Shown here: piece by piece, positions 1-64,000 of the stretch
How positions within the stretch are numbered: the stretch's first letter is position 1
How the letters are laid out: each line of letters opens with the position of its first letter
NCBI RefSeq assembly: GCF_963675165.1
Contig: NC_087388.1
Coordinates: 3,973,047-4,037,046, forward strand
Source: Halichondria panicea
Taxonomy: Eukaryota > Porifera > Demospongiae > Suberitida > Halichondriidae
Direction: 5' to 3'
DNA: 64,000 bases
The notes under the pieces: model-generated
Told to the model about the DNA's origin: nothing
The model's database searches: none
Seen by the model: the letters and a program-made list of their open reading frames with translations, nothing else
Made by a program: the position numbers and the translations under genes

Positions 1-118
1 TCTAGAGCTGATCTTATTAGGTAGATCTATTTATAGGTTGTTTCTAGTTGTTATACACATCTTTTAACATTGTGTATTGTCTTGGGGGTAGGATCTGGAA
101 CTCCAGCACAATTATTAA

Positions 119-130
119 TGCGCATGCGCA
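119..130. promoter_or_regulatory. NRF1-like palindromic site upstream of kinase copy 1
   Basis: The sequence TGCGCATGCGCA lies about 46 bp before the kinase start codon and matches the NRF1 (alpha-Pal) consensus. The same site sits at the matching place upstream of the second kinase copy. The core also occurs inside dispersed repeats elsewhere in the window, so promoter use is inferred from position and from conservation between the two copies only. Confidence 0.5.
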
Positions 131-176
131 ATCCAAAGAACATACCTTGTTGGGCGTGGCATGAGTTTTCGGGAAG

Positions 177-3100
177 ATGGCTGCACTTATTACTAAAGAC
201 TTGGATGAGCTAGTGGTGCTGGTAGAAGGCCTTGACCTGGAGGATAACAGAGCTGGTTCTGGTGCTTACGGGGTTGTCTTCAGAGTGACTGTGAAGGGGA
301 GAGAATGTATTGCCAAGAAGCTCCACAGTATCTTGCTCAAAGCTGGCGACTACTATCCAGTGGACCAGAGAGATTCCATTATTGAAAAGTTCCGCAATGA
401 GTGTCGTATTCTAAGTGGTCTGGAGCATCCGAACGTTGTAACGTTTATTGGAATCCACTATGGTCGAGACAAGAACGATCTTAGTCTGATCATGGAACGT
501 CTGCACACTGATGTAGCTGCTTTTGTTCAATCCCACCCTCAAACACCCATCGCTGAGAGAACTCATATTTTGTGGGATGTGTCAAAGGGCCTTCAATATC
601 TCCACTCGCTGACCCCTCCCCTCATACACCGTGACCTTACTGCTCCCAACATCCTGCTCACTGATGACCTGACTGCCAAGATAGGAGACTTGGGAGTATC
701 CAGATACGTGGACCTTGACGCATTGTCGAGGCTGCTAACGAAAGCTCCTGGAAACGTATACTACATGTCCCCCGAAGCAAGAGACGAGAATCCGCAGTAC
801 ACTGTCAAGCTGGACATTTTCTCCTTCGGTACTCTCATTATCCACACATTCATTGGCCAAGTTCCTGCTCTACATGATGTACCCTACAATCAGCAAGCTC
901 TAAAGCTCAGTGAAGAGGGAAAGATCGAGTTAACGAAAAGAAGAAGGGCTATTCAACAGATGACCACAGACCACTGCATGTATCCTCTCATTGTCCGCTG
1001 TCTCCATGACAAACCTGCTCCCAGACCAACTGCAGACGAAATGCACCAGTCACTGCAAGAGTTGTGTACGAGATACCCAACCAAGGTAATTCTATTCTTC
1101 GAGTGTTTGCTCTTTTAATATTAAAGTTTCAATAGGCGTTTCAAAAGGTGGAGATTAAGATTGCTCTAAGGCAGCGTCTAAAGGAAGGAGATACGTGGTA
1201 AGTATACTTATAGTAATTATGGATCGTTAAATAACAAGTTAAAATAATTCTCTAAACTGTACGGTACTTGGTTGGCTTTCAGTGGATGGAGCAATGGAAG
1301 AGGTATGTAGGATACAACGAACAAGCCTCTCCTGGTGATGGATCTGAAGCTGAAGTTGAAAATCCTGGAAAGATTAACAACAATGCTCTCCTGACAGGTC
1401 AGAGATCGTATTTAACTAGCTCTATAATAATGTTGTGATCCCTAATATAGGTGGGATTCTACGAGAGAATCTCACGGATAAAAATGACTATTTCCTCGTT
1501 CCGGAGTCAGCCTGGAACAAACTAGTCTCTTGGTATGGTATCTGCTCAAATTCGATCACAAGGTAGGTAATTACATACAGGTACATGTATACCCTTAGGA
1601 TTTTTGTTTCACATCAATTTTATCACTCATGCATGCAGGAAAGTTGTTCACGGGGGTCATGGCTTGATGGTGGAAGTCTACCTCCAAGTTCTCACCTTGA
1701 GTGTTTACCCTAACCTAAAAGAGATCAAGTGTAGAAAGTTCAGCCGTTTAGACACTATTGGTGAGTAATTGTGGCTTGTCACATTCTTTTAGTAAAGAAT
1801 CAGGATCCAGGGTAAAAACTGCCTGTATTGTTTGTCTGAGGGCAAAGGTTACAACAATTTGCTTGTTATTATGATCTGTAGATTCACTTAATGCTAGACT
1901 ACAGCCGAGAGTGTAATTGATCTAGCTAGCTCACGACTAAAAGCAATTATAAAATCCAGAGTGCATAGGTCAACTATTGCTGTTGCTGACTCAGCTTACA
2001 CATGTATTTTGTTCTTGTGCAATGTTATTTTACTGTCAGCAAACACTGCATGTTTTGTGTTTACTTTCCATTTATGTACGCCCACCCCCACTTTTGAGTG
2101 AAAGTTCCTGCATAGGCTAATTTGCCTCGTGAATTATTTTATCATAATTATATTATTTATTTATTTTTCATTATTTACAAATGACCTCTACTATAATATT
2201 GGACATAAAATGTGGACCTGTTTGTCCGTTATAAGAGGCGGTTTTGCATAGAGTTGGTAGTTGCAGAGGAGGTACGACTTGAGGCATGTGTGTCGTACCT
2301 CCTCTGGGTCAGTTGGGAGCACAAAACTTGTCCTCTGTCCGGAAAATCAAGAAAGTCAGCTTGTGGGAGGTTGTGTACTTAGGTAGTGATTTCAATCCGT
2401 GACATACATGTAGCTAGTGGCCTTTATGTTATGTTGTTCTAGTGGGAGGGTAGTTATGGGAGGTTCCACAGTAGCTACATGTAGATATACCTATTAGCAA
2501 GTATAAGAGGCAAGGACCATTCTGACAAGGAACAACCTTCTGATGCAGAATCTTCATATTGATGTACCGTATAGCGCGAAATTTTCGAGGCACTTATATT
2601 TCGTGGATTGGCCTCTAAAAGCCATTTCGTTGCACAATGTTCGCGGAATGACTGCTTACCGGAAGCCACGCCTTTAAATATTTGCACGATAGCAGGTAAT
2701 TCTAATTAAAAAACAATTTTCGTAGACTTAATTTTCGTGTAGAATTCTAACCCACAAAATCCGCGAAAATTAAGCCCCTCGAAAATTTCGCGCTATACGG
2801 TATTCAATGCTGGCAGGCCTCAGACGCAGACAGAAAAGACTTAATGGGTGAGCGTAATTTCGAGGCAAACACCTGGATGGGCTTAATTTTGATAACCATT
2901 TTCGTAATTAAGCCCATCCTACCTGTAGCTGCTTTGTAGCATGCGCATTAGGTGGGCGCGGTAAAGTACGGTATGCACTATAATTATGAAACTTCAAAGG
3001 TCAAATTGTGAGTAAAGTTCAAATAATATTTTCTAAGCCTCCCCCTCTTTCATTTTCTGGATTCGCCCCTGTTATTACCCGAGGCGCGCGTGGGCGGCCA

Positions 3101-6100
3101 CGGGTATAGTAGTCTGTTGGTTTGTTTGTGTATTCTGAATCTACTCACCTGGATATCACAGCACTGCGTTTACAGCATGGATAGTCTTCACACAACTAGT
3201 TATTAGTTTTAATAGTGGCAAATTTTGATGTTAAAGCTTTGTTGTCGAATAAGAATAAGAAGCTTGAACTTACACGTGGAGCTTGTGGGGTGCATGGAAA
3301 AGAAGGAAACGGAAAACGGAAACGACCATTACCATTCTGTATTTTTTGCAATAGTGAAAGTTGATAGCAGAAGATGTATTTGTAAAGGCAGGGGCGGATC
3401 CAGGGGTGATTTTGAGGGGCTGAAGCCCCCCCCTTTTGAAAAAACTACCATGTGTTGTAGTCTGACTCTACAACAATTTTGCCACCAATTACCGTATGCA
3501 TCTGTAGACTCACTTGAAATCACTTGAGAGATGCTAGACAACAGCTACTAGGAGTATAAAGGATCTAGGGTAGCTAGCTGGACGTACCTAGCTAGCTAGC
3601 TAGCTGTACGTACGTACGTACATCTGATCAATACAGTATCACCATAGTATTAAAAGTAAGTGCAGAGGTCAACGTATTCTACTCATTAATATGAAAGTTC
3701 AAAGGTCAAATCTTGCAAAAAAAATCACCTCTGGCGAGGCTGACCTGGGCGGCTCCACCGCCCTCGCACGGGGCTTCGCCCCTTTCTAGCTAGCTAGCCC
3801 CCCCCCTTTGTTTTTCCTCGATCCGCCCCTGAAAGGGGTGCTGTGGGGAAGCCTATCCATCTAGTCTAGCTATGACATTCAAGGAGCAACTAGGTAAGGT
3901 AGCTTGAGACAAGGGGGTGCTTCATGTTCACTTCATTCACTCAATCTCATCAGTACAGTGCTTTTATGCTTTCATGTTCACTTCACTCTCATCAGTTTAA
4001 TTATCATTCTGTGTTTTAAATTGAATATATAAATCAATAAATAAACATGAGAGTGAACATGAAGCAAGTGAAGTAAAAACCGAAAACCGGACAAGTACAA
4101 GGCTACCATGCAGTTCTGTTAGATGGCTAGGTTCAGCCATTGCAGCTGTATCTCAGGGTCTTACTCTCCAACATAATTACAATCTTGTGTAAGGTTCAGC
4201 CATCAAGTTGCCATGCAATGTTGCAGCACAGTCCATGTTTTGCAAGGGTCTTACTTCTCCATACAATCTTGCCTGACGTCATCTGTTACTTGCGAAAGCT
4301 GGATGTATTCAGTTCTCAGACTCTGGCCTCCTATACTGCTTTCCATGTACTCAACTTTCATATCAGTCAAACAGGTTCACTTCATTCACTCTGATCGACC
4401 AGGGGCGTAGGAAGCATGCTCTGGAGCACCCCTTGTCTCAAGCTACCTTATCTTGTTGCTCCTTGAAGCTAGATAGATTAGATAGGCTTCCTACAACTCA
4501 GCTCTACTATCCATATTCATATTCATGTCAAAAAACACAGAATGGTAATGGTCGTTAACTTTACACAGCTGAGATATTTCCGTTTTCCGTTTCCGCTTTC
4601 CGCCTTCCGTTTCCGTTTTCTGTTTCCTTCTTTTCCATGCACCCGAGCTTGTGGGCCTTTAGTACTTGCAGATGAAGTGATCCCGTACCAAGAACAATGG
4701 AAAAGGGGTCACTACAATAGAAAGCTAGAATTGTGACTGGATGTTGTCTCTGTTAGCTAGCTGACTCTGGGATCCTCTCCAGGAGCCATACTTCTCTGAG
4801 ACTCCAGGCTTCTTTGCTGTGATCCTAGTCCACAATGCATATATCTATGTACCACTAAAACTCTGTTCTCTATTGTTTCAGCATGTCTCTCCCTCTAGCT
4901 TTGTAGTCTGGTTTAGTCTGAGTCGCTGTGCTAGACAGCTCAGTCACTACCTAGTTCTTCTGGTTTCTTTGTAATCATGTCACCAGCCGAGGGTTTGCAC
5001 TTTAGTGCTCTATTTATTATACACACGACGTCATTATTTTGTCTTGCAGCCAGTCTGATGCAAGGCACTAAAAAGGAATTTGGGATACCTGAAAAAGTGG
5101 ATTGCCGTACACACTGCTATGTAAACAGTACTTTCAGGCTGCTTTCTAATGACAGTGAAACCATTCAGAAAAAGGGCGTTTTTGAAGATCAGGTGCATGG
5201 CTAAATTATGTTCGTATTAATTATATCAATGTTTGCATAATTATAGGGTACTGACACTGTCATCCTTGTATTGGAAAAGCAGAATGATGATGGGACATGG
5301 CCACAAGTCAGCTCGTGAGTGCAAAGCAACTTAGTATTTTGAATTAACACTTTAACTTTCATTAAAGCCCGCAACGTCAAAAGTTGGAGATAGAGGCAGC
5401 TCTTGAACAGAAGCTTAGAGCAGGCGAGAGCTGGTAAATCTCATTTATGTAGTAAGGTGTATGATTATACTGGCTTAATTGTGTGTTAGGTTTCTAGTTG
5501 ATGCTAACTGGATGAAAAAGTGGGAAACATTTGTTTCTATTTCCCTGATTGACAGTATGAAAAGGAGTAAACCTGGCCCTGTAGAAAACTCACAGTTATT
5601 CAAAGGTTAGTATATTATATAATAACATGTAATATAATTTTATATCTCGTTTATAGACAGTGATATGAGGCTGTATGACAACCTGATGGGCGGTTTAGAC
5701 TACACACTGGTACCAGAGTCAGCATGGAACAAGTTGCGCTTCTGGTATGGTCTGAGTCCACAGTCAACGGCTATATCCAGGTGAGTATAAGTATCACGTA
5801 CTGTACCTTATCTAAATATGCATCGTATAGGCGAGTGGTTGAGTGTGGTCCACTTGTAAGTGATTGTTTTGTGGAAGTTTATTTACTCAAGCTTAAGATG
5901 TGCGTACACCCACACCTCGAAAATGTCAAGACAAGGAAGTTTAGCAGAGCTGACACTGTTGGTGAGTATAGATGGTTAATTGATACATAATTATAATGAC
6001 GTAGCTAATTAATCAACGGTTGTTTCCATCCATGCACTCTAGGTGATTTAGAAGCTGCAATTAGACAGGCGTTTAGTATTCCCCGGAGTATTGACTGTCA

Positions 6101-8402
6101 TATTAGCTGCCAAACACTCAAAACCCTCTCTAAAAGTGACTCATTGCTGGGAGCAGGTCTACATTCTGGACAGGTTTGCTTAGAATAAATTTCATAAATA
6201 TTTTATTAATTTTCATTAGAAAATTGTGCTGTCATCCATAGCGACTCAGAGGAAGGAGATGCAAACCACACTGAAACACCAATTAAAGAATGGAGACCTA
6301 TGGTATGAGAATTCTAAAACAATAACTGTGTGTATGTATGCCCCACTTTCCTGCAGGTACCTAGTGGACATTCGCTGGATGAAACAATGGAAAAAGTATG
6401 TTGGTTACGACACGTGGGATCAGTCATCAGTCGGCAAGGAGTCTGCAAACCCAGGGCCTCTGGACAACTTTAACCTGTTCAAAAGTAAGTGTCCATATAT
6501 TGTAAAGCTCTTACCGCGAGTCTTAGACCATACTTGTGAATCGAGTCAAACATTACAAAGTGTTCCCACAGATGGTTGTCTTCGTGAGGACCTGATGGAT
6601 GAGTTAGACTACTATCTTCTCCCCAAGTCAGCTTGGAACAAACTAGCATCTTGGTACGGCCTCAGTCCAGAGTCAAAGGCCATCTCAAGGTGGTGTTATA
6701 ATTATATTGATACGACATTGTTTAGATCTATTGGTCAACCACAGGCGGGTGGTTGAGTATGGACTGTACATGAAGCACTGCAGAGTGGAGGTGTATCTGC
6801 TGGAATTTAAACTTTGTGTACACCCTAACCTCAATGATATCAAAAAGAGGGAGTTTAGCAGAGGTGACACTGTCGGTGAGTACATTGTATTTCGAGACAA
6901 TGTTAGTGTTTGTAAAGACAGTATTGTGCATGTGATTATATAGGTGCTGTACATGTACATGTTGTAGTTTATGTTCATGGAATCCATTGTGTATCGAATT
7001 GTGAAACAAATTGCCACCCACAGGTCGCGGTTAAATTAATCTTTTAATAAGTTAAGCACATTCGTAATCACATGGTTAGCATACTCTGAGCACTAAGGCT
7101 TGCATCAGTTATATAGTCTCGCGAGTGCACGCATTTTTGGGAGGGAATAGCTGCTAATAAATGCACCTGGTTTGATAAGTTAACGAATATTTTGCACGTG
7201 ACTACATTCCTCAGTACAACAGAATCAGCAATAGTGACCAGACGTTCCCTTCCCCGCTCGCGAGACTACATCAGTTGCATGTCTTACACTCCCACTCTTT
7301 TATTGTGAGTGTTGATGTATTATGCATTCACAGCTGATTTGGAGTCTGCTATTAGAGAGGAGTTTGGTGTCCCCCCAGCCGAAGAGTGCAGAGTGTGGCA
7401 TCGCTACATGACACACACCTATGAGCTATTGTCAAAAGCTGACCAATGTCTGCAGGATGCTGGACTCTACAATGGGCAGGTATAAGCAGTCATCAACATT
7501 TCATGCAATTTCCCTGCTTGTAATACCTGGTTTCGAATGCAAGCTTTTTCGATTGTGAATTAAAAGTAGATTGCAAACGAAAGACACGCAAAGAGTGAGC
7601 ATGCATGAGCATGCAATTTGTATAGTGAAAAATGCAATAGGGCTGGTACAGTACTATAGCCTTGTGAATGCTGGATATTTTTCCGTTGATTTACTGAGCA
7701 TACACGTTGTTATCCTGCGTTAGCCGGTATCTGGCTAATGATTAGCGCATGTGCAAGCAGTCGATACCAGGCCCACTCTTCGAGGAAGTGCGGCCTGGGA
7801 TCGGATTAATTCGAAACCCAGTATAATTATATAAAGTTACATGACTGTACATAGCTAAGTTCAGAATCTTTTGCTTGTCAATTATTGATGACATTAATTT
7901 TGATCAAACTTTGTTTCCCAGACCATCCTCTTGGAGATGAAGAATAAAGATGGGTCATGGCCAAGAACCACCTCGTAAGGCAGCGTTTTATCTGCTTTAT
8001 GTTTTACATTCATTGATGCAGTGTTGTTCGTCGACGATTGCGTTCTAGTGACGACATCTAAAGTGTGAAGTAATCAAAAACTAGAGTGGATTCTTCTTAC
8101 CTATTTTATTTTTCTCCATTCTTTTCGTGGCGCAAGTCTGTACTACATCAGTTTTACATAAATTTTTTATCTGTGTACAGTACATAGTATGAGAAGTGAA
8201 GTGGAAGTGCGGCCTGGGATCGAGGCTATTACTCTGTATGCAAGGCTCATTATTTTGCTAACTGGTGGGTGGGGCTCAATCCTCCCTCTCTAGGCTTGTC
8301 AAATTTATAGCTGGCTTCCTTTTGTGCAGGATTGTTGACAAGAGACCGTTTAGATCTACAGAACACATCTGTGTGGTGGTTCTCAGTTTCAACTTCAAAT
8401 AA
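177..8402 (+). CDS. Protein kinase with three DUSP-ubiquitin-like modules, copy 1 (probably damaged)
   Basis: Exon 1 (177-1085) encodes a complete kinase domain: glycine loop GSGAYG, Lys in [13 protein letters not shown] catalytic loop, DLG in place of DFG, and SPE. Further exons, placed by GT-AG sites and homology to copy 2, are 1136-1197, 1264-1397, 1451-1562, 1639-1760, 5050-5192, 5247-5314, 5368-5433, 5490-5605, 5657-5780, 5831-5961, 6043-6173, 6220-6302, 6357-6484, 6572-6689, 6745-6875, 7334-7479, 7922-7974 and 8330-8402. They encode three DUSP domains (e.g. [18 protein letters not shown]) alternating with ubiquitin-like domains, as in the front of USP4/USP15. No USP catalytic Cys/His box is present. 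The acceptor of exon 3 is broken: copy 2 has ACAG before GTAC, this copy has ACG. A nearby AG (TTTCAG) would shift the frame. If intron 1 is retained, translation stops at 1118 as a kinase-only protein of 313 residues. Confidence 0.82.
2565..2802. mobile_element. MITE with CCGTATAGCG ends (family A), copy 1
   Basis: About 238 bp starting TACCGTATAGCGCGAAA and ending TTTCGCGCTATACGGTA, so the termini are inverted repeats flanked by TA. The interior is AT-rich with no coding capacity. Five more members are seen at 17075, 25713, 41114, 47593 and 52877. TA flanks and short size suggest a nonautonomous Tc1/mariner-type element. Confidence 0.85.
3389..3831. mobile_element. Inverted-repeat element with CAGGGGCGGATCC ends
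   Basis: The left end CAGGGGCGGATCCAGGGG is mirrored at the right by a stretch ending GATCCGCCCCTG. A related element lies at 16745-17443 in the equivalent intron of copy 2, and an isolated end-like fragment occurs near 3055-3072. No transposase is visible. Confidence 0.65.
7114..7268. mobile_element. Short inverted-repeat element, TAGTCTCGCGAG ends
   Basis: A segment of about 155 bp begins TAGTCTCGCGAG and ends CTCGCGAGACTA. It sits in the intron before the UBL3 exon. The same element is at 20175-20330 in copy 2, so it was present before the locus duplicated. Confidence 0.7.
7524..7823. mobile_element. Inverted-repeat element with TACCTGGTTTCGAA ends
   Basis: The left end TACCTGGTTTCGAATGC is mirrored by TTCGAAACCCAGTA at the right. 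It fills most of the intron before the last UBL exon. A shorter relative is at 49601-49761. In copy 2 the corresponding element is interrupted by a 582-bp insertion. Confidence 0.55.
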
Positions 8403-8405
8403 GCC

Positions 8406-8928
8406 ATGGACAACCAACCCCTCCTTGCCATGGTCCCCAGTACAACCAGCCTCAGGGTGGCTACTCTCCCCCTCAGGCACAGCAACCTACTGGTAAGTTA
8501 AACAAAAACTGCCAGATAGCTATTATATTAATGTGCATGTATGAGGTTATTTTGTAAATTGCACTCTAGTTGAGATGTTTTATGTGAAATCAATCGAAAT
8601 GGTTTCTGTACATGTGCTATATTATTATAGTCTGCTTCGTAATTGTGTGATCAACTGGTCTATAGATCTATGGAATAAATTACCGTTATGTCGTAATAGA
8701 AAAAGCATTCGTACATGTACATGGCATGCAAAGGGTCTATCTAAATTCCATGCACTGTGGATTGCTAATACCAATGTCATGCTCACACTCCCAGTTCCCC
8801 CTCCCCCAGGCCCTCCAGCCGCTGGCCCCCCTCCTGGACAAAACTTGCCTGGAGAGGATGTGCACGAGAATGCAGGCGCCGAAGCTCCTCAACCCTCTGC
8901 CCCTGACGCCTCCAAGATGGACTATGTG
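8406..8928 (+). pseudogene. 5' remnant of SSUH2-like gene, copy 1
   Basis: Compared with the intact gene at 22100, the first coding exon (ATG at 8406) carries an extra 5 bp (CCATG) after codon 7, which shifts the frame. The second exon (starting 8810, proline-rich GPPAAGPPPGQ) is readable up to DYV and is then cut at about 8928 by a Penelope-like element. No later SSUH2 exon follows in this copy. It is therefore a broken duplicate. Confidence 0.85.
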
Positions 8929-8930
8929 AT

Positions 8931-10508
8931 GAACCCATTCTAGAAGCTTACATAGACACAACAAAGAACTCCTTGAATGACCAATTACCGGCACTTTTTC
9001 AAGCAACAAAAACGAATCTCCCTAAAAAACAAAAAATCGCAAAAAACAGTTTCGTAAAAAATAGAGCTGCACTCACAATCAAACCAGCAGATAAAAACTT
9101 GGGTATAGTGATCATGAACACCAGAGACTATATACAAATATGTGCATCCCAATTAGCGGACACCAATACATATGTACAAGTAGACACCTTCCCAGCCACA
9201 ACAATCCACCGAAATCTCCAGAACACACTAATTGAGCATTCAAGAGTACTGAAACCTCATAAAAACCTCCACAATTTTCTTCTACCGCAACCAAATAAAA
9301 CACAGACACCCAAATTCTATGGTATACCAAAAATCCATAAAAAGTTCACCAGCCTACCACCAGTCCGCCCAATAGTATCCCACTCAAACTCGCTACTAGC
9401 ACCAACGGCCAAGTTTATCGATCACGTCCTTCAACCTCTCGCCCGATCACATCAAGACTCCCTTCTCAACTCCAGCTCTCTCCTTCGTATACTCCAATAT
9501 ATGCATATCCCAGACGATGCCTTTTTGGTCACAATCGATGTAGAAAGCCTCTACCCATCAATTCCGCAAAAAGAATGCCTAGAAATCATCTACGAAGAAA
9601 TGCACGCCAAAAAACATCTACTCCTGTTCGATCCGAACCTATTTATTAAACTGCTGCACACCAATGTCACTTCGAACTTTTTCGAATTTGGGCCCATCAC
9701 CTTTAAACAAGTCAAAGGGACAGCGATGGGAGCTGCTTTCTCACCCACCATTGCAAACATCTTTATGTCCATCATTGCATCCCAGCCCAAAAAACCACAC
9801 CTCCTAAAAAGGTACATAGACGACATTTTTATCATTTGGGAACACTCCCTAGAAGACCTACTAAATTTCCTCTCAGCACTCAACTGCTTCCATGCAACAC
9901 TGAGATACACGTGGACATTCTCCAAAACATCAGCCGATTATTTAGATATAACCATCTTTAAGGGTCTCGCTTTCCCAGCAACAAACCTGTTAGACACAAA
10001 AACGTTCCAAAAAACTCAAAACTTATACCAATACCTACACTTCAATTCATGTCACCCAATGTCAACATTCAAGGGCCTCATAATAGGAGAATGCATAAGA
10101 TACGTAAGAATTAATTCGTCAAAGGACAACTATCTAGCGACCCTAGAACAGTTCAAACAAAGGCTATACAAAAGACAATATCCCACAGCGCTCGTCAACA
10201 AAATAACTCAAAAAATCAATCACGAACAAAGACGGAACTACCTGAAAGAACCCACCATCGCAAATATCTCGAAGCCAAAACCAACTTTTAAGTGTCTGCC
10301 TCCACCACACTATAATGCTCTAAAGGCAATCATCCTACAACATTATCATATGGTTCAGAGATTTGCACCAAGACCTAGATTTATTCCTCTAAGGCACAAA
10401 AAACTCGGAGAAGACCTAATTCGTGCAAAAATATACCCCACAGATGAACAATTCGTTGACATGGTACTCACCACCAGCCAAGAGTTCCACAGCCTCAACA
10501 GCACATAG
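8931..10508 (+). CDS. Penelope-like reverse transcriptase (partial, ends at premature stop)
   Basis: The open frame runs through the insertion junction. Reverse-transcriptase motifs are clear: motif A as TIDVESLYPSIPQ, motif B as KGTAMGAAFSPTIANIF, and motif C as RYIDDIFIIW with the catalytic YIDD. The FYGIPKIHK and RPIVS segments typical of Penelope-like enzymes precede motif A. No ATG at the start is expected because the 5' end is lost. The TAG at 10506 interrupts what was a single polyprotein, since the endonuclease continues in the same frame. Confidence 0.92.
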   Translation, partial: EPILEAYIDTTKNSLNDQLPALFQATKTNLPKKQKIAKNSFVKNRAALTIKPADKNLGIVIMNTRDYIQICASQLADTNTYVQVDTFPATTIHRNLQNTLIEHSRVLKPHKNLHNFLLPQPNKTQTPKFYGIPKIHKKFTSLPPVRPIVSHSNSLLAPTAKFIDHVLQPLARSHQDSLLNSSSLLRILQYMHIPDDAFLVTIDVESLYPSIPQKECLEIIYEEMHAKKHLLLFDPNLFIKLLHTNVTSNFFEFGPITFKQVKGTAMGAAFSPTIANIFMSIIASQPKKPHLLKRYIDDIFIIWEHSLEDLLNFLSALNCFHATLRYTWTFSKTSADYLDITIFKGLAFPATNLLDTKTFQKTQNLYQYLHFNSCHPMSTFKGLIIGECIRYVRINSSKDNYLATLEQFKQRLYKRQYPTALVNKITQKINHEQRRNYLKEPTIANISKPKPTFKCLPPPHYNALKAIILQHYHMVQRFAPRPRFIPLRHKKLGEDLIRAKIYPTDEQFVDMVLTTSQEFHSLNST

Positions 10509-10970
10509 CACAATGCTACAAGGCCAACACTACGCCCGTGTGAAACGTCAACCAAAACTTGTAAAAACATCAGATGTGCCACCTGTCAACACCTAAACTG
10601 TGATACTCACTTCCGTAGTACCACCAACGGAAGGACACACCCTATCAGACGATCTTTCACATGTAAATCATCCAACGTTATCTACCTGATTACTTGCAAA
10701 AAATGTAAAAAACAATACGTCGGTCTAACAACAAAACAACTGAATTATAGAATCTGTAGACACCGATCCAACATCACCCATAATCAACCCATCTACATTA
10801 GCAGACATTTCAATTTCAAGGATCATAATATACACCACCTCGCCGTACAAGCAATAGACTAAGCAGATAATCTAGAAGAACTAAAAAAGCTTGAACGCTT
10901 TTGGATTCTCACATTAGATACTGTTGTTCCAAAAGGTCTAAACGTAACTATCGGCCACGGTGCATTGTAA
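10509..10970 (+). pseudogene. GIY-YIG endonuclease domain of the Penelope-like element
   Basis: In the same frame as the reverse transcriptase, after the TAG, lie a cysteine-rich linker (CKNIRCATC) and the GIY-YIG core VIYLITCKKCKKQYVGLT, with a downstream RHRSNI and LERFWI segment. A second in-frame stop TAA at 10860 lies between the core and the C-terminal part. This nuclease nicks target DNA during retrotransposition. This copy is inactive. Confidence 0.9.
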
Positions 10971-11087
10971 GATCTATGATTGATTGTATGTATGTATGTA
11001 TATATGTGCTATAATAATGTGAAGACAATTAAACATGTAAACAACCTCTAAACAACCTCTAAATAAGTATACAATATGTACATACTA

Positions 11088-11131
11088 GATGGAGAAGGGT
11101 CCCCCACCACGCGGGGGGACCCTTCTCCATC
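11088..11131. repeat. Strong 18-bp hairpin after the retroelement
   Basis: GATGGAGAAGGGTCCCCC (11088-11105) pairs with GGGGGACCCTTCTCCATC (11114-11131) around an 8-base loop. A further GGTCCCCCTG...GGTGGGGG stretch follows and could pair with the same arm. It may be the 3' structure of the Penelope-like element or an independent palindrome. Confidence 0.7.
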
Positions 11132-11157
11132 GGGGTCCCCCTGCCTGGTGGGGGAAA

Positions 11158-11182
11158 ACACACACACACACACACACACACA
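11158..11182. repeat. (CA)n microsatellite
   Basis: An uninterrupted CA dinucleotide run of about 25 bp directly follows the hairpin region after the retroelement. Confidence 0.9.
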
Positions 11183-12458
11183 CTACTACATATTTATTTT
11201 GACTAATGCCTTGTGCTAACTCTAAGAAATGTAAAGACTATATACACACACATGTCACCTAAATGTACATGTATAAGCATTAATTAAGCCTATAATACCA
11301 CAAAAATTAGATAAGATTTAGATTTAATCCCCATTCCCGAATCTCAAGGTCGGGCGTTCAAGTGCTTCTTTGTTTATCATTTGTCTGTGTTTTCTGTTTT
11401 TAATTTTATTTTCTGTCCCCTGTGCCCCCCCCCCATTTGTTATTGTTGACAATAACCAGTACTGCCCACTTTGAATTCAGACTATATAACCTAAGTCCTT
11501 TAGATAATAGCCACTGCAAATGTAAGCTCACTTAATTAATAGGTATGTCCACCCAACCCATGGTATAGAGTAACAAAGCCACTGATAGGACCCCGTTGAG
11601 CAAAAGAATAAACTACCCGCACTGAGCACTACAGAATACATGTACCCTGCATACTTTTAAAACACCACAACCACGGTGTACGCCACATACAGCTTCCAGA
11701 ATGCCCTCAAAACATAAACTCAAACCATTGCCTTACTACCATAAAAGCATACAAAACAAAAACCCCAAAATAATGATACACCAAAATTAATGAAGATAGT
11801 GAAATTTACACATCACAATTAAGATCCACAAGTACATTACCACAATACACAAACCTGCCCCATTACATAAAGAAACATCACATGATAATCCTAAAAATAG
11901 TCTATCAATCTCCTCTCCACCTGGCCTACCTGAAAGATGACAAGTGAACTAATGTAAGCTAAATGCATGCACACACTTTAAATACTGACATATATATATA
12001 TATAAGTAAGTAAGGTAACAACAGAGATGGGATTCCAAATGAAAATTCAGAATTGAGCATTCCGTGTTGAACAAGATAGGATGTGTGGTTGAAAGCCATC
12101 ATCCACCCTATACCCTTTGTATACCTTCTATAAACACACAAACACACTACCGTATACCTCGCTTGCGCATGCGCACCGAGGCATAATAAGTATGTACACG
12201 ATGCACAAATAACATGACATGTTATGACTTATTATTACATGTATTATTAGTCAGGCTCATTCTATATAATCATATAATTATACATGCATGTAAAATAAAA
12301 CTAATGAGTCAGAATCCACATTTTAACTTCACCACCGTGCAGCTATAATGCTCCACATTCTTGGATACATGCAGTTCCCAAATTCAATTATAGACGGGTA
12401 GTAATTTTAGCGTTAATAAATGTGGTAGGCTGGGAAACTAAAGGAGTGGCCTTAAACC
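11183..12458. other. Intergenic stretch, no gene seen
   Basis: AT-rich sequence with no convincing exon on either strand. A segment near 12150-12185 (ACCTCGCTTGCGCATGCGCACCGAGG) recurs in reverse orientation near 15995-16030, so it is a dispersed repeat. Confidence 0.55.
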
Positions 12459-12540
12459 CTAGCCTCGTTCCTAGCAAGCCGATTTTCTCTAAATGACCTA
12501 GTGTTATTTTAGAGACAACTCGGACTGGGAACGAGGCTAG
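12459..12540. mobile_element. 82-bp MITE with CTAGCCTCG ends
   Basis: Begins CTAGCCTCGTT and ends AACGAGGCTAG, flanked by near-identical TTAAACC. Its ends match those of the 582-bp elements at 20653 and 56288, so it may be a short internal-deletion relative. Confidence 0.6.
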
Positions 12541-12856
12541 GTTAAACCCATAATTACAGACACTTTTAATATAGCCTTTGTATAGGCTATAGTATTGCTA
12601 ATAAGGTTTAATATAAATAAATTCACTGCATCACATGTCTACTTCATTGCAGATGCAGTACTGCTAATGACATTCATGGTGTTCACATACAGTCCTTCAT
12701 CAACAACATAATTTTAACAAAAATGGACATATCGATAAAAATTAATGTGCCAGTACAAAATAAGTGAACCCATGCATGCATGGGTCAGAAACTAGTATAT
12801 ATATATAATTACAATGTTATATCAGAAATAATAATTTTGATATAGTCCCAGCAATG

Positions 12857-12866
12857 CAGTTTATTT
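12857..12866 (-). terminator. Poly(A) signal for the cysteine-rich membrane protein gene
   Basis: On the minus strand AATAAATAAA follows the stop codon at 12868 within a few bases, a double AATAAA hexamer at the right place for 3' end formation. Confidence 0.5.
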
Positions 12867-12867
12867 A

Positions 12868-13887
12868 TTAACAAGTAAAGATATCGTAGCAATTACTCCA
12901 AAATATTTCAAAAGCAACACTAAAACAAGTAAAGGTGAAAAAACCTACTTGTGCACAACACTCGTCGTGTGTTTCACAGAAGTTGTGAACGCAGCAATCA
13001 CCACACACAAAACTCCAACAAAAGCAATCTGCGCCACACATCCCAAAACAAGCATTGGTGTATTTTTGATAGGGACACTGCCCTGCCCCACATTGAGCTC
13101 CGTTTGCCGGACAATTCACAGTCCTTCTCTGTCGCAGATTACTACTCTTACTTGAATGACTAGGCATTGTTGGAACAGTCTCTACACTAGCTTTTGCATT
13201 CGATAGCTTTAGAGCAAACACATAGAACCTCATTACAGCTTGAGAGTCCTCTCCTTTAATTCCAGTATTACCTAGGGCCAGGGCAGCTTCGATAATTAGT
13301 TTTGCTTGAGGACTCATTGAAAGGTTTTTCAGAGAATCATGGGATTTTTTGGCAACTGTCTTATTGTCCATCTTTTCAAGCATTTCAGTGGTCATATTCT
13401 CATAACCCATCATAATGGATTCCATTGTGTCTATGTTGCTTTCGGGAATAACGTATTCGTCATTAGGACCCTGTTTATTTTTCATCAAGAGAAAGGCTGT
13501 GCTATTCATTTCCATCATGATCATGGGTGATTCCCTCAGATGCACCATCATTATAATCAACTCACCATCTGCCGTGCTCACTATGTAGTAAAAGTGGGTG
13601 CCGTTCACTGTACTCTGGAAATGAATACCACCTTGGGCACCATAATACTCCCCTTCAAGCTTGTTATTTGAAACGAACACATTTTGAAGTCCAGAGACTT
13701 GTTGCTGCTGTGTGGTAGAGATTCCCACACCAATACTAATGGTCAGCACAGCTGTAATGAGCAGAGCTACACAGGTTAATATCAATACGGCCACGAGCAC
13801 TGGAGAGAGTTTGGGTTTCTTTGACTGAGGGGTGATCTCACGGTTAGGCTCGAAGTAGTGCTGGTGCTTGACCGAAGAAGAATCCAT
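12868..13887 (-). CDS. Type II membrane precursor with furin-like site and Cys-rich C-terminal domain
   Basis: An uninterrupted frame of 339 residues. The N-terminus is cytosolic-like and basic, with one transmembrane helix at about residues 29-54. A lumenal/extracellular region with several N-glycosylation sequons follows. At 252-255 there is RQRR, a furin-type cleavage site, and after it a compact domain with about 19 cysteines. That domain contains FGMCGADCFCW, CGDCC and CETHDECC. The HDECC motif resembles the Cys-His-Asp helix of phospholipase A2-like folds, but no calcium-loop motif is evident, so enzyme activity is not claimed. The layout (membrane anchor, folded stem, furin site, small Cys-rich product) suggests release of a disulfide-rich peptide. 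The gene lies between the two duplicated loci on the opposite strand and has no duplicate here. Its start ATG at 13887 fits the transmembrane topology. Confidence 0.82.
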   Translation of the reverse strand: MDSSSVKHQHYFEPNREITPQSKKPKLSPVLVAVLILTCVALLITAVLTISIGVGISTTQQQQVSGLQNVFVSNNKLEGEYYGAQGGIHFQSTVNGTHFYYIVSTADGELIIMMVHLRESPMIMMEMNSTAFLLMKNKQGPNDEYVIPESNIDTMESIMMGYENMTTEMLEKMDNKTVAKKSHDSLKNLSMSPQAKLIIEAALALGNTGIKGEDSQAVMRFYVFALKLSNAKASVETVPTMPSHSSKSSNLRQRRTVNCPANGAQCGAGQCPYQKYTNACFGMCGADCFCWSFVCGDCCVHNFCETHDECCAQVGFFTFTCFSVAFEIFWSNCYDIFTC

Positions 13888-14085
13888 AGAATTAATCTAG
13901 ATCTAGATATAAACACGTCTATACCAAAAGTCTAAATCTGCAAAACTAGCTAGACCTAGAGCCTAGAGATGAACTTATTATTTATAGGTTGTTATTCTAG
14001 TTGTTATACACATCTTTTAACTTACTGTACAAACATGGGGCATGTGTATTGGGTGGGAGGATCTGGAACACAGCACAACAATTAA

Positions 14086-14097
14086 TGCGCATGCGCA
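14086..14097. promoter_or_regulatory. NRF1-like palindromic site upstream of kinase copy 2
   Basis: TGCGCATGCGCA lies about 117 bp before the copy 2 start codon, in the same flanking context (AATTAATGCGCATGCGCAATCC) as copy 1. The spacing to the ATG differs because copy 2 carries extra sequence here. Confidence 0.5.
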
Positions 14098-14213
14098 ATC
14101 CAAAGGATCACATTCTCCCTAGATCTAGTTGGGTGTGGCCCGAGTTTTCAGGCCATGCCCAACTACTTTCACCTACTTTTGACTTCTTGATCTTCTATGA
14201 CATCGACAGCAAC

Positions 14214-16048
14214 ATGGCTGCACTTACTAAAGACTTGGATGAGCTAGTGGTGCTGGTAGAAGGCCTTGACCTGGAGGACAACAGAGCTGGTTCTGGTGCT
14301 TATGGGGTTGTCTTCAGAGTGACTGTAAAGGGGAGAGAATGTATTGCCAAGAAGCTCCACAGCATCTTGCTCAAAGCTGGCGACTACTATCCAGTGGACC
14401 AGAGAGATTCCATTATTGAAAAGTTCCGCAATGAGTGTCGTATTCTAAGTGGTCTGGAGCATCCGAACGTTGTAACATTTATTGGAATCCACTACGGTCG
14501 AGACAAGAACGATCTTAGTCTGATCATGGAACGTCTGCACACTGACGTAGCTGCTTTTGTACAATCCCACCCTCAAACACCCATCGCTGAGAGAATTCAT
14601 ATTTTGTGGGATGTGTCAAAGGGCCTTCAATATCTCCACTCGCTGACCCCTCCCCTCATACACCGTGACCTTACTGCTCCCAACATCCTGCTCACTGATG
14701 ACCTGACTGCCAAGATAGGAGACTTGGGAGTATCCAGATACGTGGACCTTGACGCATTGTCGAGGCTGCTAACGAAAGCTCCTGGAAACGTATACTACAT
14801 GTCTCCCGAAGCAAGAGACGAGAATCCGCAGTACACTGTCAAGCTGGACATTTTCTCCTTCGGTACTCTCATTATCCACACATTCATTGGCCAAGTTCCT
14901 GCCTTACATGATGTACCCTACAATCAGCAAGCTCTAAAGCTCAGTGAAGAGGGAAAGATCGAGTTAACGAAAAGAAGAAGGGCTATTCAACAGATGACCA
15001 CAGACCACTGCATGTATCCTCTCATTGTCCGCTGTCTCCATGACAAACCTGCTCCCAGACCAACTGCAGACGAAATGCACCAGTCACTGCAAGAGTTGTG
15101 TACGAGGTACCCAACCAAGGTAATTCTATTCTTCGAGTGTTTGCTTTTTTAATATTAAAATTTCAATAGGCGTTTCAAAAGGTGGAGATTAAGGCTGCTC
15201 TAAGGCAGCGTCTAAAGGAAGGAGATACGTGGTAAGTATACTTATAGTAATTATGGATTGTTAAATAAAAGTTAAAATAATTTCTCTAAACTGTACAGGT
15301 ACCTGGTTGGCTTCCAGTGGATGGAGCAATGGAAGAGGTATGTAGGATACAACGAACAAGCCTCTCCTGGTGATGGATCTGAAGCTGAAGTTGAAAATCC
15401 TGGAAAGATTAACAACGACGCTCTCCTGACAGGTCAGGGATTGTATTAACTAACATACACATGTAGCTCTATAATGTTGTGATCCCTAATATAGGTGGGA
15501 TTCTACGAGAGGATCTCAAGGATATGAATGACTATTTCCTCATTCCAGAGTCTGCCTGGAACAAACTGGTCTCTTGGTATGGCATCTGCTCAAATTCGAA
15601 CACCATTACAAGGTACATGTAGATAATTACTTACATGTACATGTACCCGTAGGATTCTTGTTTCTCTTCATCAAAACACAAACACTTTTTACATGCTTGC
15701 AGGAAAGTTGTTCAGGGGGGTCATGGCTTGATGGTGGAAATCTACCTCCAAGTTCTCACCTTGAGTGTTTACCCTAACCTAAAAGAGATCAAGTGTAGAA
15801 AGTTCAGCCGTTCAGACACTATTGGTGAGTACAGTAGAACCTCACTAATCCGAATAGAGCCAGACCTCATTGGATTATTAACGGATGTCATTAATTGATT
15901 ATTAACGAAGACACTTTTGTAAATGTATTATGATATTACTGTGGCCAGAAGGGCTCTCTTCATTTTCTTTGCAGTGGCCATTGTTTGAGCAGTTTATTAT
16001 GCCTCGGTGCGCATGCGCAAGCGAGGTGTACGGTAGTGTGTTTGTGTG

Positions 16049-16091
<43 letters not shown>

Positions 16092-19000
16092 CTGTGTGTG
16101 TGTGTAGACTGCTACAGCTGCTCAAGGATGAATCAAGTGCAAGTAAGAGTTTCTATAGGCTTCCAGTCATGTTTACTTGAATTTTAATTCGTGGATTTGC
16201 AAAATAAATGCTTCGTTCTCGAGTTATGCTTAGTTTTGCTTACTTGGAATGCCATTGCAGCCTTTTCAGAAGAGCACTTAGCCAAACTTGTTTACCGAAT
16301 GTTGCTACTCTACTTAGTAGTTAGCTCTGCACTAGCTGCAAGAGTGAGAAGAGAGCTGCAAGGCTCTGCAGACAGCATCCATTAATTTTAGACTTGAACT
16401 TTTGGCATCGATCGTTTTTAACAGCAATCATGGTCAATCATTACCAACTCTTTGAGTTTGCATGCATGATTGGACTGAATAAAAGCAGCTTTATGTTATG
16501 TAGCTTTGGCATCTCCACCGAGGCATCAGCACCTGCGGTGCTTTCATTAATAAAATTATTGCTGATTCAGCAATGAAAGTTAGATTGCGCATGCGCAATA
16601 GTCTATTCTACTGACAGCCCCTCCTCTTTTTCAGTTTGCCGTATTTGCGAGGATTCGGACTAAAGAGGTCCGGATTAGCGAGGTTTTACTGTAATTGTGG
16701 CTGGCTTTTCACATTGTTTTAAAAGATGTAGGTAGCATCTAATACAGGGGCCAATCCAGAGGGTGATTTTGGAGGGCTGAAGCCCCCATTTTGTAAAAAT
16801 TACCTATGTATTTAGTCTGAGGAGGTTACAACAATTTTGACACCAACTTGTTATTATGCATCTGTATAGGTTCACTTGAGACTACAGCCAAGCGTATAAT
16901 TGATCTAACTACAAAACAAACCTCACAACATGCATGGCTAAGAGCAATTATAAATTCCGGAGTGCATAGGTCAACTATTGCTGTTGCTGAATCAGCTTAT
17001 TTTGTCCTTATTTAATACGGTCATAATGTGCATGCAGCAAACACTGCATGTTTTTGTGTGTTCACTTTCCTACGTACCGTATAGCGTGAAACATTCGAGG
17101 TGCTTCATTTCGCTGTTTTCGATGGTTAGCAATCATACATGAAAATTGTCTTGAACTGCTATAACGTTTAAATATTAAAAGCGTGGCCTGGGAATGCTTC
17201 CGGTAAGCAGTCAACTCAAAACATTTATTCAACAAAATGCTTTTTCCACAAAATTTGAGCGCCTCAAAATTGTGCGCTATACGGTATTCCACCATACACT
17301 CATTCATTCATTCATTGCGTAACGTGAAAGTTTGAAGGTCAAATTTTGAGGAAAGTTCAAAAATGAACGCCTCCCTCTAGTCGAACGGGGCTTCGCTCTT
17401 TTCTAACTAGCCCTCCCCCTTTTATTTTCTGGATCCGCCTCTGTAGTATTCGTTATAGTGGTATGTGGTTAATATACGTGTTATTGTACTGTTTATTACA
17501 TGTATACACACATGTTGCCATTATATTTTTCTTGCAGCCACTCTGCTGCAAGGCACTAAAGAGGAGTTTGAGATACCTGCTGAAGTGGATTGCCGGACCC
17601 ACTGCTATGTAAACAGTACTTTTAGGCTGCTTTCTAATGGCAGTGAAACCCTTCAAACATCGGGCCTGTTTGAAGATCAGGTGGCTGAATTTTGTTGGTA
17701 TAATTATGTGAATTACTATTGTTGCATAGAGTGCTACGGACACTGTCATCTTTGTGTTGGAAAAGCAGAATGATGATGGGACGTGGCCACAAGTCAGCTC
17801 GTGAGTGCAAAGCAACTTAGTATTTTGAATTAACACTTTAACTTTCATTAAAGCCCGCAACATCAAAAGTTGGAGATAGAGGCAGCTCTTGAACAGAAGC
17901 TTAGAGCAGGCGAGAGCTGGTAAATCTCATTTATGTAGTAAGATGTATGTACATGTATGATTACCTGCTGTTATCTTTTAATCGTGTGTTAGGTTTCTAG
18001 TTGATGCTAACTGGATGAGAAAGTGGAAAATGTTTGTTTCTGTTTCCCCGATTGACAGTACAAACCCTGGCCCTGTAGAAAACTCACAGTTATGCAAAGG
18101 TTATAGTTAGTGCAATAAAATTATATTATAATAGTAATAGTTATGATATAACTCTTTTATAGACAGTGATATGAGGCTGTATGACAACCTGATGGGCGGT
18201 GTAGACTATACACTGGTACCAGAGTCAGCATGGAACAAGTTGTGCTTCTGGTATGGTCTGAGTCCACAGTCAACGGCTATATCCAGGTGGGTATAAGTAT
18301 CACGTACTGTACCTTCATCTAAATATTCATCGTATAGGCGAGTGGTTGAGTGTGGTCCACTTGCAAGTGATTGTTTTGTGGAAGTTTATTTACTCAACCT
18401 CAAAATGTGCGTACACCCACATCTCGAAAATGTCAAGACAAGGAAGTTTAGCAGAGCTGACACTGTTGGTGAGTATAGATAGTTATTTGATACATACCGA
18501 CGTAGTGCTGCTATACATGCACATGTGTATATAATCCATGGATGGTTGTATAATTATGCACTATAGGTGAATTAGAATTTGCAATTAGAGAGGCGTTCAG
18601 TGTTCCCCGGAGTACTGAATCTCGTTGCCCAACACTCAAAAGCAAAAAGCTCAACCCCAACCGCTCATTGCTGGAAGCAGGTCTCCATTCTGGACAGGTT
18701 TTGTTTGAGAGCATTTCCTAGATTTAAAAATAAATGCGGTTTTTTTATAGACAGTGCTGCTACTAACTGTGCCACCATCTTTAGAGACTCAGAGGATGGA
18801 GATTCGAACCTCACTAAAACAGCAATTAAAGAATGGAGACATCTGGTATGAGAATTATAAACAATAACTTTGTCTGTAATATGCCTTAACTTTCCTGCAG
18901 GTACTTAGTGGACATTCGCTGGATGAAACAATGGAAAAAGTATGTTGGTTACGACATGTGGGACCAGTCGTCAGCTGGCAAGGAGTCCGCAAACCCAGGG

Positions 19001-22000
19001 CCTCTGGACAACTCTAACCTGTTCAAAGGTGAGTGAGTGAGTGCTCATACTGTAAAGAACAATTCAGACAATTCAGAAGAATTCAGACCGCCCACGGGTA
19101 TAGTAGTCCATTGGTTTGTTTACCTGGAGCCTATAGCTCTGCGTTTACAGCATGAATAGCCTTCACACAACAAGTTAAGTGGCATATTTTGATGTTAATA
19201 AAGCCTTGTTAAATTTGCACATGTAGCCAACGTGGTACGTATTTACAGCTGAAGTGATCCTGTACCAGGAACAATGGAAAAGGGTCACTAAAGTAGAAAG
19301 CTAGAATTATGATTAGGGTTGTTGCTTCTTTATCCCTAGTACCAGGAGCCGTATTTCTAAGACTCTAGACTTCTTTGTTTACTTATTTTGCTGTGATCCT
19401 AGTCCAGAGTGCATGTCTCATCCACACTAAAGCACCGTTCTCTAAAGTTTCAGCTAGCCTCTAGAGTCTATAAAATGTCATTGCTCGTGTTACTTGCTAC
19501 TTAGCCAGCTTCCATGCTTCATATAATACTGCATTATTGTATTCATGTAAACAGCCGAGGGTTAGCACTTCAGTGCTCTAGTTTAGTTGTTAGTCTTCAA
19601 ACATTATGAAGTGTTCCCACAGACGGTTGTCTTCGTGAGCACCTGATGGATGAGTTAGACTACTATCTTCTCCCCAAGTCAGCTTGGAACAAACTAGCAT
19701 CTTGGTACGGTCTCAGTCCAAAGTCAAAGGTCATCTCAAGGTGGAGTTATATATGTATATTTATTGATACGACATTGTTTAGATCTATTGGTCAACCACA
19801 GGTGGGTGGTTGAGTATGGACTGTACATGAATCACTGCAAAGTGGAGGTGTATCTGCTGGAATTTAAACTGTGTGTACACCCTAACCTAAATCATATCAA
19901 AAAGAGGGAGTTTAGCAGAAGTGACACTGTCGGTGAGTACATTGTATTTCGAGACAATGTTAGTGTTTGTAAAGACAGTATTGTGCATGTGATTATATAG
20001 GTGCTGTACATGTACATGTACATGTATGTAGTGTTATGTTCGTGGAATCCATTGTGTATCGAATTGCGAAACAAATTGCCACCCATAGGTCGCGGTTAAA
20101 TTAATCTTTTAAGCACATTCGTAATCACATGGTTAGCATACTCTGAGACTAAGGCTTGCATCACGTTATAATTATAGTCTCGCGGGTGCATGCATTTTTT
20201 GGGAGGGAACAGCTGCTAATAAATGCACCTGGTTTGATAAGTTAACGAATATTTTGCACGTGACTACATTCCTCAGTACAACAGAATCAGCAATAGTGAC
20301 CAGACGTTCCCTTCCGCGCTCGCGAGACTACATCAGTTGCATGTCTTACACTCCCACTCTTTTATTGTGAGTGTTGATGTATTATGCATTCACAGCTGAT
20401 TTGGAGTCTGCTATTAGAGAGGAGTTTGGTGTCCCCCCAGCCGAAGAGTGCAGAGTGTGGCATCGCTATATGACACACACCTATGAGCTATTGTCAAAAG
20501 CTGACCAATTTCTGCAGGATGCTGGACTCTACAATGGGCAGGTATAAGCAGTCATCAACATTTCATGCAATTTCCCTGCTTGTAATACTCGGCAAGCTTT
20601 TTCGATTGCGAATTAAAAGTAGATTGCAAACGAAAGACACGCAAAGAGTGAGCTAGCCTCGATCCCAGGCCGCACTTCCCACTTCACTTAGGGAAGTGGG
20701 CCTGGTATCGACTGCTTGCGCATACGCTAATATCCCCCCGGTATCTGGGGGCTTTGGATAACATCGTATATGCTCAGTAAAACTATGACATCACAACGAA
20801 CGGAAGTGGATTGAAGGAAGTAGATAGAAAGTTCTATTGAAGGTTTCGGATAGCATTCTCTGATAGCTACCCTTAGCCTGCTATGTTAACAAAAGACTCA
20901 CAGCCTGCAACAGTGTGGATGACGATCGTCTGAAAGGAGTGAAAGCTGACAAGAGCCTATATGGACAGGCCACGCCCATTTAACACTAACTTTGGTGAAA
21001 GTCTACTATACTACTGCTACTGTTCTATCAGAAGAAAATAGCAGTACAACAAACCTACACAGCTCTGTCTCTAGCTAGCTAGCTATATAGCTCTGTGTAT
21101 GACTTTTAAGATATTTTCTCTGATGAATCCAGTATTATAGGAAATTTTATGGGAAAAAACATCCAATAATTTGGCGCATGCGCAAGCAGTCGATAGCAGG
21201 CCTTCTTTCCTATGAAGGCCGGTGAAGGAGGCTAAGAGTGAGCATGCATGAACATGCAATTTGTATAGTAAAAAATGCAATAGGGCTGGTACAGTACTAT
21301 AGCCTTGTGAATGCTCCAAATTATTGGATATTTTTCCCGTTGATTTACTGAGCATACACGTTGTTATCCTGCGTTAGCCGGTATCTGGCTAATGATTAGC
21401 GCATGCGCAAGCAGTCGATACCAGGCCCACTCTTCGAGGTAGTGCGGCCTGGGATCGAGGCTAGTACAGTACGTGTCATTCGCAAATGATTAATTCGAAA
21501 CCCAGTATATATAAAGTTACATGACTGTACATAGCTAAGTTCAGAATCTTTTGCTTGTCAAAATTGATGACATTAATTTTGATCAAACTTTGTTTCCCAG
21601 ACCATCGTCTTGGAGGTGAAGAATGAAGATGGGTCATGGCCAAGAACCACCTCGTAAGGCAGCGTTTTATCTGCTTTATGTTTTACATTCATTGATGCAG
21701 TGTTGTTGTCGATGCACGATGATTGCGTTCTAGTGACAATCTAAAGTGTGAAGTAATCAAAAACTAGAGTGGATTCTTCTTACCTATTATATTTTTCTCT
21801 TTTTGTGGCGCAAGTCTCTATAGCTGTACTACATCAGTTTTACATAATTTTTTTGTCTGTGTACAGTATACATAGTATACTATATATATGAGAGGGAAGT
21901 GCGGCCTTGGGATCTAGGCTATTACTCTGCATGCTCATTATTTTGCTATAACTGGTGGGTGGGGCTCAATCCTCCCTCTCTAGGCGTGTCAGATTTATAG

Positions 22001-22185
22001 CTGGCTTCCTTTTTTTTTGCAGGATTGTAAATAAGAGACCGTTTAGATCTACAGAAGCACATCTGTGTGGTGGTTCTCAGTTTCAACTTCAAACAAGCCA
22101 TGGACAACCAACCCCTCCTTGGTCCCCAGTACAACCAGCCTCAGGGTGGCTACTCTCCCCCTCAGGCACAGCAACCTACTGGTAA
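14214..22185 (+). CDS. Protein kinase with three DUSP-ubiquitin-like modules, copy 2 (intact)
   Basis: Nineteen exons keep one frame: 14214-15119, 15170-15231, 15299-15432, 15495-15612, 15703-15824, 17538-17680, 17730-17800, 17854-17919, 17993-18099, 18163-18286, 18338-18468, 18567-18697, 18751-18845, 18901-19028, 19623-19740, 19802-19932, 20396-20541, 21601-21653, 22023-22185; about 982 residues. Kinase domain at 1-302: GSGAYG 26-31, Lys46, Glu74, HRD 150-152, Asn157, DLG 170-172, SPE 197-199, so catalytic residues are present. DUSP1 303-447, UBL1 448-518, DUSP2 519-661, UBL2 662-715, DUSP3 716-862, UBL3 863-929. DUSP and UBL pieces match USP4/USP15-type deubiquitinase N-termini ([44 protein letters not shown]), but no protease domain follows. 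The end is uncertain: reading past the exon 18 donor gives TCG TAA at once, an alternative stop at 21656. The exon 9 donor (GTTATA) is weak. Confidence 0.88.
15830..16693. mobile_element. Inverted-repeat element in intron 5 of copy 2, containing a (GT)n run
   Basis: Begins TACAGTAGAACCTCACTAATCCG and ends CGGATTAGCGAGGTTTTACTGTA. It starts 6 bp after the exon 5 donor and has no counterpart at that place in copy 1, so it probably inserted after the duplication. The termini resemble the element at 42388-42808. Confidence 0.75.
16035..16106. repeat. (GT)n microsatellite
   Basis: About 70 bp of nearly pure GT repeats with a few interruptions, inside the inverted-repeat element in intron 5 of kinase copy 2. 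Confidence 0.95.
16745..17443. mobile_element. Inverted-repeat element related to 3389-3831, with nested MITE
   Basis: Starts CAGGGGCCAATCCAGAGGG and ends near GGATCCGCCTCTG, a diverged relative of the element in intron 5 of copy 1. A family A MITE sits inside it. Confidence 0.5.
17075..17286. mobile_element. MITE with CCGTATAGCG ends (family A)
   Basis: Starts TACCGTATAGCGTGAAA and ends GCGCTATACGGTA, about 212 bp, noncoding, nested inside a larger repeat. Confidence 0.8.
20175..20330. mobile_element. Short inverted-repeat element, TAGTCTCGCG ends
   Basis: Equivalent of the element at 7114-7268 in the duplicated locus, in the same intron. Confidence 0.65.
20653..21234. mobile_element. 582-bp hAT-like nonautonomous element with 8-bp target duplication
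   Basis: Begins CTAGCCTCGATCCCAGGCC and ends GGAGGCTA. It is flanked on both sides by AGAGTGAG (20645-20652 and 21235-21242). Copy 1 of the locus has one uninterrupted AGAGTGAG at the equivalent intron position (near 7590), i.e. the empty site. Another copy of the same length is at 56288-56869. An 8-bp duplication suggests the hAT superfamily. Confidence 0.85.
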
Positions 22186-25100
22186 GTTAAACAAAAACTG
22201 CCAGTTTAAATAGCTATTATATTTCTATCTATAGTATGCATGTATATGCATGAGGTTATTTTGTGAATTGCACTCTATAGTTGAGATGTTTTATGTGAAA
22301 TCAATCAAAATGGCTTCTGTACATGTGCTATATAATTATAGTCTGCTTCGTAATTGTGTGATCAACTGGTCTAGATCTATGGAATAAATTGCCGTTATGT
22401 CGTAATAGAAAAAGCATTCGTACACGTACATGGCATGCAAAGGGTCTATCTAAATTCCATGCACTGTGGATTGCTAATACCAATGTCATGCTCACACTCC
22501 CAGTTCCCCCTCCCCCAGGCCCTCCAGCCGCTGGCCCCCCTCCTGGACAAAACTTGCCTGGAGAGGATGTGCACGAGAATGCAGGCGCCGAAGCTCCTCA
22601 ACCCTCTGCCCCTGACGCCTCCAAGATGGACTATGTGTCCGGCTATGACAATGTCGGGTTTAACACTAATGCAGGTGAGAGCTTAGGGTTTCATTGGCTG
22701 ATGCTCTTGTGATTCTCTGAGACTGTGTGAATAGCAATAATTGCATGCAGTGGAATGTGCACAATTAACTGTAAAAGTATTACTAAAAGTAGTAGGTGAT
22801 GCACAGTGTGACGATGGTTAGTGTCGCCAGATTGATAGTGAGTGTATTATCTGATATTATTTTTATCAATCTAATTAACGCTTTGGGGTACATCCTGGGA
22901 AATCTGACCTTTAGCTTTGGACCAGTCATCGTACTATGGAGACAGGAAGTTGGAACCATTTTTAGTGACTCGGTACAGTGACTGTGCAAATATTTCAACA
23001 AGTGTTTGGTTTCCTGAAAATTACCCTCCCATTCAATGAAGCTGGGCTGTAATGTCTAGAGAATTTCATCAGAATTTCATCAGCTCATAAATTTATTTAG
23101 GATCCAATATTGGCCTGTGCATTTGTGTTGACCTTTGGAATGAATTATTATTCATTTTTTAGTCCAGAGCCATTTCCTGGCTGGCTAGTACAATGTGTAA
23201 TGAATTTGCAGCACAGCCCATGTGATTGTCTATAAGCAGGTCTATAAGGAGAAATTTAAATATAGCTCCACAAAAGATAAATTGCTATTAGAGATCTCGC
23301 TGATAATCGTTTATCCCCCCACACACGTATACTGTACATGCCTGCAGATATGAATATTCCTCCCCCTGCGTATGAGCAAGCTACTGCCCCGGAGCCTGAT
23401 GAGTCTCGATCCATGCAGCCTGAGTAAGTCCAGTACACTGTAGAGTGAATGTACATTTAATAATTATCAACTGCCGTTGTGTTCGTAATACTCATTCCTG
23501 TTTATATTTTTATCCAAATAGTTTGTTATTGAAAACACTGTTTGTATTCGAGTACTATACGTTTTCAATGTTTAGTCATATCATTACAGTCATGTGACCC
23601 AGTGTTTCCCCCAGAGAAAAATATAAGTAAAATATAAGCAGGGTGAATATCAGGGCCTAAGCGGCCGAGCCACCTACGGTGTAGGCGAACATTTTTGGCA
23701 TTTATATACACCGGCCTTTGACATTATCTACATGTAATTGATTTACTGTCAAATCACTAATGCAATTTTTGGCTGTTATGCTATGAATAAAATTAAAAAA
23801 AACCACATGACAACACCTACTTTTTGTGGTAAAGGGGAGCACATGCCACATTGCCCTGCTTCCCAGCTTCCTGCTTTAGGGGAAACACTGTTACCTAAGT
23901 TTCGAGCAGTAACTGCTTGTACTGTAACACTGTAACACTTGCCTAACTACTACAGTCATGATTTCCTGCGTATATATTTTTACTTTAACTGTTTCTGTTA
24001 GTAGATTTTTAACACTCTTGCAAGGATGTAATATACGTGCTGTATTTTATCACCTTTTGTGTGTCTGATGAATGAGTAATGAATGAATTACGATTTCCTA
24101 GCATCCCCACAATATCTGAGGACGAAGCCAGAGATGCGCTGCTGAGTGAGGTAGAGAAGCATTGTTGCTACGGCAAAAAGGCGGCCAGAGATCTGGTGTT
24201 CCTAAATATCACACCAAGCAGTGCTTTCCATGTGGGTGCCACTATAGCTATTTACTATTGTATGTCAAAAATGTCACTTGCATATCCGATTATAGATCGA
24301 ACTTCAAACGATACATACATGTACATGTCCTGTATATTGTGTGTAGCTAGCCTATGATCGAATGCTCTTTGACAACTACCTAAGACATGGCTTTGTTCCA
24401 CCCTGCTCTAATAACTACCCTTCAAAACACATTCTTGTGATTATTTGTATAATATGAATATGTTTCCCTGGTCACATGTGGCATTGTGTGAATGTGAATG
24501 TTGTTTTAATCCATGCAGTACCAGCTGGAGACCTTCACCGAGGGCAGGAAGACCACTTGGCAGCACGAGCCCTTTGCAGGTATATTAAAAACTCTCCTCA
24601 TTATCGCATTGATATTGTCGTTAGTATAAGTGTGATTGGGGTCATCATCTAATGTACGTATAATTATATGCATGTAAGCTCTGTTTGATGACGACTCTTT
24701 AGCCATTGATAACCCTCAGGTCAGCTGATTGATGGTCCCCAGAACGGGCCTGCCCCTGGGCCGTGGGACATAGCGGCTCAGCCCAACCAACTGTTCCAGG
24801 ATCATGAGAAACACTTTGAGGTACCCCACACTGCCTCTGTCAAGGTGTGCCACAACTGTGTGGGGGCGGGTATGACCCAGTGCTGGAGGTGCAGGGGACG
24901 TGGTAGGGTGAGTGGACATGTATATAATACTAGTATACACACTCTAGAGTTCTTTGTCCTGTCAAATATTAACTGAGAATTAATACCTGTTAATCTGTAA
25001 AATTGCTCTCTGGAATAATTGTAGCAATGTAAATTGATTTTACTTCTCCACAGGTGATTTGTGGGAGCTGTGATGGAAGTGGCCATAAACTACAGCCGGT

Positions 25101-27009
25101 AGTTCACCATGACCATGGCCACCATCACCATGGCCATGGCCACGGACATGGACACGGACACCATGACCATCATGGTGGCAGCCATGTTGACATGGAGCGT
25201 GTCCCTTGTCACCAGTGCAACGGGACAGGAAAAAAGAGGTATAATTACAGTCACTCTTAACGATTATGATGTTACAGTGCTTTGTTGTGTACATGTATAG
25301 ATGTTGGACGTGCAATGGATTTGGGCGCATCGAGTGCTCTGTCTGTCGTGCAAAGTGCCAGCTCAAGTGGTACATCAAGCTGACTGTCACGTGGAAGACT
25401 CACAAGGCTGACCACATTGTGGAGCGTACTGCTCTCCCTGATCATCTGATCAGAGCGGCGGAAGGGAAGGTGGCCTTCCAAGATCAGCAGCCAAGGGTGA
25501 GTTTGTATGTTGGATATTATGCCTTGAGGCCTAGCCGTGCACAAAGAATACGGTAAAGCTGAGGTTGTATAACTGCTCAACTGTTGCAATATGTTAACAG
25601 CTTTTATCGGCCACGATATCGATTTGCAAATAGAGTTATTGTTTTAGTGAAGCCTGTGCAGTCTTTAATTCAGAATCGTGGTTAGCATCATCTGTTCACC
25701 GAAGTTTTTATATACTGTATAGCGCGAAATTTTCTAGGGGCTTAATTTTCGCTGTTTTCGTGGGTTAGCAATCCTACACGAAAATTAGAATTATGTGATG
25801 ACGTGCAAAGATTAAAAGCGTGGCCGGCAGTCAACCCCACAAAATTTATTCAGAATTTAAATGCCTCGAAACTTTCGCGCTATACGGATTCAATGTTTGA
25901 CCTCCAACTATAGCGCTAGCTAGCCTCGTTCCCAGGCCGAGTTGTCTCAGTAAAATCGCAAACCTACTAGTAAATACATGCGATCTTTGCCTGAAAGTAT
26001 ATAGTTAGATTGCAAAGAGTCAACTTTTTTTACTGATTTGTGTGATTCGCAAAGGTTTGCAAATTCACCCTCTCTTGTCTCATCATAGATACTATAATCA
26101 TCTCGTCATGCTTTATTCGTCTGTTCCATATGACTAGTTTTTGAGTGAAATAAACATGCCCCCTGCAAAGCATTTAGTTTTTCAATTAACAATTATTGTG
26201 CTGTATAGCTTAGGTGCAACATTGTCAGTGGGTTGCATACTATCTCCGATAGAGGCTTACACATTAGGCCACTCCAAATGAGACTGTAGTTTCCCGTCCA
26301 ACTCGCGCTTCCTGCTTTAGCTACCGCATTAATAGTTATTATGGCCATTATTTCTCATTGGAAATTACTTTTTTCGTTTACTGTTTGTGGGTGTATGTGT
26401 ATAGTAACATTTTTGTGGGTGATTAATTAAATTCATTGATGATGCAACACATTTATAATGAGATTCATAGTAATGAATAATGATAATACTGCTCACACCC
26501 GCATATAATTTACTAGAGTCTCTGACGGGAAACTACAGTCTTATTTGGAGTGGCCTTATTGAACTTTATTTATTTCTGCACGTACAAACTATAATTATTC
26601 TTCCTCGCAGGTGTATCATGTATACAACTTTCCTGACCAAGCTGTGAACAATGCCTCTAAACAGCTGGTGGATTCTCACGCCACTGCCTTTGCCAACGAG
26701 AAGATACTTATGCAGGTAATTAATTATCACGCACCATGCAATGGTACTGATCTATTACCTGCATATTCCTAACGACTTGTTCGCTACATGTTGATAGTTC
26801 TCACTCAGCACCAAAAATGTTACCACACTCACACGTTCCTCACATCTTCCCCATACACACAGCGTCAATGGATCCGCATTGTTCCCGTGTCTGAGGCAAG
26901 GTGTGACTACAAGGGGAAGTCGTTCAACTACTTTGTGTACGGCTATAACACATTGGTCCATGCTCCCGAGTACCCACAACAGATGTGCTGCGGGTGCAGC
27001 ATAGTTTGA
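22100..27009 (+). CDS. SSUH2: SSUH2-like protein
   Basis: Ten exons keep one frame: 22100-22181, 22519-22674, 23348-23423, 24102-24231, 24519-24579, 24720-24907, 25054-25238, 25301-25496, 26611-26715, 26863-27009; about 441 residues. The N-terminus is proline/glutamine-rich with a PPPAY motif. After an alpha-helical stretch comes a run of CxxCxGxG-type zinc-finger repeats like those of DnaJ proteins (CHNCVGAG, CWRCRGRG, CGSCDGSG, CHQCNGTG, CWTCNGFG, CSVC). A beta-rich C-terminal region ends in CCGCSIV. This order matches metazoan SSUH2 (ssu-2 homologue), a poorly understood protein linked to tooth development in vertebrates. A histidine/glycine-rich insert (HHDHGHHHHGHGHGHGHGHH) interrupts the zinc-finger block. 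The first coding exon overlaps, in another frame, the candidate last exon of the kinase gene. Confidence 0.92.
25713..25889. mobile_element. MITE with CTGTATAGCG ends (family A)
   Basis: Starts TACTGTATAGCGCGAAA and ends TTTCGCGCTATACGG, about 177 bp, in the intron before SSUH2 exon 9. Confidence 0.75.
26275..26557. mobile_element. MITE with AGGCCACTCCAAATGAGACTG ends
   Basis: Left end AGGCCACTCCAAATGAGACT is mirrored by a right end of the form AGTCTTATTTGGAGTGGCCT, about 280 bp. It lies in the same SSUH2 intron as the MITE at 25713. A second copy is at 62061-62354. Confidence 0.85.
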
Positions 27010-27636
27010 GAGGACTCAGTATGCTATACTGATTGATATTCCCCTATAATAAGCCTGAACGTTTGAAACATAACTTTTGATTTTTGTGCCTGTTGGTAGT
27101 TTACTATTTTAATTGCTGTTTGACTTTATGTTTTGTACCATCCCCATAAACAAGACTGTAAGAATGACTTGCATGGGGAAGCACCGGGAGAGTCGGATAT
27201 ATATAATGTCGTTCAACCTTTCCACCGAGGCATCAACATGCACCTATAGTACCTGCATGTGTAGTGCTTTCAATTCATTATAATTATAGGAACAATTAAT
27301 AGGCTGGCATAAGTTATTATATCCTGTTGCTATGCATGTGCAATATAGGATCATGCACATGCAAATTAACACATGTAGTATTATACTGCATGCATGCATA
27401 ATCGATCAGAGCGCATACAAAAAAGTGATTACTGTATTATTTCACATGTAATATAATAATTATAGAATTATAAAACTAAAACGTAGCATAATTATAATAA
27501 ATATAGACTATATAATTATATACATGCGCACCTTGCACATAATTATACTCACGCAGTCCACTCTACGACACACACTCTACGACACACACTCTACGACATA
27601 CTACCATCACACAACTGTGTATACATTGTTTATATA
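27010..27636. other. Convergent intergenic region with a 14-bp tandem repeat
   Basis: SSUH2 (plus) and the giant SecA-like gene (minus) end toward each other here. I see no exon. A short tandem repeat CTCTACGACACACA, nearly three units, lies at 27561-27600. Confidence 0.6.
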
Positions 27637-30600
27637 CTATAGGGGGGGTGTTGCCACATCATAAGGCTTTATATGAGTAACTTCATCACGTATAAATCTA
27701 ACAGTCATTGGTTGTAATTTCTTGTCCATACTAGGAAAAAATCTAATTTCTAAGGAAATTTTCTGTAGTGGCGTTGGTGGTGGGCCAGATGGTGGTGTTA
27801 AGAGCATTGCCTTTGGATGAGCAACAAGCTCCAATTTCTTTTTCTTCTTCTTTTTCTTCTTCTTTTTCTTCTTCTTTTTGGACTTTTTCTTTGTCTTAAT
27901 TTCGTCAAGCTTTGTATCATTGCCATATGCTGTTTGAACTGTTGGTTCTAGTATTTCGCTCTGGAAGGTATCCCTCTGCTGTAAATCAAGGTTGTTGTCC
28001 ATTTTACCCACTTGACCATGATCTGCTGACCCAAATCCTGCTTTACGGTCTTGTTGGCCTTGATCACAGTTAGAAACCCTTGCTTGTTTGTTATTTTCTG
28101 ATACACTAGTCATTGAAAGGTCTGTGATTGTCTGAGTTGAAGCTTTTTTGACAGCACTAGATAAAGCAATTTTGCTGGCTTTAGCAATACCTTTGAGGCT
28201 GCGTTTCACTGTATAATGCACTGCCATTCTAAGTTTCTCATGCAATTGCTGATGAATAAATCGTAATAAACAATCTTCAATTTCTGTGGCTTTGCGTTCA
28301 ATGAGGTTTGCGTCAATATCTTCAGCTTGACGGACATACTCATGTAAGTTGAAGTCTCCTTTGAACAAATCAAGCAGAGCAACCGTGGCTCCTCCTAATT
28401 TTACGCCTGCATTTACCACAGAGATAGCCTTGTTTGCATAATAGGCCACCTTTGCACCTTTGCTAAGCAAACGTACAGTTGTGGAATTACTATTTCCTAG
28501 ATTTTCAGCAATACGTTTGTAGTTAAATTGCAACGAAGACACAACCTGTGATCGTATTAAATCAAATTCAGCTGGTAGTAAGGTATTCATACCTAAAGAA
28601 GTCCTCATATTGCTAACAATCCTCTGACATTTGCTGTGAAATTCATCATCACTGTTCACTTGCTGGGCTAGATTCTTTAATCGGGAGTGAAGTCCTTCCC
28701 TACACTTGGATATGAGACGTTTCTCAATTGATTCGATTGTAGCATGCACAACACGTTCCTGAATTTCTTCTAAAACTACATCTGAGATATAAGTGGTGGC
28801 AGCATAAAATACAAACTTTTTGGTTGCTCCAGCTGTAGCTTTAATGAACACCGAGAAAGGAGTTGCAGATCCTAACTTTGAAACAATCTTCACAGGACTA
28901 GCAAGAGCACTAATTCCACCAGTTGCAATAGTCAGAGCTAAGCTGATAGATTTGTGTATGGCATAGTCTTTCCAAGTGAATGTTCCAGTTAATCCAGCCA
29001 TAGTGGCGTACACCATGTCATTTACTCCCTCTGCAATAAGCGCACTACCAATGCTGGCAGTAACACCAAGACTTATCAAGGCAGCTCCACCAATTACCTG
29101 TGCCATACCAAGTGTAGCACAGGCAAATGCATTCCAATCCCAATATCCTTTGTCAGCTTGTTCAATTGACAGAAATTGATCCATATGCCATGCAGCAAAG
29201 AAGGCCAGCTCCTCGGGAATTTCTTCTGGACGATCTGGAAGGTCATTAAAGTCCACAAAGTCCACTTGCATTTTTCTTTCAAATTTCCGAATTTCCCCTT
29301 GTAAACGTCCAAGTATTCGTACTATAAAATCAACTCGGAAAGGTGAGTATTCCTTTCCTAGCGATGTAGCAATAGCATGCTGAAGTTCTTTACCAACACC
29401 ATACTTGTGCTGAACAAGCTGGCCAGATTTCAGAATGTCCTGCTCTTGTAAAAAAGCATGCATTTTCTTAGCTTCAAATGCTTTGTTTCCATATGGTAAC
29501 ATGTACTCCAGCAAAAAACAATCTTCATTTTGCTGACAATACTCAAAGAAACACAATAGGTAGCTGCGCAGTGTTTGCTTGTGTCCTTTATTGTACATGT
29601 AACAGTTTTCATACTTTCCAAGCTCAAGGCTTTCCATCATAATAACGCTATCTTGCTTAAGTAATCCTTTCTTGGTGCTTGTGCACAGCTTTTTTCCTTC
29701 CAAGTAAACAAGAAACTCCTTATACGTATTTGTACGTTCATCATCCCAAGGTAAGTCAATTCGATCAGTTTCAAAGGAGCTCTTAAATTCATTCCATATG
29801 TTGAGACTATCATCTTCCAATGTTGCTGAATCTACCTTGCTAGCAAAAATTACTCGCACGTTTACTGAGGTCTCCAATAATGGACTTATGATGTCCCACA
29901 ATTCATCAGAACTGTTCACAAGACCAATCAAATCACTTTCGTTGATAACGGGTTTATTTAAGACTAGTTTGATTAATGCGACAGATACTTGCTCATCAAC
30001 CTTTTCGAGTATAAGTTTCTTTATAACAGTTTCGTTTTTCCAATATTTTCTAACTTTGTTGTGACAAATGAAGCCTAAGGTGACCAACTTGTGGTAAATT
30101 GTTTTGGACTGCTCTTCTGATATCTTCTCCTCCGTAAGTGCTGATTCATTCACAAACGAATGCTCATCAATTATATTGCCCAACAGTAATTCCACCGTAT
30201 GAAGATGTAAGCCAAGGACTTTCATCTTCTCTTCAACTTGATGAGTATAGCAGTTTTCATCATCATGAATATACTGGCTAACATCAATCATTTCAATAAG
30301 CTTTGTGCCTACCTCAGCATTTACCATCAGTGTTTGCTTTAAGGACGTTAAATGAGTTCTAGCCTTTTTCAAGTAACGTCGAGCTTGTTTCATATTAGTT
30401 TTACTAGCATCAGGGTTAAGTTTGATGAAGCAATAACATGATGCCATTGCAGGAAGTCCAGTTAAATCACCACTTTTTTCTGCATGTTCAAAACAGGCTA
30501 GGGCTGTGGCATGTAAATGCTGACTTTTAATGTTGTTTCCACTAGGACTCTCAGTAATATCTCTGAGGAGAGCAATCCCTAATGTGACATAGCTCTCTGG

Positions 30601-33600
30601 ATGCTTAAAAAAGTTGGTATCATCTATTGAAGACGGTAGTGGATAGCCTTGAGCAGGGAAATCTTTGCTGAAGAGATTGATAACTAATTGCTTTTCACTT
30701 TCACAACTTACAGAATGAATCTGAGCATGCATTGAATCTAGCCAGTAGGCCCAATGATCAGTTACAACCCCAAGAAGAGCACTTATCGCAGCTTTACCAA
30801 CCTGCACGTTCATCAATGAAAAATTTTGAACTGCTACTGTAAATAAATGTCTGCATTTTTGAAACAAAAGATACAACTGTTCTTCTAATTCCAACCTAGG
30901 AAGACCATCACTTAGTAACACAGAAAGACGATTTGCTTCAGTCTTATTACGTTTTGCCTTTTCCAGTTCTACAAGGATTTCTGTTGCTGCTTCGAGAGTG
31001 TCAAATGTTTGAAATATTGATTTGTATTCTTGCTGATTGATTTGAATAATTAAGCATCCACTTCCTGCTTGCCCAGCTCGAGCCGCTCGCCCAAATGCTT
31101 GCTCTTCTATTCTTGTATTCTCTGGCAGGAATGTGAGGATTACATGTAGGCCTTTTGGGGCATCTTTATCACTGATTACAATGTCTGTTCCACGACCTCC
31201 TTTGTTTGTAGCTAAAACAATCTGACCAGGTTTTGCACCATGTTGGTGTTTGAATTTTTTTTCTACGTTGTCACCATCTCGAGCGTAGCTGATAATGTCT
31301 TTCTCACTGATGGCACCTTGAGATAACATGTAACGCTTAATACACTCCAAATGCTTTATGTTTTCACAGATAACCAAAACTGGCTGTTCACTTGCTCTGA
31401 TTGAGATTTCATCACAAATTTGAGCAGACCAATCTTGTTCACTCGTTGCAATTCGAGATTTACGTTGAGCATAGAGTTTCGGTTTGTTAGTTGGTAGCTC
31501 AACTGTAATTATACCGTACACTTTTTGAAGCAACTTCCGTGATGTAATAGATCCGATAGTTCCGGTCAGTCCAAATAGTTGCTTGCCATATTTCTGGAAA
31601 AATCTTTTATTAGAAATAAAAATAGCTTTAAGGCTTTCTGATGATATTGGACGCCGATATTTCAACTCGAGAAACTGAGAGAGACCATTGCTCCACTTCA
31701 TATTGTACTGTTCAATACCAGTTTGCTTGTCAATTGGAAATATCCTTTTCACTTCAGAATTTCCTTGCTTCTGATGATCAATAACAAACTGGTCATTGGC
31801 ATCCATAGTCATAGCAAGGTAGGCACTTTTCACCCAGCTTTCCATTTTTTTCTCACAAAACACTTTCAAGTAATCAGGAACTGGTATAGTATCATCCTTT
31901 ATAAGAGTGTTCATGTGCTTTGCTATCTCTATTAAGCGTGCGGATACATTTTCAACATAAGTAGATGAAACACTGATCATAGCAGACCAAATATGTAGGA
32001 ACAATGTTTCTAAATGTTTCAATGCCGGGCTATCATGAGAGAGATAAAGCATGTGCTGTGCTTTGTCTAGAAACATACTGTCTACTTCATCGACAATAAG
32101 ACAGTTTTTCTCTGGTTCAGAGTATCGATTTTTGAAGTTGACTTTCACACCAGGTTCACTCTCTTCCTGAAGAACGTCACGTTGAAAAGAACCAACATCA
32201 CCATAAACAATATGTACTTTGTAAGCTTGTTGATTAGTGTCATCATCATCTGTGCAATTAATAGCAGCTTTTAGTCCGAGTACTCTAAAAAAAGGCTGAC
32301 ACTTCTCCATCCCACTCTGAGCCAAGTCTCTATTGCTAGATACAACATCTACATTAAATCCCAGTAGAGCTTTAGCACCTGCTAACATTCCAACAATTAA
32401 TGTTTTTCCTTCTCCAGTTTTTACTTGCTGTAGAAGACCTTTATTTCTAGAATGCAGAAAGAGAAGCAGTGATATCATTTGGGTGCTATATGGGATTTGA
32501 ACTTGCTGTACATCAGAGCCAGACACTGATGATAAAATCCAGGATTTAATTACGGAGGAAACAAATGGTACTCGATGCGTTTCTAGCCACTGCATTCTGT
32601 CTTCAATAGTTACATGCCTTTGCAGCAAACTGAAAAACTGTTTCAATTCCCTTTCAGTGGCATTAGGAATCATAGAACAATGTTCAAGATGCTGAAGTAC
32701 CCCTCTAGCCTCGTTCCTGATGACAGTAAGGTCACATATACCGAGTTCTGGGTCATCAGACTCAACTTGCAATTGATTGTGAATCAAATCAACTACATCG
32801 TCTGGATTTCTAGATAGGCATTTTCTAGCAGTAGTCATATTAAGCAAAGTTCTGATAGATCGAATCCATTGATTACCTGCAATATCATTCAATTGCTCAA
32901 GGCTGATTTGTTTATAGTAAAGGGCTTCAAAAACAGACATTAGTAGCTTGCTGTCCTTTGCATTACCTCGAGTATATTTGCTTCGTATTTTGTATAGCAG
33001 CAACATGAATTTTATGTGAGTCATTCCAGAATCTAATCGAACCCTGTTCATCATGTATATGGTTCTTTGTTTATCAATTGCCGTTAAGTCTTTCCACTGA
33101 TCAAGATACTGTTTGAAATGGATCATTTGAATTTCTTTTTCCCAACAAAAAATTGAATTCCTACAGAGAACTGAGAAAGCAGCAGGACATGGCTCTATGT
33201 ATGGAAGTAAGTCAACAATCGCACATAGCTGTTCAAATGAGAAGGAATTGCATAAAGAACTAGCACTAGCACTAGCAGATGCATTGCTGACATCATTTAT
33301 AAATACATTGTACAGAATCTGAAGAAACTTCTGGTCCATAAGAAGCATTTTTGTGTGAAGATTATTGTCATTGTCATCAACATTATACTGGATCACACAC
33401 AATTCAAACAAATTGTACGCAAGCAGATGACTAAGCCACATATCACTAGAATACTCTTGTACGATGGATACAACCATTAGTACATCAGGTGATATTTTTA
33501 CTAATCGAACCATGTTAATTGTATGCTGGAAAGGATCAGGGCATTCAGAGTCTGATGTACTAAAGTTCTGTACCCTTACATTCAAATCATGCACAAAGGT

Positions 33601-34358
33601 ACGGGAAACTTCCACAAGCCCGATTAAGCTATCCCACTCAGCTGGATTCTCCAGAGCTTGGTCTGCTCTGCTGCACAAGCAGCAAGTAAATATATTCAAC
33701 AAAATGTTTTTGTTCGTATGACAGGAGAAAAGATCGCTTAATACAACATTTTGGAGAAGCTGAAAAATATTATACAGTTCATCTTTGAACCATGTTAAAA
33801 TTAGTTGAGATAAATATACTCCGAAGCTGCCAGTCGTGAAAGCAGTTTCACTTGAATACTGGCCAACAAAATTCCACAGCGATTCGTTGGTTTTCATCAC
33901 TCGTAGCAAAGCCTCATTATTTTCACTATCTTCCTTTACATAACGCTCAAGATCACAGGCTTTTAGATGATCCGACACCATAAAAATGATCTGCTCATCA
34001 ACTATGTCACCTGGTAATAGTTGCAGTCCCCTATAAATGGTCTGATACCAGTTGAACCTGATGGATCCAATTTCACAATCTAATACATTTTCAACGTATA
34101 GTCTGTTTTTCGAATACACAAAAGCCCTGCAAATTGAAACAACTTCTTTTGTTGTGAAGGTCTTCATTACTAGTACGTTTTCCCAAAAACAAAATGAGGA
34201 ACTGACTTCCCTGATGTGAGGTAACTGTATATCTTTTGCGGCACTTTTTTGGTTCTTCATAACCAATTGAAAGTACAAGAAATGTTCAATAGCAAGAAGA
34301 TGAACATTTTCGATTAACACTGAACTACAGTGTGGGAAAAGCATGCTTTCATTGCTTC
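27637..34358 (-). CDS. Giant SecA-like ATPase, C-terminal part (SecA-type motor)
   Basis: An uninterrupted frame of about 2,235 codons from ATG 34344 (open from 34358). Residues about 640-1100 form a divergent SecA motor: Walker A QVKTGEGKT near 640, Walker B VDEVDSM near 752, LTGTIGS near 927, NKGGRGTDIVI near 1050 and the arginine-finger-like AFGRAARAGQAGSG near 1087. Bacterial SecA has the same order (RTGEGKT, VDEVDSI, TGTA, GRGTDI, RGRSGRQG). SecA drives proteins through SecYEG; here the substrate is unknown. The motor is embedded in long helical sequence. A hydrophobic glycine/alanine-rich segment with WKDYAIHKSISLA lies at about 1745-1820. A run of about 15 lysines sits near residue 2160. 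No signal peptide. The frame overlaps the upstream part by about 45 bases with a -1 shift, so both are probably one gene. Confidence 0.85.
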
Positions 34359-37300
34359 ATGCATAGTCCGAACATTTTTGTGATCTGAACCATCTATGAG
34401 TAGATTCACACACTCTTGTACAAAGCCTCGTCGCACATGTTGTACAAAATTGATAATATTTTGACGACAACATACTGTCGGACAAAGCTGTACAGCAGAT
34501 TTCAAGCTGTTATTGAGAATTTGAGTGGGAAGAAAAGTGTCATACAGTTCCTGATAAAAATTTAAGAGTTCTGAAATTGGCTGAAGAACGTATAAAAGAG
34601 TGACATCATCATTTCTCTCAGAACTGTCATTCAGTAACAATCGGTAAGTGCATTCATCAGAAGAATAAGATAGCAGTGACCGCAATGATAAATCATCTCT
34701 ATATAATGAAACTGAGTAATGATGTTTCAACACTTCTTTTTCACCACATTTGGTCACAGTTTTAACTATGGCTGGTTGATCAGGATACTTAACAACAAAC
34801 ACTCCCGCAGTTCCTTCTATTTCATTGGTAAACTGATCTTCGGAAATTTCAAGATATGTGGCACGTCTCAAATGTTTTAAAGCTTCACTTGATGTAGAAT
34901 TGCAGAGCACAACAAGAATACTTTGCCCAAAGGAGTCATCATCCTCGAGAACAGTGACATCTGAAATCTTTACTGCACATGTTTTAATATCAATCGATAA
35001 CATACTCAACGAACACGCTTGTGTTTTAGAGAGAAGCAACTGGCTACCAAAATGAACTCTATACGATACACTATACTCGGAATCAAACTTGAACATAGAT
35101 ACAAGATAAGCTTTTTGTTCTTTAGTCAGAGAAAATTGTCCATTTTTCATAACAAAAGGGTCAAGTTTAGAGTCCAACACCTCTTTGATTTGTTCAATTT
35201 CTGATAGTTCAACATCTCGCCAGTGGCAGCTTGAACAATCAGATGAATAATACAGCTTCCATTTCGCTCCATTAATGACTAAAATCAAAGTATATGGTTT
35301 GATGTTGGCTAAAGGCTCTTCAGACGAAATCAAAAACTCATAATTTGGTTCAAGGCGTTCCATCTCGACACTAAGCTGAAATTGTGAGCTAGAAAGAAAA
35401 CATTGTCCAAAATGTGTCACAATAGTTTGCATACATTCACCATTCAGCTTTTTCAGCCCCATTATGTCTGTAGTCAATACTACCGGCAGTTTATCAGTGT
35501 CAGCTTTGTACAAAAGTGAATACATTTGCAAATCTTTGCAGGACTTAAACACTTCAAAATTATTTCGGGAGTCTATTACTAAAACTAAAAAGTTGTTGAA
35601 TTTTCGTAATTCAATTTTTAGCTCACTGAGGTTCTCAAGAACATCGTTTTCTGACGTATTTTTGAATAGTTTCAGCTTTAGCTCTAACTTTTCAAGAAGT
35701 TTAAAGTCTATAAACTCCTTCCATTTTATTAATGCCATAAGAGGACATGACATCGGATAAGCCAGAAAAGTTTCATGAAATTCTGCTATTTTGCTTATAT
35801 GACTTTTTATGAACTGATTTCTGGATTCAATTTTACTTTGACGGTCTTCATCATTGGATAAGATGTGAAAGATACTATTGTAGTACGAGTACATCCCTTC
35901 AAGAAATTTTGTAACAGATATTAAAAGCTTCGATGGGTCTTGGGCACTGGAACGATAAGGATTTGGCTTCAATGTGATTTTTAATATATAGTTCAATATA
36001 TGAATAAGGGCTTCCATTTGTGGTTTGGCAATGTTAATTGAAGGCTGACGAAGAGCTTTAATGAAGTCAACAGTTTCAAGTCCAATCTTACTCATCAAGG
36101 ATTTAAAATCATCCACGTACATAAGCTCATGAAACTCCCCCAAAACATCACTAACCTCGCTATAAGTAAAGGATAACATTTCTTGAAAGTTCTTTGCAAA
36201 ATCACCTGAAAGTTTTCCTGAAATTGCAATCAAAGCAGGTAGCACTGCTTTGAGACTTGGAAAAGCACAAAAAGCAGTGTAGGCTTCTGGGAAAGAAAGG
36301 TTGATTTTCTCTGTGGCTAACGATTGTTCCTGGGTTGTCAACACAATGCCCAGCAATTTTGCTACTGTCTCGATGATGCTGCTAAGCATATGTTCTACAG
36401 CTGTAGTATAGGTCATACTTTGTTTTTTATGCAACATCGTTTCGATGTAAGCCTTAAGGTGGCCATGAGTTTGGTTTTTGGTTCTGCCCTTTATGGCAAA
36501 CTTCTGAAGGATGGTCTCACTTTTTGTTGTGGAAATTACGATAATATGTTGGAATCTGGTTACCAGATTAAACTTTCCACATAAAAAGTGGAAGGCATGA
36601 ATTAAACTCTCTTCAAATGACTGTAAGAACAACTTAAACTCATGTTTGGCTAAGTAGTCAAGATAGTCAGGTGTCTTCAGCATTTCTATATGACAGTCTT
36701 GAAAAGTGACCATGACATGCAATAGTAAATCAAGATGTTGCTCTCTATTGTAGTTGCCGACAGCATCAAAGAAAGCGTTAATTGCAGTTTCATCTTCATA
36801 TGTTAATGGGAGCATGCTTTTAATCCAATTTAAATCGAACACTGTAAGCAGTAATCCTTCACTGTTAAGGAAATCCTGCATGCGGAGTAGTGCAGAAAGA
36901 GATTTGCTGCCTACGAGAGTGTCTAAGCACACAGCATACATCTTCTGAACGAGATCTATTTCTTCAGTACTACAATTATCGCAAACATTTTTATATGATT
37001 TCCGAATGAGAATAATAAGTTTGAGTTGCTTGAGGCAAAGCAACTGCTCAGTAGTGGCAGGAAGTTCAATGTCTTCATCGATATTTCCACAAATCCAGTT
37101 AACAATCTCCTCATAGGAGATCATGGTATCTCTATTCAGTGGAGTAAGTTGATTTTTTTCCATAGTTAGAACCTCCAGTGATGAATTTACTGTCATTTTA
37201 TGGGTACCACTAGGGTGACAAAAGATCCAAGTGTTGGTTTGAAGGTTTTGTGTAATAAGAAATCGAGTATTAACAGTATCTGCAGTCGTATCACATCTAA

Positions 37301-39740
37301 CAAAATAGATAATCTCCTCAGACAAATTCAGGGTAGCTTGTAATTTCTCAATTTCATCATCAAAACAGTCATCAGTTAGCAGGGACTCAAGTAAGTAGTT
37401 TTCAAGATGGATATTTTTGTGCTCAGCTCTCTGTTTGAGTGATGACACGTTGACTGATAGTGATTCCGTTTCTATACTTTCACTGCCTAGATAATTATCA
37501 GCTGATGGATACGTGCTGTATGTGACTTCATTTGTGTAATCTTTCATCAGGCTTATTTGTACTTTTGTGCTTTGCTTAGCTTCACACGTTACCGATACCT
37601 TCATATTTTCAGACAATTTGTGAAACTGAGACATCCATATCACACATTTAGATCTGTTTGCTTCACTACGAGTTATGGACATAAATTCTGTGTCGTGAAT
37701 TTCGCCTACTTTTCGAGCAAAAGCTCCTAAGAAACGGTTGTGTGATTTGCAATTCCAATGTTGTAAAGATTGACGACACTGCTCATGGAATGCATAAAAG
37801 CAAGCCTGTTTGTCAACAGCTTTATTTTCATTAGCAAGGGAATTATTTACTTTGATTTTGGCAGTTTCTCCATCCCTATTACATCCCCTATTAACAAAGT
37901 CAGGGTGATCGTTTTTTTTCACTTGCATTGGTATTTTATCCCTAGCAGGTTTTTCATATTGCTCCACATTGGGATGAGGGATGGATCTATCATAGAGGAT
38001 TTCATCATGGCAGAGTTCTCCACTATAATTGTCAATACTATCTGTTGGACGTGTACTTGTAACAAGTGTTACTACCCTAGCCCAGAATAATAAAGATTTC
38101 CCATACCGCCCATAATCCATACCATGTCTGGTGTGTTTTCCTCCTTTACCTGGATCCCCTGGCTGGCCAGGTTTGCTATCTTTAACTTGATTTTGAGTTA
38201 CGTGACAGTTCCATTCATTATCAATATCGAGAATTTCAATTTTGCCACTGACACCACTCTTTCCAGCAGCTCCACCCATGCCAGCATCCCCACCATGACC
38301 GCTGTCAACACCACGAGTTCCAAAGCTGATTACAACAGAACTATTAGTTTGAAGCCGCCCTGCTTCAAATTCAGGGGCATTATTTCCATCAATACCTTTG
38401 ACAGTAGGTGTCCAACCGGCCCCACCGTCACCGCCATTTTGACCATCTCCCCCTGGGCTACCACTTGCCAACAAATTGAAGTCACTGATACATATATTGG
38501 ATGCAACTAATAGAACATGCCCTCCTGCATTTCCGTATTGACCATTTTCACCATCTACTCCAGGTTTACCGTCTTTAGCTGTCTCAGTGCCATCTTCACC
38601 TGGTCTAGCTTTAATAGGGCGATCACTGAATTCAATACACTTTCCTTCTGTGTTGATGGTAATACATTGTCTCGTACCTTCTAAGTAAACACTGCTTGCA
38701 GTTTTATTAAGTACCTCAGAAGTTGTTTGAGATACCTTTTTGCAAATGAGTTTTAGGGCAATACAAACAACTGACACACCATGATGGTAGACATCACTAT
38801 CAGCGTAGAGTACAGCGTCAGCACATAGCCTGATTTCATCCCCACTTTGGAGTGTTTTCGTTGGTTTGTTTCGAGAAATCCATTCATCAAAAGCAGAAAG
38901 AGCACTGCTTGATAACCCAGCCACCATTTTTATTGTGTAGACAGTTGACCCATCTCTGCTTTGTGAAAAGATACTGTATGGTAGAACTATTTGCAACAGC
39001 AGCTTAACAAGACGAGTCAGGTTTTCATGCAAATACGAAAAATGATTTTCTTTTGACTTTAAAATCTGTTCAAGTACAGTGGTATCTACCTGCACTTGTG
39101 TTTGTGTGCTGATAACTTCGAGTAGTTTCTGGTAGAGTTTCACTTCTTCTTGGTATACATCTAATCGATTTTCTTCAGCTTCTTTATTGCACTCTAGGCT
39201 GCAGCTACTGTGACGATCTTGCAGCTTTTGAATAATGCTAATTTTCTCACAGCATTCAACAGAGACACCTTCTTCGAGTTCTTTGAAGAGCATATTCAGT
39301 GCACACTTGAATGAACAGCAATCAGTACTTAGAAATTCAAATGAAATTATTCGCTGGTACAATTTGCATTCAAACTGTTCAAAAAGATGCATAGTTTTGG
39401 CACGAGTGTCAATAAGGCAAAAACAAAATGTTTCCAGCTCATCTAGTATTGATTTACGAATCTGCTGTCGAGCCTCTAAATCCTTACACGTTTTGTCAAA
39501 GAGGTCAGAAAATGAACTTTTTAATTGACCTTCGATTTCCTCAGTCACAGTGCTGGACACTGTCCAACAAGACAAAATATCTTGAAATTGTTCAAGCGTA
39601 TCGCATTCCTTAAGGCTCTCAAATTCGTTGAGGATAATGGAATTCACAATGTCTGAAGTATCACCAGGAGTTCCAAATATTTGTTCTTCTGAAAAATGAC
39701 TGAATTTATTCTCTAACAGCAGGCGAAAATACTTGAAGAA
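34314..39740 (-). CDS. Giant SecA-like gene, central part with collagen-like glycine-rich segment
   Basis: An open frame of about 1,808 codons that starts after a probable 86-bp intron (39741-39826) and stops at 34314. The first 350 codons are helical and cysteine-containing. Then a glycine-rich segment (nucleotides about 38600-38150) has GxxG and GxP repeats such as GKPGVDGENGQYGNAGG and GGDAGMGGAAGKSG, interrupted by beta-like stretches. It resembles collagen-like or PGRS-type repeats but is not a strict Gly-X-Y helix. The remaining 1,300 codons look helical, with no domain I recognise. No signal peptide or membrane segment is evident. Adding one T to the TTTT run near 34333-34336 would carry this frame straight into the SecA part, so the stop is suspect. 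Confidence 0.75.
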   Translation of the reverse strand, partial: FFKYFRLLLENKFSHFSEEQIFGTPGDTSDIVNSIILNEFESLKECDTLEQFQDILSCWTVSSTVTEEIEGQLKSSFSDLFDKTCKDLEARQQIRKSILDELETFCFCLIDTRAKTMHLFEQFECKLYQRIISFEFLSTDCCSFKCALNMLFKELEEGVSVECCEKISIIQKLQDRHSSCSLECNKEAEENRLDVYQEEVKLYQKLLEVISTQTQVQVDTTVLEQILKSKENHFSYLHENLTRLVKLLLQIVLPYSIFSQSRDGSTVYTIKMVAGLSSSALSAFDEWISRNKPTKTLQSGDEIRLCADAVLYADSDVYHHGVSVVCIALKLICKKVSQTTSEVLNKTASSVYLEGTRQCITINTEGKCIEFSDRPIKARPGEDGTETAKDGKPGVDGENGQYGNAGGHVLLVASNICISDFNLLASGSPGGDGQNGGDGGAGWTPTVKGIDGNNAPEFEAGRLQTNSSVVISFGTRGVDSGHGGDAGMGGAAGKSGVSGKIEILDIDNEWNCHVTQNQVKDSKPGQPGDPGKGGKHTRHGMDYGRYGKSLLFWARVVTLVTSTRPTDSIDNYSGELCHDEILYDRSIPHPNVEQYEKPARDKIPMQVKKNDHPDFVNRGCNRDGETAKIKVNNSLANENKAVDKQACFYAFHEQCRQSLQHWNCKSHNRFLGAFARKVGEIHDTEFMSITRSEANRSKCVIWMSQFHKLSENMKVSVTCEAKQSTKVQISLMKDYTNEVTYSTYPSADNYLGSESIETESLSVNVSSLKQRAEHKNIHLENYLLESLLTDDCFDDEIEKLQATLNLSEEIIYFVRCDTTADTVNTRFLITQNLQTNTWIFCHPSGTHKMTVNSSLEVLTMEKNQLTPLNRDTMISYEEIVNWICGNIDEDIELPATTEQLLCLKQLKLIILIRKSYKNVCDNCSTEEIDLVQKMYAVCLDTLVGSKSLSALLRMQDFLNSEGLLLTVFDLNWIKSMLPLTYEDETAINAFFDAVGNYNREQHLDLLLHVMVTFQDCHIEMLKTPDYLDYLAKHEFKLFLQSFEESLIHAFHFLCGKFNLVTRFQHIIVISTTKSETILQKFAIKGRTKNQTHGHLKAYIETMLHKKQSMTYTTAVEHMLSSIIETVAKLLGIVLTTQEQSLATEKINLSFPEAYTAFCAFPSLKAVLPALIAISGKLSGDFAKNFQEMLSFTYSEVSDVLGEFHELMYVDDFKSLMSKIGLETVDFIKALRQPSINIAKPQMEALIHILNYILKITLKPNPYRSSAQDPSKLLISVTKFLEGMYSYYNSIFHILSNDEDRQSKIESRNQFIKSHISKIAEFHETFLAYPMSCPLMALIKWKEFIDFKLLEKLELKLKLFKNTSENDVLENLSELKIELRKFNNFLVLVIDSRNNFEVFKSCKDLQMYSLLYKADTDKLPVVLTTDIMGLKKLNGECMQTIVTHFGQCFLSSSQFQLSVEMERLEPNYEFLISSEEPLANIKPYTLILVINGAKWKLYYSSDCSSCHWRDVELSEIEQIKEVLDSKLDPFVMKNGQFSLTKEQKAYLVSMFKFDSEYSVSYRVHFGSQLLLSKTQACSLSMLSIDIKTCAVKISDVTVLEDDDSFGQSILVVLCNSTSSEALKHLRRATYLEISEDQFTNEIEGTAGVFVVKYPDQPAIVKTVTKCGEKEVLKHHYSVSLYRDDLSLRSLLSYSSDECTYRLLLNDSSERNDDVTLLYVLQPISELLNFYQELYDTFLPTQILNNSLKSAVQLCPTVCCRQNIINFVQHVRRGFVQECVNLLIDGSDHKNVRTMHEAMKACFSHTVVQC

Positions 39741-39826
39741 CTTAACGGAGGGGGTGTTAGAAAAATCATCACAATTTGATCATCCAATGACCTAGAGACA
39801 TTTGTTTCAGCTGTTTGATATTCTAC

Positions 39827-42800
39827 GTCCGGTACATTCGAATTAATAGATATTTCAAACAACTTTGGATTAATTTTAAAGTTGCTTGTTTCAGTTTCAA
39901 TAGCAGTTTCAGAAGATATTTCAGTGACATTATCAGGACCACTGCTCAAATATGTTTCAATGCATTGTTCCAAAAAAACTCTCTATAGGAATATACAGTA
40001 GTACAGTAACATGAGTGTCTATAATTATAGCATTATACAGTGAAACCTGCTGTAATAGCAACCGATAAACTGGTGGTCACACCCACAAGTCCCAATAGTA
40101 ACTAGTGAGTGACCCCAAATAGTCTAACCCAAAAACAAATTTCGCTGAGTCTTAAATTTGCTGTTTTCCCTAGTAGGTGGGGGCTCATTTTGAGCATGTG
40201 CATTAAAATGGGTGAGGTTATAAGGAGAGAAAGAACTAGAGCGCTGAAGTGCTAACCCTCGGCTGTTGACAAAAATAATAGAACAAAGGCGTGTTCAATC
40301 AAGCAAAGCACAAATTCTAGCTTTCCTTGTCTATGGATTCTGGTAAAGGATCACTTCAGCGGCAAATAATTATGTAGATCTAGCTCGAATAAAGGCCGGA
40401 TGTAAGCTAACCTGCAAGTTAGCCTTTTATTCGACAACTAGGCCGGCTTTAATATCAAAATCTGCCACTATTAAAACTATAATATAACTTAGCTATAATT
40501 ATCACAGGTAATATAGAAGCACAAGCATGAAAAGGCGCTCCTCTAGCTGGGTCATTCCACATCAATTCAACAACAACAAAAAGTGGCCGTCTCAGATTTC
40601 AGTGGACGACACTTGGCACATAAGTAGTATTATTATTGTAAGATATCATGTGCATCATTTCCGTTTCCAATCCCTCTAAAGTCTTCTATATACTTAGTTT
40701 CGAATTCCAGCCGGTTCCCCTTACGTAATGCATTTTTGTTGGCTTCCCAGCCCCTCCCCTCTCTGCAGTAGCATGGGAGGAAGAGAACCGTCCGGTGACT
40801 CTGGGCGTTCTATTCTGTCAGCCAGGAATGATCATCTTGTTACCACGAGGATAATAACCCACAATTTAAATGTTATATTTTTGAAAGCCTATCTTACATT
40901 CTTGTGGGTAAGGCTCCAATGAATATACTCTACCAACATTCCGTCCGACGTTCTCTCCCTCCCACACCACTAATGAGAACCGGCTGAAATTCGAGACTAC
41001 TCTACTCTTCTACTCTATCATGACTCGTTACATACACAGTCATGTATGTATATTAATATCACAAAAAGTCCTATGCTTGCATAATTATTGTTACAATGCA
41101 TTATTGACTTGACTACCGTATAGCGGGTAATTTTCAGGGGACAAAATATTCGTGGTTCAGCAATATTGAGACATTTCGTGCGTAATATTTTCGTGGTAGC
41201 TGCTTGCACTGCAGGTAAAGGTAGGCAAGGTCGCTTCATTCGTGGGTAAAATATTCGTGGTCAGACCTCCAACCACGAAAACCACGAATATTTTGCCCCA
41301 CGAAAATTACACGCTATACGGTATACCCTCACTTTTGAGTAGGCTAATTTGCCTTGAGAATACGCCCACCAGGAAGTGACAGTGAGCAGTTGCCAAGAAA
41401 AGTTTATTATGTATAAGCTGGTTACCGTAAGACCTCGATTTAAGGCGACCCTCCAAATATGCGACACCCAGGAGTTTCAGCAATTTTCTGACCTCTAAAA
41501 GTGCGACAGCTGCACTGACAATTATTTTTTAATGTCGCGTTCTAAATAGAGGTAAATGTAGCCACTCCCTAGCCTCGACTGTAGCCCACTGGAAAATCAG
41601 TGTTTTTAAGCGGCCTGAAATCGAGGCAAGTAGACTCTGTAAAGTTACCTCCAATTAGATGCGACCCTCTAAATATGCGACACCAGGACTTCAATATAGT
41701 TTTTCAACCTCCAAAAGTGCGACCTCTGGCTTCGTAATTATTAAAAAGTGTCGCTTTAAATCGAGATCTTACGGTAGCTCAGATATAATATTATAGCTAG
41801 ATCCAATACTTACTTCTATTTGCAAGTATAAGAGACGGAGACAAAGACAATCTTCTCTGAATCTCTGTTGAAGACTCTGACAGTGACAAGGAACAACCTT
41901 TTGATGCAGAATTTTGACTCTTTATACCTAGCTACTTTACCCATGCATTACTATTGTTATAATTATATTGATGTATTCATTGTATTTCAAGAGCTGGAGG
42001 GCCTCAGATGCAGACAGAAAAGACTCAGTTTCTTAATGAGTGGGCTTAATTTCAAGGCGAAACTACTGTTTTCGAAATTAAGCCCATCCCACCTGTAGCT
42101 ATAGCTTTGTAGCATGCAATTAGGGTGGGCGTAATCTTGGTAGAGTACGGTAAGGCCATGCAAAGTCAATTTGTAGTTTCTCCTTAAATTAAAGGCACTA
42201 AAAGAAAAGAAAAGGATAAATTTGTATAGTTTTTTGGTCATGAATATAATTATGACTAAATTAATAGGTAAAAATTATGCACTTCCGCTTATTGCGGAAG
42301 TTAGGGGGGTGTTTTTAATTAAAATTCTATGAATATCATTATCATTAATATATATCAAATGCCTCAATCCGCTTGCTATTTTAGGAATACAGTAGACTCT
42401 CGTTAATCCGGCCACCCTTGGGACCATGCAGCTTGGCCGGAATAGCGAGGTGGCCGTACTTCAGATAATTAGCCGCGGCTTAAAAACGACCTTACCTCGA
42501 ATATAATCACTGATTTGCGGTTCTTGTCTCGAGGATAATGAAAGATAATGAATCATTCTGCTCTCTATTTAAGTGTAATCCACTAAACCACACCCAAAAC
42601 ATCATATCCAGCCGTAATACACATATAAAATTACATTGAAAACGTTATTTGGGACAGCCAGCACTGGCCGGTAAACGGAATAGCGAGTGGCCGTACTTCA
42701 GGGTGAGTTTTGTACAGTAAACATAGAGGTAGCATTCCGTGCCAAGCCAAATGGCCGGTATATCGAGGTGGCCGTACTTCAGAGAGCCGGAATAGCGAGA

Positions 42801-45800
42801 GTCTACTGTAATAGCCTGAGAAACTACAAATTGACTTTGCTTGGCCTAATACAAGCTGTCTGACCACAAGCCACAGTACATAATTATGGCAGTTATACCA
42901 GTACCACTTAACTATACATGCACGAAGTGAGTGGCAAACCTGTGTGATTAAGTGTTACGGTGTAGGCTATTTAGCTATAAAATATATGTGACTCAAATAT
43001 AATATCATCGCTGTGGTTCCTACTCATACAGGTCACTTGAAGTCGGCCCTAAGTGGACAACTACAACTATAAGCAGGTTTCACTGTATATAATTTTAGTT
43101 AACACAAACAGACTTTCATAACATGCTCATGATTTCGTACCTCCTCATCTTCAACAAGACTCAAGCCATTCTCTTCGAGAAGATTTTCCTATAAAAAGTA
43201 AGTGCTTGCATAAGACTAACAGTATACGTTAGCTAATTCACAGTCACAGTCGCGAGCACCATTACAATATTCAACCATTTGTAATATACTACACTGGGCA
43301 AACGAAGCCTAGTTGGGCGTGGCCCACCCTGGACGCTCACGTATGGTTGGCACCACTGCAATGTTATAGGTTTTGTTCCTGTTGCAGAAATTTTGCAGCC
43401 CAATCAGATTGCAGCGTTCAAGTGTTGAAGGCATGGCTTATTAATGAACGAGTCAGTAACTTAGTAATTCTCTTTCAAATCAAAATGCAACAATAGTAGA
43501 CAAGCCAGCTTGACCCAGGAACACACCAGGTCAGTCAGAGCTAGTAATTGGCCCTTGTAGTAGAAAATGACTTGGGCCTTAGCTAGTGGCATGCAAAATT
43601 GACTCGATTATACGCCCACCCATAATGAGCATGCGCAGTTAGAGTAATTGGCCCTTGTATAGTAGATAATGACTCGGGCCTTAGCTAGTGGCATGAAAAA
43701 TTGACTCGATTACTGTAATAACGTCGTTAAAATTAAACATGTGTGTGTTCCAGCTCAACGGACCATCAGCGTTATAGGCTTCTAGCCACATTGTCTTGGA
43801 TTTTGATTCGTGGATTTGCCGCTTTATCGAGCTATATATGACTATGGATGCCAATGACCAGCTGATGTGCTCTACTATACAGTTTGTGTTACATAATAGC
43901 GGCTTATGCCAATAAGCCTTTGATAATAGTAGAAGCCACATGCACATGTACAATACACTAACTATGAATATAATTTTCAAAACAGTATGCGGTTAGCAGT
44001 TGCAACAGCTCATGAATATCATTATGCAGGAAATATTAGTGCAAGAGAGCACATACATGCGGAATGCTAAAAGCTACAAAGGTGCCAAGTATAGGATATA
44101 CCACACCTAAGAGGAGGATATGCACCCATATATCCTCCGCTACCGTGGTTACTCCGAGGCAGAGCCGAGGGGTATGTAACCACGGTAGCGGAGGATATAT
44201 AGGGTGCATATCCTCCGAATAGGTGTGGCATATCTGACTTATACCACGTGACCGCAGCACTATAAAAGGACCTCCCCCTAGCAACAATTCAATCACGATG
44301 CAGACTGCAAAAAAGAACGAGACTATGCCGAATTTTGCAGCCGTCAAAGAGCTAGTTGAGCAACATGTTGACTCCTACAGATGCTCAAGAGCTTCCTTGG
44401 TCCAAGCGTTGACCATTCGACGTCCCTTACTGGAGTTGCAAGCTCTTCTTGGATAAAATGTATCTAAACCGCGCCCATGGACCCATGGAAGCTTAGCCAT
44501 CTTGTTGAAGAGCACCTTCCGTGTTTCTGCCGTCGCTTTGAGTCTTAGTACCGTCAAGCATGGCTCTTTTCTCTTTGCTTACTTTCTTGAACAAATGAAA
44601 AAACTAAAAAACAACTTGAAAAACTGTGCATGTCTGGGGCTGTATGCTAATATTCTATATATCCTACAGCTGTTGATCAATGAGATCAATTTGTGGTGAC
44701 GTAAGTGTGGTATAATCTTAGTTATAGACACTAAGTTGATAAGATCTACATGGGAAGTACATGGGAAAAGTGCCTCAGAGCAGGTATACTATGGGACTTA
44801 GTATACCTACAACTTACTTAGTATACCTAGTATCCCGTTAGAAGCCCTCCACCACTTACGCTTGGGATACTAAATCAGTGCCTTTGGGCTTCTAAATCCC
44901 TAGACACCTCCAAAACAGTGTCTATTATTTAATGACTATTGATCAGATATATAGCATTATTATGCCTCGGGGCATAGCCGCAGGATGTATACAGTTAAAG
45001 CTGACCATGAATGTGTTTGCATGTAATAACACAACATACCTTTTTGTCTAGGTACCAAATTTTTTGTTGTAGAATCCATTTGTTACTCTCATCCATAGCT
45101 TCTAAAACTCCTTCTGAATCCCTCCTTCGAATAGATAGCATTAATTGTGAATTTTGAGAATCTAAACTCCATTCTGTTACATGAACTGAGGAGCCAGTAG
45201 ATTCCGAGTCATTAGAATGATCAGTGGCACTATAATACTCAAAGTCATCGTCACTGTCATCTATACATGTGCATGAGAACAACAAAAACTATAAAACGTG
45301 TATAACTGTGAGGCCACCCCCTTTTTGCCTGCGAAAAGGGACTGGTATATACACGAGTGATAAACTTTAGCCTCAATTACAGACCGCCCATATTTCTGAT
45401 AATATTTTTCAAGGGCCAATATTTCACCAATAAAGCCACGAAAATTTCAGCACAAAAATGCATGTTCAAGGCCATGCACTCCAAGTGATACTCTGGTTTC
45501 TGGTCTGGAAGTTTGCATGTGGGCGGGAGGCTTTTGTCATTATGTCATTGTTTGTTCTACCTTTAACTTTATGTGTTTTGCAAATGAATAACATGGACCA
45601 TTGTGCGGACTGCGTAGTGAGATAGAAATCCAAGATTAAAACTGATGCAGGTGGTGGACCCAGAAACCAGAGTATCTATAGAGTATCACTTGGAGTGGCC
45701 CAATATACAAATCCGCAAAAAAATTGCTAAAAAAATTCTATGTGAAATGCATAAAAATTAATGGCCAATTTGCGAAATTTTTTTGACCCTTGAAAATTAC

Positions 45801-46426
45801 TCGCTGCTATACGGTAGTATAAGCACGTGAGCATTTGTGCTGTACACATTTGTGCTGTACACATTTTTCTGGTTGCGTGAGATATAGATAGCTTACTATT
45901 TATGCACCTATCAATGCAAACCCTACCCCCCCCCCTCCCAGGATAGGGTGCACGTGGGCTGGGATAAATTTGCTTCCCATAATTATATATATAGGGTGGG
46001 GCTTTTGTAAGTCTGTATGCTATACTAAGCAGCTACAAGTCAGTATAATTATCATAATTATGGATTGTCAAATCCCGTGGTTTGGGAGGGGTATTGTAGT
46101 GAAAAATACCCCTCCTGGGGAGGGGAGTTTACAACTCCCCAGTGACAAATCCCCACCCTATCCCGGGAGAGATGGGGGTGGAGATTTGCATTGATAGGTG
46201 TTGCAATAATACCAAAAAAGGCATGGCCTGGGTGGCCTAGTATATATGACTGTATAGATTGATGGAATCAACTGGATATAGCTTACACCAACACCATTCC
46301 GGCCGAGACTGTCATTAATAGATCTACATGCATGTATTCATAGTCATAGATAATTTACCACTTACTTTTAGCTCCATCTAGGCTACGCTGTTCATTCCCT
46401 GAAAACCATGATATGATTCTATTCAT
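39827..46426 (-). CDS. 5' coding exons of the giant SecA-like gene
   Basis: Four small exons join in frame with canonical sites: 46366-46426 (ATG at 46426, MNRIISWFSGNEQRSL), 45040-45260 (acidic, DSDDDFEYYS, 73 codons), 43141-43188 (ENLLEENGLSLVEDEE) and 39827-39982 (RVFLEQCIETYL). Phases match at each junction (61 nt, 221 nt, 48 nt, 156 nt), which is the main support. The last junction uses a GTAGAA donor and an acceptor preceded by CTAAC and a pyrimidine tract; it restores the frame of the large downstream exon. The encoded 162 residues are acidic and probably unstructured. Whether a noncoding first exon lies further upstream cannot be told. Confidence 0.65.
41114..41323. mobile_element. 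MITE with CCGTATAGCG ends (family A)
   Basis: TACCGTATAGCGGGTAATTTTC to the mirrored end GAAAATTACACGCTATACGGTA, in an intron of the SecA-like gene. Internal ATATTCGTGG repeats define a subfamily shared with 47593 and 52877. Confidence 0.85.
41423..41776. mobile_element. TA-flanked inverted-repeat element, CCGTAAGACCTCGATTTA ends
   Basis: Starts TACCGTAAGACCTCGATTTA and ends TAAATCGAGATCTTACGGTA. The interior repeats a GCGACCCTCCAAATATGCGACA motif in direct orientation. Confidence 0.8.
42388..42808. mobile_element. TA-flanked inverted-repeat element, CAGTAGACTCTCG ends
   Basis: Starts TACAGTAGACTCTCGTTAATCC and ends GAATAGCGAGAGTCTACTGTA, with repeated GGCCGGAATAGCGAGGTGGCCG segments inside. 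A relative without a clear right end is at 48573-48920. Confidence 0.8.
44095..44234. repeat. Near-perfect foldback, arms of about 57 bp
   Basis: The left arm (44095-44151, containing GGAGGATATGCACCC) and the right arm (44176-44234, containing GGGTGCATATCCTCC) are inverted copies around a loop of about 24 bases. Weaker pairing extends outward on both sides. It lies in the intron between the second and third coding exons of the SecA-like gene. Confidence 0.8.
45470..45700. mobile_element. Inverted-repeat element with CCAAGTGATACTCTGG ends
   Basis: Left GGCCATGCACTCCAAGTGAT and right ATCACTTGGAGTGGCC are mirrored, as are the adjacent CTCTGGTTTCTGG segments. It sits inside an older sequence with CCCTTGAAAATT-type ends, so it looks nested. 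Confidence 0.65.
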
Positions 46427-46547
46427 AGTAGATCTATACCACTGGACTTATTGTGTCAACATAGACCTTCGAGAGGTTTCAAGTTTCAAGTTGAAGAATC
46501 CACGTCCATGTATGGAAAATGTTTTGCCTTGCACAAGATTCCACCGG

Positions 46548-46605
46548 AAGAATCTGCAGGCGCATGCGCGGAAATAATTATTTCGCGCATGCGCCTGCAG
46601 ATTCT
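46548..46605. repeat. 58-bp palindrome with GCGCATGCGC cores, upstream of the SecA-like gene
   Basis: AAGAATCTGCAGGCGCATGC is mirrored as GCATGCGCCTGCAGATTCTT around an AT-rich centre, with one unpaired base. It lies about 120 bp upstream of the first coding ATG (46426), so it may be part of the promoter, or just another repeat. Confidence 0.65.
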
Positions 46606-48060
46606 TGGGCCTGGAATCGAGGCTAGCCCTACAGCTACAATCATGCAGAACAGACAAAGTATACACAGAGGAATACATGTACGTAATACCTCAAGCATGA
46701 TGGTTAGCTAGGTTAAAGGACAATGCTCAGCTTGTTCATGCTCACAACGACCACTAAAAATAATTTTTCAGGCACGTCAGTCTCGATGGTTCTTTATACA
46801 GTCTTCGCTGCATTTGTACTGTAAGAATTACAAAAAGCAGTATATAGAACGACAGACAGACAATATTAATGCGTGGTTTGGATTGGGACAGAGGTATACA
46901 GCGTTCAAATTAACAGTTGATGGGGGGAATTGGTGGGTATATAGTGCGGATGAAGTTGTAGTATATAATTGCTGACAAGGGTATAATATTATAGTCAATG
47001 GATGTGGGTCGGATTAATTATAAGGTGATTGCTTAGATAACCAAGTTTAGTTTGTTAGATAACGGGCCATTGCAATTTATATTTAGAGTAGTGTGTAAAG
47101 TGATGTCGGACTGCATCAATCAATGTGGCTGACGCTATAATTATATATTCCTTTCACCTAGTATATCATCTCTATTGCGCAACGCACCCAAAAACCCTGT
47201 CATAGCGACAAATTGTGCTCAATTCTCTTCACGGTCTCTCTAACCAAGGAAATCGCGCCTCTCATAAACGCCTCACTACTCGGTTTGTTTGGCCAGCATA
47301 CAGTGCATCCAGCTTAGAGAGTAGATTACCACACATTTTGTAGTAGCTGTACTTCCTCTATGCTTATTCCATTGCTGAGATAACACTGAAAAACTACGAT
47401 TTTCTACTGTTTTGATGACATCAGCAGCTTCAAACCACAAACCAATGATGCTTTAATCAACCACAAGCCTAATTAAAAGTGGGTGTACAATAACTGTACA
47501 CCCACTTATGTGGTTAAGCGAAAGTCACCGCCAATTTAGACACTCGAAAATTACTATAATTATTATACATAATTATATAATTATACAGTATATACTGTAT
47601 AGCAGGTAATTTTCGGGGGACAAAATATTCGTGGTTCAGCAATATTGAACATTTCGTGGGTAATATTTTTGTGGTTGGAGCTTGCACTGCAGGTAAAGGT
47701 AGGCAAGGTCGCTTCATTCGTGGGTAAAATATTCGTGGTCAGACCTCCACGAATATTTTGCCCCATGAAATTACACGCTATACAGTATTCAAGATCATCT
47801 CTCGCACATGCATCTGTTCCTCTTCCCTAACACTCTACAAAAATACTGTTTTACAAAATCAAAACATGCCTCATGCCATTAATCACTCGGGTGTTTGTGG
47901 GATTTGTTGCATTGGCCTGCATGCGTGCGATTTCCTGGCCAATCCTATAGCAACTTTCCAAAGGTTTTGCTCAGACTCCAACAATATAAACAATAAACTT
48001 TATAACAAATGCAAGCACATTGACATACAATAATTAGTGCCCAATAATTTTAATCAAAAA
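46606..48060. other. Intergenic region between CNOT2 and the SecA-like gene
   Basis: No exon seen. It contains a family A MITE (47593-47787) and, near 47301-47360, a partial copy of the foldback end found at 62395 (ACAGTGCATCCAGCTTAGAG). The promoter of the SecA-like gene must lie in its left part. Confidence 0.55.
47593..47787. mobile_element. MITE with CTGTATAGC ends (family A)
   Basis: TACTGTATAGCAGGTAATTTTC to ACACGCTATACAGTA, same ATATTCGTGG subfamily as 41114. Confidence 0.8.
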
Positions 48061-51000
48061 TCAGTTCATGCCCGGAGCTTGGAGTGAAACTCCGTGCTGT
48101 GGCATTTGAGGCCTGTCCTCCAGTTTATCGTATTCTACATGGAACTCTTTGTGTGTCTTCCTCCATGATTGCATGTCAAAATAGCAGTAAGTACCTTCTT
48201 CATAAGTGGCTTCTTGTTTGTTTGGTTTCATACCAGGAGCTCGTGTAATCCACAATCTCTGTTCTTTATGGTACCTCCAGTCTCTGGAATAGCTGCAGTG
48301 GGACCGGACGAGATAAAGGAAGCTACAGATAACTGTTATATTATAGTGCACACTTAAATACATGACAAACATTACATTGTGTGTACATTACATTGTACAA
48401 ACATTCAGAAAGCTATAGAGACTTTGGGAAAGTAGAGTTTATATCCCACAACCGAACGGCTGTCTTAAGTACATGACAATGTTAATGTATATATAATAAT
48501 ATATTATATAGTGCTAAAAATGTATGCGTACTAATAACTATGTGATACTATATACATGTAACTAATGCTATGTACAGTAGACTCTGGTCACCCTTGGGAC
48601 AGTGCAGCTTGGCCGGAATAGCGAGGTGGCCGCATTTCAGAAAATTGCCGCAACTAAAAAACAACCCTACCTCGAGGGATAACGAATCATTATGCTCTCT
48701 ATTAAAATGTAATCCTGTTAAACCACACCCAAAACGTCATATTCGGCCGTAATAAACTATTAAAATTTGGGGCAGCCAGTAATGGCCAGTATACAGAATA
48801 GCGAGTGGCTGCATTTCAGGGCGAGTTTTGTGCAGTAAACATCTATATAGCTAGCAATCCGTGCCAACCAAATGGCCGGAATATCGAAGTGGCCGTACTT
48901 CACGGAGCCAGAATAGCGAGCTATCATGCTGCATATTTTGCATAGCACAATTAATGGGCTTTTAGCCCAATGAAATTGTGGCATTTGAAATTACTTATAG
49001 TCGCATAAATGAACATTCACGTAATGTTTCCCGAGCCTCAAAAGGCATAATTATAAGTATAGTTGTATTGTATTTCTTGCACTATCCACTCACAGTTCAG
49101 CAGCAGCCAACATTTGCAGCAGGTCTCCCCCATTACTATAGTAGAGGTAGAACAAGAGATCCTCATTGTAGCGGTTCAGGCGTATTGGGGCCAGCTAAAG
49201 GAGTGGAGAGTGCATGCATATTATATATTATATATATAATATACCGTATTACTAGAATGTTTTGCGAGTATCAAACATATGCAAACTTTGCGGGGGTTGA
49301 TCAAATCGCAAAACCTAAATTAGTATTGGTAAATACACACGATCCTTGCCAGAACACAATTTAATTTTTCTGCTGATTTGGCTCATTCGCAAAGGTTTTT
49401 CATCAGCACAATATTCTAGTAATACGGTATGCAGTCCTGATAATTATAATCATGAACGTTATCTCTATAGTAGGCAGTGTAAGGCAATCCTACAAGCACT
49501 GTGTAAAATGCATGATCTAATGAAGAATATAATTATACCACACGTATACTATCCCAACTAATTGATCTCGTTGGTCAACAGCTGCATGTAGGATATATTA
49601 TACCGTATATCGGGTTTCGAATGTGAGGTTAATCGATTGCAAATGACCCTGTACAAAGCCTGATTGCGTTTCTAACTAATGCGAATTGCATGCAAAGAAT
49701 GGGAAATAACTCGTAATTCGCAATTGAAACAACGTCACATTTGAAACCTGGATATACTGTAGCAGTCTACAGTCCCTGAGCATGCACAGATAGGCCCTGA
49801 TAATGTAGTGCTTAGTTTCTCAATTAGTAGGCGTAATTTCAAGGCAAACACCTGAGTGGGCGTACATTCGAGACCAAACTATTGTTTTTCGAAAATAATC
49901 CCATCCCACGTATAGCTACTACAATTAGGGAGCCATAATATCTGAAGAACACGGATAAATACGGATATATATACACGCTGTATGCTCCATGCACAGGCTC
50001 AAGTGTTGTCGGTAGCCTTAAAAACTGAAACCTAAGTTGTAGCAATTCAGCTCACACATTGTACACTTGTATTCAAGTACCTTTTCTCTCACAAACGGAT
50101 GAACAAGGTATTCTTGAGGTACACTGTAATCTGCAGGTAAAAGAAAAGTGAACACAGATACACGTACCGTGTACCACATTAATCACAATAGTTCAACTAA
50201 TGGCTTTTCATGGAATGCGCCCTAATATAGAGAGTTTTAACACATGCACTGACCAATGTCCTGCGGTCTACAGGGAGCATCAGCCCAAGGTGAGGCGAAC
50301 GTGTTGTACAGGCTCCTGCGATTAATGGAAAGCATACAATGTTTTAGTTGTAGACAAAAACTCAAAACTCGCTACAATAAAATAAATGTATGTAGTGATA
50401 TGAAGCTAGGCATAATCATATAATTATAATTATACGTACAGTAATTTTAAGCAAAAAAATGCACACACAAGTTTGATAATGCACGGAGCCATTGAACATT
50501 ACAATGTAGTACTCTAACTGTACATACTCTGGGGAGTTAAGGTTGAGGCCCAGAGTGGTGAGGTCACTGCAGGGAGAGGGGGGCATAACAAAAAAAAGTA
50601 TACACGATAGAAAAACGTACACATTGAGTCGTCTACTGCACAATTTATGCAGTGAACAGAACGAAACAAAAATGGTCAATAGCAAACAGAACATGTACAT
50701 GTACATTTACTGCATGACTCATAACACAAACCCTGATTCACATTATTATTCCACCCCCCAACATACACACCACACACATACATTGTACGCTTACCTTCCA
50801 AGAGCCAGGGCAACTAGGTTGGGGTCACTGTCTGCTCCTCGTATAAAAGTAAGTAGACCCATAATCCCAAATTGGTCCTGCACCATTCCAGGAGGTATGG
50901 ACACTGTCGCTACAAGGAGGGGAAACATTATGGGATACATGTACACGTACATGTACGTACGTACTTAGTGAACATATTACAGATCAAACAGTATCAGCAT

Positions 51001-54000
51001 GCTGAGTGGCAAAAAAGACACTAGCTAGATACTGCATGCTCTTTGCCAGCAAGGCAATTAACGAGGAAAGGGGCAGGGCGACTCGAAACACTTTCTTGAA
51101 AACAATGAACAGTCATCGAGTTAGCTCGTGAAGAAGTAGAAAAATAGCCGACCATGCAACTAGTAAACTCAGGAATTTTTCTTTCTTGACGACTAAAATC
51201 GGCTATGACCACAATTTTTGCAATAAAAGTTTTGCCATCAAGTTAGCGCGTTCTGATAGCTAGCAAGCGCTGTAGTAGTTACTTATGAGCAGTGCAACAG
51301 TAAGACACATAAAACAATGTCACAAAACAAAAAAACTCATGAATAATTCATAAGCAAACACTGCATCGTAAGTTTCGTAACCTTAAGGCGCATATGTTAC
51401 TTTTGATTGTTTTCAGCCTTTCCAACTAAGCTTGGATCTGTGGCATTCAAAGTACCCACATGCACGTACACAGTTGAACAACAAACAAGCCAAAATAGCA
51501 CTAGCAACAGCAGTAGAGTATACAATGTAAATGTATCAACTGTACATTGTAAGTTCACTCACTGGCCTGATAGCTTTTCCTGGCAGAGCTCTTGGGTGGT
51601 CCAATGGGGGCAGCTGCTGCAGTCCTGGGAGTGTGTATTGAAGGCAATGTCAGAAAGCACACAATAATTTTTGATACTATTACAATCTGACCGGCTAGAG
51701 GTAGTGTTCTATCCAACTAGAAAGTCATGTAGCAAAGATTAGTTAAATGTGATGATTAGGTACTCATGGTTGCTATGATCTACAATCCTTGGGCACTGTT
51801 TAGGAAGTTCTACGATTGAAGCCCTGAGGGCTTAGTAGAAAGAACCCTCACTACATTCGGATGCTACAACTAGCTCTTTGGGCTTCTAAATCCCATAAAA
51901 CTTCCTAAACAGTGTCTGACTATTATTTAGTTGATAGTTGATGCTGCAGATATCCTGCAAATACATGTACGTGCATGCATTCGTAACTAAAGAGTGGGAT
52001 ACATGCAGTGCATAATTATAAGTGATAGAAGATGCCCACCACCTTTCCTTGTTGGAACCGGGAGCAGGATCGTAGGAGAGAGTCGCCCGTGTCTCTGTGA
52101 CAAACAATGATCACGAATCATCACAATGAACGGCACAGGACGAGTGTGTACAACACATGCATATTATTGTACTGTGCATAAATTTAACGCTGTCATATAC
52201 ACAGTGTAAGTGCCAACTGCAGGTGGATACTATAATTATTGCACCTTGTAGCTACAAATAAAGCATAAATGGCCAAAACAGTGCATACCTGGTAATGCAG
52301 CACTTGACATCATCTGTACAAAAAAATATAAACGTGAAGCAGACTTTATATAGAGACAACTGCACTGGATGTATTGAATTGAGTAGCCATGCACTCACTA
52401 AAGCAAAGCACGTACCGACATTGTGGTCTTGCTGTCAGTAGGAGTCTCAGGATGATCTGCAGGACCATACAAGTACATGTAGCACAACGCTCATTCAGAA
52501 TAATGGACAACAACAAACTACTATAACATTATTGTACATGTATGTATAAGTTTAGCTTAAAACTAAACACCTAAACGAATTGTACACACACAGTAGACAT
52601 GCACATATTGGAGAAACAAAATCGATTGTAGAATGTACTCATGCATGTATATAGAGTACAGTTTTAGAGACGAAACAAGAACCTGGGTGTTACGATTTAT
52701 GAATACATGCACACTCACCGCTGGACTTGGTGGTGGTCCCGGGTAGGGCGGGAAAGTCTTCGCTGGTCATCTGGAACCCAGGAACACTCTCACTCTTGCT
52801 AAGACCAATGGCTGCAAAAGAAACAAAAATGGGTAAAGATCATCAACATAACTTAACAAAATTGATCCAAACTTACTACAGTATAGCGGGTAATTTTTGT
52901 GGGGCAAAATATTCGTGGTTTTCATGGTTGGAGCTCTGACCACAAATATTTTACCCACTAATGAAGCGACCTTGCCTACCTTTACCTGCAGTGCAAGCAG
53001 CAACCACGAAAATATTATCCACGAAATGTCTCAATATTGCTGAACCACGAATATTTTGTCCCCCGAAAATTACCCGTTATACGGTATTATACTGCTGAGG
53101 CTATTAAGCATAATTATCTCAGAGCTACAGATAATCATGTGTACATCAGAAATGTTTCATATAAAGTTGCAATTCAGATACGGACAGACTGAGGATACCC
53201 AGTTAACAACCTCGCCATCAGAAGAAAACCCCCAGTTATTTGAGTAACTTGGGAAGCTACATGCTACAATGTAAGACGACTGTTTCACTCACGTCCACCA
53301 TATCCAGGTCTAGAGAGAGTGTTTGAAGACATGAGACCACCAGAGCTGTCATGACGCAGTCTGGAGCCAGTGGAGAGGACGGGGAAATCCGAAGGATCAA
53401 ACCCTTGACTCTGGAGCTCTGACACTGGGGGGGTGTGATGAAATGAGCATACTGATCAATGCGTAGTACCAAGAGTAGATAAGAGTAAGAGTGTTGAACT
53501 GCTGTAGTAATCGTGGAACCGCATTTGCCTTAACATGCGTCATCACTGTCGTCACTATTCAATTAATGAGTGCTGTTAGGTAAACTGTGGTCTGTGGTTT
53601 GTAGCACTGAACTGTGCAATCACAGCGTGTGCGGTTTCTGGGAAGTGTTGCTAACATAACTACCGTATATGCTTGATCAGGAGCCGCGGCTACTAAACGT
53701 TTCATTTTGCTGGAAGAGGAGGCTACAATTCAAGAGGGGCTACCAGAGGAGGTACGCCAATGTCAAAAGGTCACTAATTAAAACATCACGTGGGCTTATG
53801 TTTTACATGTAAAACTGAGTTTACCCTCGCACCCCAGGGTTTATACACCACCACTAGCAGCTTCATCCTCTTCATAATCATAGCAGAAATCAGTTGAGCT
53901 ATCGCGCCCCAGACGAAACAGCTTGAGAGAAGAGATCTCAGATTTAATTGCAACCTTTGACCTTTGATTGCATTCTTCGAAACCACAAGATATGGAAAAT

Positions 54001-57000
54001 TAGCCTTCTGTAGCTAGGGTATAAATTTTGATGTACTGGTTTGCTGCACTGGATAAAACTAGGTATAGCAAGCTTTCCAAGCAAGCAAATAAACGGTTAA
54101 GAGCAACAGAAACGGTAGCTGCTATAATTCAAGCAAAGGTCAAGAACCCAGGACAAGATGATTAATGTTTCATTAAAAGTGACCCTGTTGACCTTGGCTT
54201 ACCTCCTCTGAGGGGCTACTGTTCAAGAGCGGTGTTTATTAGCTCCAGATAATTTAGTTTGTCATCAAAAGTTGTTTTCACCTGCATAAACTTGAACTGT
54301 GCCATGAGAAAGTCTTTGTGAAGCACTAACAAGCTGCTACTCATAGCTACGTACATGTAGCTAGCTGCTAGTAATAATTTTTTTGGCTGCCACGTGCAGA
54401 AATGCTAGAGTCAAAGTTCACTGAGGCTACTATTTGAGAGCGGCTACTAAATGTTTCATTTTGCTAGCAAGGGAGGCTACTATTTGAGTGCGGCCTTTAT
54501 ACAAGAGCGGCCTCTGATCGAGCATATACGGTAATCAGTACTGATTACTATCAAGTGATGCCGCAGGAGCAGGAAATTGCTGTTACTAGCAGTTCAACAC
54601 TCTTACTCTTATCTACTCTTGGTAGTACATGTATATTAATACAATCAATAGATGCTTAGGAATACATTTGGGAATATGCCATAACTCACTACAGTAGAAC
54701 CTCTGAAGTACCCTCAGAATAAACAATACTTCTACATGTATATAAATCACAGTGCTTTCGTTCTCAAGTTTAAAAACACTGAAAAAATCAATGGACAACC
54801 TCTCCAAACAAAGTAAAAAATCCAAAAGAGTGTTTTTTAGTCACACTGTATAACAGTAAAGTAAGAAGCTGACCAGCTATGAGAGTATAGACTTACAGGC
54901 TGTAGAGTAACCAGAGGAGAGAGGACTCATCATTCCAACGGCTTGACTCCGCCCAAACCCTCCATACGCATTTACCGGCAGGGCACTGTGTGTAGGAGTG
55001 TGAGACAAGATTGTATTGTACATAAACATGTAAACAATAATTATTAATTGTTGACAGATATTATTCTAGAAGTACATGCACTCTATAACCTATTCTGACA
55101 CCATAAGCATCGTACATCGGTGGTCAGTAAAATTTTTTTACTGTTTACTGTGTGTTATCTTAGGGCAAACATGCACAACAACCCATACATGTATACAGAT
55201 TGCATAAATCCAGTGCTCTGTTTGTGTTCAGTTCTATCAATAAAAAATGTGCACAAGAAATGCTGAATCAGCACCATTTTAGACCCATCGCTCAATTTGC
55301 ACATTTTCATTATGCATGCAGTAGATCTAGCTACATGTATGATGTAGCTGTCGCCTCGTCTTTTTACAAAGTGTACTAAGTTCAGAAGACTACATAGCCT
55401 TCATGTAGATAAAAGTGGGGAGGCTGGAGCCTCTGACGCCCTTACACCTATGGCCGCTCGTAGGCCTTTTATCACATAATAGGCTATAAAAGAGGGACAT
55501 TTTGTGTTGGAATAGATTTTGAGGAATAAAAAAATACGGATTTATCAGCCCATGATTCTGCTACAATGTAACTGTTATCCACTTTCCAGACCATTGATCT
55601 GACACTAATGAGTTCACTCATACATAAAAATTCCATGCAGCCTACACATTTTTTCATATGCATGATTGTGCTTTTAAATTAATTTGCGGCTAATACTACA
55701 GACATCAAGTTGCATGCTTTCCTAATTGCTCCCTTGAAGTGTTATTCATCTAATGCATGAATTTAAAAACAGGCATATTTTAAAGCTTACATGTGATATT
55801 AAGTTACTGCAGGAGGATAAGTGCATGCACATCAGTCACTTAGAAACAAATGGGCCAAGCGATTGATACATGGACACACAAATTCTCCCACCACAATGCT
55901 TTTACAGATGATCACTTTCACTGAAGTGTTATTTATCAAAATAATGCATGAATTTAAAAACAGACATATTTTAAAGCTTCCATGTGATATTAAGTTACTG
56001 CAGGAGGATAAGTGCATGTACATCTGTCACTTAGAAACAAATGGGCCGAGCGATACATGGACACACAAAATCTCTCACAGTGCTTTTACAAATGACCACT
56101 TTCACTGTACCTTCCAATGGCTGAAGACAAGCTGGATGGCCTGGAGAGAGGTTTCTGTATTGTCAAGCCTTGACCAGTACTCATTAGACTGCTACGGCCA
56201 CTACCCAGGGGGAGCATACCACCTCTGGAGAGACTATACAGTGCAGTGTAGTTACAACATTACTATACACAGCATAATTATACATCACTAGCCTCGATCC
56301 CAGACCGCACTTCTTCTGAGAGTGGGCCTGGTAACGACTGCTTGCGCATGCGCTAATCTCACCCCGGTATCTGGGGGCTTTGGATAACATCGTATATGCT
56401 CAGTAAAATAATGACTTCACAACGAATGGAAGTGGATTGAATAAAGTAGATAGAAAGTTCGATTGAAGGTTTCTAGCCCATCTGATGGCATTCTGATAGC
56501 TAGCCTGCTATGCTAACAAATGACTCATAGCCAGCAACAGTGTGGATGATAATCGTCTGAACAGAGTGAAGGCTGGCAATAGCCTATATGGACAGGCCAC
56601 GCCCATCTAATACTAAACCTTGGTGAAAATCTACAATCAAAAAGAAAATAGCTGTGAAACAAACCTACAGCTCTGTCTCTAGCTAGCTAGCTATACATCT
56701 CTGTGTACGACTTTAATAATTATGAATTTGTATTCTTATTTATTCAGGATATTTTTTCTGATAAAATTTCAGTATTATGGGAAATTTTACGGGAATAATA
56801 ACCAATAATTTTGCGCATGCGTAAGTAGTAGGTCTTCTTTTCTCTCTTGAAGGCCGACGAAGGAGGCTAATACATCATGTGCCTTATAGCCAAAAGTCTG
56901 TGTATGTTACATGCAATAGATGTGAAGCTAAGTACTGATGGTGATACAATCATACTTCAGTCATCAATATGCACAGCCTACTACATGTACTGGACCCCAC

Positions 57001-58178
57001 ACTTACTTTACCGGCGGAGGGGAGGGTGCCCCCATCTGCGACATGTTCCCCAGTCCCCCCATAGTCCCGTAGGCACCCGGAGCGGTATTGGAACGACTCA
57101 CAAACTATTAGGTGATTTAAAAAACACAGTGATGAATGTTTTTATTACGGAAAAGAAGCACACTACTAGGTACAACTAATAGGGACTGTATGCAATGTAC
57201 ACTGTAGGACCCTTCAGGTATCTGATAGTGCTTCAGTCTCCTAAAATACAAACATTTGACAGGCATTATTCTAACAACCCTCAAAATCAGAGTGTATGTT
57301 ACAGTAATTGATGTAATTACAGCGCCACAAAAAAATAATTCCACTTTTGAGTGGCTTATCTTTTAAAAACCCCAAAAAAGTGCGTTCAGTCCAAGCTGGT
57401 GCCTAATTATGGTGGCACTTATGTTCTACAGCTAGTTTAGACATTTTAGAGAAAATGGGTGTGGTCTAGCTCAGTTTCACTTGCTACCTAGCTGTACCGT
57501 TGAGAGCTGACTCGTGAACAACATTCATGACTGTAGCTATGGCTCAGACAACTGTTCAGTAGTGTGAAGATGCAGGATGATGGTCTTGATGTCTCAAAAG
57601 CCTTTTTATAAGAGCCAGAAAAAATTATTACAGCAACGGTAAGCACTTCTTTAGGGCCTCAAAAATTATCCTGATGCTGACGTGGCGCTTATAATTATTA
57701 TGGCGCTGTAATTACATCAAATACGGTATACCAATGTACCTGAGGGGTGTTCCTTACAGGGTTGATGATTGATAGTCCCTGCATTCCCGTTGACAACCCT
57801 AGCCCTACAAATTCAGAATGGGCATACCGTATATAATTATGTGGGTATAATAATTATATTGGCGATCTACGTGAGTCGCCAATTATATCAGATGAATTAC
57901 TTCAAGATACAATATCTCATGTCATCAATATTCCATGCAGCATGATCGTCATAATCGTTAATTAAAATCATTCAACCACTATACGGCCGGTACCTTACAC
58001 CACACACAACACCCCTCTAGCTCGCTCAACAAAACAGTACTGTCGGTAGGAAACAGGCTTACTATTATGTTGGATGGTGGATAGGTCTGTAGTGATACTC
58101 ACTACAATTCATACCTGACACAGAAGGTATGGTCGAACCATACAGGCTGTTTTGAGACGGAGCACCAGGTCCATACAT
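48061..58178 (-). CDS. CNOT2: CCR4-NOT complex subunit 2
   Basis: Seventeen coding exons join in phase: 58115-58178, 57740-57804, 57007-57104, 56111-56233, 54897-54985, 53293-53424, 52719-52811, 52416-52456, 52289-52313, 52043-52094, 51563-51624, 50795-50903, 50528-50566, 50254-50315, 50081-50130, 49094-49194, 48061-48292; total 478 residues (human is about 540). CNOT2 is a scaffold of the CCR4-NOT deadenylase, binding CNOT1 and CNOT3. Conserved signatures: NAYGGFGRSQAVGM and SDFPVL in the N-terminal part, MTSEDFPALPG, then the NOT box region with IPPGMVQDQFGIMGLLTF, DLTTLGLNLNSPE, FASPWADAPCRPQDI, RYNEDLLFYLYYSNGGD and RDWRYHKEQRLWITRAPGM. The ATG at 58178 (MYGPGAPSQ) gives a shorter N-terminus than in vertebrates; an upstream coding exon cannot be excluded. 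Introns carry at least seven repeats. Confidence 0.96.
48573..48920. mobile_element. Diverged relative of the 42388 element
   Basis: Starts TACAGTAGACTCTGGTCACCC and shares CTTGGCCGGAATAGCGAGGT segments with 42388-42808. The right terminus is degraded. Confidence 0.65.
49242..49429. mobile_element. TA-flanked MITE, CCGTATTACTAGAAT ends
   Basis: TACCGTATTACTAGAATGTT to ATATTCTAGTAATACGGTA, about 188 bp. A diverged relative begins near 61886 and is truncated by another insertion at 62061. Confidence 0.8.
49601..49761. mobile_element. TA-flanked MITE, CCGTATATCGGGTTTCGAA ends
   Basis: TACCGTATATCGGGTTTCGAA to TTTGAAACCTGGATATACTGTA; related at its ends to the element at 7524-7823. Confidence 0.65.
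52877..53086. mobile_element. MITE with CAGTATAGCGGG ends (family A)
   Basis: TACAGTATAGCGGGTAATTTT to AAAATTACCCGTTATACGGTA in CNOT2 intron 6; same ATATTCGTGG subfamily as 41114 and 47593. Confidence 0.85.
53661..54533. mobile_element. 873-bp TA-flanked inverted-repeat element, CCGTATATGCTTGATC ends
   Basis: Starts TACCGTATATGCTTGATCAGG and ends CTGATCGAGCATATACGGTA. Inner segments such as GCGGCTACTAAACGTTTCAT are repeated near both ends. It is too short for a transposase and has no convincing frame. Confidence 0.8.
55736..56110. repeat. Tandem duplication, period about 185 bp, reaching CNOT2 exon 4
   Basis: A unit starting GAAGTGTTATT and containing TTAAGTTACTGCAGGAGGAT occurs twice in direct orientation. 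The second copy ends at the donor of the exon at 56111, so the splice-site-proximal CTTTCACTG sequence is itself duplicated. Confidence 0.8.
56288..56869. mobile_element. 582-bp hAT-like nonautonomous element, second copy
   Basis: Begins CTAGCCTCGATCCCAGACC and ends GGAGGCTA, flanked by ATACATCA on both sides (56280-56287 and 56870-56877). Same length and order as the element at 20653. Confidence 0.85.
57300..57728. mobile_element. TA-flanked MITE with TTGATGTAATTACAGCGCCA ends
   Basis: Starts TACAGTAATTGATGTAATTACAGCGCCA-like and ends in its mirror, GGCGCTGTAATTACATCAAA followed by TACGGTA, inside CNOT2 intron 2. Confidence 0.75.
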
Positions 58179-58251
58179 TTTCTTCAAGATGTCTAATTAA
58201 AGCGCAGTGTAAGACACCCTCGATACAAGACGCGAACAATAAAGCCAACTT

Positions 58252-58263
58252 CGCGCATGCGCA
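58252..58263. promoter_or_regulatory. NRF1-like site upstream of CNOT2
   Basis: CGCGCATGCGCA lies about 75 bp upstream of the CNOT2 ATG, in a region without obvious repeat structure. This is a better promoter candidate than the copies of the motif found in repeats. Confidence 0.5.
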
Positions 58264-59816
58264 TCGATCACTGAAGGTACTTGAACCATAGATGGAAACG
58301 GAAGTGGGCCTCGGAAAACATCCGCGCCTCGCTTTCTTGTCTTCTTTTCTTGCCTCAAATGAGGAAAACTCATTGCATAAGCGGTAAAGGAATAGGGAAA
58401 GAGACACAATCAACAGTGCATTGGTACATGGTAATAGTAAGGAGAATGTGCAGAGCTAGTGGTATTGGATACTTGTTTCACAGTAGATATAAAATCATCA
58501 AAGGATGCTTAGTTCCCTGAAATTGTGAATGTATTTGTGACTGTCAGAGGCTTCTCTTTTGCTGCCAACTTAATTAAATGAAAAAAAAAACCATCAAGAA
58601 GTCCACTAGTTTGAGGCAATAACCATGATCATTCATACGACAAGATACATAATACACCATGTAACTTTCTTAATAATTGTTTTCACTTTTGATGAATCAA
58701 TTGTATGAAGTTTCTATATATACTAGGCTGGTGAGCGTACATTTCAATTTCCAATTCATTAAGTATAATTACATACACTTGGAGACAGCAAAACACTCCA
58801 CAGCACTGCCAGTTGCTTTCTAAGTGTAAAACGAGTGGGATCAAACCGAACAACATTAACAAAAACTTACACGATAAAAATGATTATTACAGCTATAATT
58901 ATGATTAGTTTAGCACTCTAATCAGACAGTCTTAGATGGAGAGAAGCTGGTGAGGTATACAAGGGTGTATATATAGCCGGAACAGCCGATAACATTTACG
59001 AGGGCGGTGACGTGTAGGGTGTAGAGAGGAGGGGTATTCTTCTGTCTTCTTTCTTCAGCGTACTCAGTAAGTTTTGGCTTGCGAGGTATTGCTATATAAA
59101 ATATAGATGAAACAGCATTTGTAGTAGTTAAATATCTCGGGCCTACAGGCCCTTCACCACAATCTAACTACCGGGCCAATAACAATTATGAGGTAAAAAT
59201 AGGTGACTACACATTCATGCACACAAAAGCTATACATCCACCTGATCCAAAACTAATGCTCTTGGGGTGATCACCAATCATAAGGGAATGTATGCCTAAA
59301 ATTAAAATTTCTGTAACGCTTAGCGTATTCCCAAAAAAGGGATCTTTAGTGGTGCTCTTTAATTCAACTTTTTTCTAGCACTAAATTCTACCAGCTGATG
59401 TATGACTAATTTTCTTTGGCTTGGGGTGATACCACATGATTTACCAACAAGCATATTGAAGTATATGACCTAAACATTAATCATTTCAGAGAAAAAGGGA
59501 TAAATGTGTACAATACAAGATTAAACTTACCTAAATTCAATGAAGAAGATAGTTGCAACGGTAAATAGAGCTTGAATAATGATTATTTACTATCTATATA
59601 AAGCACAGTTGCACTGGATACTGGAAAACTTGACAGAATACTAGTGACAACTCATAAAATCCTAGATTTGCAATAATCTCAGTTACCTGCGAAGTTCCTG
59701 GGGAATAGATTAGCCCTCATTAAGCGAGGCGCGGATGTTTATCGAGGTCATATGTGAAGTACATTGAAATCTACTTCCGTTTCCAATCCCTCTCTCCTAC
59801 ATCTATGCTTGAACCT
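58264..59816. other. Intergenic region, no established gene
   Basis: Short exon-like pieces occur on the minus strand (about 58930-59085, 59535-59595 and 59687-59720 with an ATG), but their phases do not join, so I do not call a gene. No repeat family stands out. Confidence 0.4.
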
Positions 59817-60145
59817 AGACTGGCGGCGATAGCCGCCCGAGCGCGTAGCGCGAGCGACTGGCAAACTCAAACTGCCTATCAGTCACTCGTCTCAGCGGAA
59901 GTGTAATAGATCGCATGACACTACTAAACATGAATATCATTATAGATAATGTGGTTAAATTTGAGATTCAGCTACTATGGAATGCACTGAATCCCCTGAA
60001 GTGTAAGTGCGGTTACAATTACAGGGCTAATATGACGTTGAGCATTCTGATAGGCTGCAATGCTCATTGCAGCTGAGACGAGTGACTGATAGGCAGTTTG
60101 TCAGTCCCTCGCGCTACACACGCGAGGGGCTGTCGCCGCCAGTCT
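59817..60145. mobile_element. Inverted-repeat element with AGACTGGCGGCGA ends
   Basis: The left arm (AGACTGGCGGCGATAGCCGC... to CGTCTCAGC, 59817-59898) is mirrored by the right arm (GCTGAGACGAGTG... to CGCCGCCAGTCT, about 60071-60145). Arms are about 75-80 bp with indels. It is flanked by similar TTGAACC on both sides. Confidence 0.75.
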
Positions 60146-60531
60146 AACTTGAACCATGATGTAAATGAACGACTCAACCGCTACAATGAGGATCTCTTGT
60201 ATCTATGATTGAACCCAGAGGAAGTCCAACATGTACACTACATTAAGCCCCTGGAAAATTTCCGGCGTCCCCACACTTAATTACATCAAGGCCACGTCAT
60301 TTTGTCGACCAAATGTTATTTTAGAGACAAATCATCGGCATGGGAACGAGGCTATCTTTGCACAAGCATTCATTTTGACACATTTTCATGATTCAAACAA
60401 GCTATGCATGGAATTGAGAAAAATAATAAGTCTTTCTACGGTTTATAGGGTTCAATAAAGAATGAAAAACTAGATCTAAATATCTGCTTTCACTGAGTTT
60501 CATTTTGGTTGCCGAGGCAAATGACCAGTTT
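60146..60531. other. Intergenic, 3' side of the lectin gene
   Basis: No exon seen. It contains a fragment (GTTATTTTAGAGACAAATCA and GGGAACGAGGCTA) related to the right half of the MITE at 12459. Confidence 0.5.
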
Positions 60532-61293
60532 TCAAACTGGTATAGAATGATGCCAAACAGTGCTATCTCCAGCAACTCCAATAAGCCCATTGAACGTGGC
60601 ATCACACTGCTTCAGGGCTCCTTGCATTTGCTCCCATTCGCCAATGCATGGCTTTTGGCAGCGGTAGATTTGATTGGCCTTGTTTACTCCAAAAACGTCA
60701 TCACTTCCCGAAGCAGTGATGTGCATAAGGGCACCAGGGATGCGTCTCCACTTCCCGCTGCCATCGACTGGTCTTGTCCAAATATTATTATATCTGTTGA
60801 CACCGTAAACATACTTGTTGCCACCATCAATTTGCTTAAGATGTCCATCAATTTTAATCCATTTTCCAGTGCATGGCTTCTTACATTTGTATATCATTTC
60901 GTTCTTGTTCACCCCCCAGATGTAGCCATTGCCAGATGCCGACACGTGCTTGAGAAGTCCAGGGAGTTTTGTCCATTTACCACTTCCATCCACAGGTCGC
61001 TTGAAGATTTGATGAGCAGAGTTCACTCCCCATACTTCGCTATCTCCAACATCAATCTGCATTAGCTTTCCGGTGACCTTGGTCCAACTTTTACAAGGAT
61101 TATCACAGCGGTAAATGTCATCAGAACTAGTGACACCCCAGAAGTAACCAGCTCCAGCGGATACATGCTTTAGTTTCAGCCCAGCAACATGTTCAAACTG
61201 ATCGTTTCCAAAACAGCTTGAAACAAAAGCACCAAGCAAGAGTAGCAGGCTAAATTTGATCATCATTTTTTTCTGCTGTTCAAGAAGTGCCAT
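60532..61293 (-). CDS. Secreted tectonin-repeat lectin (tachylectin-1 / fish-egg-lectin type)
   Basis: A single-exon frame of 253 residues. Met10 or Met11 is the likelier start, because a classic signal peptide begins there (MIKFSLLLLLGAFVSSCFG); translation from Met1 would add nine residues. The mature part is six tectonin repeats of about 36 residues, each with a WGV/VYGV/VFGVN turn. Odd repeats carry IYRC..PC-type disulfide ends and even ones end RPVDGSGKW, giving three pairs. Tectonin proteins form six-bladed propellers that bind lipopolysaccharide or other microbial glycans, so a role in innate recognition is likely by family. The last repeat is degenerate (TFNGLIGVAGDSTVWHHS). Single-exon structure contrasts with the neighbouring CNOT2. 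Confidence 0.9.
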   Translation of the reverse strand: MALLEQQKKMMIKFSLLLLLGAFVSSCFGNDQFEHVAGLKLKHVSAGAGYFWGVTSSDDIYRCDNPCKSWTKVTGKLMQIDVGDSEVWGVNSAHQIFKRPVDGSGKWTKLPGLLKHVSASGNGYIWGVNKNEMIYKCKKPCTGKWIKIDGHLKQIDGGNKYVYGVNRYNNIWTRPVDGSGKWRRIPGALMHITASGSDDVFGVNKANQIYRCQKPCIGEWEQMQGALKQCDATFNGLIGVAGDSTVWHHSIPV

Positions 61294-61542
61294 GAGAAAT
61301 GAATGTAACTACTGCTCTTATATACTGAATCAATGCTAAATGTGTGCACATCTGTGCATGTGGGTGGATATTGCCCTGACTTGCATGGAATGAGACAACA
61401 CAGACTTTGTCATGTCTTCTTGCGGATAGATTTCTCAACTAAAATTACCACTTAATTTATGTGAAAATAAACAAGTATAACTTACAAGTCACACTCAATA
61501 AAAATATCTGCAGGTACACCTGCATCAGTGCATGCATGAAAA

Positions 61543-61713
61543 CAGGATTCTTTCGCCACTTTGCTTCTAATGATTCCACAACAGTTTAGAATAAGAAAAA
61601 GAAATGTATGGCAAAAAATTTTATACCAACTTTTGTTCTATTTGCCATACATTTCTTTTTCTTGTTCTAAACTGTTGTGGAATCATTAGAAGCAAAGTGG
61701 CGAAAGAATCCTG
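61543..61713. repeat. Near-perfect foldback, two 73-bp arms and 25-base loop
   Basis: The left arm 61543-61615 and right arm 61641-61713 are inverted copies with a single mismatch seen (AATAAGAAAAAG against CTTTTTCTTGTT). The loop is AAAATTTTATACCAACTTTT-like. It lies about 250 bp upstream of the lectin start. Transcription of either strand would yield a long duplex RNA. Confidence 0.9.
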
Positions 61714-62060
61714 GTAATTATTATACTATAATAAGCATGGGTGTTATTAATTGGTGTCTTAATTGGGCTATATACTTATACGTCGCCTTCGCTCAGAGTA
61801 TAGGTAACGGGTTGCACAATGCCACCCGCCTCTCTATAGGTGCTCCCCACGAACCAAAATGCCATCATACATGCAGACATCTATACTATCGTAGAATATT
61901 TTGCGGGTAAAAAATTTTTTGCAAATGAGCCAAATCAGCAGAAAAAATGACCCTTTGCGATCTAGTTATTGCATTCTGGCAAGAATTGTTGTAATAATTG
62001 AGGTTTTGCGATTTAGTTTTGCGAATTGATCAACACTCGCAAAGTTCGCATATGTTTGTA
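61714..62060. other. Intergenic, with a truncated MITE
   Basis: From about 61886 the sequence is the inverted relative of the MITE at 49242 (TAGAATATTTTGCGGGTA, TTGCAAATGAGCC, GAATTGATCAA). It ends where another element inserted at 62061. No exon seen. Confidence 0.5.
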
Positions 62061-62354
62061 AGGCCACTCCAAATGAGACTGTAGTTTTTCGTCAGAGACT
62101 CTAGTAAATTATAAGCGGATGTGAGCAGTTATTAATTACTATGAATATCATTATAAATTGATAACGTCATCAATGAATTTAATTAAGTAGCCACAAAAAT
62201 TCAGCCAACCATGTGCTTGGAGGCAACAAAGAACAAGAAAAAAGTTATTTCAATAGATAATTAGAGAAATAATGGCCATAATGACTATCAATGAGGTAAC
62301 TAAAGCAAGAAGCGCGAGTTTGACGGGAAACTACAGTCTCATTTGGAGTGGCCT
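62061..62354. mobile_element. MITE with AGGCCACTCCAAATGAGACTG ends, second copy
   Basis: AGGCCACTCCAAATGAGACT to AGTCTCATTTGGAGTGGCCT, flanked by TA, same family as 26275-26557. Confidence 0.85.
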
Positions 62355-62394
62355 AATACGAAAAAGGTAAAATGAGCTAAGACAAAAGAACACC

Positions 62395-63127
62395 TATACA
62401 GTGCATCCAGTCTAGAGAGTAGAATACAAAAATTGGTGAGTAGTTGTACTTAGATGTATCTCAAGATTGGAACATTTCTAAGAAATTGTGCTGATACCAT
62501 TGTATAGGTAAAAGAATAAGCTACAACATGATTCAAAAATATTTCCCCAAAAGTTGTTGTAGTGGGAAATAATTTTAGGAGATAATGGGGGTGATCGTAA
62601 AAAAATGTACGTAACATCAATTATTTCTGGAACTAAAGTATTTTTTAGAAAAATTTTTCTTATCAAAAGTTAGACAATTTATTCAAGCTTACTCCATGTA
62701 ATTTTTAGACCTTAGCCGTGAGATTTTCTTCAAATCTCTCCCTAACCGAAACGGCACTAAAAACTAGCAATTTTGAGCACTGCGGAGGATGTGTAGATAT
62801 TTAAGTAACATCAAATCTTTCATAAGATAGCCAAACTATCTATAGATGTTGTGACAAAGTTCCAAACCTTAGCCGGAAACTGTTGGCCTTTTCTCTCCCT
62901 AACCGATTACTCACTATAACAATTGGGTACTGTTTTATTAATCGCCACAAACCCACCACCTTATGTTGTCATGGAAACAATTTTGGATATGTTGTAGCTT
63001 ATTCATTCGCCTACACAATGGTATCAGCAGATTTTCTTAGAAATGTTCCAATCATAAGATATTTACATTTAAGTACAACTACTCACACATTTTTGGTATT
63101 CTACTCTTTAGACTGGATGCACTGTAT
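62395..63127. mobile_element. Foldback element with arms of about 115 bp
   Basis: The left arm (62395-62510, TATACAGTGCATCCAGTCTA...) is mirrored by the right arm (about 63015-63127, ...TAGACTGGATGCACTGTATA). The internal 500 bp are AT-rich with repeated CTCCCTAACCG phrases. A fragment of the same end is near 47301. Confidence 0.75.
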
Positions 63128-63756
63128 ATATATATATATAAATGATTATTCAAGTGACTATTCTATAGTTGTTAAAGAATGAAACTTCTTGCAAAGCCGT
63201 GAGCCAGTGACTTATTGTGGGATCTAGTGCATGTATCATGAGTCATTAAACTTGATGCAATCAGTTGTGTCTGAGATCATGGGGTATGTAGACTCGATTC
63301 CAGTATAGAGGTATTTTAATACACTGGAAACTTCATCCAACATTGCTGTATACACACTCCATATTTGCGAACAAGTTTCAGAATCAGCCCTAGCCTCGAT
63401 CCCAGGCCGATCCGTCTCCAATTGAACGCTAGGTCGCCTCCTCGGTCTGGTATTGATTGTATCTGGGCGTGTATCTGGGCGCGGCCGGGCATGTGCTGTG
63501 GTTGCTGTGGTTGCTCAGGTATTCGCTCAAAAAGAGCGAATACCTGAGCAAGGTGGAGCGAATAGAAACACTAATTGGGGCGAGCGAAGCGAGTCCCTTA
63601 TAGTTAGTCATGCACATGGTCCGTGGTATGTATGTATGTATGTATGTCCACCGTGGACCGGCAGGCCGGCATGGACCGGCATACGATATTTGTTTTTCTA
63701 ACTCGTGATCCTTTACCAATTTCTACGTGAGTCAATAACTTTAGCTCGATAAAGAT
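63128..63756. other. Intergenic region upstream of the right-edge gene
   Basis: Holds a CCTCGATCCCAGGCC-type repeat end at 63391, a 17-bp palindrome TTGCTCAGGTATTCGCT (63511-63551) and a short (TGTA)n run near 63627-63648. No exon seen. Confidence 0.5.
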
Positions 63757-64000
63757 ATGAATAGCGACAAAACTAGCGATAAGGAGGAACAGCTAAAAAG
63801 AGGGAACTTGCTAGACCCAGAGAAAGATACAGGGCACACAGGAGCAGCAGGAAGTGAAGGTAACTGACTCAAACGGTTCTGCAGGTGTTTGCCTAACATA
63901 AATAAATGTTGTGTAGAAAGTGCACAAGCCAGCAGAAAGTGGCCAAATGTTCATTACACTTACAGAGACTCCAGAGGCCACACAGGCACGCTTGAAGCAA
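63757..64000 (+). CDS. 5' end of an unidentified gene, runs off the window
   Basis: An ATG at 63757 opens a short acidic exon (MNSDKTSDKEEQLKRGNLL, to 63859) with a GTAACT donor. The next exon continues to the right edge. If it begins at 63921 after GTAGAAAG it reads VHKPAESGQMFITLTETPEA in phase, which looks protein-like; the nearer acceptor GTGTAG at 63916 gives a less convincing reading. I do not recognise the protein. The hydrophilic start without signal peptide suggests a cytosolic or nuclear N-terminus. Confidence 0.45.

Follow-up and report, generated by a model that had tools for sequence, protein, structure and literature searches.

A giant SecA-type motor gene in the nuclear genome of the sponge Halichondria panicea and its probable kinship with toxin-type bacterial giants

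Canonical SecA and SecA2, the Sec translocase ATPases, have in common with the gene described here the NBD1/NBD2 motor and its catalytic motifs, whereas the motor studied here is embedded in a giant protein, has a QAFGR-type arginine motif and is accompanied by an extra conserved block (C-block). According to the accessible portions of two papers, giant secA genes occur in Wolbachia wBol1 and wHa, in phage WO and in insects, with full-length matches in Harpegnathos and mosquito (PMC3639933, PMC5062602), and the transfer of a secA gene from a eukaryote to Wolbachia was inferred (Duplouy et al. 2013, PMC3639933). These genes very likely belong to the same family as ours, the Harpegnathos and Anopheles proteins being among the relatives listed here and the Wolbachia set being judged by its description; the same portions of PMC3639933 and PMC5062602 say nothing of a C-block, of toxin tips, of an immunity gene or of a position nested within the bacterial giants. 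The bacterial polymorphic toxins, as presented in the available text of Zhang et al. 2012 (PMC3482391), resemble the family at two loci (L038 and L039) in their constant body, differing tips, SUKH immunity and orphan cassette, and the giant family differs from them in being built on a SecA-type motor plus C-block; where SecA is mentioned in that text it concerns Amoebophilus effectors. Eukaryotic giant SecA genes have been known since 2013, and their kinship with toxin-type bacterial giants seems to be new; no report of polymorphic toxins with a SecA motor was found in the literature searched, which had most subscription journals outside its reach. Teneurins set a precedent: these animal receptors are built on the scaffold of a bacterial YD-repeat toxin. 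They are not known to have a SecA motor, and their scaffold is unrelated.

We report an analysis that joins three subjects unlinked in the literature searched, i.e. stray animal "SecA" annotations, giant endosymbiont and plasmid genes, and polymorphic toxins. The family is a candidate toxin class with a built-in protein-translocating motor and a conserved hydrophobic block; it allows the use of bacterial toxin machinery by animals to be tested in a natural setting, and it bears on the transfer direction proposed in 2013, since the eukaryotic motors fall within bacterial diversity in the motor tree. The window, i.e. the whole stretch of DNA analysed, comprises 64,000 nucleotides of H. panicea contig NC_087388.1 (positions 3,973,047 to 4,037,046). 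The gene has the following features:

27637..34344, minus strand: ORF P0001 (2,235 codons), encoding a helical region, the SecA-type motor, TPR-like helices, the C-block and the tail
31030..32520, minus strand: SecA-type motor (P0001 residues 609-1105) with NBD1/DEAD, intervening region, NBD2 and QAFGRxxR arginine motif
28804..29235, minus strand: C-block, conserved and hydrophobic (P0001 residues 1704-1847)
27637..28803, minus strand: tail downstream of the C-block, its start common to close relatives, its end not found in most of them
34314..39779, minus strand: ORF P0002, the N-terminal half of the gene, open stop-to-stop to 39779
38115..38609, minus strand: Gly-rich module (P0002 residues 347-511)
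34341..34347, minus strand: break in the reading frame where P0002 passes into P0001, at a point where T1 and T2 (paralogs) and P0003 (a relative) read straight through
39713..39779, minus strand: overlap of two frames that marks another change of frame, close to the 5' limit of the long coding exon
39983..45039, minus strand: inferred spliceosomal intron of about 5 kb, phase 0, donor AAG|GTATGT and acceptor TATAG|AGA
45040..45260, minus strand: inferred 5' coding exon, start uncertain, 30% identical over 40 residues to a T1 exon

A sequence-only reading had placed a SecA-type motor in the translation of 27637-34358, within a gene of about 4,200 codons reaching to 46426. The gene lies on the minus strand, the plus-strand translation of 27637-34358 being full of stops. 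The single gene of that length is here divided between two ORFs in different frames, P0001 and P0002 (from GTG 39647, the latter spans 34314-39647, 1,777 codons), and frames of the expected size are present in T1 and T2, with 4,288 and 4,273 open codons, respectively. Residues 69-1857 of P0003 match 39749-34347 and residues 1860-3271 match 34341-30094; because this match is continuous over the junction, the frame break lies within approximately 7 bases and no intron is present. The positions of the putative intron at 39983..45039 were derived by hand, and T1 has a similar donor, acceptor and phase; the T1 counterpart of the putative 5' exon lies at L012 8350-8469. Evidence for the gene extends to about 45260, no upstream exon being detected beyond that position and none in the 45.3-46.4 kb interval. 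The Gly-rich segment, the hydrophobic Gly/Ala patch and the lysine run noted earlier are all present, the last at approximately 27835-27900 in the P0001 tail, followed by a 65-residue end. The term "collagen-like" holds for composition only: the longest G-X-X run is 7, the Pfam collagen profiles gave nothing at E<=0.1, and NCBIfam gave a single weak SclB match (0.0056) for this segment.

The SecA-type motor is real and chance is excluded, as assessed from Pfam, PDB sequences, an AF2 model with fold comparison, and motifs. P0001 matched SecA_DEAD (PF07517) at E=7.2e-31 and P-loop_SecA at 2.6e-8, and a sequence search of solved structures gave 24 chains, every one of them SecA (best E=1.9e-33). 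The five motifs quoted in the sequence-only reading are present in the order given (GEGKT at 644, DEVD at 752, LTGT at 926, GRGTD at 1050 and GRAARAG at 1085), with E. coli SecA counterparts in the same order at 105, 209, 390, 508 and 573, and all five are intact in 122 of 153 giant motors, the window copy among them. The AF2 model, a confident one (pLDDT 86), had SecA at fold-comparison ranks 1-20, over up to 570 residues compared with about 340 for the other rows, and aligned with B. subtilis SecA 83-772; the comparison (VIA) covered mainly model residues 1-641. No match to the SecA_SW wing/scaffold (PF07516) or SEC-C (PF02810) was obtained at E<=1 in the window, T1 and L039 stretches, while E. 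coli SecA as control matched them at 2.1e-72 and 1e-10, respectively. A diverged scaffold may be present in the window protein, since the fold match runs to SecA residue 772. For the preprotein cross-linking domain (PF01043) there was no match in the window or T1; elsewhere it was weak in L039 (0.0044), L026 (0.0043), P0110 and P0016 and above the cut-off in P0114, and the motif spacing in P0001 has room for it. In the motor tree, canonical SecA (6 rows) and the giant motors formed separate clades with 100/100 support, and all eight of the giant-bearing bacterial genomes examined also have a separate canonical SecA (one a 515-residue fragment), so the giant is not the housekeeping SecA. In our judgement the motor of this gene family is very probably a polypeptide motor.

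In total, at least seven SecA_DEAD loci, including the window gene, were detected in this eukaryotic nuclear genome. COX1 was matched in it over 64 positions only, with two TGA codons, on contig C1, and the window also contains a lectin-like gene with at least 120 relatives. T1 and T2 lie 80-110 kb from the window copy, the C2 and C16 copies have more than 2,300 open codons each, and the C7 copy is broken across several frames. The T1/T2 motor, with a dN/dS of approximately 0.15, evolves under purifying selection. For the tail, the fastest-diverging part, the value is approximately 0.66, which lost constraint could also explain. The window copy, which has two frame changes and lacks a recognised tip, is probably in decay or carries errors. 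That it is a pseudogene and that the family is drifting out of this genome strikes us as evenly balanced between true and false: the two frame changes, the state of C7 and the rapid divergence of the tails speak for it, while the length of the T1 and T2 frames (>4,270 open codons), their conserved motor, the open frames of C2 and C16 and the possibility of an assembly sequencing error in the window copy speak against it.

Relatives of the window protein were taken from 7,998 scored candidates of 0.55-1.75 times the query length, of which 120 were listed out of 1,171 proteins; at least 12 loci in 11 genome records were found with two peptide patterns, and more giants were later found in those genomes. 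The proteins of L038 and L039, of approximately 3,550 residues each, are 93% identical and have different C-terminal tips. L039, a metagenomic contig, encodes a WHH nuclease tip; a SUKH immunity gene and an orphan cassette come next, and this is the one locus with the full toxin-immunity anatomy. Two further members have AHH and Ntox17 tips, respectively, and no AHH tip was found in L026, a relative of P0118. Ten bacterial or viral-collection tails were scanned; six had no match and two had weak, non-toxin matches. Nuclease tips (NS_2) were present in P0110 (3.2e-11) and P0114 (7.1e-8), the motors of which both lie within the eukaryotic clade; the NS_2 nuclease was not found in the host genome. 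Close relatives of the window protein differ at their C-terminal ends, and the window copy is without an identified tip. Among 33 insect motors, 18 of them assigned to either of two tip classes, three tip changes are needed on the motor tree, strongly supported branches force only one, and the tips cluster more than they do in most shuffles; tip swapping in insects is suggestive only. In our judgement, descent of the gene from the toxin-type family is highly probable, and the most likely history is that a SecA-motor toxin scaffold was acquired by a eukaryote and has been retained in the T1/T2 paralogs.

The motor is followed, several hundred residues on, by the C-block in 106 of 126 members, including the window protein, and the QAFGR-type arginine motif, also present in the window motor, is a signature of motors in the giant SecA family. 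The C-block is previously undescribed. It had no match to PDB sequences at E<=1 and weak, scattered matches in Pfam, and its alignment varied too much to be used in scanning a collection; the modelled portion (to residue 1815) is predicted to form three long helices. A query with the C-block alone gave eight proteins (five with SecA_DEAD, two with P-loop_SecA only and one rotifer protein without a listed Pfam domain) and no clear motor-free partner protein. We lean slightly towards the C-block being membrane-active.

The overall explanation that we favour, with confidence barely above the midpoint, is a self-contained delivery engine taken over and rebuilt by a eukaryote. The SecA-type motor would hydrolyse ATP to clamp and ratchet a polypeptide, the C-block would line or insert into a membrane, and the cargo would be the protein's own C-terminal tail, a part of the scheme that we put forward tentatively and with some doubt. 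The eukaryote would have obtained the scaffold from intracellular bacteria and added two modules, one Gly-rich at the N-terminus and the other, present in many copies, a permuted OTU-like module of deubiquitinase type, probably for use in conflict inside or beside the cell. The earlier suggestion that a motor had been acquired, rebuilt and given a new job agrees with the bacterial nesting, the missing wing/scaffold and SEC-C matches and the added Gly-rich module; its "perhaps defence or secretion" is sharpened by the modular-toxin relatives, but the host copies, where scanned, have no recognised toxin tip. A stronger version, which we regard as unlikely, is that eukaryotes, mainly animals, encode living polymorphic toxins in which the SecA-type ATPase would drive its own exchangeable C-terminal effector through the membrane block, with tips still swapped in animal lineages, the setting being conflict between genomes or with microbes inside the cell.

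The protein could instead be a domesticated intracellular remodelling or defence factor whose motor acts on foreign or damaged proteins by unfolding or moving them, whose OTU-like module, in some copies, edits ubiquitin, and whose tail has a targeting or regulatory, non-toxin role; we rate this as plausible, somewhat short of an even chance. It gains from the purifying selection on the T1/T2 motor and from the spread of members across insects, nematodes, molluscs, a cnidarian, an echinoderm, rotifers and a ciliate. The two added modules point the same way, both being unseen in bacterial loci. The Gly-rich module was present in 57 of 81 members with enough N-terminus and in 0 of 11 bacterial, plasmid or viral-collection members, and that of P0002 has local matches in insect, cnidarian and other family members; the OTU-like module, for which EschOTU (a circularly permuted OTU deubiquitinase; PDB 6w9s), as described in the accessible part of PMC7396840, serves as comparison, had no OTU match in Pfam and is found in many eukaryotic copies, including C2 and C16, the window copy being without it. 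Toxin families were likewise not detected with Pfam in P0001, and in the host tails (window copy, T1, T2 and the scanned part of C2) no toxin tip was recognised and no match of any kind exceeded the cut-off (Pfam, E<=1), the best match being DUF445 in T1 (1.9e-5, 25.2 bits against a cut-off of 33.8); against PHROGs the host tails (window copy, T1, T2 and the C2 end) gave weak matches only. Against domestication stand the nuclease tips of P0110 and P0114 inside the eukaryotic clade and a tail divergence like that of the toxin-type relatives.

Returning to the rebuilt delivery engine, its bacterial source is addressed by the motor tree, which was rooted on canonical SecA and comprised 55 of 72 rows (17 were dropped, including the longest branch, L067, and near copies; 10 rows were assigned to no group). 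The eukaryotic motors form one clade nested among the bacterial giant SecA motors, in agreement with an "acquired" motor, except that P0080 (labelled Legionellales MAG) and P0055 (labelled Rickettsiales MAG), ungrouped in the nesting test, fall inside the eukaryotic group, P0055 adjoining a bee sequence. Single later transfers from animals to endosymbionts are likely. The opposite origin, i.e. the 2013 proposal that the gene arose in eukaryotes and then passed to endosymbionts, Wolbachia among them, draws on these two placements and on the separation of eukaryotic homologs from prokaryotic SecA in the accessible part of Duplouy et al. 2013 (PMC3639933); with more bacterial giants included the eukaryotes nest among them, and plasmid-borne and toxin-immunity forms of giant SecA occur outside eukaryotes, and we consider this origin improbable. 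The phage-record search gave distant matches only (20 records, all <60% identity).

An ordinary DEAD/DEAH or RIG-I-like nucleic-acid helicase merely resembling SecA is very improbable given SecA profiles that score far higher, solved chains that are all SecA and the longer SecA fold alignments. Contamination of the assembly by an endosymbiont, which a bacterial-type motor and very long open frames might suggest, has a negligible probability: the window gene lies on a 6.76 Mb contig, more copies lie on four other contigs of 5.8-18 Mb, and the putative intron is shared with T1 at the same place and phase.

We conclude that the giant gene of the window descends from a toxin-type scaffold built around a SecA motor. 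The sequence-only reading had proposed such a motor and this is borne out, since SecA_DEAD (PF07517, residues 609-931, 7.2e-31) and P-loop_SecA (PF21090, 2.6e-8) were matched in Pfam by the motor-half ORF, P0001, and a sequence search with P0001 recovered 24 solved chains, every one of them SecA (best 1.9e-33). The gene lies on the minus strand. The features of this window copy and of two paralogs on the same 6.76 Mb contig are as follows.

27637-34344, minus strand: ORF P0001, motor half, 2,235 codons
34314-39647, minus strand: ORF P0002, N-terminal half, upstream of P0001 in another frame, 1,777 codons
~34341-34347, minus strand: frame break, from comparison with T1, T2 and P0003
near 39713-39779, minus strand: second frame change
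~4,083-4,096 kb of the contig: paralog T1, single frame, 4,288 codons
~4,111-4,123 kb of the contig: paralog T2, single frame, 4,273 codons

Because T1 and T2 are single-frame and the outside relative P0003 also aligns across the P0002/P0001 junction, the window copy must carry a frame break and a second frame change, due either to decay or to errors in the assembly. That the gene represents contamination of the host assembly is disfavoured, because the 131 Mb assembly has seven SecA_DEAD loci on five contigs (three on C12 and one each on C2, C1, C16 and C7), an AG acceptor precedes the long exon in the window copy, T1 and T2, and the 5' exons of the window copy and T1 resemble each other (30% identity over 40 residues), both stopping at a GT donor with the intron in phase 0. 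The giant copy at C7:3424250-3430000 is in several frames and apparently decayed.

The family's second hallmark, a hydrophobic block after the motor (C-block), is the Gly/Ala patch noted in the sequence-only reading. Its profile matches 106 of 126 family proteins, all 14 bacterial or viral-collection loci (three weakly, two of these being cut by the contig end) and 3/3 plasmid loci, and TM-like segments are present in 117/120 C-blocks versus 26/540 windows elsewhere. No PDB sequence relative was found at E<=1 and Pfam gave weak matches alone; the modelled part is predicted to form three long helices.

Relatives were searched with a signature alignment around the motor arginine motif QAFGR against an 84,980-species genome set. 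At least 12 loci in 11 genome records were recovered, from Rickettsia endosymbionts, Orientia, other Rickettsiales, Parachlamydiales and MAGs labelled Flavobacteriaceae, Bacteroidetes, Neisseriaceae, Gamma- and Alphaproteobacteria. Two viral-collection contigs also bear giant loci, as do plasmids of Ca. Megaera polyxenophila (a protein of 5,225 residues), Ca. Bandiella woodruffii and Legionella geestiana. A canonical SecA accompanies the giant in 8/8 genomes checked (seven of 885-1,110 residues and one 515-residue fragment). The 'Neisseriaceae' label of L032, a contig close to L038/L039, and the 'Rickettsiales' label of protein P0055, which sits beside a bee sequence, look doubtful (recent transfer or mis-binning). 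On the ciliate-endosymbiont plasmid L069 (CP113870.1 36608-57076) the 5,225-residue protein is followed by a second 'SecA-like' ORF.

Some relatives carry a toxin-type domain at the C-terminal end (tip). L038 and the metagenomic L039 are 92.6% identical across 3,422 aligned positions and their ends differ; that of L039 is a WHH/Colicin-DNase nuclease, directly followed by a gene for a SUKH-1 immunity-type protein (3.7e-23). After this come a short ORF, in which a copy of the pre-tip runs into a new end, and a DUF6980 gene. The tip is AHH in P0118 and Ntox17 in P0116. At its end L032 gives a colicin E3-like RNase match below cut-off (0.0013), and L070 has LysM over cut-off and a GHSLGG motif accompanied by a weak hydrolase match (0.036). 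Weighing against the toxin reading, six of ten bacterial or viral-collection tails scanned matched no family and those of L027 and L034 had weak matches only; L026 has no tip, and none is recognised in the window copy. RickCE-like peptidase matches below cut-off lie in the C-terminal part of L069 and the N-terminal part of L039. The simplest mechanism uniting motor, C-block and variable end would have the motor driving the protein's own tail through a putative membrane block.

No description of polymorphic toxins with a SecA motor turned up in the literature searched. Giant eukaryotic-type secA genes were reported in 2013 from insects and Wolbachia, with transfer from eukaryote to Wolbachia inferred (PMC3639933), and also in phage WO (PMC5062602, PMC9203015). 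In the portions of text available, a polymorphic-toxin survey mentions SecA-like domains once, for Amoebophilus effectors (PMC3482391), giant actinobacterial toxins have such domains (PMC8195603), polymorphic toxins of a Bodo saltans endosymbiont are described with SecA named just as Sec component (PMC8163844), and ordinary SecA alone is mentioned in PMC9111745 and PMC11521996.

A permuted OTU-like module (H-aromatic-x ... C), with EschOTU as best fold match, is present in the host copies on C2 (residues 2009-2134) and C16 (residues 1919-2044) and in the giant proteins P0051, P0056, P0077 and others. P0016, a giant protein near the window clade, has an ILEI domain (residues 77-167, 6.3e-19) fused to its N-terminus. 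Other frames in the window, labelled by eye, are:

165-1118 and 14001-15152, plus strand: two nearly identical protein-kinase-like open frames, ~14 kb apart
8907-10862, plus strand: Penelope-like retroelement, a reverse-transcriptase-like frame, then a GIY-YIG-like frame
12868-13896, minus strand: Cys-rich frame bearing a phospholipase-A2-like HDECC motif; an N-terminal stretch is hydrophobic
60532-61308, minus strand: Tectonin/tachylectin-like lectin frame, whose relatives carry PF19193 (120 listed of 443)
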